Origin: Antedon mediterranea
Lineage: Eukaryota; Echinodermata; Crinoidea; Comatulida; Antedonidae
Direction: 5' to 3'
Assembly (NCBI RefSeq): GCF_964355755.1
Contig: NC_092670.1
Span: 30,491,795 to 30,555,794 of the forward strand
DNA length: 64,000 nucleotides
Shown here: positions 1 through 64,000 of the stretch, piece after piece
How positions within the stretch are numbered: the stretch's first letter is position 1
How the letters are laid out: each line of letters opens with the position of its first letter
Position numbers and translations under genes: made by a program
The notes under the pieces: generated by a model
Databases searched by the model: none
Told to the model about the DNA's origin: nothing
Seen by the model: the letters and a program-made list of their open reading frames with translations, nothing else

Positions 1-144
1 GTATTTAATAATAATTATTATTTATTTATACTCATGCAAAATTTCACATCATTACGATAATTTGTTTCTGAAATGCAAACACTCAAACTTCAATTCAATT
101 TTTCTCGAAAAGCAACATTTTGTAGTTACGTTGTTTTGCCTTGG

Positions 145-1202
145 AACGGCCGATATACTGATACAGAAAGTATAATGGTAAATAATGGTTGGATGTCGGA
201 AAGCATTAATATGGAATGTGGAATAAGACAAGGGTGTCCTTTATCGGCCTTGTTATTTATATTGGTAGTTGAATTGATGGCCTGTAACATACGGAACAAT
301 CCCCTATGTAAAGGAATTGAATTGCCAAAAATAAATGATGAAGAATGTACTGTTAAGATAGCTCAGCTTGCAGACGATACTATCATCTTTACAAAAGATA
401 AAGAATCGTTGATCTGCTTTTTACATGAGATTGAGCTATTCTGTAGAATATCAGGTTTAAGATTGAACAAAGGAAAAACAAATGGTATGTGGATTGGTGC
501 GAGTAAACATAATATGTCAGAACCATGTAATATTGCATGGACAAAGAAACCTGTAAAGTTTCTAGGAATTTATGTTGGATACGATAACAAATTATGTGAA
601 AAGAAAAACTGGGACGATAAGATTATTTCTTTAGAAAATATCTTAAGATTATGGAAAAGAAGAAATCTTACGTTCTTTGGAAAAATTATTATAATTAAAA
701 CTCTAGCCATATCTAAACTAATATACAATGCTAGCATTATAACCGTACCAAAATATATCTTGCCCAAGGTGGAAAAGATAATATATAGTTTTATGTGGAG
801 TGGTAGACGAGAAAAGATTAAAAGAACCACACTCAATAGAAAAACAGATAAAGGTGGTTTAAATATGATTAATTTGAATGCAAAAGTCAAAGCATTGAAG
901 CTAAACTGGGTTAAGCGACTCCTTAGCCCAGATCCAGGAAAATGGAAATGTATACCGAATTATTTCATGCACCCTATTAAGTATACTGTTAATATCACTC
1001 AAATTAACAATGAAGATCATTCTGATCTAAAACTATTGCCTGTTTTCTATAGAGAAATACTAATTGCTATAGTTAATATTAACAACTTTAACTGGTCTGA
1101 CCCACAAAACATTGAAGACGTTAAAAACCAACAATTGTGGGAAAATAAATGTATACAGTTAAATGGAAAGTCAATCTATTTCAAAGTTTGGCTTGATGCA
1201 GG
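145..1202 (+). pseudogene. Tx1/L1-like LINE reverse transcriptase, 5'-truncated part before the LTR-element insertion
   Basis: The open frame encodes the middle of a non-LTR reverse transcriptase: GIRQGCPLSALLF (palm motif) near 223-265 and LADDTIIF, the catalytic x-A-D-D box, near 370-393, followed by the thumb-like stretch FGKIIIIKT typical of Tx1/L1-type ORF2. Homology starts around 145; the codons before it look like unrelated flank, so this is a 5'-truncated insertion, as is usual for target-primed reverse transcription. The frame runs without a stop into the left end of an LTR at 1203 and resumes in the same phase at 11996. Endonuclease domain is absent. Family assignment to the Tx1/L1 group is by motif recognition only. 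Confidence 0.8.
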
Positions 1203-1604
1203 TGTCATATTAAATGTTGTGATTCTCTGTCTTTAGAGAAGGATGCTTTAGACCAGGTCCGCCTTATTATTAGCCAATCAAAATCGTATAATTTTTGGAG
1301 GGAAAATGTTATCCTCCTCTGAAGCCTAAAATTTGCATATCCAGTATAAAAGTAGAATGTAATAGATATTAGAGGAGAAGAGAGAATAAGATCAGAGTAG
1401 ATAAACGGAAAGATGATAAAGAGAATATTAAGGCGTTACTGGAAGTGGTAGAAAGATGTATTAATCGAATTACAAGGAATAAAAGTTCTAGTTGTGTTAA
1501 ATATACTTTTTGTATGAGTTATCATTCAGTGACAGTGTACGTCGCGTGGAGTTATATATATACGCCTGAGAAAGCTCGGAACCAACTAAAATAAATTCAC
1601 TACA
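1203..1604 (+). repeat. 5' LTR of the Gmr1-like element
   Basis: 402 bp, starts TGTCATATTA and ends TTCACTACA (TG...CA ends). TATAAA at 1345-1350 and AATAAA at 1590-1595 are candidate promoter and polyadenylation signals. Confidence 0.93.
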
Positions 1605-2135
1605 TGGTGGCAGCGGTGAAAATTTTTGTTTACATGATTTAAGTATCAAGAAGAAGAAGACGAAGAAGTGACAGTGCCTACTCTACGGGCCTGTTAAATC
1701 AGTAACCAAAAAGTTAAATGGTTACGAAGATCTGGATTCCTGACAGTTTTTATACCGTGCGTTGTTTGGATATTACAACGAAGAAGTACTGTTGAGCTCA
1801 AGACTGCTGGATATTCATCGGAGATATATATTCACCGAGATCTGAAAGAAGAAGACTGAAGTAACAGAAGGAAGCCCAGAAAATTTTGAGAAGATTTGCA
1901 AAGCTGACTTTGTAAACTATTTTTATTTCGAAAGTAAATTTTTGTACAGAGCGAACTTGGAACGTTGTTTGTGACTTTGAAGTAAATTAAAGTCTTATAT
2001 TGTATTGCATTAAAAAAATTTATGTGGATTTCATATTTTTTACATATCTGAATGGAATCAAGGTAATACAAATACTTTTATAACATATTTTGTATACATA
2101 AGTTTACATATTTCATTAGTAAAATTGTTATTAGC
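1605..2135 (+). other. Primer-binding site and leader of the Gmr1-like element
   Basis: The base after the LTR begins TGGTGGCAGCGGTG; TGG pairs with a tRNA CCA end, so this is the candidate primer-binding site. The priming tRNA was not identified. The remaining ~500 bp has no long frame. Confidence 0.6.
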
Positions 2136-3422
2136 ATGACAACTTTAAGATCGGGTAAAAATATAGATAAGACTATGTCAGAAAAAGATACTAGGGAAGA
2201 TATGGTTGACCAAGAAGAGGTTGACCAAGTCAATGAAATGTATGATAACATGGCTAGGGATATTGATTTGCCCGAAATACCCGGCGGTATGCCTAAAGAT
2301 ATGATGCTCGAATATTTTCGAATGAAGGCCGAAAACAAAAAGTTAGAATTACAATACCAACAAGACCAATTAAGATTAGAAGCAGATATAGAGCAAAGAA
2401 AAATTGAATCACAAGAAAGAGTGAAAATGATGGAATTAGAAAATAGGTCTAGCTACAGTAATGCTAGGAATATAGTAGATGAAATGAAGGTAAAGGTTCC
2501 TACTTTGAAGGAATCAGATGATATTGATATATATTTTAGAACATTTGAACACTTGGCAGAAGCCACAGGTTGGGATAAGAATACGTGGTCCGCTAGGTTA
2601 GCACCTGAACTTTCTGGTAAAGCTAGGACAGCATATGCATCCTTAACCGTAAAAGAATGTGTAGATTATGATACCTTAAAGAAGGCAATCTTAGAAAAGT
2701 ATGATGTGTCCGCAGAGACCTACAGATTTAAATTTAGAAATTCGAACAGAGTTAAAGATATGTCCATCAGGGAATGGCTGAATGAGCTCTCCCATTATTT
2801 AAAATGTTGGATGAAATGTGCTAATGTAAAAGAAGATGATGCTGCAGGCATTATTGAAATGATTATAATGGAACAGGCACTTGATAAAATGCCTGAAGAT
2901 CTGAGGCTTTATCTTAGAGATAAACAAGTAAATAAGAGCTATGATATGGCTATGATAGCCGATGATTATATAGCTAATAGAGGTGGCCGTGGCTATTGGA
3001 ATGCCGTAAATTCTGAAAATAAGCCTACGTATTATAAGGGCCAAGAAAATAGTAAACCTAAGAATAGTACGACTCAGAATAACCCTGGAGCTAGGCAGCA
3101 AGGATACAATAGGTATCGCGGAAGAGGAGGCAAATTCCATAACTATGGTAGAAATTTCCAACAGAGAGAACCTTCAAATGAATGGATTAATGGCCTATGC
3201 TTTAATTGTAAGGAGAAGGGACATAAAATAGGGGATAGTCCTAAGATGGTAGCAAAAGGAAAGAATAGTGACACTAAGAAGGGCCCGAATGTGAAAGATG
3301 GCTTAAGATGTGAAGAAATAAAATCAGATAGACCCCAAGTAGTTATGGATAGTGTAGAAAATAAAATGGAGAAGTGTACAATAACAGGAAAAATTAGAAG
3401 GACAGGATATAACTATGCTTAG
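2136..3422 (+). CDS. gag: gag of the Gmr1-like element
   Basis: 428 residues. Charged N terminus, coiled-coil-prone Lys/Glu stretch around residues 60-110, then a Ty3-type capsid region (FRTFEHLAEATGWDKNTW, ~130-260), a basic Gly/Arg-rich segment and a zinc-knuckle-like motif CFNCKEKGH near residue 353. The fourth zinc ligand is not Cys: the codon at that place is AGT (Ser), so the knuckle is C-C-H-S. The frame ends at TAG 3420-3422, overlapping the protease frame by 8 bp in another phase, consistent either with programmed frameshifting or with decay. ATG at 2136 is the first long-frame start after the leader. Confidence 0.85.
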   Translation: MTTLRSGKNIDKTMSEKDTREDMVDQEEVDQVNEMYDNMARDIDLPEIPGGMPKDMMLEYFRMKAENKKLELQYQQDQLRLEADIEQRKIESQERVKMMELENRSSYSNARNIVDEMKVKVPTLKESDDIDIYFRTFEHLAEATGWDKNTWSARLAPELSGKARTAYASLTVKECVDYDTLKKAILEKYDVSAETYRFKFRNSNRVKDMSIREWLNELSHYLKCWMKCANVKEDDAAGIIEMIIMEQALDKMPEDLRLYLRDKQVNKSYDMAMIADDYIANRGGRGYWNAVNSENKPTYYKGQENSKPKNSTTQNNPGARQQGYNRYRGRGGKFHNYGRNFQQREPSNEWINGLCFNCKEKGHKIGDSPKMVAKGKNSDTKKGPNVKDGLRCEEIKSDRPQVVMDSVENKMEKCTITGKIRRTGYNYA

Positions 3423-3587
3423 AGACTCGGGATGTACCCAGTCAGCTGTTAAGGAAAGTCTAGTGCCTAACAAATGTTACTTGCCAGGAAAATGGGTTAC
3501 GTTAAGAGGTATAGGAGGCGATATTACCGTCCCCTTAGCTGAGGTAGCTATAGAAAGTAAGATAGTGACAGGAAAAGTGATTGTAGC
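3415..3587 (+). pseudogene. Protease N-terminal part of the Gmr1-like element, cut by insertion
   Basis: The frame begins LRDSGCTQSAV, the aspartic protease catalytic D-S-G motif, and continues VTLRGIGGDITVPLAEVAIES, a retropepsin-like fold. It stops being homologous at 3587, where the second LTR element starts. The C-terminal protease signature LLGHDLD is found at the start of the frame at 8352, beyond the inserted element, but in a phase that does not match, so an indel lies between 8326 and 8352. Confidence 0.8.
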
Positions 3588-3716
3588 TGTTATATCTTAT
3601 GTGTCTTTATTGCATCTTTCATTGTGTGTATACAGATTACCAACCATGTGGTTATATCGATCTACCTTAACCCATAATGCCTTGCTTTCCCTTAGTCTCC
3701 CAATCCAGACACTACA
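3588..3716 (-). repeat. 3' LTR of the Mag-like element
   Basis: 129 bp, identical to the 5' LTR except one C/A difference near position 3681. The minus-strand polypurine tract (AAAGAAGGGGGAAGA) lies at 3717-3731. Confidence 0.92.
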
Positions 3717-4036
3717 TCTTCCCCCTTCTTTAGCTAAAACTCACAACCCAATTAACTCCATACAATATGATATTCATTTTGTTTTTTTTTTTTTAACTTT
3801 AACAATAACAAAACAATTTAACTTTAAACTTTAAATCAAATATCATCATACATGCATATTATAAATGTTTCCTTGATCACATATCATTTCTTATTATTTC
3901 CAAGATTCCTATAATATCAATGAACAACTTAGCATATAATAGCACTTAAAACTTTCAACATCTTAACGAAATCTCAACTTCTGGTGAACTTTAAAAATTA
4001 ACATAACTCATAAATATGACTTCTTAATTTTACACT

Positions 4037-4981
4037 TTAAAAATCATCAAACCTCTTGGGTTTTCTCTTCTCTCTTACTGGTCTGCTTTTAACTATCATA
4101 TTTTCATTACTCTTTGTTATTTTGTCACTTTGCTCAGTATCAACTGGCTTATTCTGTTCAGTGTTATCAATCTTACTGTTACCATTAACTATACTAGTAT
4201 CAATTTGTTTTAAATTATCATTTGGTGTGTTAACATTTGCTTCATTTACTCTTTCATTATAGGATCGAACATGTGTCGAATTCCTTTTGTATCTTACACC
4301 CTGTGGTGATTCAACCACTACACTATTCCCTTTTTTCTCTATTACTACATATGGTTCTGTGTGATATGGCGTACTCATCTTGTCCCTCTGTGTCACTTTC
4401 ACTAAAACCTTATCTCCTTTACACACATCACTTTCCTTCGCACCTCTCTTCTCATCAATGTACAGTTTGTTCTTTAATTTAGACACGGCATCACGATCAG
4501 AAATTTCTTCGTCCATTATTGTATTGTCATCTAATTCTGGCAATTTTGTACGCAACTTTCTATTCCACATCATTTCTGCTGGTGTCACTCCGGTAACACT
4601 ATGTGGGGTTGTACGATATGCGAATAGGTACACTCGTAATTCTTTTTTCCAGTCTTTTCCTTCAGCTTGCGCAATGCGAATTCTTTTCATTAGTGATCTA
4701 TTTTGTCGTTCAACCTCTCCGTTTGCAGCTGGATGTAATGGTGTTACACGTCTATGTCTGATTCCATTTTCCTTCAGGTAGGTTTCAAACTCATTGGACA
4801 CAAACTGGGTACCATTATCTGAGGTAATTGATTTTGGTATGCCATGTTGAACAAACATATTTTCAAGTGTGTCTATAATTTTCTCACTTGTGATTGACTT
4901 CATTAAACTAATTTCATAATAACGACTATAATAGTCTACCACCACTAGTACATTATCCTTCGATGGAAACGGTCCCAGCAA
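4037..4981 (-). CDS. Integrase catalytic core and C-terminal tail of the Mag-like element
   Basis: Same frame as the upstream gag-pol, separated only by the TAG at 5000-5002. Contains the D-D-E triad: VVVDYYSRYYE, SDNGTQF and NGEVERQN, then FAYRTTPHSVTGVTPAEMM and a basic C-terminal domain (KGDKVLVKV, ending KRKPKRFDDF). There is no plausible start codon of its own, so it needs stop readthrough or is lost. Functionally it would insert the element's cDNA into the genome. Confidence 0.88.
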   Translation of the reverse strand: MLGPFPSKDNVLVVVDYYSRYYEISLMKSITSEKIIDTLENMFVQHGIPKSITSDNGTQFVSNEFETYLKENGIRHRRVTPLHPAANGEVERQNRSLMKRIRIAQAEGKDWKKELRVYLFAYRTTPHSVTGVTPAEMMWNRKLRTKLPELDDNTIMDEEISDRDAVSKLKNKLYIDEKRGAKESDVCKGDKVLVKVTQRDKMSTPYHTEPYVVIEKKGNSVVVESPQGVRYKRNSTHVRSYNERVNEANVNTPNDNLKQIDTSIVNGNSKIDNTEQNKPVDTEQSDKITKSNENMIVKSRPVREKRKPKRFDDF

Positions 4982-4999
4982 GTCAATCGAAATATCTTG

Positions 5000-7900
5000 C
5001 TATGGTCCTGTTGGTAGTTGTGTTGGCTTCAATGGTTCTGGTGCTGGCATCGAACTTGTTATCTGACACTCGTGACATGTTTTAACATAGTCTTCCACAT
5101 TCTTCTCCATCCCAGGCCACCATACCTTGGTTCTAAGCCTTTGCTTGGTTTTGACTATCCCCAAGTGTCCTTGGTGTGCTAATTCAATACACTGTAATCT
5201 ATATTTTTCTGGAATTACAATCCTTCTGTTTCTAAGAATTAAATATCCAAAACATGCAAGTTCTTGTTGTATTGCATTATACTGAATCAAGTCTCTGTCC
5301 CATTTATCTGTCCGTATACTATTTCTCACTTTACTCAATTCAGGATCTTCCTTTGATGCCTCTTCAACTTCACGTGATGATAGTGCACATGGGGTTGCAT
5401 TTGATGCTACCAATCGAATATACATCTCTGTGTCATCACTGTCATTATTCTGTTTGCCATCAATTTCTATTGGTAACCTTGATAATATATCAGCAATGTT
5501 ATTCTTACCAGGTACATACTTTACTGTATAAGAATAGGACATAAGTCTCATCACCCACCTTTCAATCCGTGCATTTGGTTTAGACTTTGGTCCATACAGG
5601 CCTTCGAGTGGTTTATGGTCAGTTATCAATTCAAACTGTAGTCCATATAAGTAAACATGAAACCTTTCCATAGCCCATACCACTGCCAATGCCTCTTTCT
5701 CCGTTGTTGAATATTTCTTTTCAGTAGCTGATAATGTTCGGCTTGCATAACTTATAACTCTGGTTTCACCATTGTATTTCTGAATTAAAACTCCACCAAT
5801 GCCTACATTGCTTGCATCTGTCACCAACTGAGTACTTTCTGCATCTAATCTGAAATAGCCTAAACATGTTTCATTAGTTAAGCATTTCGTAAGTTTTACA
5901 TAACTATTTTCTTGTTCAGACCCCCAATAGAAATTACAATCTTTTCGCACTAGTCGTCTTAAGGGTTCCGCAACTGTAGCTAAATTTGGAATGTATCGTG
6001 CTGAGAAGTTAACTAGACCTAAGAAACTTTTTACTTCTGCAGCTGTTTTTGGTCTCTTTGATTCTGCCAATGCTCTGACTCGCCCAATTGTAGGTTTGAT
6101 TCCGTTTGCTGACAATATGTGACCCATGAATGTTATCTGTGATACAGAAAATTGACACTTATCCTTGTTGAGAGTCAAATTCTTTTCTTTAAATTTCTCA
6201 AGCACTACACGAAGTCTGTCATCATGTTCAGTCTGTGTTCTCCCGTGTACAACAATGTCATCTGATATGTTAGCTACACCTTCGCATCCACTCAGCGTCT
6301 GACTGATTACTCTTTGGTACTTTTCAGGGGCAGCATTTATCCCGAACATCAACCTTTTGTAGCGATAAAGACCTTTGTTAGTTATGAAAGTTGTGATGTT
6401 TCGTGATTGCTCATCTAATTCAATTTGGTGATAGCCGTAATTCATGTCTAATTTAGAGAACACTGTACTTTGATTCATTTCATACAACACTTCATCAACT
6501 GTTGGGATTGGATGCCTCTCCCTTTTAACTGCTCGGTTGGCCTGCCTCATATCTACGCAGAGGCGTATATCCCCATTTGGTTTTGGCACTACTATGACTG
6601 GACTTACCCAATCACTTGGTTCGTCTACCCTTTCAATTATGTCAAGAGATTCTAACTCATCTAATTTATCACTCACTTTATCTTTGAGACTAAACGGTAT
6701 TCTATACATGCTCTGAACAACTGGTGTTACCTGTTCATCAATAAATAAATGTAACTTATAATCTTTTAATTTACCAATACCTTCAAATACCTGTGTATAC
6801 TTATCTTGTACACTATTTATCACTTGTGGTATTACAATATTTAACACTCCAAGCTTCATTGCAGTATCACCTCCCAACAAAGCAGGGCCTTTCCCTTTTA
6901 ACACATATACATCTGCTGTTATTTTAGGCTCAGTATTATTACCTGTACCTTGAAAAATTGACATGTTCGTAGTAAATTTTCCTAACAACTCTAATGGTTT
7001 TTCTGACCCATATGCATATAACTTTCTGTTTGTCAACTCAGATTTGCATTTAATTTTCTTGGATTTTAACTGTTGCCATAAATACTGATCTAGGATATTA
7101 ACTGTAGCACCACTATCAACAATCATTTCTACCTTATGTACATCCATACAAACATTTATCTTTGTAGTTTTAGAATTATTATTTTGTATACCAAAAGCAT
7201 AGTCATCGTCTTCACTTCCATTTTGAACATTACTAATACCACTACTCTTTTTGTCTTTACCTAATTTAGTTTTGCAACAAATAGCAAAATGTCCCAAAAT
7301 TTGACATTTATTACATTTCTTGTCTCTTGCAGGACAACATTTATCCTTAGCCAAATGTCCTTCTCTTCCACAGCGAAAGCATTTTCGGTTATCTTGTCTA
7401 TCATTGAACTTTGACTTACTTGTTCTGTTAGGCCTACCACTTGAATTTCCAGCTTGATACCTGTTTCTGCTCGTCGTGCTTGATCTTGACCATCTCTCAT
7501 TCCTCACTGCATTCATGTTTGTTGTTTCCACTCCATTAACTTCTTGTGACATCTCCTTTGCTTGCTTCTCACTCATTTCAAATGTGCTAGCTATTGCTTT
7601 TAAATTGGTTAATTTCAAAGTATTTCCTTTTTCTAGCAATTTTAGTCTCAGTCTATTTGATTTGCATTTTTCAATAACATGGTCTCTAATTAACTCATCA
7701 ACATTCGCATCAACAAATTCACATTTTGCAGCCTGCTGCCTCAATCTATTTATAAATTGGTGAATTGTTTCGTCATCACCTTGCGTCAGTTTTCTAAAAC
7801 AATAACGCTCATACGGTACGTTGGTTTTCATAGCAAATTGTTTATTTAATGTGTTTACAACAACATCATACTCATCTGTTCCGTTCTCCTCTGTTAAACA

Positions 7901-8095
7901 TTCATATATGTCCTGTACAGCCATTCCGGCGCAATGCAATAACAAAGCTTTCTTTTGGTTTTTGTCTACTACTCCTTTACCAGTAGCATATAATTCAAAA
8001 CTGCGAAGCCATTTCTTCCACCGTTCAGCCGAAGCGTTCACATCGTGTGGATCATACGCAGCGATTCCAGTGATTTCAACGTTTACAGCGGTCAT
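5000..8095 (-). CDS. gag-pol: gag-pol of the Mag-like element up to an in-frame stop
   Basis: 1031 residues from an ATG 97 bp inside the 5' LTR. Capsid-like region (about 20-190), two zinc knuckles (CFRCGREGHLAKDKC ~235 and CNKCQILGHFAICC), aspartic protease MIVDSGATVNIL (~323), RT (FSKLDMNYGYHQIEL; catalytic box ISDD ~612, the form usual in this group), RNase H (VTDASNVGIGGVL ~758, TEKEALAVVWAMERF, ITDHKPL) and the integrase zinc domain (HQGHLGIVKTKQRL ... CHECQ, ~970-1012). It ends at TAG 5000-5002, just before the integrase catalytic core, which continues in the same frame. Confidence 0.92.
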   Translation of the reverse strand: MTAVNVEITGIAAYDPHDVNASAERWKKWLRSFELYATGKGVVDKNQKKALLLHCAGMAVQDIYECLTEENGTDEYDVVVNTLNKQFAMKTNVPYERYCFRKLTQGDDETIHQFINRLRQQAAKCEFVDANVDELIRDHVIEKCKSNRLRLKLLEKGNTLKLTNLKAIASTFEMSEKQAKEMSQEVNGVETTNMNAVRNERWSRSSTTSRNRYQAGNSSGRPNRTSKSKFNDRQDNRKCFRCGREGHLAKDKCCPARDKKCNKCQILGHFAICCKTKLGKDKKSSGISNVQNGSEDDDYAFGIQNNNSKTTKINVCMDVHKVEMIVDSGATVNILDQYLWQQLKSKKIKCKSELTNRKLYAYGSEKPLELLGKFTTNMSIFQGTGNNTEPKITADVYVLKGKGPALLGGDTAMKLGVLNIVIPQVINSVQDKYTQVFEGIGKLKDYKLHLFIDEQVTPVVQSMYRIPFSLKDKVSDKLDELESLDIIERVDEPSDWVSPVIVVPKPNGDIRLCVDMRQANRAVKRERHPIPTVDEVLYEMNQSTVFSKLDMNYGYHQIELDEQSRNITTFITNKGLYRYKRLMFGINAAPEKYQRVISQTLSGCEGVANISDDIVVHGRTQTEHDDRLRVVLEKFKEKNLTLNKDKCQFSVSQITFMGHILSANGIKPTIGRVRALAESKRPKTAAEVKSFLGLVNFSARYIPNLATVAEPLRRLVRKDCNFYWGSEQENSYVKLTKCLTNETCLGYFRLDAESTQLVTDASNVGIGGVLIQKYNGETRVISYASRTLSATEKKYSTTEKEALAVVWAMERFHVYLYGLQFELITDHKPLEGLYGPKSKPNARIERWVMRLMSYSYTVKYVPGKNNIADILSRLPIEIDGKQNNDSDDTEMYIRLVASNATPCALSSREVEEASKEDPELSKVRNSIRTDKWDRDLIQYNAIQQELACFGYLILRNRRIVIPEKYRLQCIELAHQGHLGIVKTKQRLRTKVWWPGMEKNVEDYVKTCHECQITSSMPAPEPLKPTQLPTGP

Positions 8096-8174
8096 CGTTA
8101 CAACAGTATTAAAACAAATATATCGCCAAAAATTACAGTATTGAAACTTCTAATCACTTGTGGTTCGATATTCT

Positions 8175-8190
8175 CCTTAACTCGTCGCCA
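8175..8190 (-). other. Primer-binding site of the Mag-like element
   Basis: On the minus strand the sequence one base after the LTR reads TGGCGACGAGTTAAGG, beginning with the TGG expected to pair with a tRNA CCA end. The tRNA was not identified. Confidence 0.6.
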
Positions 8191-8191
8191 A

Positions 8192-8320
8192 TGTTATATC
8201 TTATGTGTCTTTATTGCATCTTTCATTGTGTGTATACAGATTACCAACCATGTGGTTATATCGATCTACCTTAACCCATAATGCATTGCTTTCCCTTAGT
8301 CTCCCAATCCAGACACTACA
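8192..8320 (-). repeat. 5' LTR of the Mag-like element
   Basis: 129 bp, minus-strand ends TGTAGTGTC...ATATAACA. A minus-strand AATAAA lies near 8210-8215. One mismatch to the other LTR. Confidence 0.92.
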
Positions 8321-8351
8321 GTAGCCGTAATCGAAAGGAATACAGAGGGAC

Positions 8352-11300
8352 ATGTTATTGGGTCATGATTTGGACCAGAATTGTGGGGAAACAATGGCTA
8401 AAGAAATGTTCGTCCTAACTAGGGAGCAAGCCAGAATAGAAAATGATGTTAGAATACAAGACGAAATGATATTGTTAGGGAAAGATAGTAACTTTAAACC
8501 GATAGAAGAGCCGCCTAAAGAAACTAATGTACAATTGTTGAAAACAGTAGTAAATGACAACAAAGTAAATAAAACTAAGTGTTTAGATGATATGAATGGA
8601 ACAGAAATGAATAATTTGTTTGACGAAAATGAGGATAAAGCTAAAGATAAAACAGTCAAACATAAAACTTATGAACAACAGCACAAGCTGAACCTAACTA
8701 AACAAGAACTGATCAAATTGCAAACTAAGGATGACTCACTCAAAGGAGTGTTTGACAGGGTAGTCCCTATAGAAGAAATAGGTCAGCATAGGGTATGTTT
8801 CTTTATGAGACAAGGTATATTGATGAGAAATTGGAGTAGTATTAAAGATAAGAATAACCAAGTGGAACAGATTGTATTACCCACTCAGTGTAGACAGGGT
8901 GTATTACACTTAGGTCATAATGTGCCATTTGCAGGTCACATGGGTGTTGAGAAAACTAAAAGTAGGGTCCTGAACCAATTCTATTGGCCAGGTATATTTA
9001 AAGATGTGGTAGTCTATTGTAAAGTCTGTAAGGAATGCCAAAAGGTAGATAAGGGTAAAAGTAAAAGGAAACATACTTTGATACCATTACCGATTATAAG
9101 TACACCATTTAAACGTATAGCGTTAGGCATTGTTGGACCCTTATCTAGAACAAGCCGTAATAACAAATATATGCTTACTATAATTGACTATGCTACGAGA
9201 TATCCAGATGCTATCCCGTTACCCAATGTTAGAGCTGAAACAGTAGCCAGGGCTCTAATAGAAGTCTTTACTAGAGTAGGATTACCCGAAGAGATTGTAC
9301 ATGATCAAGGAACTAATTTCATGTCTTCAATTATGCAATCTATATGTAGTATGTTGGGGATTAATCAATTAAAGACTACAGTGTACCACCCCCAAAGCAA
9401 TGGGCTTGTTGAAAGATTTCACGGTACATTGAAAAATATGATAAGGACACTTACAGTTAAGCAAAGAAAAAATTGGGATAACTACATACCCCCCTTTCTG
9501 TTTGCATACAGAGAAGTTCCTAGTAAAGCGACGGGCCATTCACCTTTTAAATTGCTTTATGGTAGAGAGGTGAGGGGACACTTGAGTTTACTCAAAAGTA
9601 ATTGGGTAGAAGATGAAGAAACATCTACTGATGTTATCAAATACATGTTAGAAATAAGAGAAAAAATGGAGGAATTAATGAAAGATGCTAATGTAAACAA
9701 ACTTGAACAACAAGAAATTATGTCCCACAATTATAACAAGAATGCCATTGATAGAGAATTTGTAGAAGGGGACAAAGTGTTGATATTCCTTCCAGTAGGA
9801 AATAGTAAGTTAGACAGTAAATGGCAAGGCCCCTTCACTGTTACAAAAAAGGTCAATGATGTAAATTATGAAATATACATAGGAGGTAGAAGAAAAGAAA
9901 AACAAATTCTACATGTTAATATGTTAAAGAGATGGTATGATAAAGTAGAAATAAGTAAAGATGGTTATTATGTAGTAACAAATGTTCAGTCGATAGAAGA
10001 AGTAGACTTAAATGAAACAGTCCATGACAATGAGTTAGATAGTGAAATAGACATAGGATTGTCTTATCATCAATCACAAACATGGAGAGATGTTAACGTT
10101 AGTAGTAATTTAAATGATACACAAACTAAACAATTAACAGAATTGTTAAACTACCAACAGAATGTATTCTCGGATGTACCAGGTAGAACTCACTTAGTGA
10201 CACATGAAATTAAGACTAATGGTGAAATGCCTATAAGGCATAGGGCATATAGAACGCTCCAAGCATTAAAGGGTAAATTGAAAGAGGAATTAGATAGTAT
10301 GTTGGCTATGGGTATAATAGAACCTACTGTTAGTGCCTATGCTGCACCTATTATTGCCCTGAAGAAAGGCCAGAATCAAATTAGAATGGTGACAGATTTT
10401 AGATCACTAAATAAGACTACACAATTTGACCCTTATGTTATGCCTCGCATAGACGAAATGTTGGATGAGGTATCATCCGCAATATACATAACTACGTTAG
10501 ATCTAACTAAAGGATTTTACCAGGTGCCTCTGGATCCTAAGACCAAAGACAAATCAGCATTTATTACACAATTTGGACAGTATTGTTACAATGTACTTCC
10601 ATTTGGTATGCAAAATAGCTCTAGTACTTTCCAAAGATTAATGGATAAGGTATTACAAGGTACTGAGGGATATGCTAAGGCATATATAGATGACATATGT
10701 ATTTATAGTCAAACTTGGAAAGATCATATTTTTCATTTGAATGATGTATTAGAAAGATTAAGTAGTGCTGGATTGACAGCAAAGCCTTTGAAATGTAAAA
10801 TTGCCTATGCACAGGTAGAATTTCTGGGGCATAAGATTGGTAATGGAGAAATTAGACCCATGATTGATAAGGTTGAGGCTGTGGAAAAGTTCCCCAGACC
10901 TTTGTCTAAGAAACAAGTCCGATCATTTCTCGGATTAACGGGCTATTACAGAAAATTTGTACAGAACTATGCCGATATTGCTAAGCCATTGATTGATTTA
11001 ACTTTAAAGAGTAAAAGTAATACCGTTAAGTGGAATGAACAATGTGAAAATGCCTTTGTAACTTTAAAGAAACGACTTACTGATGATAATGTATTAAAAG
11101 CCCCAAATTTTGATAAGATGTTTATATTGCAAACCGATGCCTCAAATTATGGCATAGGTGCAGTGCTGAGCCAAATAGATGGTGAGGGTAATGATTATCC
11201 CATTGTGTACTTAAGTAGAAAGTTATCTGTACATGAGCAGAGATATTCTGTGCCAGAAAAAGAGTGCCTCTCTATTGTTTGGGCTATCAATAAACTTAAG

Positions 11301-11486
11301 TATTATCTGTATGGTTGTGAATTTCAAGTTCATACTGACCACCAGGCATTGAGATGGATGGACTCAATGAAGGGTGCCAATGTTAGACTTATGAGATGGG
11401 CTCTGTTTTTACAAGGATATAAATTTAAAGTTATTTACAAGAAAGGATCATTAAATGGAAATGCAGATGGATTAAGCCGTGCATAA
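8352..11486 (+). CDS. pol: pol of the Gmr1-like element: protease end, integrase, reverse transcriptase, RNase H
   Basis: 1044 residues. Order: protease tail (MLLGHDLD), an H-H-C-C zinc domain (about residues 184-230, ending CKVCKECQ), the integrase D-D-E core (D in TIIDYATRY ~279, D in VHDQGTNF ~318, E in NGLVERFHG ~354), a linker with a GPFTV/HVNMLKRW C-terminal integrase domain, then RT (TTLDLTKGFYQVPL ~716, catalytic YIDD at 10684-10695) and RNase H (QTDASNYGIGAV, PEKECLSIVWA, TDHQALRWMD). In ordinary Ty3/gypsy pol, integrase is last; here it precedes RT. All catalytic residues listed are present and the frame is open throughout. The printed ATG is internal to the protease; the true polyprotein start is upstream. 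Confidence 0.92.
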   Translation: MLLGHDLDQNCGETMAKEMFVLTREQARIENDVRIQDEMILLGKDSNFKPIEEPPKETNVQLLKTVVNDNKVNKTKCLDDMNGTEMNNLFDENEDKAKDKTVKHKTYEQQHKLNLTKQELIKLQTKDDSLKGVFDRVVPIEEIGQHRVCFFMRQGILMRNWSSIKDKNNQVEQIVLPTQCRQGVLHLGHNVPFAGHMGVEKTKSRVLNQFYWPGIFKDVVVYCKVCKECQKVDKGKSKRKHTLIPLPIISTPFKRIALGIVGPLSRTSRNNKYMLTIIDYATRYPDAIPLPNVRAETVARALIEVFTRVGLPEEIVHDQGTNFMSSIMQSICSMLGINQLKTTVYHPQSNGLVERFHGTLKNMIRTLTVKQRKNWDNYIPPFLFAYREVPSKATGHSPFKLLYGREVRGHLSLLKSNWVEDEETSTDVIKYMLEIREKMEELMKDANVNKLEQQEIMSHNYNKNAIDREFVEGDKVLIFLPVGNSKLDSKWQGPFTVTKKVNDVNYEIYIGGRRKEKQILHVNMLKRWYDKVEISKDGYYVVTNVQSIEEVDLNETVHDNELDSEIDIGLSYHQSQTWRDVNVSSNLNDTQTKQLTELLNYQQNVFSDVPGRTHLVTHEIKTNGEMPIRHRAYRTLQALKGKLKEELDSMLAMGIIEPTVSAYAAPIIALKKGQNQIRMVTDFRSLNKTTQFDPYVMPRIDEMLDEVSSAIYITTLDLTKGFYQVPLDPKTKDKSAFITQFGQYCYNVLPFGMQNSSSTFQRLMDKVLQGTEGYAKAYIDDICIYSQTWKDHIFHLNDVLERLSSAGLTAKPLKCKIAYAQVEFLGHKIGNGEIRPMIDKVEAVEKFPRPLSKKQVRSFLGLTGYYRKFVQNYADIAKPLIDLTLKSKSNTVKWNEQCENAFVTLKKRLTDDNVLKAPNFDKMFILQTDASNYGIGAVLSQIDGEGNDYPIVYLSRKLSVHEQRYSVPEKECLSIVWAINKLKYYLYGCEFQVHTDHQALRWMDSMKGANVRLMRWALFLQGYKFKVIYKKGSLNGNADGLSRA

Positions 11487-11588
11487 ATAATGTTATAGAG
11501 GTGTTATTAGTAGATAGTTTAAAGTAAAATGGTTTTAAATGTTAAATTTTTGGAAAGATTGACACAATCTTTTTCCCAAAAAGGGGAA

Positions 11589-11990
11589 TGTCATATTAAA
11601 TGTTGTGATTCTCTGTGTTTAGAGAAGGATGCTTTAGACCAGGTCCGCCTTATTATTAGCCAATCAAAATCGTATAATTTTTGGAGGGAAAATGTTATCC
11701 TCCTCTGAAGCCTAAAATTTGCATATCCAGTATAAAAGTAGAATGTAATAGATATTAGAGGAGAAGAGAGAATAAGATCAGAGTAGATAAACGGAAAGAT
11801 GATAAAGAGAATATTAAGGCTTGACTGGTAGTGGTAGAAAGATGTATTAATCGAATTACAAGGAATAAAAGTTCTAGTTGTGTTAAATATACTTTTTGTA
11901 TGAGTTATCATTCAGTGACAGTGTACGTCGCGTGGAGTTGTATATATACGCCTGAGAAAGCTCGGAACCAACTAAAATAAATTCACTACA
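11589..11990 (+). repeat. 3' LTR of the Gmr1-like element
   Basis: 402 bp, five substitutions from the 5' LTR (397/402 identical by eye), which indicates a recent insertion. Preceded by a purine-rich tract AAAAAGGGGAA at 11578-11588, the plus-strand priming site. Confidence 0.93.
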
Positions 11991-11995
11991 GCAGG

Positions 11996-12614
11996 CTTTA
12001 GAACAATGAATGACATAATTAAGGAGAATATATTATTACCAATGAATGAAGTGTTACCATTACTATCAGAGAAACAAAATGGATTAATTGAATATATAGG
12101 GCTAATGAATGCCATACCACAATCATGGAAGGAAATTATTTTGAATGGTGAACATGTAAATAATCAAACAAACACCGATTGCTTTTGGCTTCATACAAAA
12201 CAACTTAATGCAAAACTATTTTATAATTTATTTGTGGAAAATATAATATCAACTCCTATAGCACAAGAAAAATGGGAGATAGAATTTCAAAATGACACTT
12301 TTGCATGGGATACCGTATGGTATAACAAGGTGTTTTCTATGAAACATATCACAAAAGTCGCGCAATTCAATTTCAAACTACTACATTGTATTCTTGCGTG
12401 TAAAAGTAAGTTAAAAATTTGGAAACTTTCTATAAATGACATATGTGAAAGATGTAATAGTGAAATTGAAAATGAAAAACATTTGTTATTTTCATGTAAT
12501 AAGATTAAACCCATATGGATTGCATTTAAGTTTTTGATCTCAAACTGTTTTGTACAAAAGATTGATATAGATAAACTATTAAAACTATCAAAAGACTTGA
12601 TGTTAATAATTTAA
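11996..12614 (+). pseudogene. Tx1/L1-like LINE ORF2, C-terminal part after the LTR-element insertion
   Basis: This is the 3' continuation of the LINE that is interrupted at 1202. After the target duplication GCAGG at 11991-11995 the same phase continues through an ATG at 12006 to the stop at 12614. It carries the C-terminal Cys/His cluster CERCNSEIENEKHLLFSC (C-x2-C-x9-H-x4-C type) found after the RT domain of Tx1/L1-like ORF2 proteins. There is no start of its own; the ATG is internal. Without the nested LTR elements the LINE frame would be open from about 145 to the stop, so the LINE was still uncorrupted in this part when it was hit. Confidence 0.8.
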
Positions 12615-13499
12615 TTATTTTATTGATTCCTTTTTCTTTCTTACCTTATCATAATGGACACAAATCCTGTATATCAACCTAAAATCTGTTTATAGGCATC
12701 ATATATACCTTTTTAAGATGACAATAGTTCAAATACATGTAGCATGTCAATATAATCTGTATGTATTGGTATTTGTTTAACATATATATTTTTCTATATT
12801 TGCAATATTTTATATCGTATACATGGCAATTTAATCTATAGGTATGTGTATTTGTTCAATATATATACTTCTATATATTTTTATATATTTGCAATATGTT
12901 ATACCGTAAATACAAATTGTAAGTAGTAGTTGTACTAAGATGACATCGGGTATGAAGCGTCTCACATACACACAGAGCCAAAATTGCATCTTGGACTTGC
13001 ACAGTGTATGGACTCTAACCTTACGGTTTCAATTAAATATACCATTTCATGCTATCATTCTAAATAAATAACTTTCAACCTATTCTTCTTTTTTTCATTC
13101 CATCCATCTTATCTTGGTGAAAAGGGAGGATACTACATTTTCCTCCCCTGAGTTTATAGCCTCTCTACTCGAACACTAATAAGAACACAAATAAGATAGT
13201 TTAACAAGAAAATTTTAATCATGTATTTTACCGCCATTTTTCATTTCTACATTTTAATTAACATCGTATCTAAAATTTTAAATGAGAAAATGTATGGTTA
13301 ATACTGAATTCTGGCATCTTATTATGTAAATATACCGGTATTTTAACTACTCTAAACACTTACTTTTAATTGCCACAAATGTACTTATATGTATATAATA
13401 TATTCATCAATGAGAATTTAAATAAACGTGAGAAGAACTCACACAAGACAAAAAGAGATTTCCACTTACCTGAAGGAAACATGTATCTCCGGATCCATG
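12615..13499. other. LINE 3' region and AT-rich spacer
   Basis: AT-rich sequence after the LINE stop. It probably includes the LINE 3' untranslated region. A diverged tandem duplication lies at 12743-12908. No coding homology seen. Confidence 0.4.
12743..12908. repeat. Two-copy tandem duplication, unit ~80 bp
   Basis: Two diverged AT-rich units (12743-12821 and 12822-12908), each beginning CATGKCAATWTAATCT and ending near ATATTGCAATAT/TATACCGTA. Plausibly part of the LINE 3' untranslated region. Confidence 0.55.
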
Positions 13500-14133
13500 T
13501 TAAAGACCCCTTCCCTGCAATTTTGGACGTTTTTTGGAAAATAATACATATATATCACTTTAAAAACATTAAACCATGTCATTCCTTGTCTTAAATGTAC
13601 GTTTTATGGTAAATTATGATAAACAGTGAGAAACAATGCACTACCTAAGTAGCTCGCGACGATCGACCTCTCGTGGACGGTCTTAGGCCTAGCCTAGCTA
13701 GGCTTAGTTTTGTAGGCCTAGCTGGTAAATATCGATAACGTACAAACATCGCACGCTAGCTATATACCTAGCCTGACGTTGTATAGTTGCTGCATTAATT
13801 GTCTTTCTATTTTTGCCAGACTCCGTTGATACAAATTGGGGAAAACCCGGTATTTTCGCTGAAAAGTTAGGAGTCTTCCATTTGTTTTGGCTTCACGATC
13901 TATCGAAAAGTGGGCGAATTACAGGTGAAAAACAAAAATATCAATCCGCGCGCAATGCATTTTGGGATTTATAGCGGGCCGCTATAATTATTAGAATCGA
14001 TTTATTTTTCACATTTTTAACCGTTTAAAGACGAAAAAAGTTATCGCAATAGGACCATATAGTATTATTTTTACATTAAATATAGTTTGTGATCTTAAAT
14101 TAGATCTAAAAAACGTAGGGAATGGGGCTTTAA
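13500..14133 (+). mobile_element. 634-bp MITE with TTAA ends (copy 1)
   Basis: Begins TTAAAGACCCCTTCCCT and ends AGGGAATGGGGCTTTAA: imperfect terminal inverted repeats next to TTAA at both ends (13500-13503, 14130-14133). A copy of exactly the same length lies inverted at 41302-41935 and a 5'-truncated copy at about 50823-51389. Contains a cluster of AGGCCTAGCTAGG motifs. No coding capacity. TTAA targets suggest a piggyBac-type or other TTAA-specific helper; the family is not identified. Confidence 0.8.
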
Positions 14134-14339
14134 CTTTAAAGACTGAAAAAAACTTCTATTTGAACCATATTAAAACCGCCTTGACTGTGATCTTTACAAA
14201 TTTGTTTTCTACTTATTTTCTCACTAGATTTCCAAATAAATTAAAAAAGTAATGTATTTAACTTTGCAATAAACTTTTATTGTGGTTTGGTATAGTTAGA
14301 ATTATGTGATTTATTTTTGGAATAGGATTTAAGAGATTT

Positions 14340-15300
14340 TAAAATAGTAAGCCTTCCAAGAGGCGTGAGATATCTTTTTGACTATTGGGCTAGTGACGTT
14401 TGTATATAGATGTCATACATTTGATATAATTTATTTCTGGCATTTGAGTGTAGTCAACACAATACATGATGCCAAGAAGATTAAAGTGTCCATCATCTGG
14501 CCAATAGAAATCTTTTTCTTTACAAATTCTTTCTTCACAATGCGTTTTGCTCCCAATCCACATAGCACATGTTTTTTGGTAGTTAACCTTTAAACAAGAT
14601 ATGTTCTGAACCATCAATGTATATATAGTGGTATCGTCAGCGTACATACTGATTTTAAACTCGGTGCCTTCTACATTAATACCTTTCATGTACTCATTTG
14701 ATATGATATTTTGTGCTAACACCTCGATACATAAAATAAATAAATATGGTGAAAGAGGGTCGCCTTGACGACATCTTCTTTGTATATTAAAAAAAGGTGT
14801 TGGGTAACCATTTACAAGAACACTTGATTTACATTCGTTATAAAAATGTCAATCCACCTTAAAATATCATGACCAAAATTATAGTTTAAAAGGACTTTTT
14901 TCATAAAAGTGTGGGAAACCGTGTCAAAAGCCTTTTCAAAATCAATCATTAACACAAGACCAGGAATATTACGTCATTTTGTGTAAACTAGGATGTCGTA
15001 CATTGTTCTAGTACATTCACCTATATATCTACCCTTCATGAAACCTTGTTGGTCCTCATTAATTAGAAGATTTAAAACACATTTTATTCTTTCGGTTATA
15101 CATGATGAGGCAATCTTATATACAACATTTACAAGTGAAATAGGTCTCCAGTTTTGAATCAATTCACGTGGTTTATCAGATTTAGGTAATAGTGTTATTA
15201 AGCCCTGTGTTTGACTTATTGAGAGATGACCTGTATCGAATGCATAATTTAATGAGTTAACAACAAATTGACGGATGATACTACGTATAATGTTAACTAT
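14340..15300 (-). pseudogene. LINE reverse transcriptase wreck (Tx1/L1-like)
   Basis: On the minus strand, fragments of one RT occur in order: LLPKSDKPRELIQNWRPISL and QQGFMKGRYIGE (15180-15030), RQGDPLSPYLFILCIEVLA (~14770-14710), then the catalytic SMYADDTTIYT (~14650) and a thumb-like tail. The fragments are in different frames with stops between them, so the copy is dead. WRPISL, GDPLSP and YADD are diagnostic of non-LTR RT. The 5' part is cut off where the hairpin array begins (15285). It is distinct from the LINE at 0.1-12.6 kb. Confidence 0.8.
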
Positions 15301-15640
15301 AAGTTCCCTGACGGATGATACAATAATAAATATCATCCGTCAGTGCACTACTAGATTCACAGTGAATTAACAACGTATAATGTTAACTATAGGTTCCCTG
15401 ACGGATGATACATTAATAAATATCATCCGTCAGGGCACTACCAGATTCACAGTAAATTAACAACGTATAATGTCAACTATAGGTGCCCTGACGGACGGAT
15501 GATACATTAATAAATATCATCCGTCAGGGCACTGCCAGATTCACAGTGAATTAACAACGTTTTTACTAGGTGCCCTAACGAATGATACTTGATAAATATC
15601 ATCCGTCATGGTGCTACCAGATTCACAGTAAATTAACAAA
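15285..15640. repeat. Four-unit tandem array with a hairpin in every unit (period ~90 bp)
   Basis: Four units of about 90 bp. Each holds an inverted repeat CTGACGGATGATA...TATCATCCGTCAG with a ~10-bp loop (15308-15343, 15398-15433, 15488-15527, and a diverged one at 15575-15608), separated by a conserved spacer containing CAGATTCACAGT and TTAACAACGTATAATGT. The third hairpin carries a 4-bp expansion (ACGGACGGATGATA). Confidence 0.85.
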
Positions 15641-15865
15641 AAAAGTCATATGATTCATGGTTTTGTAGTGGAACTGCATGAAAGATAAGATGAAATTACA
15701 GATAAAACAACTCGGATTTACCATCGCGTTGCACATTGCATTATAAAATATGGTACTGTATGGATGAATTGTGCGATCCATAAATTGCGGTCCATCTATC
15801 CCATGAATAAAGTGCGCATGCGTAAACTAAATAGGTACCCTGACGACTGAGATTTAGACTCTTCC

Positions 15866-16939
15866 GTTTAGGTAAGGTGAGCCAAGTCATGTGGTATAGT
15901 TAGGAAATTCCATTTTCCCTTTCGCTTAATTATTTCATCGAAACACCAATTGAGATGTATGATAATAAAGACATAAACTACCTTGTGAGATACTGTTATA
16001 CCATCAAATGTCATTGCATGAATGTACACATACATTAGGCTACATAGTAAACTATAACGGAGGTTTTCACGGGAAAAAACTAATATGTACCAACAAACTG
16101 AATAATCAATCTGGACTCATTTAGAGAACTTAAATTTAGTATTTACATGTTTCGGTTTATTTTAGGGATTATTAATAAGGAACTATTGTTCACTCATAAG
16201 GAAGTGAAAAGAAAAAAAAAAATCATTTTTTGTGAGTAACACACACACACACATTATTAGCAATGCCTCTTAAGAATACAAATATAACACGAATAAAGAA
16301 CAACAGTTTATCTTTAATAAATATAAATATGTAATTGATTATTCTCATTTTTATTATCTTGTGATGCCATATAAACTTGTTATGTAGACCTAAAATATAA
16401 TGATTAAGATTTGCAACATTGTGGACATTTTAAAAACCAATTGTTATTCGCTAATATTACCATTACGTAAATAGTGTTATCATTAGTAACAAATTCTGTC
16501 AACATTTAAAATGATGGACTCTTTAAGATGTAAGACGTATATGAATTAGTCAAATTGGCAATTTTTGACAAAATCTTTAAATTAGTATGCGATAAATATT
16601 TCCATAGGTGTGCGTTATCATCATGTTGTAAAAAGTATAATAATATATAAGAATAAATATGTGGCTATTTATCGACTAATTAGCTGCGTTATCGAGGACC
16701 ATTAAAAACTAAATCTCAAAAACGCCGATTATTCACACTTTATTAATAATGGTACGTAGTTTATCTGGACTTTGATTAAAACGCAATCCTTTTCCGGATC
16801 AATCGAATTTGTGAAGCCTTTGGATACTCCATCCATCCATCATACTTTATAATTGCAGAATAATAATAGGTCTGAAAGTAAAATGATTCTAATAATGTTA
16901 ACTTTAAGTTTTAATATTTCATAATTAATTGACACTAGC
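15866..16939 (+). repeat. Direct segmental duplication, copy A
   Basis: Homologous, same orientation, to 44174-46667. Begins GTTTAGGTAAGGTGAGCC and ends ATTAATTGACACTAGC. This copy has an empty site (GAGCCAAGTCATGTGG) where copy B carries a SINE, and lacks a ~1-kb segment present in copy B at about 45009-46036. No coding seen. Confidence 0.8.
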
Positions 16940-17668
16940 TGTAAGGAAAGTACTTTATAATGAACAATAAACACTCAGATTCGCCTGTGTTTGAGATGAT
17001 TTATTCAGAAACAAGATCTCATTCAAATCTGAAAGCATGAAATATAAGTCATAACTTACATGTTAGAAACAAGAACTGACGTATGATTGAATAGCTATTA
17101 TAACTTTATTTCTTAACATTTATTCAATAACTCACTGTTTGTCAGGCAAATCCCTAGCATAATCCTACTGTCATACTTTCGACCCGTCAAAATAAACTCA
17201 TTAGTAACTGAAACAAAATATTATTAATCCATGATAATTATGATCCCAAATTGTATAAACCTTTACATAAAGGTCCGCTACAATCAGTAGTAAACAAGTT
17301 CAATGTATGCTTATATAAGTCATACTGTAAGCATTCGCCGTAGTGCGTGAATTCGCTAGAGTTGCTGCATAAAGGCCTGTGCACACCGAACGCGAAGCCG
17401 CGAAGCGTCATGCTTCACGCGTCATTCGACGGATCGCTTTGAAAGTTGAATTGTCATGCGTCTATTAGTTTTTCTTGTTGGTTCCCACTAAACGCGTCAC
17501 GATGTGCTGATTCGTCGCGATTGCTAGGCCTAGGAGATAGTGGGTTGGCCAATACAATGCTACATTTAAAATAAGATGACTGAAGTATTTCCTATGTAAG
17601 TTTAACCAGAGAAGAGTTAAATTAAAATGTAATTTAACTCTTCCCTGGTTACACCAATCACAGTGTTT
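16940..17668. other. Intergenic sequence with small inverted repeats
   Basis: No gene recognised. At 17372 a block AAAGGCCTGTGCACACC resembles the right end of a repeat at 48640-48652 (GTGTGCACCGGCCTT). A 49-bp inverted repeat at 17603-17651 lies just downstream of the laccase exon. Confidence 0.4.
17603..17651. repeat. 49-bp near-perfect inverted repeat beside laccase exon 3
   Basis: TAACCAG-A-GAAGAGTTAAATT pairs with AATTTAACTCTTC-C-CTGGTTA across a short AT loop. It could be a tiny foldback insertion that removed or replaced the splice donor of laccase exon 3. Confidence 0.65.
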
Positions 17669-19283
17669 GATCAATAAGCTAAGGCTGTGTTCAGAAGGGA
17701 CACCATTGGCAGTCGACACCATGAAGATTATAGACGGAATTGATAACCAATCGTTAAATAACATGTAATGTTGTGGAAGGTCAAAGTCATATTCTTTACT
17801 GTTGAACTCTTTTTGTCTCGGTTCCCTGACAATCAATGCTCCGTACAACCCGTCACCTCTCTGAACACCAACGTGAGAGTGCCACCAATGGGTACCTGGT
17901 GGGTCTGCAACAAACTCGTACACGAAAGAGGTTGAACTTGGTATGGGGCATTGAGTAATCATCGGAACGCCATCTGCCCACACGGTGTTAAATTGATGTA
18001 TACCATGCCAATGAATTGTCAACGAACCTCCATCTTAAAGTTCGTTGTTTACTTTCACACGAATGGTATCACCATGACAGATCTGGAAATACAACAAAAC
18101 CGAACTAGAGACACTGTACTTAATATAGAACATAAATACAGTTAGATTAGTGTGGTAACAAAACTACCTTATTTAAAGGGGAATTTGGGAGCCGTCAAAA
18201 CAATAGGCCTATATACTATCTTATGGCTCACGTGACTACAATGTTGGTATCATTCACACAAAAAAGAGTCCTATGTTTTAAAATAAACTTTTCAATGACT
18301 TTTAGGAACGTCGTCAAACTAATACTTCAATTGCCATTAAGCTTAAGCTCTGTCAGCACACAAAAATGCGATGTGCCAATATATGGATATCCTATCACTA
18401 CCATGGGCAGATCACACTTTGATAGTGTAGACAGAGCTTTAGTCTACACAAGCAAACTCGCAGTTACAAACTAAAGTGATCAAATTTCCTATAGTAATTA
18501 CTCTGTTTCTAGCGGGCTTTTTGAAGTATGCACCAGTCATGGAAAAAGAAAACCAAAATGATCCCCTTTCTGAACTGTGAAGGGCGGTTACAGAATGAAC
18601 TGCAACGAAACAGAACCCAACTGACTGGGTAAATATAAATACTGTGTTAACTTTAAAATACGTTTCTGAAATTACTATTTATTTAAATTAAGATTTAGAC
18701 GCTAAGCAATGTGGTAGCTTCTGCGACAAAGATGAAATTTGTACCTGAATACTTGGACCAGGTGACATTTCATTAACCGTTAAAATTGGTCTACGTAAAC
18801 CGTCTACCGAATAACAGCGATATGCACTACAGTCTTGTCGGACATCTGGACAGTCCGTACAAGCAGCTGCTAACGTATACCACCACTTTACCGTGAACTC
18901 AAATTCGCACAATCTTGGTTTAGCGGGAAACTCACACTCACGAAAACAATCGCTTGAATTATTGACCATCAGGATATCTTGTTTAGGAGTACATTGTAAA
19001 GAAGTACAAAGTATAGCTGAAAAGGAAAACAGTACAATAATCAATCGAGTAGTAACACTAAAAATAATGCTAACAAATTACAAATGTACAACCTATACGT
19101 TTATAGGTCCATGCTTTTTTAATTTATCAAATAAAAACTTGTTTTCTAATAATTTAATTTATTGCGACAAAATGAACGTATCTTCGTCACCTTACCCGTG
19201 TTTCAAATTATAAAATAACTTTTCTTACCAGAATTAATGATTATCAAGATTACTAAAGTAGGTAGGTGTTGATTAAAATCCAT
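17669..19283 (-). pseudogene. Laccase-like multicopper oxidase, first three exons, disrupted
   Basis: Minus-strand exons: exon 1 19283-19229 (ATG, hydrophobic signal peptide MDFNQHLPTLVILIII, donor G|GTAAGA); exon 2 19016-18745 (acceptor TTTTCAG, Cys-rich start, SPGPSIQ, donor CAG|GTACAA); exon 3 18082 to about 17669 (acceptor CCAG). Phases 1 and 0 match at the two joins. Exon 3 has the copper ligand motifs TIHWHGIHQ and GTHWWHSHVG of the first cupredoxin domain, so the family is secreted laccase. An in-frame TAA sits shortly before TIHWHG (in VNNEL-stop-DGG), no convincing donor follows exon 3, and no further laccase exons lie downstream. It is therefore a truncated, probably non-functional copy. 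Confidence 0.82.
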
Positions 19284-19418
19284 CTTCTCCACTTTCAGGC
19301 AGCTACGATTAAATTCGATTTTTTTTATTTAAAAAATGTATAATAGTAGGATATACACTTGACATTGGCGAACCTGTTAACTATACTGGTGGTATTACCG
19401 GACATTCTGATAGTTTAA
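18118..19418 (+). repeat. Inverted segmental duplication, copy A (laccase exons 1-2 and intron 2)
   Basis: Matches the reverse complement of 34718-35737, including the MITE at 18344-18441 and most of intron 2. Both copies are therefore later than that MITE insertion. Confidence 0.85.
18344..18441 (+). mobile_element. MITE, AAGCTCTGTCTACACTATC family
   Basis: Short palindromic element: TAAGCTCTGTC ... GATAGTGTAGACAGAGCTTTA. Internal conserved motifs GATGTGCC and ATATCACTACCAT. Lies in laccase intron 2. Confidence 0.75.
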
Positions 19419-20885
19419 GTATAGACTTCTTGCATAAATTAATTCCAATCTACATATCATTATATGTTATACGGGTATCTTAACAAGCGATCATTTCATT
19501 TCATTTCAAAGTAAGTGTTTGTATAAAGACAAAACGTTCAAATAGCTTAAGGATAGTTAAGGGTCTTTCATACCTGCTCCGGTCCGGCTAACGTTCAGAT
19601 TCGCGTCACATGCGGCGCGTACAGTTAAGGGGCCTTTCACACCTGCTACGGTCAGGCTAAGGATCGCGTCACATGCGGTGCGTACAGTTAAGGGCTTTTC
19701 ACACCTGACCAAGACCTAATAGACTAATATTGTTATTGATTCGGTGCGTTTCAGTGAAAAAGGTACATGAAACTGTGAAACAACAGAAAGAAAGTACGGC
19801 ATTATTGAAATAATTAATGTTGTCTACCACCAGCAATTTTATCCTAATTTTAATGAATATTTATTAGCAGTCACACTACTCAATAGCAACTAGCAGAAAA
19901 GAATCTCGTTGATATTGATGTTTAATATACATCTGTATCTTTGTTCTTGTTTTGTTCGTGTAAATATATCGAAATAATAGACGCTTATTGATGATTATTA
20001 TGTTAGTTATTTTCCGTCCTCAAGTTTGGAATAGACATAATCCTGCATTTCATAGTCGTCTGGTAAATTGTCATGTTTTGTAAAATCTTCCAAAAGTATG
20101 TTATGTCATTTCTCTTGTTGTTCAATTGAATGTCTTGATTTGTGGTGGTAAGAATGTTTAATGGTTTGTTTTTAAGATGAACAACACTATGTTTTCTGGT
20201 GTTGTAGGTCTAATTAGAAAGAAGTAAATATGATTGCAACCCTCTTTGTTTGTACTTAGACTTCTACACTCCTTCTTGAAAATAAATTACATAAAAGTAA
20301 AGCGAACAATTAAAAATCCCCCAAAAAATAACAAAACATTCAAAATGTTAGAATTTAATGTACTTTACAATATTTCATATCATAAAAACCTACCGAGAGT
20401 CTAATGAAATTAGAAGCCACTCTTAGTCAGACATTATATCGGCCTAAAAAGTGGGCCGATTCGACCCGTCACACCTGGGCCGAATCATCCCGCATTCAGC
20501 TAGCTATAATTGGCTATAGCAGCTTAAAAATAGTAGGCCTAATTAGTAAGAACATAACCTAGTCTTACCACTGCATTTGAAGGAAAAATGGTAAAAGAGT
20601 GCTCAATATTGTGTTTGGCAGGAGCGGTGTACATGAGGTAGAAACATGATCAAGAATACAGTTGTATACTTATGTTTTTAACATGTGCTGCTGTCTCGAC
20701 ATATCGCTAATGACCCGAGTGAAGTAATTGTGACGTAGGAAAATGGCCGTGAATTTCCGAAAACGGCGTTCGGCAGTTGCAATGAAAGTGGCCTAAAAAA
20801 ACACATTTTTTGTACAAATTTTCTAATTCTAATATAGACTAATGGATAGAGGGGAATTAAAAGGTGCTACATCTTTTGGCTTAGT
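19419..20885. other. Intergenic, no gene recognised
   Basis: AT-rich. Holds the short tandem block at 19557-19710 and a CGGCC/GGGCCGA-rich stretch near 20440-20500. No coding signal beyond short chance frames. Confidence 0.4.
19557..19710. repeat. Two-and-a-half-unit tandem repeat (~63-68 bp)
   Basis: Units start TTAAGGG.CCTTTCACACCTGC and carry TCGCGTCACATGCGG and GCGTACAG. Starts at 19557, 19625 and 19688 (partial). The unit resembles the terminal region of a DNA transposon. Confidence 0.7.
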
Positions 20886-21043
20886 GCAATACGGCACCCA
20901 ACAATTCCCTCTTCCAACAACTCTCTCTGGTACCCAACAACTTTCTCTCTCTGGTACGCAACAACTCTCTCTCCCTGACACCCAACAACTCTCTCTGACA
21001 CCCAACAACTCTCTCCCGCACCCAAAAAACTCTCTCTGGCGTC
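20886..21043. repeat. Minisatellite, ACCCAACAACTCTCTCT units
   Basis: About seven irregular 16-27-bp units, each with CAACAA and a CTCTCT run. A short frame across it (20842-21063) is only the translated repeat. Confidence 0.75.
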
Positions 21044-21063
21044 AAACCTCCACCACTGCTTGA

Positions 21064-21851
21064 TTTAACGTAACAACACTTATCATTTAGTAATATTATG
21101 CAGTATTGAGATTTTGATTACATAAATACAAATCGCAGTACCGGAATATGATCCGGACTGCTATAATATTTAACGATTTTCATGAAGATACCAACACACA
21201 AATATCTATAATTATTCTCCGAGAAACGTACGTACGACGTCGTGAACAAATTTGTTTTTTGTTTTTTTTTTCGTTTTCTGAAATGTAATACTAAAATAAA
21301 GGCTAAAATATTCAGTACATTTCCGAAGTCACTTTTTTACACAGATTTTTATTAGTTCTAGTTAATCTTATTCATTGGCTAATTATTGAATATTGTTATA
21401 CATTGTTAATTAGCTACACGAGTTATTGAACCCAATATATAAACAATATCTACACTCTGGAACATGTGAAGTATACGTCTAAATCCAATTTAAAACCCGC
21501 CGTTGCCTTTAATTGGTAAAACAAAAAAACGTTAAACCTGTTAAACAATGATTATAAGGCGCAAACCAAATTATGATTAGTGTAAATGTTAGTTTAATCA
21601 GAGAGTTGTTAACATGTAACCCCGTCAGACACATATTTATCGTACCCGAGTAAGTTTGTGACCCGCCCACCAAAGTTAGCAAATCCAACTCACCACCCGG
21701 GTAAGTAAGAAACTAATAAAGCCATAGTGTATGGATCGCCGTGGTGGTGCCAGTAGAAAGCTTTCGATTTGCGACGACTGACAAGCAAGTAAAGTCGAGC
21801 TAATTCATTGTGCGCATGCAGGGACGTTGGTAGGCATAAGCGCTTCCTAAA
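21064..21851. other. Intergenic, no gene recognised
   Basis: AT-rich spacer; contains two ACCCG.GTAAGT-like blocks near 21645-21710 but nothing assignable. Confidence 0.35.
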
Positions 21852-21998
21852 GTTTGGTTCCCACTAGAACGCAACGCAAGGACGTAGACGCAACGCAAAC
21901 GAGTTGACCAATGACAAGCGACGGTCGAATAACTCCATCTCTTGTGATTGGTCAAATCCCTTTACTTCGTTGTGTCGCGTCTCTAGTGGAAACCAAGC
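21852..21998. mobile_element. ~147-bp palindromic MITE, GTTTGGTTCCCACTAGA ends
   Basis: Left end GTTTGGTTCCCACTAGA pairs with right end TCTAGTGGAAACCAAGC. Inner arms include ACGCAACGCAAGGACG and GACCAAT/ATTGGTC. Unit parts reappear in the tandem array at 22576-22805. Confidence 0.75.
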
Positions 21999-22575
21999 AT
22001 TACGCCATTCCTCGACGACACTCAGTTGTGTGGCGGTTTCTAGGTTCAGGTGACGACCGACAACCCATTATGCGTATTGTAGTTAACCCTAACCCCATAT
22101 TCGTCGCGAATCGACAGCTTCCTAGAACTTAGTAAGTATAAGTGACATGATGGCGGTGGTTACATAACAATTACTTAATAATTGAAAAAGGTCTCGGCAC
22201 TAAATGTATGATTGGGCCTATGGTTCCTTGAGATTAGACAAATCGCATACGGTATCAAAGTTTATGTCATACGTTTTACAGTAGTACTAGAAAGTACCGA
22301 AAAGCTTGTCCAGATCCTGCACTGTTCGCACTACAAGCCCACACCCACCTCAATCTTGGTGATCCCTAGTAATAAAAAATAACAAGCATTTATAAAAGCG
22401 CATTTATTACAAGGTACATTCTTTCTTATCATATACCGCTATGCGTCGTTTACACGTGCAAGTACTTTCCATAATCATTATGGCAATATACCGTCATAAA
22501 GCTGCATTCACACAGTGAGTTCAAATTCCGATACGGTGGCCAGATAAAGAATTGTGACAAATTGTGGTTCTCACC

Positions 22576-22805
22576 GAGGCGCAACACAATGACGTAACCC
22601 GCAATGAAGGTAATTTGACCAATCAGAAGCGAGCAACACAATGACGTAACCCGCAACGTAGGTAATTTGACCAATCAGAAGTGAGCAACACAATGACGTA
22701 ACCGGCTACGTCGGTAATTTGACCAATCAGAAGCAAGCAAAAGAATGACGTAACCCGTAGGTAATTTGACCAATCAGAAGTGAGCAACACAATGACGTAA
22801 CCGGT
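22576..22805. repeat. Five-unit tandem array carrying TGACGTAA and GACCAATCAG in each unit
   Basis: Units of ~45-55 bp: AGCAACACAATGACGTAACC, a variable CGnnACGTnGG part, then GGTAATTTGACCAATCAGAAG. Every unit thus has a CRE/ATF-like TGACGTAA and a CCAAT box. Confidence 0.82.
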
Positions 22806-23243
22806 TGTTGTTCGCTTTTGAGTGCTCTAAATATCTTCACTGCGTTGAGTCATAGTAGGAATCAAGCTTTATAATACATCTGTTCACACTAACGCATTTC
22901 AGACTCCCGCCATGGAACCAAATCCAGGCTTAATGTAAACACAACTTAAGGCTATTCGAGCGCCATTTTGATTACGGATAAACAAAAAAATACATTTATA
23001 ATTGGATAAGTTGTCACAGAAATTCTTAAATACCAAAGAAGCAAATAATATATAGTATTTGTAATATAAGTATTTCACAGCAGCCGTAGAAGGACGAAAT
23101 TGTCCAGAAAATACACAGCAGTCAACTTCTTGTGATATTAAACATAATCAGGTCACCGTTCCAACCACATGGATGACCTTTGGATGGTATGATGCAACAA
23201 TGTTACCAATCACCTGATGATTTCATGATAATCTGTGAATGCT

Positions 23244-23340
23244 TAAGCCTTGTCTACACTGTCAAACTAGTTTGACAAAAAAAAGTGTGATGTGCCTAAA
23301 TATGGTAGGGGTATGACATCAAGTCCATATATGGGCACTG
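23244..23340 (+). mobile_element. MITE, AAGCTCTGTCTACACTATC family, right end missing
   Basis: Left half TAAGCCTTGTCTACACTGTC with GTGTGATGTGCC; the right terminal repeat is absent. Confidence 0.65.
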
Positions 23341-23500
23341 TTGACCAATCACAAGCGCTAGACTGGATGATTACTTTTGGTGCTCTTTAAGTCATTGCGT
23401 TGCATCAAAGTGGAAACATCCTTAAAAAGCAGAAGACATGACCACATCGATGTGTAAGCATCCATATGTATATAATAATGATTATTGTCTCTGTACGATG

Positions 23501-23652
23501 AAGCTCTGTCTACACATTCAAACTTTATAATGACAAAAAAATGTTATGTGCCCATACATGGAGACGATGACATCATATCACTATCATATTTTGGCATATC
23601 ACTACCATATTTGGGCACATCACACTAGTTTGATAGGGTGGACAGAGCTTTA
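23501..23652 (+). mobile_element. MITE, AAGCTCTGTCTACACTATC family
   Basis: Both ends present: AAGCTCTGTCTACACATTC and GGGTGGACAGAGCTTTA; the inner CATATCACTAYCAT motif is repeated. Confidence 0.8.
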
Positions 23653-23741
23653 GTCATCCCACATCCACAGCAACCGTCCTTCAACTGCCATAGAACACAC
23701 ACAATTATATTTATTTGCTGTGTGAATTTGTATATAATTGT

Positions 23742-31003
<7,262 letters not shown>

Positions 31004-31044
31004 CTGAAAACAAGACATTTTGTTTTTTTATTTATTTTTTTCAT

Positions 31045-31430
31045 TTATAAAGGGTGACCCTAAACAGCCTTGCTTAACCCCTTCATCGACATCAAAATAA
31101 TCAGTTACAATATCATCAAACTTAAAACCAATATGACATTTGTATAAAGTTTATCAATAATTTTCCAGACTTTACCACGGATACCAGTATTCCATGCTAT
31201 TGACAAAAGGCAATTACGCCAAAAGCCTTACGGAAATCCAGGAAGGCTAAGTATATTAACTTATTTTCCGCATTACGCGTAGCTAATATGCTTTTATAAG
31301 TGTAAATATGTGGTCCTCACACCTATGATTTTTCCTAAAGCCTCTTGAATTTCTGTAAGAATACTATTACTCTCACATGATGATAATGTAATACCTTTAT
31401 AGTTATATAGTTGAAGGCATTTGCAAACAA
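31045..31430 (-). pseudogene. LINE reverse transcriptase fragment
   Basis: Minus-strand pieces in order but in several frames: FRKNHRCEDHIFTL, LAFLDFRKAF, GIRGKVWKIIDKLYT and DEGVKQGCLGSP, the fingers/palm of a non-LTR RT. Truncated upstream where the next LINE begins (about 31440) and with no YADD part, so only a short remnant. It separates the first visible cullin-4 exon from everything upstream. Confidence 0.75.
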
Positions 31431-31449
31431 GTTCGTTGGTTGGTTGTCC

Positions 31450-32391
31450 CATATAGTGGGTACTGTATATAGACCCCCCTCCTCTGACCCAAATCAATTC
31501 TTAATTGAACTTGACATTGTCCTTTCCAATTTAACAAAAGAAAATAAAAATGTTTATATTCTTGGAGACTTTAACATTGACATTCTTAAACATGAATCCG
31601 ACAATACTGCCCGTCAATTCATTAACACACTGTTTAGCAATCACTATCTTCCACTTATCGACAGACCATCCAGAATAACAAATTCCACAGCCTCATTATT
31701 AGATAATATTATTACAAATCAATTTGATTGTTCTCATATAATTGGTCTGCTATATAGTGATATCTCTGATCATCTCCCTGTTTTTAATATTTCAAACCTC
31801 TCTGATAGTTTTGCCACTAGCTCAAACAATGAAGAGATCCCATCTCTCAGACAGATTAACAATACGTCTCTTAACAACTTTTACCATGATGTCTCTAATC
31901 AAACTTGGTTTGATATCCTTAATTCTAATGATCCTGACTTTGCTTATGACCTCTTTGATAACACACTTAAAGCCCTTTATGACCAACACTTCCCGTTACT
32001 GAAAAGGAACAATACAAACAAGAACAAAAAAATTAAATCTTGGATGTCAAATGGACTGCTAAAATCAATAAAGTATAAACATAAACTCTATGCAAAATTT
32101 CTTCACCGCCCTTCTCCTGCCAATGAAATCAAATATAAACGATATCGTAATAAACTTAACTCCACTATCAAAATTGCCAAAAGAATCCACTTTCATGATA
32201 TTTTCACCAAGCAAAAAAATGATATTAAGGCAACCTGGAAATCAATTAACTCTTTATTGAACCATAAAAACCGAAACCAACACAAAGGCAATACCCCTGT
32301 CAACTGTAACGGAGTACCAACTAAAGACCCCGTCATTATTTCTAAAGCATTTAATGATTTTTTTTGTCGAAATCGGACCCTCCCTTGCTAA
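31450..32391 (+). pseudogene. LINE endonuclease domain and linker
   Basis: About 310 residues; the C-terminal two thirds of an APE-type endonuclease (YRPP, GDFNID with catalytic D/N, SDHLPV with the catalytic D-H) followed by a linker (SWMSNGLLKSIKYKHKLY, AWKSIN-like TWKSINSLL). The front part of the nuclease is missing. The frame ends just after the RT frame has opened in another phase, one frameshift. Confidence 0.82.
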
Positions 32392-33472
32392 CAAAATCCC
32401 TCCTAACAATGTTTCTTTCAAAGAATTTCTTCCTCAACCAAATCCGAAATCAATGTTCTTAACCCCCGTCCTAGAAGATGATATCATAAGAATTATCTCT
32501 TCCTTCGATAACAATAAAGCTCCTGGTACTGATGATTTCCATACTAAAGCCATTAAACATGTTATCAACCTTATCTCCCTTCCCTTGTGTCACATTTTTA
32601 ATCTTGTCCTCTGCAAAGGTGTTTTTCCGAACAGGTTGAAGCTGGCGCGCGTTACCCCTGTTTACAAATCTGGCCCCAAATCCAACCTTTCTAACTATCG
32701 TCCTATCTCCATCCTGTCAATCTTTTCGAAAGCCTTGGAAAGAATTATCTATGATAGAACTTTTTCATTTATCAGCAAACATAACATCCTCTTCAAGAGA
32801 CAATATGGCTTTAGAAAAGGACATAACACCTCCATGGCTTTGATCGACCTCACTAACAAAATTATTCATGCATTCGAAAATCGTCAATTTGGAATCGGAC
32901 TTTTCATCGACCTTTCCAAGGCTTTCGACACCATTGATCATAATATTCTTTTTTTTAAATTGTCTCACTATGGAATCCGAGGACCCGCCTTAAACGTTTT
33001 CAAAAGCTATCTCACTAACCGCTCCCAATGTACTAAATATTTTAACTCTATTTCTAATTTTTGCCCTATCACCTGTGGCGTTCCCCAGGGCTCCTTACTT
33101 GGCCCTCTTCTGTTCACCTTTTACATTAATGATATCCACCGAACCTCAAACCTGCTAAATTTTTTTATATATGCTGATGACACTACAGTTTTTCATGCCA
33201 ACAAAAATTTCCAAACTCTTTTTGACACCTTTAATACCAACGTTATCCCCTTGTCCCAGTACTTTATTGCCAACAAACTCTCCCTCAATCATAATAAATG
33301 TAGTTACATCCTATTCGGAACCCCGCAGTTGACTAGGGGTATTGATGTGTCCCCACTTAAAGTCGTTATTGATAATCAAGAAATCCCCTCTGTTAAGTAT
33401 AATAAATTTCTTGGCATTATCATCGACAACTCTCTCTCATGGAAACCCCATATCAAAGAACAAAGTGTCTAA
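32354..33472 (+). pseudogene. LINE reverse transcriptase domain
   Basis: 372 residues: NKAPGTDDF, YRPISILSIFSKALERI, GFRKGHNTSMAL, FIDLSKAFDTIDH (first catalytic D), GVPQGSLLGPLLFTFYINDI and FIYADDTTVF (catalytic DD, ~33170-33200). The frame stops at 33472; the C-terminal part (LPSFLPTNILRTLYCTLILPYLSYGN) continues in other frames to about 33800. Confidence 0.85.
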
Positions 33473-34375
33473 GAACCTTGGGATCATTTCTAGGCTTCCT
33501 TCCTTCCTCCCAACTAATATTCTCAGGACCCTTTATTGCACACTCATCCTTCCTTATTTGAGCTATGGTAACATTGTCTGGGCCAACACTTACCCTTCAA
33601 ACATCATTAAACTCTCTATCCTACAAAAAAAAAGTTATCAGGACTATATCTGGCGCTCATCCACTGTCACATTCCTCCCACTTATTCTCCAAACTCAATC
33701 TTCTCAAACTCTCGGACATTAACCTATCCCTGCAAGGTGTCTTTGTTTTTTTGGCCACTCACTCACTTCTCCCTTGCCATCTTAACGACCTTTTCGCTCC
33801 TAATATACCGTTCATAAATATTATACTAGAACAAGAAATAACATATATATCCCTAACCATAACACCAATTATTTTCAACATAGCATTAGATATTCTGGAC
33901 CTCTATTGTTTAACAATTTACCCCCCTCAATTTCCTGTGCTGCTAACCGCTATTCATTCAATAATAACATTAAAAATTACCTTTTGTCTCATTACTGATC
34001 GATCTGTTTGATATGGTCGTTGTTTCCATGTTCCGTGACTTGCTATCTTTATTACTCATTTGTCATCATATTCGCTATATGCCATGCAGCTGTACTTTTT
34101 TCTGTTCTTTTTTTTTAATTTTTTATTCCAACTTTTATCTACTGGTTTTATATATATTTTGTATTTCTTTATTGTTTAATTAATTAATTTTCTTTATTTA
34201 TATTTTTTTCTTCTCTTAATTTAAATATTTTGTAAAGGCAATCCCGTCACAAGATTGAAATCTTTTTGGGATTTGCCTTCGTCCATTTTCTTGTTTTATC
34301 ACTTGCCATTTTGTTTTTGTTACTTTTGTCTTTTGGACGTGAATAAATGTTCCTTGAATTGAATTGAAAAAATTG

Positions 34376-34717
34376 AAATAATGCAACGAGCTTATTTGGC
34401 TACTCGGTATGCATTAATCATAAAACTTCCTCGCGATCTGTGTGAAAACACCTTCTCAACCGTGACGAGTTGTAAGCAATCCTAATTAGCATCATGTATA
34501 ATGTATACTCATGGTTTGAAATCTTTGTTTACTTTCGCTCGTGACGATTTCCAGACGAAATGTAATCAAATTAATTTAGCTGTTAAGTACGTAAAATTGT
34601 TGTTTTTGGCTCGAATTTTCGACTTAAAGTGAATAACTTTAATTGTACTTTAATATGGCCAATTTAAATTTAGAATATTTTTACCTTCATTTTTTTGTGT
34701 TTCAAGTGACAATACAT
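34376..34717. other. Intergenic, no gene recognised
   Basis: AT-rich spacer between the LINE tail and the inverted laccase duplication. Confidence 0.35.
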
Positions 34718-35737
34718 CTTTAAACTATCAAAATGTCCGGTAATACCACCAGTATAGTTAACAGGTTCGCCAATGTCAAGTGTATATCCTACTATTATAC
34801 ATTATTTAAATAAAAAAAGTGAATTTAATCGTAGCTGCCTGAAAGTGGAGAAGATGGATTTTAATCAACACCTTTTTGAATGCGCCTTGAGCACTCTTGA
34901 GTGGTATGTGCGCTATAAAAATCCTGTTATTATTTATTATTATTATTACCTACCTACTTTAGTAATCTTGATAATCATTAATTCTGGTAAGCAGCGGCTT
35001 GTACGGACTGTCCAGATGTCCGACAAGACTGTAGTGCATATCGCTGTTATTCGGTAGACGGTTCACGTAGACCAATTTTAACGGTTAATGAAATGTCACC
35101 TGGTCCAAGTATTCAGGTACAAATTTGTCGCAGAAGCTACCACCAATTAATTTAAATAAATAGTAATTTCAGATATAACATATTTTAAAGTTAACACAGT
35201 ATTTATTTTTACCCAGTCAGTTGGGTTCTGTTTCGTTGCAGTTCATTCTGTAACCGCCCTTCACAGTTCAGAAAGGGGATCATTTTGGTTTTCTTTTTCC
35301 ATGACTGGTGCATACTTCAAAAAGCCCGCTAGAAACAGAGTAATTACTATAGGAAATTTGATCACTTTAGTTTGTAACTGGGAGTTTGCTTGTGCAGACT
35401 AAAGCTCTGTCTACACTATCAAAGTGTGATCTGCCCAAATAATATTTGGTAGTGATAGGATATCCATATATTGGCACATCGCATTTTTGTGTGCAGACAG
35501 AGCTTAAGCTTAATGGCAATTAAAGTATTAGTTTTACGACGTTCCTAAAAGTCATTGAAAAGTTTATTTTAAAATATAGGACTGTTTTTTGTGTGAATGA
35601 TACCAACATTGTAGTCACGTGAGCCATAAGATAGTATATAGGCCTATTGTTTTGACGGCTCCCAAATTCCCCTTTAAATAAGGTATAATTTTGTTACCAC
35701 ACTAATCTAACTGTTTTTATGTTCTATTAAACACAGT
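34718..35737 (-). repeat. Inverted segmental duplication, copy B
   Basis: Inverted copy of 18118-19418. Compared with copy A it has lost intron 1 and the first part of exon 2 and has gained about 78 bp inside exon 1. Confidence 0.85.
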
Positions 35738-36133
35738 GTCTCTTGGGGGAAAAAAGAATTATCCTATTATCTTTGTATTACCTTATTATTATCCTGTATT
35801 CTACAGTCGTGTTTTGTTTTATTTTAGAATCCGTAGATCCTGCCTTGAATACTGTTGATAATGGGCATGCGCTCCGACGTTTTTATTTCGTCGAATCTAG
35901 AAGCCAACCTAACAACATTCTCGACTTCAGTTTTTATCATGAACGATGTACAATTTGAATATCCTCATACACCGTTTGTTTCATTACAACCAGATGATGA
36001 CGTCAGCGCGTGTAAAATGCCTCCATGGAATACCACTGTGTATGTCGATGAACAGTACTGTGATATAAATAACAGTACAGATTCCAGTACAGCCTGTAAA
36101 TGTCCTATCGTCGCTAAAGTGAAGCTAGGCCAG
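34854..36133 (+). pseudogene. Laccase-like multicopper oxidase, inverted broken copy plus third-domain exon
   Basis: Plus-strand remnants. Exon 1 (ATG at 34854) is split by a ~78-bp insert at 34873-34950 that ends in TTATTATTATTA, like a LINE or SINE tail, with ACC on both sides. The exon 1 donor G|GTAAG survives at 34987 but intron 1 and the start of exon 2 are deleted. The exon 2 remnant runs to the donor at 35116 (SPGPSIQ|GT). After the duplicated intron a new exon follows at 35828-36133 (acceptor TATTTTAG, donor CAG|GTAATT). Its NDVQFEYPHTPFVSL and CKCPIVAKVKLGQ segments match the third cupredoxin domain of laccases, but the first part reads in another frame (one frameshift near 35885-35900). 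Middle exons are absent. Confidence 0.75.
35399..35507 (-). mobile_element. MITE, AAGCTCTGTCTACACTATC family (paralogue of 18344-18441)
   Basis: Carried inside the inverted laccase duplication; TAAAGCTCTGTCTACACTATC ... TGCAGACAGAGCTTAA. Confidence 0.75.
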
Positions 36134-36505
36134 GTAATTTATATATAAATTATGGTTAATTCTGACATAGGCGAGCACAATGGAAAAACTTCGGTACAAA
36201 TCTCCGCCTTGGATACCTACCTTATCTATCTCAGGGAAGATATTATAAAGAGTTTTTTAACAAAATTTATGATTTCAACAGTAGATTTTCAACTCAATTT
36301 CATTTCTTCGCAGTCAAAGTAATTTCCGGGTTTACGATGAGTTCACACTAACAGTTGTTGTGCACTCTGATTGTTTAACAATGTTGATTGGCTGAATTTG
36401 ATTAAATAAAATATTTGTTTGATTTATCAAATAATAATGTATAATGAGTGAATCAAGAGTGTAGGCCTACATTATGATAAATTTAAATTAATTGTAATGG
36501 GTTAA
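36134..36505. other. Spacer between laccase remnant and RAG1-like exon
   Basis: No coding homology on either strand. A CACAATG heptamer-like string at 36176-36182 has no partner that I can find. Confidence 0.35.
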
Positions 36506-36511
36506 AAAACT

Positions 36512-37313
36512 CACCCGTCCTCGAGTCATAAGTGACACTTTCTTATTATTCATAAGGTCTTTCCGTACTATGTTGTGTGCCATGCTTTTCAATTCTTTTG
36601 GCCAAACCTCATTTGTTTGGGCAGTACATGTAATTTCTTCAACTGCACTTAAAATTTTGGTGAATGCCTGTTCTTTAAACGTTTTGCAAACATGATTGGG
36701 GGTTTCTGACCAAACTAATTGAATTTTACATTGTTTGCATTGCAAAGGGACTCGTTTAAGCGATTGTTCTACAATAAGTGGAACTGGTTTGAGATCTTTG
36801 TTACTGACAATTTGGCTGCAGTTAAAACAATCAATTGATTCTCGTCCTACTGCCTTAAACAATTTGTTTATGCAAAATGTACAAAAAAAAATGTTGACAA
36901 GGCGTCTGCTGGCTGTCAATTGACAACAAATTATTGCATATCTGACATTCATACACTTGATTATCGTAATTTTCAAAAATTTTAAATTGAGGATTTAGTA
37001 GCAAGTGCTCATGAGTGGGAATAAAACTGCCAGTAGTATTGCTTCTGTTTTCGGGAAACTTGCATTTCTTCAGCCTTCGACCAGGTCTTGATTGTTGACT
37101 GAATAAGTAGCACGCTAAGCATTTGTCTCCATGGTCTTTGAAATTAAATGGTGTTATGTTGTGTCCACCAAGTGCCCTAACGTGACAGCTTCCACATAGC
37201 CACTTAAGATTTGGATCCAAATTATATTCATAAGTGTACTTTACATCTTTTATTTTAAATTTTTTTCCGCAACAGTAGCAAAGGGAACTCAATGCCCTTT
37301 CGTGAAACTCCAT
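36512..37313 (-). pseudogene. RAG1 N-terminal-like zinc-finger exon (N-RAG), one frameshift
   Basis: From ATG at 37313: a Cys/His cluster C12-x2-C15, C40-x2-C43, H61, C65-x2-C68 followed by GRRLKK, then a C3HC4 RING (CQIC at the start, TPCQH, CTFC, CFNC at the end) and a further CKQC...H-x-C finger with SLKRVPLQCKQC. The order of a Cys-pair domain with a basic GR-L-K patch, RING and an extra finger is that of the RAG1 N-terminal region and of N-RAG proteins of invertebrate transposons. In a T9 run (minus strand, near 36890) the frame shifts by one in the middle of the RING, so two frames overlap. A strong donor GTGAGT lies at about 36511-36506, implying further exons, but no RAG1 core is visible. 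An intact RING could be restored by a homopolymer error, so the lesion may not be real. Confidence 0.6.
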
Positions 37314-38232
37314 TACTGTATATGAAATAAAATATAATATAAAAAATTTTAAATAAAAATAGCTCCGCAGCTTATCTGTGAAATATATTTGTAATTGTAT
37401 GTGTAATTTTTATAAAGGCCTATAATAGTAGTATAGTTACAGTAATGACTGTCACTCAGTCACACCAGCTAGCCTAAAAATGCACCAGAAAAGCAATAAT
37501 TATTATTATAAACACATGCCATTAATTATTTGATAACAGTTATAATGATTAAATTTAGGATTAGGATAATTAAAGGTTTTACTACTACGAATTTTCTATG
37601 TTTGGGCCTAGCTTCATCCTAGGCCCACATTACTGTCAAGTTTATCGCCGGCGTCAACGCACTTTCTAAGCCTATCGCCAAACCGTTTTCTCGCCGATAA
37701 CAATAACAATGTATAAAGGGGTTGCAAAATATGCGAGTTTTACTAAAAACTGAACCAGGCTATATTAACATAACTTGTATTATTTTATTTATATAATAAT
37801 GATGGCCTATATTCTAGTTCGTTCTTTTTCTAAAAAAATGAATTATATCCAAAAAATAAGTTAAGAATACAATGATATTTTCTACTTACGATTGTTTACT
37901 ATTTCATTACACAGTTTCTATCGACTTCCTGGTTTATGTGTGGGAGATTATTTCAGTAAAATGGACAATATCGTCGTTTATTTATTAATTTATATTAAAG
38001 AAACAATAAAATATTGATTTTTTAATTGAACATAAACTTTTTTAATCGTTTGGTTTTATATAAAATGTGTTTTCTACATAAAAACTAACGGTAGCAAAAT
38101 TTAATTTGGCGTTCGCGAAATAATGGTTTGTGTACAAAATTCATAAGTTCGCGCGGATCGGAGAGCGTCGTCTGCTAACACTGAGGGCGCTTTACTTTTT
38201 CTGATATCTTAACACTAGTTGAAACAGCTGTG
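37314..38232. other. Upstream region of the RAG1-like exon, nothing recognised
   Basis: AT-rich; possible 5' flank or intron of the RAG1-like gene. Short AGGCCTA motifs only. Confidence 0.35.
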
Positions 38233-40586
38233 ATCGAAAAATGACGTCATGGGGCATAAGTGAATGACACGCCATTGTCGACATTTGCGTTCGTATTAAA
38301 AAGTGAATTTTAAATGTACGAATATGGTATTAATTATCTGTATTACATTGTATTATTATGTATCACATATATAACAAGTCATTTTGATAAAAAATAAGTC
38401 AAATAAATATGAAAAACAAAGGAAAATTGTGATTTTTGCATGTCATCTGAAGTGACCTTCCATACAATGTGATAGCGCCCTCTATAAGTATTGATACACT
38501 CGCACTTCAAACTGCAAGCTTTTTGTTGTTATATTCATTCATTCAGAAATACAATTTAAGGAAGGAATCGAATCAAGGGCATTATTACTTGGTTTATTAT
38601 ATATTTATGATGTTTTCCCCAAAAATAATTACTAGTATGTACATTTTGCGAATTGTAGATGTACCGGCGGTATGAAATTAAAAAAAGCTGTTTACGCGGT
38701 CTGTAGCCTAACGATATAATAATAATTATATGTATAAAATAATTGTTACTTTTTTCTGATAAATCAGTATGAATATGTTTACTTAGCGCTGCTTTAAGCA
38801 CCCTATTAAAAAAGAAAAGAAACAAATTGATTTAAGCCTATTTTTTGTCACGTTTTCGGTAATTAATTGTCTTCTTCGCTCTCACTATCTGATTCGTCAC
38901 TGTTCTCATCATCCGAGTTAAAGGAGTCGTTCTCAGCAATCGCTCGTTCAATTCTGTTGGAAGAATCTCGCTTTCACACCACAAAGGCCCCAGCAAATCG
39001 TTATCGCCAACGCACCATCCGTTATTGTCTTGGGGTTTCGGCAACTCGTAAAATCGGTGTTAGTGCGAGCCTCCACAGATCCTGACTTGATAGTTCGATC
39101 ATCGTGCGTTGTATATGTTGATGCAAGCATCTACGCGACGGTGGAAAGTTAGCTAATTTTTAAATCAATGTTTTTTTAACACTGATTATTCCGGTTTTTT
39201 TTTCTTGCATTTCCTGCGAAAAAAGTCAAATCTAAGTTTATCGGTAGGCCTACGCCTTGCTTTCGAACGGAATCCATATAATAACAGGCACGTGAACTAT
39301 TCCAGTTCCAACATTAACTCTTCTCCTTTCCAACTTTCTCCTACTTTCTTGAAAACCTTCAAATTTTGGATATTTTTCGACAAGTTTAATGGCCTTTAAT
39401 TTTCCTTTTCCCTTGAAAGCGCTGGTCGTGCTGCACTTTGTGAACGCATGCAGCCCTAGAATGGCATTACATCGACTTGGGGTGATTTCAGTGGTGGCTA
39501 AACTGGTGAGATTGGTTATTCGTCGATTCCTGCCACTGCCTGTATCGAATAGGACTTTTGCAATAATGGACGAAACAAAATGTAACAATATAAAAAAAAA
39601 ACATCGCTGTCTTATATGGATCCCGATCGAAAGCAAGGAGTACCGATGAACTTAGATTTTACTTTCTTCGCAGGAAATGCAAGGAAAAAGACGGATAATC
39701 AGTGTTAAAAAACATTGATTTAGCTAACTTTCCACCGTCGCGTAGATGCTTGCATCAACATATACGACCCACGATCGAACTATCTTGGTCATGATCTGGA
39801 AGCTCGCACTAACGCCGATTTAAGAGTTGCCGAAACCCCAAGACAATAACGGATGGTGCGTTGGCGATAACGATTTGCTGGGGCCTCTTCAAACAGAATC
39901 GGATGATGAGAACAGTGACGAATCAGATAGTGAGAGCGAAGAAGACGATTAATTACCGAAAACGTGACAAAAAGTAAGCTTAAATCAATTTGTTTCTTTT
40001 TTTTAAATATGGTGCTTAAAGCAGCGCTAAGTAAACATTATTATTCATACTGATTTATCAGAAAAAAGTAACAATTATTTTATACATATAATTATTATTA
40101 TATCGTTAGGCTACAGACCGCATAAACAGCTTTTTTAAATTTCATACCGCCGGTACATCTACAATTCGCAAAATGTACATACTAGTAATTATTTTTGGGG
40201 AAAACATCATAAATATATAGTAAACCAAGTAATAATGCCCTTGATTCGATTCCTTCCTTAAATTGTATTTCTGAATGAATGAATTTATAACAACAAAAAG
40301 CTTGCAGTTTGAAGTGCGAGTGTATCAATACTTATAGAGGGCGCTATCACATTGTATGGAAGGTCACTTCAGATGACATGCAAAAATCACAATTTTCTTT
40401 TGTTTTTCATATTTATTTGACTTATTTTTTATCAAAATGACTTGTTATATATGCGATACATAATAATACAATGTAATACAGATAATTAATACCATATTCG
40501 TACATTTAAAATTCACTTTTTAATACGAACGCAAATGTCGACAATGGCGTATCATTCACTTATGCCCCATGACGTCATTTTTCGAT
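38233..40586. mobile_element. Large foldback element with ~1-kb inverted arms
   Basis: Left arm 38233-39282 and right arm 39612-40586 are inverted repeats (for example ATGACGTCATGGGGCATAAG against CTTATGCCCCATGACGTCAT, and CTTGCTTTCGAACGG against CGATCGAAAGCAAGG) around a ~330-bp unique centre. Right arm is shorter through small deletions. No transposase. Arms and centre hold pieces of one protein-coding family. Confidence 0.88.
38838..39636 (-). pseudogene. Fragment of an uncharacterised dispersed gene family inside the foldback element
   Basis: The centre encodes, on the minus strand, ILGLHAFTKCSTTSAFKGKG followed by KLKAIKLVEKYPKF, a signature (GLHAxTGCDTTSAF-GKGK-like) of a large family of uncharacterised metazoan proteins that often occur in many copies. 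In the left arm, still on the minus strand, PKPQDNNGWCVGDNDLLGPLW and ESEILPTEL match the C-terminal region of the same family by memory. The right arm carries the C-terminal part again in inverted form, ending in a run of acidic residues (ESDDENSDESDSESEEDD). Frames are broken, so this is a remnant. Family recognition is by motif memory only. Confidence 0.5.
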
Positions 40587-41301
40587 GAAAACAAACCACG
40601 ACGAAAGGAAGCAAAAACTGCGTATAAAAACTTCATTTTCTCCACAAATCCCAACTTTTACGCGACGCAACATCAATAAATGATCTTTACATAATGTTTA
40701 AAACCTACGGTGAGAATCTCGTTGACTACTAACGTTATGCAATGGTGAAGGTGATATTTTACTGGACTATTATTAGTGTCGTCACACAGATTGTAACGGT
40801 CGATTTTTGTACTCGCCTAAACATTACCACTAACATCAAGAATAGAGTGGAGCTTATATTGACTTCTACACAGTCGAGCAGCAAAGTGCTCATTTAACCG
40901 TTAAAACGCTGTTTTTTAACTGCGCAGGTCACTGAGCATCGCCAAGTTATAGTGACTTCCGGTTCGCTTTTCACTTCGCGGCAAGCATTTTGCATGGGAA
41001 TACCCTTACAAATCTGCTGCAATTTCCACCATCCGGGTTAAATTATATCTTTCTATATTTGGAAATTGTTACTCCTAATATGGAAGATTATTCCCGCCAC
41101 AAAATTTTGGTATAAATACCCCAGGAAATGACGACAGAGCTTATTGAAGAAAAAAGTGCAGATGGAGGTGTTCGTTGAGGTAGGCTACATGATTTATTTG
41201 TTTGGTTTCGTAGGGAATCCGGCACTTTTCTCATCAGCACGGAACCTTTATAAAAACTTAGTGGTTGGTTATTAGGTTATTAATCTATCTTTTCTGAAAG
41301 T
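40587..41301. other. Intergenic, no gene recognised
   Basis: A TATAAATA string near 41112 precedes short ATG frames, but no exon can be supported. Confidence 0.35.
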
Positions 41302-41935
41302 TTAAAGCCCCATTCCCTACGTTTTTTAGATCTAATTTAAGATCACAAACTATATTTAATGTAAAAATAATACTATATGGTCCTATTGCGATAACTTTTT
41401 TCGTCTTTAAACGGTTAAAAATGTGAAAAATAAATCGATTTTAATAATTATTGCGGCCCGCTATAAATCCCAAAATGCATTGCGCGCGGATTGATATTTT
41501 TGTTTTTCACCTGTAATTCGCCCACTTTTCGATCGATCGTGAAGCCAAAACAAATGGAAGACTCCTAACTTTTCAGCGAAAATACCGGGTGTTCCCCAAT
41601 TTGTATCAACGGAGTCTGGCAAAAATAGAAAGACAATTAATGCAGCAACTATACAACGTCAGGCTAGGTATATAGCTAGCGTACGATGTTCGTACGTTAT
41701 CGATGTTTACCAGCTAGGCCTACAAAACTAAGCCTAGCTAGGCTAGGCCTAAGACCGTCCACGAGAGGTCGATCGCCGCGAGCTACTTAGGTAGTGCATT
41801 GTTTCTCACTTTTTATCATAATTTACCATAAAACGTACATTTAAGACAAGGAATGACATGGTTTAATGTTTTTAAAGTTATATATATGTATTATTTTCCA
41901 AAAAACGTCCAAAATTGCAGGGAAGGGGTCTTTAA
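41302..41935 (-). mobile_element. 634-bp MITE with TTAA ends (copy 2, inverted)
   Basis: Inverted relative to the copy at 13500-14133, same 634-bp length, TTAA at both ends and high identity through the middle (for example the GACCGTCCACGAGAGGTCGA segment). Confidence 0.8.
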
Positions 41936-43239
41936 GCTTGGTTCAGCTTGCGGGACGGATTCAATATCCGTTCAAAGCTGGGGTGGGGATATATTCTAAG
42001 CAGACTCCATCTTGGATTCGTATGTTTAGTACAGGCCGTGTGGTTGAGTAATTTCAATCCTTCAAAATCACTATGTGCAATCCGTTTTTAAACCAGTTAA
42101 TATACCAAAATATGTTATTAGTAGCTTTATTATTTTAGATTTGGTGCTAGTTTGGTAAATATTGCAATATAATTGTAGATTTGGTTGTAAAAAAATGTAC
42201 CCAACTTGTATTATCTAGGCCTAGGCTAGGCCTAGCCTATTTGACGGAAACCCAGTGCTATTTGTAGAGGGATAGAGAGAGGGCCGCAGGCTAGTTTTTA
42301 GTGGCATATCGCCGACTTATTATAATCAATGTGAAGCCATATTATGTTTAAAATGTTGAATCTATATCCACTGAATTATGGATATATATCGTCGGATATT
42401 TAAAGAAAGTCCTAGGCCTTGACCTTTTTTTAAATTTATTTAATTAATTTAGGACTATATTACGGGAAATTCTTTGCCAAAGAAAAGAAAATATGTTGTG
42501 TCTGTTGGAGGTTTGTAAATATATAATGACAATAATGTAGCCTAGGCTAGGAAGGACTGTAGGTAGGATTAGGTAATTTGGATGGTCGTACATAGTATGA
42601 TATTTATATATACAGTATAGTAGTGATCATGGCGACAAAATTTAGGATGACTAAAGTTGACATTAAAATTATTTAACTATGAATAGCTCATTATTGGTGT
42701 TTTTTTTCTTTCAGGTTTCTAAGAATAAACTATCCGACTTGTGATTCATCTTGTGCTGCAAAAACAATCCTATTTTGATATTTGTAAATTGATGTACGTA
42801 ACAGATGTCTTTAAAAATAAAAAAAAAATAAACATTTTTATTATCGCGATGATTTAACTCAAATATTGACATATATAACTTGATATTTTAGCCTGAGCAA
42901 GATAGTTTGATAGGCATATTTTACTTCGATGTAAACAAGATATTACATGTTATACTGTATGTAAAATACTTTTGTGTAAATAAAATTATTTAATGGTGGT
43001 TAATTTATTAACTTGTTAATTTGTTTGTTAGTTATGATGTTATACTATTAATTATTTAGTTAGTAACCAAAGTGGAGTGGATTCGTGGCAGTTGCAACTT
43101 GACTGTAATATGCATATATATAATAATATGTACTTCTTCTTGGATAACGTTAAAGGAAAATAAGCAATAATAAAAATTAAATATTTATTTGGCCGTAAAG
43201 AAAGCAAAAACTAAACATACAGTACTATATGTACAGTAA
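41936..43239. other. Intergenic, no gene recognised
   Basis: AT-rich with several TAGGCCTAGGCTAGGCC clusters (42215-42240, 42538-42552). No coding homology. Confidence 0.35.
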
Positions 43240-43265
43240 TACCATGGACCTATAGGTCCATGGTA
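43240..43265. repeat. 26-bp perfect palindrome
   Basis: TACCATGGACCTA/TAGGTCCATGGTA, with further partial symmetry outside (ACAGTA...TACTGT). Confidence 0.8.
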
Positions 43266-44173
43266 ATACATACTGTAGTATTGAGCACCAGTAGCAGAGA
43301 CGTCTGGACAATCGAATATAATCGTTATCAGCTGTCTGGGTACCCAAGGCTAGTGCTAGAAAATGGCGAAAATTCGTGTATTCATTCGCCGTCAGCGAAA
43401 TGAATCCGGCACTTTTCTCATCAGAAGCAAATCAACAAATCCTTTTATCAGTTTGTTTTGATATATAATCTGGATAATATATATTAAAATGGCCTTGGTT
43501 CAAGCATGTTTAACAGGTAAAATCAGATTTTTTCCTACCTAGGCCCCTTAGCACTGCGGTACCCTACGCCGTGTGGGGGAACCGATCTCGGCAGTATTTC
43601 TAAAGTAGCCTATCTTTCGTAAACTCCTTAGTTGAATTTTATTAATATAAATTTAATTGTATGAATATGCTATTTAAATGTTATTGAAAATGTTTTTGCT
43701 GCATTTTGTAATTCCGCACTACTTGCTTTATCGCGATTCCAAGATGGCGGCAATTCAAATTTTGATTTGGTAATAATTCGCGAGGTCAACCACTTTGCTG
43801 CCCGACTGTACAATGTTAGACGTATTATGACGATACAAAACAATAAGGCAAAAAGTATTGTGTTGGCCACGTTTTGCACGTTTTACCCAAAATGGGTAGG
43901 TTGGTATAGGAAAAGCATTTTTTTCCAGACCAACAATTTTTGGCAATTTACCGGCAAAAAAATAAACAATGTACACAAGTGATGGAAAAGACCATATTTA
44001 AAAACACGTATTATGTTTTCTTTTCATCGTACCCTATGCTCATGCTATAAATATTTTTTCTCTAGCCTAAAAGTTTAAAAAAAGTTTTAAAAATAAAAAA
44101 AATGCTGACCTTCAATTTCTTCAGTTTAGGCCAACACAATAAATTGTTTTTTCTAATAACACATTTCTCTGGA
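43266..44173. other. Intergenic, no gene recognised
   Basis: Contains a second copy of the short string CCGGCACTTTTCTCATCAG (43409) also seen at 41220; otherwise unassigned. Confidence 0.35.
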
Positions 44174-44198
44174 GTTTAGGTAAGGTGAGCCAAGTCAT

Positions 44199-44501
44199 AA
44201 TAATAATAGTTCATTCTTATATAGCGCTCTACAAGCAAGCTTCTTTAAGCGCTGAACATTATTACCCCAGTCATTTTTGGATCAAACACGTATGGAAACA
44301 TACTCCCATAATGCAGCTAGTAATCAGCGCAAAGTTGTGTCTTGATCTAACCGGGTACCCATTTATACACCTGGGTGGAGAGAGGCAAACGTAAGTAAAG
44401 TATTTTTCCTAAGGATTTAAGCAATGCGGCGAGAGTTGGATTCGAACCTCGGTCTCACGATCAGTAATCCAACGTCCAACACCCTGCGCCACACGCCCTT
44501 A
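44199..44501 (-). mobile_element. tRNA-derived SINE with 8-bp target duplication
   Basis: Flanked by CAAGTCAT at 44191-44198 and 44502-44509. Minus-strand head has an A box TGGCGCAGGGTG and a perfect B box GGTTCGAATCC; the body has CCAGGTGTATAAATGGGTACC, and the tail is AGCGCTATATAAGAATGAAC then (ATT)n. The paralogous site at 15881-15900 is empty. Confidence 0.88.
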
Positions 44502-45679
44502 CAAGTCATGTAATGTGGTCTACTTTGGAAATTCCATGTTTTCTTTCGCTTAATTATTTCATCGAAACACGAATTGAGATGTATGATAATAAAGACATAA
44601 AATACCCTGTGAGATACTATCAAATGTCATTGCAGGAATGTACACATACATTACATAGTAAACTATATGGGAGATTTTCGCGGGAAAAAAACTAAAACAA
44701 ATATTATGTACCAAAAAACTCAATAATCAATCTTGACTCTAAACATTTACAGAACTTAAATTTAGCATTTACATATTTCGGTATATATTAGGGATTATTA
44801 ATAAGGAACTATTGTTCACTCATAAGGAAGTGAAAAGAAAAAAAAGTCACTCAACATCTTTTGGACTTTCCAAGTTCAATGACCATTAATAGTAGTTTGC
44901 AATGCCTCTTACGAATACAAATATAACACGTGTAAAGAACAAGGACTTCTGTTCAACAGGCTATCTTAAAAAATATATATAATGTAATTGATCATTCTCA
45001 TTTTGTTGAGGTTAATATTATGAAATAAATTGTTTTATTTGTATATCATACACATTCTATGATGATAATACAAAAAATAATCAAAAAAATAAAATAGTTT
45101 AAAAAATAAAGGTTTCTATATGTTATATAGACTCTATTATATATGACTCTTTCAACCCCACTCCCTAAGCCTCAAATGAGACTTAGTTTATAAGCACGAT
45201 AAATTATTAAATAGTTTATCCATCCTGTAATTGGCGAGTTACTCGCTGTTGGATGAGTATGAATAAAAAAAAAAAAAAAAAAAAATATATCTCTTTTTAT
45301 TAACAAATCTTATACATTTGTACTTTTTTTATAAGTGATAAGTATAATTTTCAATTTTAGAAAAGTGTCGTGTATATTTCTGTCATCTGACAGAATTTAA
45401 CACACAGTTACATATTGCTAACCAAGGATACAGTGCAATTTATGCAACAATTATCATTTAATACCGTAGTAAAATAATAATTAATTTCTTTTTGTATTTT
45501 TTGTGTGTAATTATCTCAATGTTCAACATGTGTTATTAATGTTTATCTCTTTTAAATGTTATGTTCTCTTTGCTAACTTGTAAAATAAAACAAACCTATT
45601 TCAAAACCACACCCATTTATTCTGTTTATGTTTTTTCGGGTACTTTCCACAATTCATTGGAAAATTCCCCGATTGTGTT

Positions 45680-45813
45680 TGATTGGTCTAATCTTATTAA
45701 ATAATGCATGTTGCTATGGTTACAATGATGTCAGACGTTTATTTTCTATAAAAAGTAGCGTATGTTTGTTGCGACTTACTCCGGTCTAAGATGCTGACGA
45801 TCAACTTATTCTG
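45680..45813 (+). promoter_or_regulatory. Candidate core promoter and short first exon
   Basis: In order on the plus strand: ATTGG (reverse CCAAT) near 45683, an RFX X-box-like GTTGCTATGGTTAC (~45710), TGATGTCAG, TATAAAAA at 45747-45754, and an ATG at 45791 opening a short frame that runs into CTG|GTGAGT at 45813. No downstream exon recognised. Confidence 0.3.
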
Positions 45814-46667
45814 GTGAGTTTAAGTATCGACTTTTAACTTTAAAAATTATATTAAAAATAGGATAGATTCGATCTTATCTTAAATATAAAATACTGATTT
45901 AAGGAAACTACAGAAACAGATGGTCCACTAAATATTATACGGTAGATTAATTGGGCATGAATTGTCTTATGGACTTTTTAAAATATAATTACTCTCCGCT
46001 AATAATATTGTAATTGTGTGAAGGTATACATAACACGTTTTTATCATCTTGTGATGCCATATAAAGAGGTTATGTAGACCTAAAATATAATGATTAAGAT
46101 TTGCAACATTGTGGACATTTTAAAACCAATATTCGCTAATATTACCATTACGTGAATAGTGTTATCATTAGTAACAAATTCTTTCAACATATAAAATGAT
46201 GGACTCTTCAAGGTGTAAGATGTATATGAAATAGTAAAATTTACTTTTTTTTTAAATTAGCCTGCGATAAATATTTCTATAGGTGTGCGTTATCTTCATG
46301 TTATGTAAAACTTATTTATAAGGATAAATATGTGGCTATTTATCGACTATTTAGCTGCTTTATTGTGGATCATTAAAAACTAAATCTCTAAAAACGCAGA
46401 TTATTTACACTTTATTGGTCACAACTTCGCCAATACTTTTTCTCAGGAAAAGTAAAACTTGTTTAAAATTGAATCATCTTTACAGCCATATCAAATAATG
46501 GTACGTAGTTTATCTGGACGTTTGATTAAAACGCCGTCCTTTTTCCGGATCTATCGAATGTGTGAAGCCTTTAGATACTCCATCCACCCATCATACTTCG
46601 TTTCGGAATTACAGAATAATATAGGTTAACTTTAGCTTTTAATATATTATAATTAATTGACACTAGC

Positions 46668-47432
46668 GATTTACAATTCAGAGTTTTTTATGATTTTTGT
46701 TTTGTTTCTAGAGGTTCACGACGACCTCTGCTTTAAATTTTGGAACGTACCCTTTTATTGGGTGGTGCTTCTGTAGTCATGCATCTATGTAAACGCAGAT
46801 ATTGGTAGTTTTACTTGTTATAAAATAAAAACGTTAATTGCATAAACAAACGTTTAAGCGATTCATGTCCATTGTCAAATACCCCATTTTATAATGAACT
46901 ATTCCTATAGCCACCACTGCCTGTAAAAGCCACCGGTGCACAATTTACACGCGAAGGGAGACACGACACCCATCAAGCATCAAATCGACCCGTAATTGTG
47001 TCGCGACGGACGATTTTAGTGTGAACATCAAGTCGAACTTATTAGTGTCGTTCGATTCTCAACTTCAACGCGGTGAATTCGGAACTAGCGAAGGCGCCGC
47101 GCATGAATTCGCTTTCTCTTGCAAATTCTCTTAAATTTAACCAATCCAATCACAAAGATCGTTGGGCTATGTTTGATGTCATCAGTCAGATGAAGATGAA
47201 AATAATCTGTTCAATATCGATGTTGTGTCCATATTTTGTGGCCATAATTCACGAGAATTCTTGTCTTTTTATGAAAAAAGGTGCACTTAAATATAACAAT
47301 CACTAAACCAAAGAAATTGCATTTTCAGTGGATGCGTTTATTAAAAATACAAGTGTATTGGGAATAATTTTGCAAATACCTAGGTCTACCTAGCTTCTTA
47401 TTATGCCTCTAGGCCTACTAGTCTATAGCTAG
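46668..47432. other. Intergenic, no gene recognised
   Basis: GC-richer patches such as CGAAGGCGCCGCGCATG near 47090; no gene supported. Confidence 0.35.
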
Positions 47433-48462
47433 CAGGGGCGGTCGCAGAACTATTTTAAGGGGATGCTCAAGAGTCCAGGGCCATAATAGGAACCAGGTGT
47501 TTGAATTTTGTTAAATGACACTTCTAGGCGGCCGGAAATGGTACTCTCACGTACAATTCACGATAAATAACACCCGGCTAGTTTTCGCCGAAATAAAACT
47601 CTATATCTATCAGGCTACAATTAGTAAACAGCAGTATTTATCTCGCCTATTTTTCCCTCCGGTAAAACACACGCGACGAAGGCACTTCCGGTAAGGTAAT
47701 ATTATTCTAACAATTATACGGTAATCAATTAATACAAATTAATTACTAGGCCTATTATCAATTAATAATTTTAAAAAGTTAGACAAAAATGTGAAGCTGC
47801 TGCTATAATTATATTGAGCAAAACGTTGAATTGTATTATTTTGAAATAAATGCTAAATAAGACAGTAAAACAACAATTTCCAAAAATCATTTTAATTTAT
47901 CCACTATACTGTACTGTACAGTATTGCTTAATACACTTCAGAAAAGAACATATTATCGAAATTTTCAGAAAGAAGCAATTAGGCCTACACATAGTTATTT
48001 CAAAGTTCGGATCGTCCGTAATTACTATGGAAATTCGACCCAATATTACGGACGTAGGGAAATGAATTTAAATATTAGGGTACCGTACTACGAGAATACT
48101 TAAATGATTGAGAATCCCCGGCAAAATGCAATAATTACGGACAAATCAACGACCCATATGACGGGGTTTTCCACTGTATCTTCTCATGACGCACACAGGC
48201 AATTTAAATAGTCAGAAATTCATTCTGAGCATGTTCCGAAACATATCTAAAAAAAAAAATACGCTGACCGCCGTTAAATTGTGCACCGTTAAGTTTACGC
48301 TGCAGTTAGTCAATTTACATATAGACTCTTCTATAACGTTAATGGTTAATATATAGAATGAAATGGGATCTAAATTTTAATTTAGTGGCAGAAAAAAACA
48401 TTTATTATGAAATTAAGGGTGATGCCCGGGCAACTGAGGCAACACCCCTGCGTCCGCCCCTG
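47433..48462. mobile_element. ~1.03-kb non-autonomous hAT-like element
   Basis: Ends CAGGGGCGGTCGCAG and CTGCGTCCGCCCCTG are inverted repeats of the CAGGGGCGG type common in hAT elements. Flanked by the direct repeat GCTAG (47428-47432, 48463-48467); hAT duplications are normally 8 bp, so this is atypical. No transposase frame. Confidence 0.6.
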
Positions 48463-48677
48463 GCTAGGCCTCTTTCTACGCGCCCAGATCGAACCGGAAC
48501 TGGTGTTGTCAGGCGAAAATGACGCGTGACGCTTCGCTTCCAATGGGAACATAATCGGATCGCGACACTTAGTTCGCGATGGTCTAACCTTTTGAAGCTT
48601 GACGCGACTCGCTTCGATTCGACTGACTATTCAGTGTGCACCGGCCTTAAATCAATATTGCCATTGTGCATGTATTG

Positions 48678-48945
48678 TCTATATTATAAGTGAGAGAGTT
48701 TGTCTGTTTGTTTGTTCGTTATACAAATTATCATAGTTATGTATACCCCTCTCATTTTAAAGCTAAAGTTGAATTGAATTTGTCGTGGAAAGAATTTGAT
48801 TTAAAAATAAGAGTGTGGGGTGTTATTGAAGAGGGGTGGGGGTTGGTGAGTATAGGGAGATACTGGAGTCGGGTGTTATTAGCCCTCTACTGAGAAGGCT
48901 TTAAACTAATTTTGAAACCCGCCATGGGGCGGGTATTATTGCTAG
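48678..48945 (+). mobile_element. 268-bp non-autonomous Helitron
   Basis: Starts TCTATATTATAAGTGAGAGA with a TTTGTCTGTTTGTTTGTTCG run and ends with a GC-rich hairpin ACCCGCC-ATGG-GGCGGGT, eight bases, then CTAG followed by T. Terminal CTAG with a subterminal hairpin is the Helitron 3' signature. Confidence 0.7.
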
Positions 48946-49344
48946 TAAGCTATATAATGGTATCATAAAAACAGGTTATTTCAAATTATAAAAGATTCGA
49001 AATTTTGTCATTTTCGACTTTTATATTACATGCAGAGCTTTTTAAAAGTCAACAGAATTACGATAAAAAATACAACCTGTATTAAAATCAATCAATCAAT
49101 AAGAATTATGAAAATCTGACATGTAGTTTTCGAAATTCAAAGTCTACAATAACTCCATGGTCTACAACAAATAAATAATTTTATATAATTTTCAGTTTGT
49201 TAATAACATTGATAACGCTCCATTGAGCAGTTGTTTTGCGCAATTTGAACGAAAGTACTCGATTCAAATTGCGTAGCAAATTTCAAACTGCGCAAATAAT
49301 TTTTTATTATTTGATAAAAAGAAAGCTCGATAATCTTACTAATA

Positions 49345-49937
49345 CCCCTTTTACACCACCGAACATGAAACAAACCCGTGTCGCATCCGGATAAATATCC
49401 TTTTCACACCTGATTCATTATCCCCGGAATTACACGGGTTGCGTGTATTAATGTTCTAGATTAATCGACATATCGCTCTCTCTTGTGCATGAAGAGACAC
49501 CACCCTAGTAACAGTCTGCTCATTATGCCTCCTATAATTTGGTTTTATGGCAATACAAACAAATTGAGTATACGCGTGAAGAATAATATTTCTTTAAATA
49601 AAAATGAATAACAAATAACCATACGTTTTATATATTAAATAATCGTATAAACAAAAAACAGTCTTATATTAATTTTTTAGTAAATTAAATACTATTGTGA
49701 GCGAAGATAGCAACTAACCGGGAAAACAAACGCGGGACTGTTTACACCGCGAACACGCAAGTACACGGGTTCGTCCCGGGTTGATTTGACGCTGAATATA
49801 TTCCGTATCACTTACCCGGGTGGTTCAGCGACCCGGGTAACTTTTTACGTCGTTTACACTGGCTTATTTCTGCGTCCCAGGTATGACACAATTATTCCGG
49901 ATCAACTTCGCATTTTCTGCCGGCGGTGTAAAAGGGG
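49345..49937. mobile_element. 593-bp MITE with TA target duplication
   Basis: Terminal inverted repeats CCCCTTTTACACCACCG and CGGCGGTGTAAAAGGGG (one mismatch), flanked by TA (49343-49344, 49938-49939). GC-rich blocks such as CCCGGGTGG inside. Confidence 0.8.
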
Positions 49938-50016
49938 TACAGTATTAGGCCTACATTGATAATACTAAAAGTAATATTATATTCCCTACAATTTGTGACG
50001 TTTTGTAAATATAATG

Positions 50017-50452
50017 CATATATATATATATATATATATATATAACAAGAGAGGCAGGATTGCGTCAGCGTAATGATATCATCATTAAACCCGCTGATAA
50101 AGGTTCTGCCACTGTTTCTATGGACATCACATTTTATGAAGAGGAGTCCTTAAGACAGCCAAACAATCCTCTTAATTATCGTAAATTAGAACGGATCTCA
50201 CCCCGGAAATTGCGGATAAGATGGCCAAATTTGTTTCTGTAATTGTAAAAAAACACCCCATCGTTCCTAAGATTGGACCTCATTTGGCACAAGTTAATCC
50301 AGTTCCAGGCAGATTTTATTTTCTACCTAAAATCCACAAAGCAGGCAATCCTGGTAGACCCATTATTTCGGGCAATGACACTGCTACAGAGAAAATGTCT
50401 GAATTAATATATATTAATTAATTAATTATTATATATATATATATATATATAT
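50017..50452 (+). pseudogene. Penelope-like element reverse transcriptase fragment between TA microsatellites
   Basis: Bounded by (TA)n at about 50018-50043 and 50430-50452. Plus-strand frames encode NDIIIKPADKGSATV and, one frame over, GRFYFLPKIHKAGNPGRPII, the N-terminal RT motifs of Penelope-like elements (KPADKG; LPKIHK). A frameshift lies near 50210. The catalytic part is missing. Confidence 0.75.
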
Positions 50453-50811
50453 AAATCCAAAGGCAAATTACTGAAAAAATGACAATGCTGTGGGTATCAG
50501 TGGCTGGATCTCAATGGAGATACAAAAAAAAAGTGAAAAGCTAAATCAAAACGATAAAGTAAAACAGCCAGAAAAGTTCGTAGATCTTTCACTAGCCCTT
50601 CATCAGTGCAAGTGAAGGAATTTGGATAAAGTCATAGCATAAGAACTGGCAAATAGTGACGATACCTGACACGTTTCTCGTACAGGCGACGTAATTTGGT
50701 TATCAAAAGTAGGCCTACCCTCCAGGATTACAGATCAAAATTGATACACACAGTAGAAAATATATATAAATCCAAAGGCAAATTACTGAAAAAATGACAA
50801 TGCTGTGGGTA
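50453..50811. repeat. 44-bp direct repeats 315 bp apart (pseudo-LTR-like)
   Basis: AAATCCAAAGGCAAATTACT... at 50453-50496 recurs identically at 50768-50811. Lying directly after a Penelope-like fragment, this may be the partial tandem structure such elements leave. Confidence 0.65.
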
Positions 50812-50822
50812 ATATATATATA

Positions 50823-51389
50823 TTACTTTAAAAGTATTAAACCAGGTCATTCCTTGTCTTAAATGTACGTTTTATGTTAAATTATGATAAAAAGAGAGAT
50901 ACAATGCACTGTAGTAGCTCGCGGTGAATGTCCTCTCATGGACGGTATGTAGGCCTATCCTAGCTAGACTTAGTTTTGTAGGCCTAGCTGGTAAACATCG
51001 GTAACGTACGAACACCCAACGCTAGCTATACAGTATGCCTGACGTTGTATAGTTGCTGCATTAATTGTCTTTCTGTTTTGGCTAGACTCCGTTGATACAA
51101 ATTGGTGGAAACCCGTTATTTTCGTTGAAATGTTAGGAGTCTTCCATTTGTTTTGGCCTCGCGATCGATCGAAAAGTGGGTGAATAACAGAAAACAAAAT
51201 CAATCCGCGCGAAATATGTTGAGATTTATAGCGGGGCGCTAAAATTATTAGAATCGACTTATTTTTCACATTTTTAACCGTTTTACGAAGAAAAAAGTTA
51301 TCTCAATAGGATCATACAGTATTTATTTTTACATTATATGTAGTTAGTGACCTTAAATTAGATCTAAAAAACCTAGGGAATTGGAATTT
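50823..51389 (+). mobile_element. TTAA MITE copy 3, 5'-truncated and diverged
   Basis: Clearly related to 13570-14133 but more diverged, lacking the first ~70 bp. It begins directly after a TA-rich microsatellite, and the right terminal repeat is degraded. Confidence 0.7.
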
Positions 51390-52294
51390 AATTATTTATT
51401 AATAACGGAAAGAATAAATGCTATAAATATAAAAATAACGATTATAGCCTACCTAGGCCTATGTTTTAATAAGAGAGACGATAATGGCAAAAACTGTAAG
51501 AGAAACAGCGATCCTCTCATCGCCGCCGAGTGGCCCATGGGTGTTGAGCTAGCTAACGTTGCCGAGGAGCGTCGATGAATGAATATTTTTATGCTTAGAC
51601 CTACTACTGTATGTTTTGTGTTATTAACATTATTTTGTGCAAGAAAATCTTTGCGCAATTTGAAATTGCGAAAGCATTTTTAAAAGAACAAAGAACTTGA
51701 TATGATATCTCTGCAAATCAAAATTGAATGGATCCTTATTATGCGGAGATAATTTGATTAATTCCCACCCACCCAGACCGTGCTCTGTGTGGTAGATGTG
51801 CCCGTGGTATGTGCCTATTTATAGGCGTTTATTTGTTATACGGCCTTACCACGTTGACCTATAAATAGGCCTACCTGTCACAATATATTTCAATAGTTTT
51901 TTCAGCCTTGATCGTACATATTTATTATATAATACGTACTCCTTTGAATCCAAATAACGTCCGATTGATCATTGGTTGATTAGAAATCCATATTTCCATA
52001 CCGCCCGCCGCGCCCCATATAGCCAAATACGGTATGATAACCGACGTCATTCATTCATTCATTCAAAAATCGAAAGGTCGACTGGTGGACCTTTAATAAA
52101 AGAAAATAAATACAGGCTTGTAGGAAGTCTAGAGTTTGGGGTGTATGACAATGTTAGGTGTTTTTTCAATCTTTACAAATAGGAAGGGGTTACAATTCTT
52201 ACTTCCTATTATACGCCTTTAGATTCTTTAGAAATTTAATTTAGTAGGGTGGGTGTCAGTTAAATATATTTCTTATTTTTGGTAAATTGATATT
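51390..52294. other. Intergenic, no gene recognised
   Basis: Includes an inverted pair CTATTTATAGG (51807) and CCTATAAATAGG (51859). Nothing coding supported. Confidence 0.35.
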
Positions 52295-52333
52295 ACTAGA
52301 TGGTACGCGAGCGAAGCGAGCGTACCATCTAGT
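52295..52333 (-). repeat. 39-bp hairpin with CTAG ends, likely Helitron terminus
   Basis: ACTAGATGGTACGC, loop GAGCGAAGCGA, GCGTACCATCTAGT: a 14-bp perfect stem. GC-rich hairpin next to CTAG suggests the 3' end of a Helitron, possibly on the minus strand. Confidence 0.5.
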
Positions 52334-54337
52334 TCATGCCCACAGATGGTTCTCGAATACATAGTAATTTCAGCGTAAAAAAACTGGCGATTTCAAATGT
52401 ACTTACGGCAGGACTATAAAACATTGTCGTTTACAGAAACAAATAAATAGACACAATGATTTATGTAGTCAACCAAAATTAGCACCTAGAAACTTGTCAC
52501 AAAATGAGTCGAAATTTGTTATTTGAACTCATTTAAACAAACCCAATTTTGTTAAATTATTCTTTATATTTCTTTATTATCCAATCAGTAACGAAATATT
52601 TTTTTTATAGGCCTATAAATAATATACCACTAAATAGAGTAAAACATTTCCGATTTAATAATTTCTTAAAACTGTCACTGTCTCATGGTCGATTGAAATA
52701 GTAAAGTACATTTAAAGACCACTAATACGTTTATATTTTTGTAATTATTAATTAATACAAACGTTGAGAAACAACTGACAGTAATAAAGTATTATATTAT
52801 TATGTGTTTATAATCTAAAAGTAGGAGCTACCCACACTCACAGTGATAACGTTTATTAGTATATTTGTTTATATTATATCTAACAGTACCAACACACTTT
52901 TGATTCAAATGGCGATCAAAAGTGGTTAATACCTATTTGCAGTATTGTATAGCATTACAATACTATTTCTGTTTATTCTCCAAGGGTCTATAAATTTACC
53001 TACTTGTGTTAAACCATGGAGGTATGCAATAATTTGGAATGTTCCATTCATTGCAAATCAATACATTTCTATAAACGTATATTAAATCTATCAAAATAGT
53101 ATTTTTTAAAGAAAATCGGCCTGTCTTCAACATTATGATGCTGTACTCGAGCAGTTCAACCGGTTTTCAGTTATTAAAAACAGTTATCGTAGGGAGGAGG
53201 AGATAGGAAAATACGAAGCATCCTCGTATTATTGTATGCGGGTATTTTTCACGAAGGACATGTATTAGACAGTGTATACCACGATCGGAAAACATCCCTA
53301 TTTGGGGCAAATCGTTGAACCTAAATTCATTTTAATTGTCAATAACTAATTATCTGACTCAATTTAATTAGTAAAAAGGGTTACATCAGGTGGTTAAAAT
53401 CAGTACCGAAAGTACGAACCAACTTTATATACCATCGAGTAAACATTATAGAAATAAGGCGCGATTTACCGAATTTTGCCCTTACGTAAATGTATATATA
53501 GATAATATCTATGTTTTTACACAATGACTGTGATTTAATAATGTTCTCATATCTCCCATCGATTTGGTTTGTTTTGATTGATATTATTCATTTATTTCTA
53601 TCTTTGTAATAATGTAGGTCTACATATATTTTGCTGTATTGGTAATTTTAAATATTTGATTAAAATAATAAAGATATTTGACTTATAATACTGCACTGAA
53701 ATTCATTTCAAATACCCTAATTAATTAAACTCAGGAGGATAATACGAATTAACAATGTAAACTCATTCTATTGTAGAGATTGATAAACAAGAAATATTTC
53801 TTACAAAAAACGCCGCGTAACTTTTTGACTGGACAGTTGTAAGAACAGTCTTCATTAATCTAATATAATAGGTCGGCCAATCAAAACGCAAGTGAACAAT
53901 TGGGACTTTACTTGTGATTTATGTCATTGGCCTGTCAGCACAGTCGTTTCTTTCTAGAATTAAACGCACAAACTTGTACTGTATTGGGAATAATGTATGT
54001 GGTTATTACTATCGCATTTAGGTATTGATAATAATAATAATATGGCTTTTGAATATATAATTACTGTCTGTAGAATAACATTTATACATTTTCGGTTCGC
54101 GATGAAAATTTATATGAATGGATTTGTAATAGGTATTTATAATAATAGTATATGGGTTGTATTATTGCTAAGCTATCACCAAATCGCGTTATAACATTAT
54201 TTCTCAGGGTTTTTTGCACCATTGATCAATACCAAACGCGTATCGGTATTATAGTTTTTAATGAATCATTACATTAATAAAAATACCCAATTAAATCAAT
54301 CGCGTCAGTCTAATTCCGACTTATGTTTCGATCACAT
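52334..54337. other. Intergenic, no gene recognised
   Basis: About 2 kb of AT-rich sequence without recognisable coding, repeat or RNA features. Confidence 0.4.
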
Positions 54338-54493
54338 AGTTCTGTGTCTACACTGTCCCAACTAGTTTAACAAAAAAAGTGTGATGTGCCCAAATATGGT
54401 AGTGATATGCCCGATTATCGTAGTGATATGACATCGTCATGTCTATATAATATGGGCACATCATATTTAGTTTGATAGTATAGACAGAGCTTA
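54338..54493 (+). mobile_element. MITE, AAGCTCTGTCTACACTATC family
   Basis: AGTTCTGTGTCTACACTGTC ... GATAGTATAGACAGAGCTTAA; full-length palindromic copy. Confidence 0.78.
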
Positions 54494-54519
54494 AGGATTA
54501 TATTTAAAAAATGTTTTCT

Positions 54520-54799
54520 TACATTTTGAACGGAAGTATTTATTTGTTTATAAGCCCAATTTTCCAGTCTTAATTTTACATTTTGAAAAAAAGTATTTAT
54601 TTGTTTATAAGCCCAATTTTCCAGTCTTAATTTTACATTTTGAAAAAAAAGTATTTTATTTGTTGATAAGCCCAATTGTGCAGTCTTATTTTACATTTTG
54701 AACGAAAGTATTTATTTGTTGATAAGCCCAATTTTGCAGTCTTATTTTACATTTTAAACGAAAGTATTTATTTGTTGATAAGCCGAATTTTCCAGTTTA
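54520..54799. repeat. Five-unit tandem array, ~57-bp period
   Basis: Units CATTTTGAACGAAAGTATTT and TTGATAAGCCCAATTTTCC with TTAATTTTA between. Because 57 is divisible by three, a minus-strand frame (54675-54415) reads through as a 19-residue repeat (NWAYKQINTFFQNVKLRLE); it is not evidence of a gene. Confidence 0.85.
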
Positions 54800-55662
54800 A
54801 TAATAATGACCCCTTCCACAGTGCTTATACCATATACATTTTACATGATATTGACCGTGGGTTCTTTACGCCTCTGATGCATTTGTTTTTATTGTACCTT
54901 TTTAATAAATTATTATATGTTTAGGCCTAATCACACCCAATTTAATGAAACGGTCAGATTCCGATTTCAATTGAACGAAAGTAGTACTGTATTTATTATT
55001 CATTGATAAGCCAAGGGTCCCATGGCGTTAGCCGATATCTTGAGCATTTGACTCTTGTGTCAACCTGTAACACAAATCATTCTTCAAAATCTAAAGAAAG
55101 AACCTCACACGTCTTTTTTGTGAGTGATACACTATGGATATGCCCACGGAAATAATATGTGGACATTGCAAACAATCATAGGCCTACAGTAACAAACATA
55201 ACATGGCTAATAAGCATAACATTTAGACTTGCTTGTTTTCTAGTGGATTTTTATTTACTTTAGCATGTAGAATAAAACTAGTAACAGTGGCTATATTAAT
55301 AATTATACTGATTATCCTTGATGTTATCGCGTCTAATAATAAAATATTTTGTTGTTGATAAGCCCAATTTTTCAGCCTTGATTTTACATTTTGAACGAAA
55401 GTATTTATTTGCATGATAAGCCCAATTTTGCAGTCTTAATAATGACCCTTCCACAGTGCATTTTACACGATATTGACCGAGGGTTTTTACGCCTCTATAG
55501 CCACTGATCAATACCATAATTAATGTACTTTTTTAAATGAATATTGAAATGTTTCAACATACCCAATTCAAAAAAACGGTCCGTTTTCGAGTTCAATCTT
55601 TTGATTAGAGAGGTTGGAGTTTCATTTTGAACGAAAGTATTTATTTGATTGATAAGCCAAAT
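54720..55662. repeat. Two-copy tandem duplication of a ~300-bp block
   Basis: 54720-55013 and 55385-55662 share, in order, the AACGAAAGTATTTATTTG unit, TAATGACCCCTTCCACAGTG, GATATTGACCG.GGGTT and ACCCAATTnAAnnAAACGGTC segments, then another AACGAAAGTA unit. The copies differ by small indels. Confidence 0.7.
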
Positions 55663-55970
55663 TTCTAGTCCTAATGATTTGAGATTCAACGGGTCTTGCT
55701 TTCAATTGTATAATAATATAATTATAATTATATATATATATATATAAATATAATATTAAGTATAATTATGAATTCACCAACACTTTCAGGCCCGGGGCCG
55801 AGTTTGTGTAGACCAGACTTCCATGCACAGCCACATGTTAAGGAATATGAATCTCTTTATGATTTTAATATGGTTCGAAATGATATTACACAGCAACGAT
55901 TAGACAGCAACTGTGCAAGAGTCCAACTAATAAAATCGGAATGATCAATTAATTGAACATTTGCAGCATA

Positions 55971-56327
55971 AGGCCCATACACTAGGACGATAACGATCGA
56001 CGATAAATAGACAAATGTGCATTTTTAATACATAAACCAAAAGAAATATAAACAATTCCTTTGATGAAAATTATATTTTCACACGTCCAATCAAATGACG
56101 TCATGATTAGTAAGACCAATAATATCGTGACAATACAGCGATTTTATTGTTTTTATTTATCATGACGTCATTTGATTGGAATTTGAATTATTTTTATCAA
56201 AGACAGCATAAATGATTATCCTATAGGTCTAGAACGAAAACCTTTCTAATTTCTTTTGGTTTATGTAAAAAAAATGCATGCTATATATTTATCGTCCGTC
56301 GTTATCGTCATAGTGTAATTGGGCCTT
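55971..56327. mobile_element. ~357-bp MITE with AAGGCCCA...TGGGCCTT ends
   Basis: Left AGGCCCATACACTAGGACGA and right TCGTCATAGTGTAATTGGGCCT are inverted repeats, continuing as GATAACGA..GACGATAAATA. A second, internal inverted pair (CCAATCAAATGACGTCATGA / TCATGACGTCATTTGATTGG) lies at 56088-56180. Confidence 0.8.
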
Positions 56328-56646
56328 TATACAAAAAAAATAAATTGATTACGAAGTTACATGTCATTTTCACCTTTCACCAAAAAACTAACCTTTTCAA
56401 AACTAATTAATTGTTACGAAGCCAATTTATATTATAAATTTCATTAAAACTGAACTTTACGGTAAATGAAGAGTAAGTATCAGTTAATATGAATAATATA
56501 ACTAGTAGGTCTATGAACTTGCGTCCAGACACAGAACTGTGACATTACTATCATAAATGTTGAAACCACTTATAAAACCTTTTTTTTAAAGAAAATATAA
56601 TTGTGTTAGGAGAAGGCTAATAAACAAATAGATAATGTACAAACCT

Positions 56647-56749
56647 TTTTCTGGATTAATTAATGGAGCAGGCGTTCCTAATAATCTGCTGCTGCTACTA
56701 GACTGATTGTTCACCTTCTGACGATAATTGATTGGACCCCCCACGGCAT
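56647..56749 (-). CDS. Candidate exon of unknown gene
   Basis: Minus strand: acceptor TTATCAG at 56750, 103 nt open in one frame (AVGGPINYRQKV then a Ser run and RLLGTPAPLINPEK), then AAAAG|GTTTGT. The composition is more codon-like than its AT-rich surroundings. I do not recognise the protein, and neighbours give no clue. Confidence 0.3.
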
Positions 56750-58095
56750 CTGATAACCAACAAAAAATTTACGAGGACTGTTTCAATGATTTAATATCTG
56801 ACGGCGTATTATTATAACATTGGCCTAGATTGACAGTCAAAGAAAGTCATTGTAAATACCTCCCTTTATGTTGACAGAGCCAAAATAAAGTTTTGACCAT
56901 TATCGAATGATTATTTGACAGTGACTTATTATAATACCGGCCTGGTTGACAGCAAAAACGAAGTTATTATTTATTGATCAAGATTTTACAGATTTCCGTC
57001 TACATCTCAATAATACTGTATTATCAGCAAAGGCTTTCATATAGACTCTCTTCTCCCAGACGTTTTTTTGGGTCCAGCAGCTACCTATAAATTATAGTCG
57101 AGTTTCCAAATTCACAAAACTGTCAGCCTTAGATACTAAAGCTACCGCTATGAAACAGCTTATTAATGAATGTGTCCTCCTGGGACATAGCTGGCTAGAG
57201 CCGCGGCGCGAAAAAACAAAACAAAAAACACCTTTTCATACACTCAAACTATAACTACTGTACAGTCCATAATGGTTAGGTAATTGTCCTGGTGGTTGTC
57301 CTACAATCTTTAAAAACCAACTTAACTGAGAAAAAAACCCAATGTGAACTTGATCAATTCTGCTTTAATTCTACAGAATACATTTAACAAACGAATACAG
57401 TATACATTTCGAAAATATTTTTGATTTAATCTTCAAATCTGATGCAATTTTAAATGAATATTATCTTATTTTAATCAAATTATTGTAATTTATTATTAGG
57501 TCTATACATTTTAAAAAGATAAATACATGTTACGTATTTTGTCTCTATAAAAAAACGCGTTTAGCCAACTTATTTTATACCATAATAAAATAAAATGTGG
57601 AAAAATTGTCGAAAATAGCAGGAAACCTGACATTTTTAATGACATGAAATCACTTCGCCATGCTTCACATGTCCGTTTGGTGATTAAGCTATAAATAGAT
57701 TTAAACTCAAATTCATCCAAACAATGATATAGTTATACAATTAAGTAATGGTGCGCTATAATTAAGATAAACAATTATCTTATCAGAAGATTCAATGCAC
57801 TCCATTTTAGTTATTGGTAGAACACTTCTTATCGGACACATCTGATTCGTGTGCACTTAAATTGACCAGGTGAATATTTCTGAAGGAGTTGAAGGTTACC
57901 CCGTCTTGCACGGGAATGTACAAGTGTAGTCTTACTGCTACGAATGATTAGTATACCGACCACTAATCAAACATTAATGTGAATGTTTGGAAAAAAATCC
58001 CGCTGGTGATTATAGTAAGTATGCCGAAAACCTTCAAATGATAATCACCGGTGTGATAATCATTAAACAACTGTTTTCTAAATTATTAATAGCTT
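56750..58095. other. Upstream region of the polyketide synthase gene
   Basis: No gene recognised. A small inverted pair GGTGATTAT (58005) and ATAATCACC (58041) lies 50-90 bp upstream of the first ATG of the synthase. No TATA box stands out. Confidence 0.4.
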
Positions 58096-61000
58096 ATGAG
58101 AAGTACGGGTAACTTATTCATGAGACTAACTGGTAAGAAGTGCGCTACCAATATGGATCCTCTTGACGACAATGACAAGATTGCCATTGTAGGGATAGGA
58201 TGCAGATACGGCGACGGTGTTGAGGGTCCACGGGAAATGTGGAGTATGTTGAAGGAGATGAGAGACTGTACAACATCTCATCCCGCAGAGCGATTTGACA
58301 AATCATCCTTCTTTTTTCCTGGTGAAAAAAAGAAAGGTAAATTGTATACCAAACGTGGCGGTTACCTGAAGCAAGATCCGTTTATGTTTGACCGACAATT
58401 CTTCAGGATGTCACCAAGTAAGTATTAAGGAAGTCTGGAAGCATAAGCTGTACCGTATGTGAGTGAGCATTTACACCAAACAAAAAACTTCAAATATCAA
58501 CGATGTTTTATACCAAAATGATTGCATTTGACATTAATCTATAGTAACAATCTCACAAATTATTCCATAATTGTGTTAATTTTTTTTTTATTGTAGCAGG
58601 AAATTCAATTTTGTAATTGTTTAATTATTTCAGAGGATGGACAATTTGGGTATACTGGGTATATTTGTTACCCTTAACACTACAACTTATAACTCGTTTA
58701 AAATCATTCCCTTTTTAGGTGAAGCTGAACACATGGATCCACAAATACGAATTCTTCTTGAGGTTGTCTGGGAATCGATTGAAGATGCTGGTATCCCTGC
58801 TTCTACACTCCGTGGCTCCAACACCGGTGTGTATATGGGAGTAACGGCCAATGAATACTTTACTCTAACTCAATTCCCATTTAGCAACCTCAGTCAATAT
58901 TCAAATTCAGGAACCAACTCTTGCATGATTTCCAATCGTATTTCGTATGAGTTTGATTTAAGAGGACCCAGTTTTTCCATCGACACTGCTTGTTCGTCAT
59001 CTCTCTATGCTGTACAGGTTGCATGTGATGCTCTAAGAAGAGGGTCATGTGACACAGCAATTGCTGGTGGGGTAAATATCATTCTTACTCCTACGGTTAC
59101 AATTGGCTTTTGTCAAGCTGGTATGCTTTCTCCTGAAGGTCAGAGTAAAAGTTTTGATGCATCAGCTGACGGTTACAGCCGAAGTGAAGGTGTAGGGTCA
59201 GTATTTCTAAAGCCACTTAAAAAAGCAATAGCAGATAATGATCGAATTTATGCTGTGATACGCGGTGGTGCTCTTACAAATGATGGTCGAACACCGGGTA
59301 TTGCAAATCCAAGCTATGATGCCCAAATTGATCTCGTACACAAAGCATGTGCAGCAGCAAAAGTCGACCCATGTGATATTACATACATCGAAGCTCACGG
59401 CACTGGTACTAAGGTAGGAGACAAGACTGAAGCAAATGCTATTGGTGAATCCATGGGCAAACAACGTTCAGATGACCTGCCACCTCTGTATATTGGTTCC
59501 ATAAAGTCAAACGTAGGACATGCTGAAGGCGCTGCTGGAATAGCAGGTGTTATCAAGACAGCATTATCATTATATCATCGAGAAATTCCTGGCGTTGTGC
59601 ATTTCAAACATGGTAATCCAAATATACAATTTCATGATCTGAAACTGAGAGTTCCTTCAACAAACATCCACTGGCCAGATGGTTCCAAGTTGCTTGCAGG
59701 CTGTAGCTCATTTGGATTCGGTGGTGCTAACGCACATATTGTGTTTCAGGCTGCGCCACAAAATCAACAGCCCGTTCATCAAAACGAACATAGTTCACAA
59801 ACGTTGATTGAATCATACAAATTGTTAATGATTTCGGCTAATTCACAAGAAGCTCTTCATCAGAGGTGCATCGACTGGAAAAACTTCTTATTAAATTCAA
59901 CTGGTTTGGATTCTCTTCGAAACATGTTATATACTGCTAATGTAAGAATTTATATTCATGAAGAGAGAGCAGCTCTTATCGCCAAGTCAAGGGATGGATT
60001 TGTAGATTTGCTGCAAAAGAAAATAGACGGTGAAAGTCTAGATGATCTTATTGAAGGGAAGGTATCAGAAGGCAAGTCCACCAACGGAACAGTTTTTGTA
60101 TTTTCTGGCATGGGGACTCAGTGGTGGGGCATGGCTAGAGAGTTAATAAATACACAACCGATCTTCAAAACAGTCATAGAGGTAATTATTATTATTGTTT
60201 TTACGTAGACCTAATATCTATATTTTCATTTCTAAACTAATAATCAAATTCAAAGTTTTAAGTTATGAAGGAAAATTAGGTTATTTTAACTTGATTTCTA
60301 TGAAGGCTATGAATTCATTGTTATTTATTTGTTCTCATATGCCCCTATATCATCTCTAATGTTTAATTTATATAACACAGTTATACTCCATATGACTCCA
60401 CCAGCTTCGTTTATTAATCAAAATGCGAATGGAAGTTCCTACTATGCAACACATTCCAACCGGAAAGTGTTAAGGAATTATACTGAAGTCATTAATTAAT
60501 TAAGTTACAACGTGACGTCAGATGCATTTATAAAAATATTGAATGTAATATATGTTAATATTTGAATTATGATGCTTTTACTGAACTTAATTATTTATAG
60601 AGAATAGATGGTTATCTAGGGACGGCTGGTGGAAAATGGTCGCTTATTGAAATGTTAACGATAGAAACTGATAAAAACAAGATTAACAGCGATACAGGTG
60701 ATCTTTTTTTACTGATTCAGTCCATAACAATTTGTCTATTTGAATTGGAATCATTGATTTCCTTAAATCACTTTATTTTAGATTTTTGTATGGCATTGTT
60801 GTATCTTAATTTCGAGAATATAAATTTAAATAAATATTAGATCATCATATTTTCTGCAAACACTAAATGTAGGCTGTGTATTGTAATCCTTTTTGTATTC
60901 TTAATTCTTATTGTAATTTAATTTATTATTTTAAACAGAAATTTCTCAAGTCTGCATTTGTAGCATTCAGATTGGATTAGTTGAACTGTACAAGCATTAT

Positions 61001-64000
61001 GGAGTAAGGCCGAGTGCCGTAATTGGTCACAGTGTAGGTGAAGTAGCAGCAGCCTATGCAGCTGGACTTATCACCATGAAAAATTCAGTTAAAATTATCT
61101 TTAACCGAGGACATATTCTTAGAAAGACAAGTGGCTCAGGAACGATGGTTGCAGTTCTTCATGACGTGGATGTTGTTAAAAGTAAGCTGGAATCTACTCA
61201 AACAATACTAGACATAGCTGCTATAAACAGCCCTGCACAAATTGTATTGTCAGGAAAAACGGGGTTAATTAATGATTTTTCATCCCATCTAAAAAAAGAG
61301 GGCATAGTGGTAAAATTACTAAATGTTAATAATGCATTCCACAGTTATCATCAAGAAGGTTTAAAAAAAGAATTTGTTAGTAAGATTAGTTTCCTTCAGA
61401 AAAAAACCTCTTCAACAAACCAAACAGCCGTTATTCCAATGATGTCAACTGTAACTAACCGGTATGTTACTTTACAAGAGGCGAATGATCCTGGTTACTG
61501 GTGGAGTAATATTCGTCAGAAAGTACGTTTCAGAGACGCAGTAGATGCCATACTAAATGACGGTTATAGTGACTTTATAGAAATAGGAGCTCATCCAGCG
61601 CTGTCACCATCAATTAAAGAGATTATATCTTCCAAATCAACTAAACTAATGGTTCACTTTATAACCCATTCCCTTAAACGACCACGTGATATAAGTGATT
61701 CTGCTAATGACAATCTAAATTTCATTACGTCATTGGCGCATATGTTTGTTCGCGGTTACTCTGTTGATATGACACCATGCTTCCAAGAGATTACCTGTCA
61801 GGTATTGTCCTTACCATTGTATCCATGGCAACGTATCATGTGTTCTGCAGTAACTACATCGAGGATTGAAACCATGCGATATCCAAACACTTTCCATCCA
61901 CTTTTAGGAAAACCAGACAACTCTGCTAACTTCACAAAAAGTTCAGGCTTACAAGTTTGGAAAGGCACTGTGGGGATTGTCGAGGAGCCATGGATTGCCG
62001 ATCACGTTGTTCAAGGTAGCGTAGTTTTTCCGGCTGCTGGATTTATAGAGACATCAATTGCGGCACACCATGAACTGTTTACAGATTCTCCTCATGTAAT
62101 TATAAAAGACATGCATTTTGACCGTTTTATGTTTGTTTCCGACAACAGTGCGACTGTAGAAACAACAACAAAGATGGAAACTGGTGCAGATACAGCCTCA
62201 TTTATATTCTGTTCTTTTAATAAAACAGACAATAAGTGGATACAACATACATCAATGAAATTACTCAAAAATGAAGAAAGATCTGGAAACAGCATAGTTT
62301 CAAGTAAACAGATGTATCTTCCTGTAAATGAAATTAGAAATAGATGTTCCGAAGAACTTAATGGCAAATCTAGTTTCTATTCCTTCATTAAACAACTTGG
62401 TTTTGATCTAGGAGACAGTTTTATGTCCATTGAAAATATAAAGCTAAATAAAGTAGCTGACGAGGCAATTTTCTATCTTCGAGCACCTGATACTGTTGCT
62501 GCACAGTCCAGTCGATTCTACATTCATCCAGCTTTTCTCGATGGTATATTGCAAGGAATGATGGGCCTTGAGCGTCTGTATAACGCTAAGTTAAATCCAC
62601 ATATGAAGTCTGGAGGTCGTGTGCCTCGATCAATCGAAAAGCTACAATTGAAGAATTGTAAATTCCCAGATGAAATATTTCTTCATATTAATCTAATCAA
62701 TGGCGATAAAGGTGTATATGCAAACGTTTCAGTTGCCGATGCAGAAACACAAGAGATCATTGCAAGATGTTCAAATTTACGTTTCGGACCAGTTGGTAGT
62801 AGTAATAGTACTGACGATAACGCACTAAAAATATGGGAGAAAAAATGGGTACCTATAGATATTGGTATGGAAATCAGCGATACAACTGACCTGATATTGA
62901 TAACGGGTGATGACAAGAAATTGTCTTTACAGCTTAAGGAGACATTTGCTTCGGTTGGACTTCTTTCAGACACTTACAACGAGACAGATATTCAAACAGT
63001 GAAGATAAACATGGATACTACACCCTTGTCGCATGTTATAATCACAATTGGACGTCATAATGAGGATAATCCGAACGAACTTTGCAGAGAACAGTTTTTA
63101 GAGTACCATTTCAAAACTGCAGAGATGTGCATCAGTCAATATAAAGCCCTATCAACCAAGAATGACATAAATCCAAAAATATGGTTCATTACAAGAGATG
63201 GAGTTTGTGCTAAACAAGATGACATTGTCGATCCTTACCAAACTTACGCCTCAGTGTACGGATTTGGAATAAGTGTAATTCAGGAAAATATGAATTTTGT
63301 TCCTACTATTATAGATATTCCATCAGATGTTAATAATAAAACAACAGCTAGATGGTTGCTGAAATATATCAGAAGGAGTGACACTGATGAGACATTCATT
63401 GCATTACGCCATCACAAATCATCTTCAAAACCAACAGATGAATTTAAAACGTATGCATACCGTTTGCGCATAAGTGATATCTATGACTTTCCCTATAAAA
63501 AGTCATCCAAACAATGGAAACTTGACATCCGTCAAAGTATTCAGACAGGGAGACTTTTACTGAAAAAGTACCTTCCAACCAATGACGAAACAAAGCCTAC
63601 AGAATTTTCAGCGGTAACTATTGAAGCATTCATGCTACTGTTAGGCGATTCTGAAGACTCAAATGGAGTTGCACACCCAGTGGTTATGTTTTGTGGTCAT
63701 TCAGGCCAATCCACTGTGATTGGTGTTTGTTCTTCAAACGACTTACAATCTACAGTGCAAGTTAGTGCCAAAGATCTAATTGCACTCAACACCAACCTTC
63801 CTTCTACAAAAGTCATAAACATTGTCTCATCATACTTGCTTCCATTTATTATTGTCCGTGATCTAAAACCAAGCGGTACGACTATTGTTTGCATGGAATC
63901 AATTGATGACACACACTGTTTAGCTGTTGCACACATGGCTATAGAACTAGGTCACACTGTTCTGGTAGTTGTTACACGATTTCCAGAAGAATATACCAGT
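58096..64000 (+). CDS. Type I polyketide synthase (animal FAS-like), 5' part, runs off the window
   Basis: Iterative multidomain synthase that condenses malonyl units. Exons: 58096-58417, 58719-60181, 60601-60697, 60939 to the window end, all with GT/AG ends and matching phases (1, 0, 1). Ketosynthase: IAIVGIGCRYG, catalytic Cys in DTACSSS (58991), His in EAHGTGT (59396) and NVGHAEG (59519). Acyltransferase: FVFSGMGTQWWGM, nucleophile Ser in GHSVGE (61031), then AFHS and YWWSNIR. Dehydratase: His in HVVQGSVVFP (62003) and Asp in FLDG (62540). From ~63600 the sequence aligns by eye with an enoyl reductase, but the NADPH-binding GGVG position reads SIDDTHC, so it is probably inactive. Exon 1 start could also be the ATG at 58159. 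Animal FAS-like synthases of this kind make echinoderm pigments and other polyketides; the product here is unknown. Confidence 0.93.

Follow-up and report, generated by a model that had tools for sequence, protein, structure and literature searches.

A RAG1-like zinc module on a truncated Chapaev transposon copy in the crinoid Antedon mediterranea, with ends resembling recombination signals in related subfamilies

Our results indicate that the RAG1-like zinc region in this part of the Antedon mediterranea genome is almost certainly exon 1 of a Chapaev cut-and-paste DNA transposon, in a young copy that has lost its 3' part and carries a frameshift. The copy lies in a window of 64,000 nucleotides, by which we mean the whole stretch of DNA that was analyzed (NC_092670.1, positions 30,491,795 to 30,555,794; Table 1). 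The window copy itself has neither a transposase core nor a 3' end. We assign it to Chapaev because it is 99.26% identical to a complete copy (L005) over 1889 bp, in the only HSP at 1e-5 within 33001–42000. In the complete relatives, which encode proteins of 890–947 residues, the RAG1-like zinc module is followed by GRP at the junction of exons 1 and 2 and then by a DDE core.

Table 1. Parts of the transposon copy in the window (positions of the window)
Feature	Position	Strand	Details	Basis
Truncated transposon copy, almost certainly Chapaev	36345..38232	minus	5' end at 38232; 3'-truncated, break at 36345 inside exon 2	
5' terminus	38194..38232	minus	CACAGCT heptamer-like end 38226–38232, 23-bp spacer, A-rich inner box AGAAAAAGT 38194–38202	Flank and breakpoint comparison; scan of the identical sequence in L005
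Exon 1, RAG1-N-terminal-like zinc module	36515..37313	minus	Frame interrupted at about 36891 by one extra base	
Chapa-type zinc cluster and basic patch	37065..37280	minus	Three C-x2-C pairs, His	Sequence; invariant columns and RAG1_imp_bd matches in relatives; domain name from PMC4411706, as far as its available text goes
C3HC4 RING	36818..36947	minus	Frame change inside	zf-C3HC4 at 1.3e-5 in intact L005; RAG1 alignment of relatives
C2HC finger at the site of RAG1's post-RING finger (ZFA)	36686..36739	minus		Aligned relatives
Intron 1	36392..36514	minus	Donor GGGTGAGT, acceptor TTCAG	Start of exon 2 by homology to L005
Exon 2 remnant	36345..36391	minus	Starts with the P of the GR/P motif	

The window copy and its family

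Read on the minus strand, exon 1 opens its zinc pattern with C-x2-C, C-x2-C and H-x3-C-x2-C. The basic patch GRRLK comes next, then a RING of the C3HC4 type and a C2HC finger, and a strong donor follows the exon. The initial annotation had described a Cys-pair/His cluster, a basic patch, a C3HC4 RING and an extra finger in the order of RAG1, and all of these are indeed present. It was also right that a strong splice donor follows, but not about the position: the exon runs over 36515–37313, and the donor GT is at 36514–36513 and not at 36511. No terminal repeats had been seen nearby, yet there is one, CACAGCTGTTTC at 38232. A 3' terminus of the copy is not found in the window, and the likeness to L005 ends at 36345. 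Because its 3' end is missing, the copy is probably immobile, and it cannot make a transposase.

The two reading frames seen in the window are parts of a single exon, split by one additional base in a T run at exon position 423. Apart from this insertion, exon 1 differs from that of L005 by two substitutions. Exon 1 of L002 (on C5) carries the identical insertion and 14 substitutions relative to L005. An insertion in the RING coding sequence is common to two copies that are 99.26% (window) and 97.4% (L002) identical to L005; it would be either inherited or a recurrent slip.

A 152-residue query yielded at least 84 dispersed genome matches at E≤1, on every contig from C1 to C11 (these contain about 353.5 of the 354.4 Mb of the 18-contig assembly). 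Among the matches are stop-free frames of 283–306 residues with about 98%, 51% and 37–38% identity; many others are short or broken. About 20 matches retain just about 30 codons of exon 1 (e.g., L021). When seven diverged copies of exon 1 are aligned, 29 columns are invariant, 20 of which are Cys or His. The Cys/His pattern is kept in all seven exons, and zf-C3HC4 is recognized in six of them at E≤10. The number of genome matches, the long stop-free frames and the 29 invariant columns mean that the zinc pattern is not due to chance. As for the host, one tektin exon scores best against chain 8snb_8Q, a sea urchin structure (176 bits, with 138 for the next chain), which makes an echinoderm plausible, whereas a second tektin exon is nearest to Tektin-3 chains. 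A search of the assembly for mitochondrial COX1 found nothing.

We built three gene models from the three subfamilies compared (L005, L007 and L008). They have 11, 11 and 10 exons and encode proteins of 890, 896 and 947 residues. All introns are GT-AG with phases that are consistent across the models, and exon 1 is joined to nine or ten more exons, the joins being modelled from the comparison of copies. All three proteins have GGDKGG, FGDY, C-x2-C, LH, H-x4-H and EQGGE, in this order. The core motifs D, D, E, C(2)C, LH and H(4)H are likewise found in every model and are absent from the truncated window copy. Pfam DUF1280 matches both models that were scanned (5e-14 and 1.3e-17), while Pfam RAG1 matches neither of the two at E≤10. 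A genome search for DUF1280 returned at least 54 matches. According to the available text of PMC3985635, DUF1280 is the Chapaev transposase and has been placed in one clade with RAG1.

At the junction of exons 1 and 2, eight of nine copies read GR/P (L005, L007, L008, L011, L012, L027, L030 and L032). Where L011, L012, L027, L030, L032 or L039 offered more than one possible acceptor, we took the one giving the most similar sequence. The ninth copy, L039, reads GK/I with an uncertain acceptor, and it also lacks the signal-like end layout described below, a coincidence seen in a single case. No junction was obtained for L015.

Relation of the zinc module to RAG1

The pieces of the window match poorly on their own: phmmer with the broken piece found no PDB match up to an E of 10, and the best Pfam values are 0.0095 for the broken piece and 0.2 for the second piece. 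Relatives were therefore required for a comparison with RAG1. A profile made from seven exon 1 relatives has RAG1 as its top match in the PDB (6.5e-9). In a full-length chain of RAG1 (6oem_A), residues 102–380 align in a single stretch with profile positions 4–217, at an E of 2.1e-8 for the whole sequence. Other RINGs rank below RAG1 in the same search, BRCA1 at 1.3e-6 and TRAF6 at 1.8e-6. The proposed match to the N-terminal region of RAG1 has thus held up, and the profile does not lead to TRAF or an unrelated RING instead. A TRAF-like or BRCA1-like RING was considered and rejected, as RAG1 scores higher. At the level of sequence, homology between exon 1 and the RAG1 N-terminal region is supported.

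We used Pfam RAG1_imp_bd as a stand-in for a Chapa model. It matches three of the seven exons at E≤10 (best 3.6e-5) and the exon of L039, which represents a further subfamily, at 7.2e-8. Genome-wide it marks five places, two of them near DUF1280 matches (C3:30572981 and C7:11338499) and one of them L038, a decayed relative of L039. The other two belong to a P-element-like transposase, with frames in L036 and in L037 (the latter known from its frames alone). The frame in L036 (1495–3357, on C5), with a similar one in L037, matches TNP-like_RNaseH_N at 7.9e-25. The N-terminus of the L036 transposase matches zf-AD at 0.0012 and RAG1_imp_bd at 0.0049, both below the curated cut-off.

That Chapaev elements can have a RAG1-like front is already known. 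Two Chapaev subgroups carry a Chapa domain followed by a RING, as in RAG1, together with a distant Transib-like core (Kapitonov and Koonin 2015, PMC4411706), and our elements are the same in these respects. The available text of that paper states that the Chapa domain is encoded by no other known transposable elements. Vertebrate RAG1 has a Chapa-like zinc cluster, a RING and the next finger in equal order. It differs from the elements described here in that these have a DUF1280 core instead of a RAG1 core, a C2HC last finger, and are transposons. Between the catalytic cores and RAG1 there is no significant sequence match; two collinear stretches scored −3.9 and −2.6 bits.

Element ends and rival explanations

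Copies of the same subfamily have in common the sequence from a CAC to a GTG, and CAC..GTG ends are found in seven elements of subfamilies A, C and D. Target duplications of 4 bp flank seven of the eight elements that were bounded by copy comparison (L005, L006, L009, L010, L025, L026 and L027). In the eighth, L028, the first bases at the ends are mutated and a matching duplication was not found. L039 also has a CAC end and a 4-bp duplication, though both were search criteria. CAC/GTG ends and duplications of 3–4 bp are shared with published Chapaev elements, for which C(2)C, LH and H(4)H are given as further hallmarks in the part of PMC4079192 at hand.

A search for the 5' end gave 79 matches, of which 27 belong to a related subfamily and were left aside, so that 52 remain; the 3'-end search gave 51. 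The 27 copies set aside have 5' ends CACAGCTGTTTCAACCAATG and were found as rows with two mismatches. Of the 52 5' ends, 45 face a 3' end no more than 15 kb away, with each 3' end used once. Most pairs (30 of 45) are spaced by 3.3–3.8 kb, three by 6.77–6.79 kb, one by 1.04 kb and 11 by 4.5–12.4 kb. Seven 5' ends, including that of the window copy, and six of the 51 3' ends are unpaired. L025 and L026, both of the 3.75-kb class, are 97.8% alike. Aligned to L005, L025 lacks exon 1 as well as the exons holding both D.

One could also argue that the window holds a stand-alone or domesticated N-RAG gene, as the window has exon 1 only. We give this next to no probability. The frame is broken, the sequence is truncated at 36345, there is a transposon end at 38232, and near-identical copies lie on further contigs. 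The initial annotation had offered this possibility together with a transposon relic and an exon far from its RAG1 core; it is the relic that stands, whereas the other two do not agree with relatives in which exon 1 is joined to a DUF1280 core. A window copy made of one end and an N-RAG exon without a core is also what the available text of PMC8355894 describes for N-RAG-TP of Aplysia, where a RAG1 N-terminal-like sequence likewise sits on a transposon. The copy could then be a non-autonomous transposon built from the RAG1 N-terminal part alone. It is very unlikely that this applies here: the window has no 3' end, and L025, the sole non-autonomous class compared in detail, dropped exon 1 instead of retaining it. 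Unlike N-RAG-TP, the complete elements here have a transposase core of their own.

Membership in a RAG1-RAG2-like transposon (RAGL/ProtoRAG, TransibSU) would be in line with the CAC ends and with an N-terminal module that is collinear with RAG1 102–380. We consider such an origin extremely unlikely, because the core is DUF1280, with no Pfam RAG1 match at E≤10 in the two models scanned, and because the duplications are 4 bp long (seven of eight elements), compared to almost always 5 bp in RAGL according to the available text of PMC7204232. Genome searches with Pfam RAG1 and Pfam RAG2 returned 0 matches each, which is weak evidence since the controls were silent.

Recombination-signal-like layout of the ends

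For the Chapaev elements to which we assign the window copy, we asked in ten 5' ends and six 3' ends which spacer, from 6 to 33 bp, gives the closest fit to the RSS nonamer ACAAAAACC. In nine of the ten 5' rows the highest-scoring match, alone or in a tie, has a spacer of 21–23; in seven it is the unique best. The ties are L007 (23 with 24) and L012 (10 with 22), and the exception is L039, with a spacer of 12. For L011, L012 and L032 we located the 5' end through a terminal motif (matched at 12, 12 and 9 of 12 positions) and not through a duplication. At the 3' ends, the best match is at spacer 12 in subfamilies C (L009) and D (L027). L028 likewise gives 12 if its 3' end is placed at the mutated CAC (18 in the raw row), and in L005 (subfamily A) spacers of 9 and 11 tie. 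The 3' ends of L025 (also of A) and L039 show nothing of this kind in the scan. Ends without a settled position are those of L030/L031 (N runs), the 3' ends of L032 and L007, and those of L040/L041.

We shuffled each tail 5000 times and recorded how often an equally good match arose in spacer windows of 21–23 and 11–13; these windows follow the RSS rule and were chosen once the pattern was known. The products are 1.2e-5 for subfamily C, 8.3e-5 for D and 0.009 for A; as the subfamilies are related, the end rows are not independent. Single 5' ends range from 0.01 (L032) to 0.13 (L042). When the two ends are compared with each other, those of subfamily C have CGAGACAAAAAGTG exactly in common, offset by 9 bp, and 0 of 2000 shuffles were as good. 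The offset is 10 in both D (22 of 2000 as good) and A (78 of 2000). In subfamily E this comparison found no common box (1972 of 2000 as good). The layout sought, a CAC heptamer with an A-rich nonamer 23 (±2) or 12 (±1) bp away, looks clear in C and D, weak in A and absent in E. This suggests that the ends of subfamilies C and D resemble recombination signals, with a CAC heptamer, a 21–23-bp spacer versus a 12-bp spacer and an ACAWAAAGT box.

RAG1 reads the nonamer with GGRPR. Apart from the letters GRP, we know of no likeness of the proteins described here to the RAG1 nonamer-binding domain. It is possible, but in our view rather doubtful, that Chapaevs with a RAG1 front also use bipartite ends in RSS layout (heptamer, 21–23- versus 11–12-bp spacer, ACAWAAAGT box) that are partly read by GRP. 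Whether or not this is so, our main reading of these Chapaev elements is that the transposase would bind both element ends, cut at CAC and reinsert with a 4-bp stagger, and that internally deleted copies would have been mobilized in trans. The zinc module would work as it does in RAG1, in dimerization and possibly as a ubiquitin ligase, and contact between GRP and the inner A-rich box is conceivable.

The asymmetric, RSS-like ends in Chapaev subfamilies are what is new here. In the literature that we searched there is no account of Chapaev with nonamer or heptamer–spacer signals; Repbase was outside this search, and a published description may exist. Compared to the published Chapaevs, two subfamilies here have 12/21–23 heptamer/A-rich-box ends, and the exon 1/2 junction has GR/P; neither appears in the available text of PMC4411706. 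Beyond V(D)J recombination, the available text of PMC8355894 (2021) reports 12/23 asymmetry only for some Transibs and states that RAGL ends do not obey it. Like our elements, these Transibs have a CAC heptamer, an A-rich nonamer-like box and asymmetric spacers of about 12 and 23. Unlike them, they are described there as lacking the RAG1 N-terminal region and as having 5-bp duplications.

The origin of the RAG1 N-terminal region and of the 12/23 rule is a long-standing question. Here, one genome contains young, apparently complete elements that pair a RAG1 N-terminal region with a related transposase, and the ends of two subfamilies look like a 12-signal and a 21–23-signal. If Chapaevs with a RAG1 front do use such ends and read them partly by GRP, then the zinc front, the signal of 12/23 type and the AT-hook that reads it would be one ancient set that predates the split between Chapaev and Transib/RAG and was not assembled late in vertebrates. 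If the pattern extends to other Chapaevs, tests of end spacing and end binding would become feasible in an outgroup of RAG.

The window also contains other coding sequences. Polyketide synthase frames (ketoacyl synthase, acyltransferase, dehydratase) lie at 58625–60205 and 60935–63997 on the plus strand, and a multicopper oxidase frame (Cu-oxidase_3, 2.8e-25) lies at 17468–18034 on the minus strand. There is a retroelement frame at 5003–8149 on the minus strand, in addition to an open frame at 8331–11483 on the plus strand, in which integrase domains come before reverse transcriptase and RNase H. The latter either has its domains in an order uncommon among gypsy-type retroelements or consists of two fused elements.
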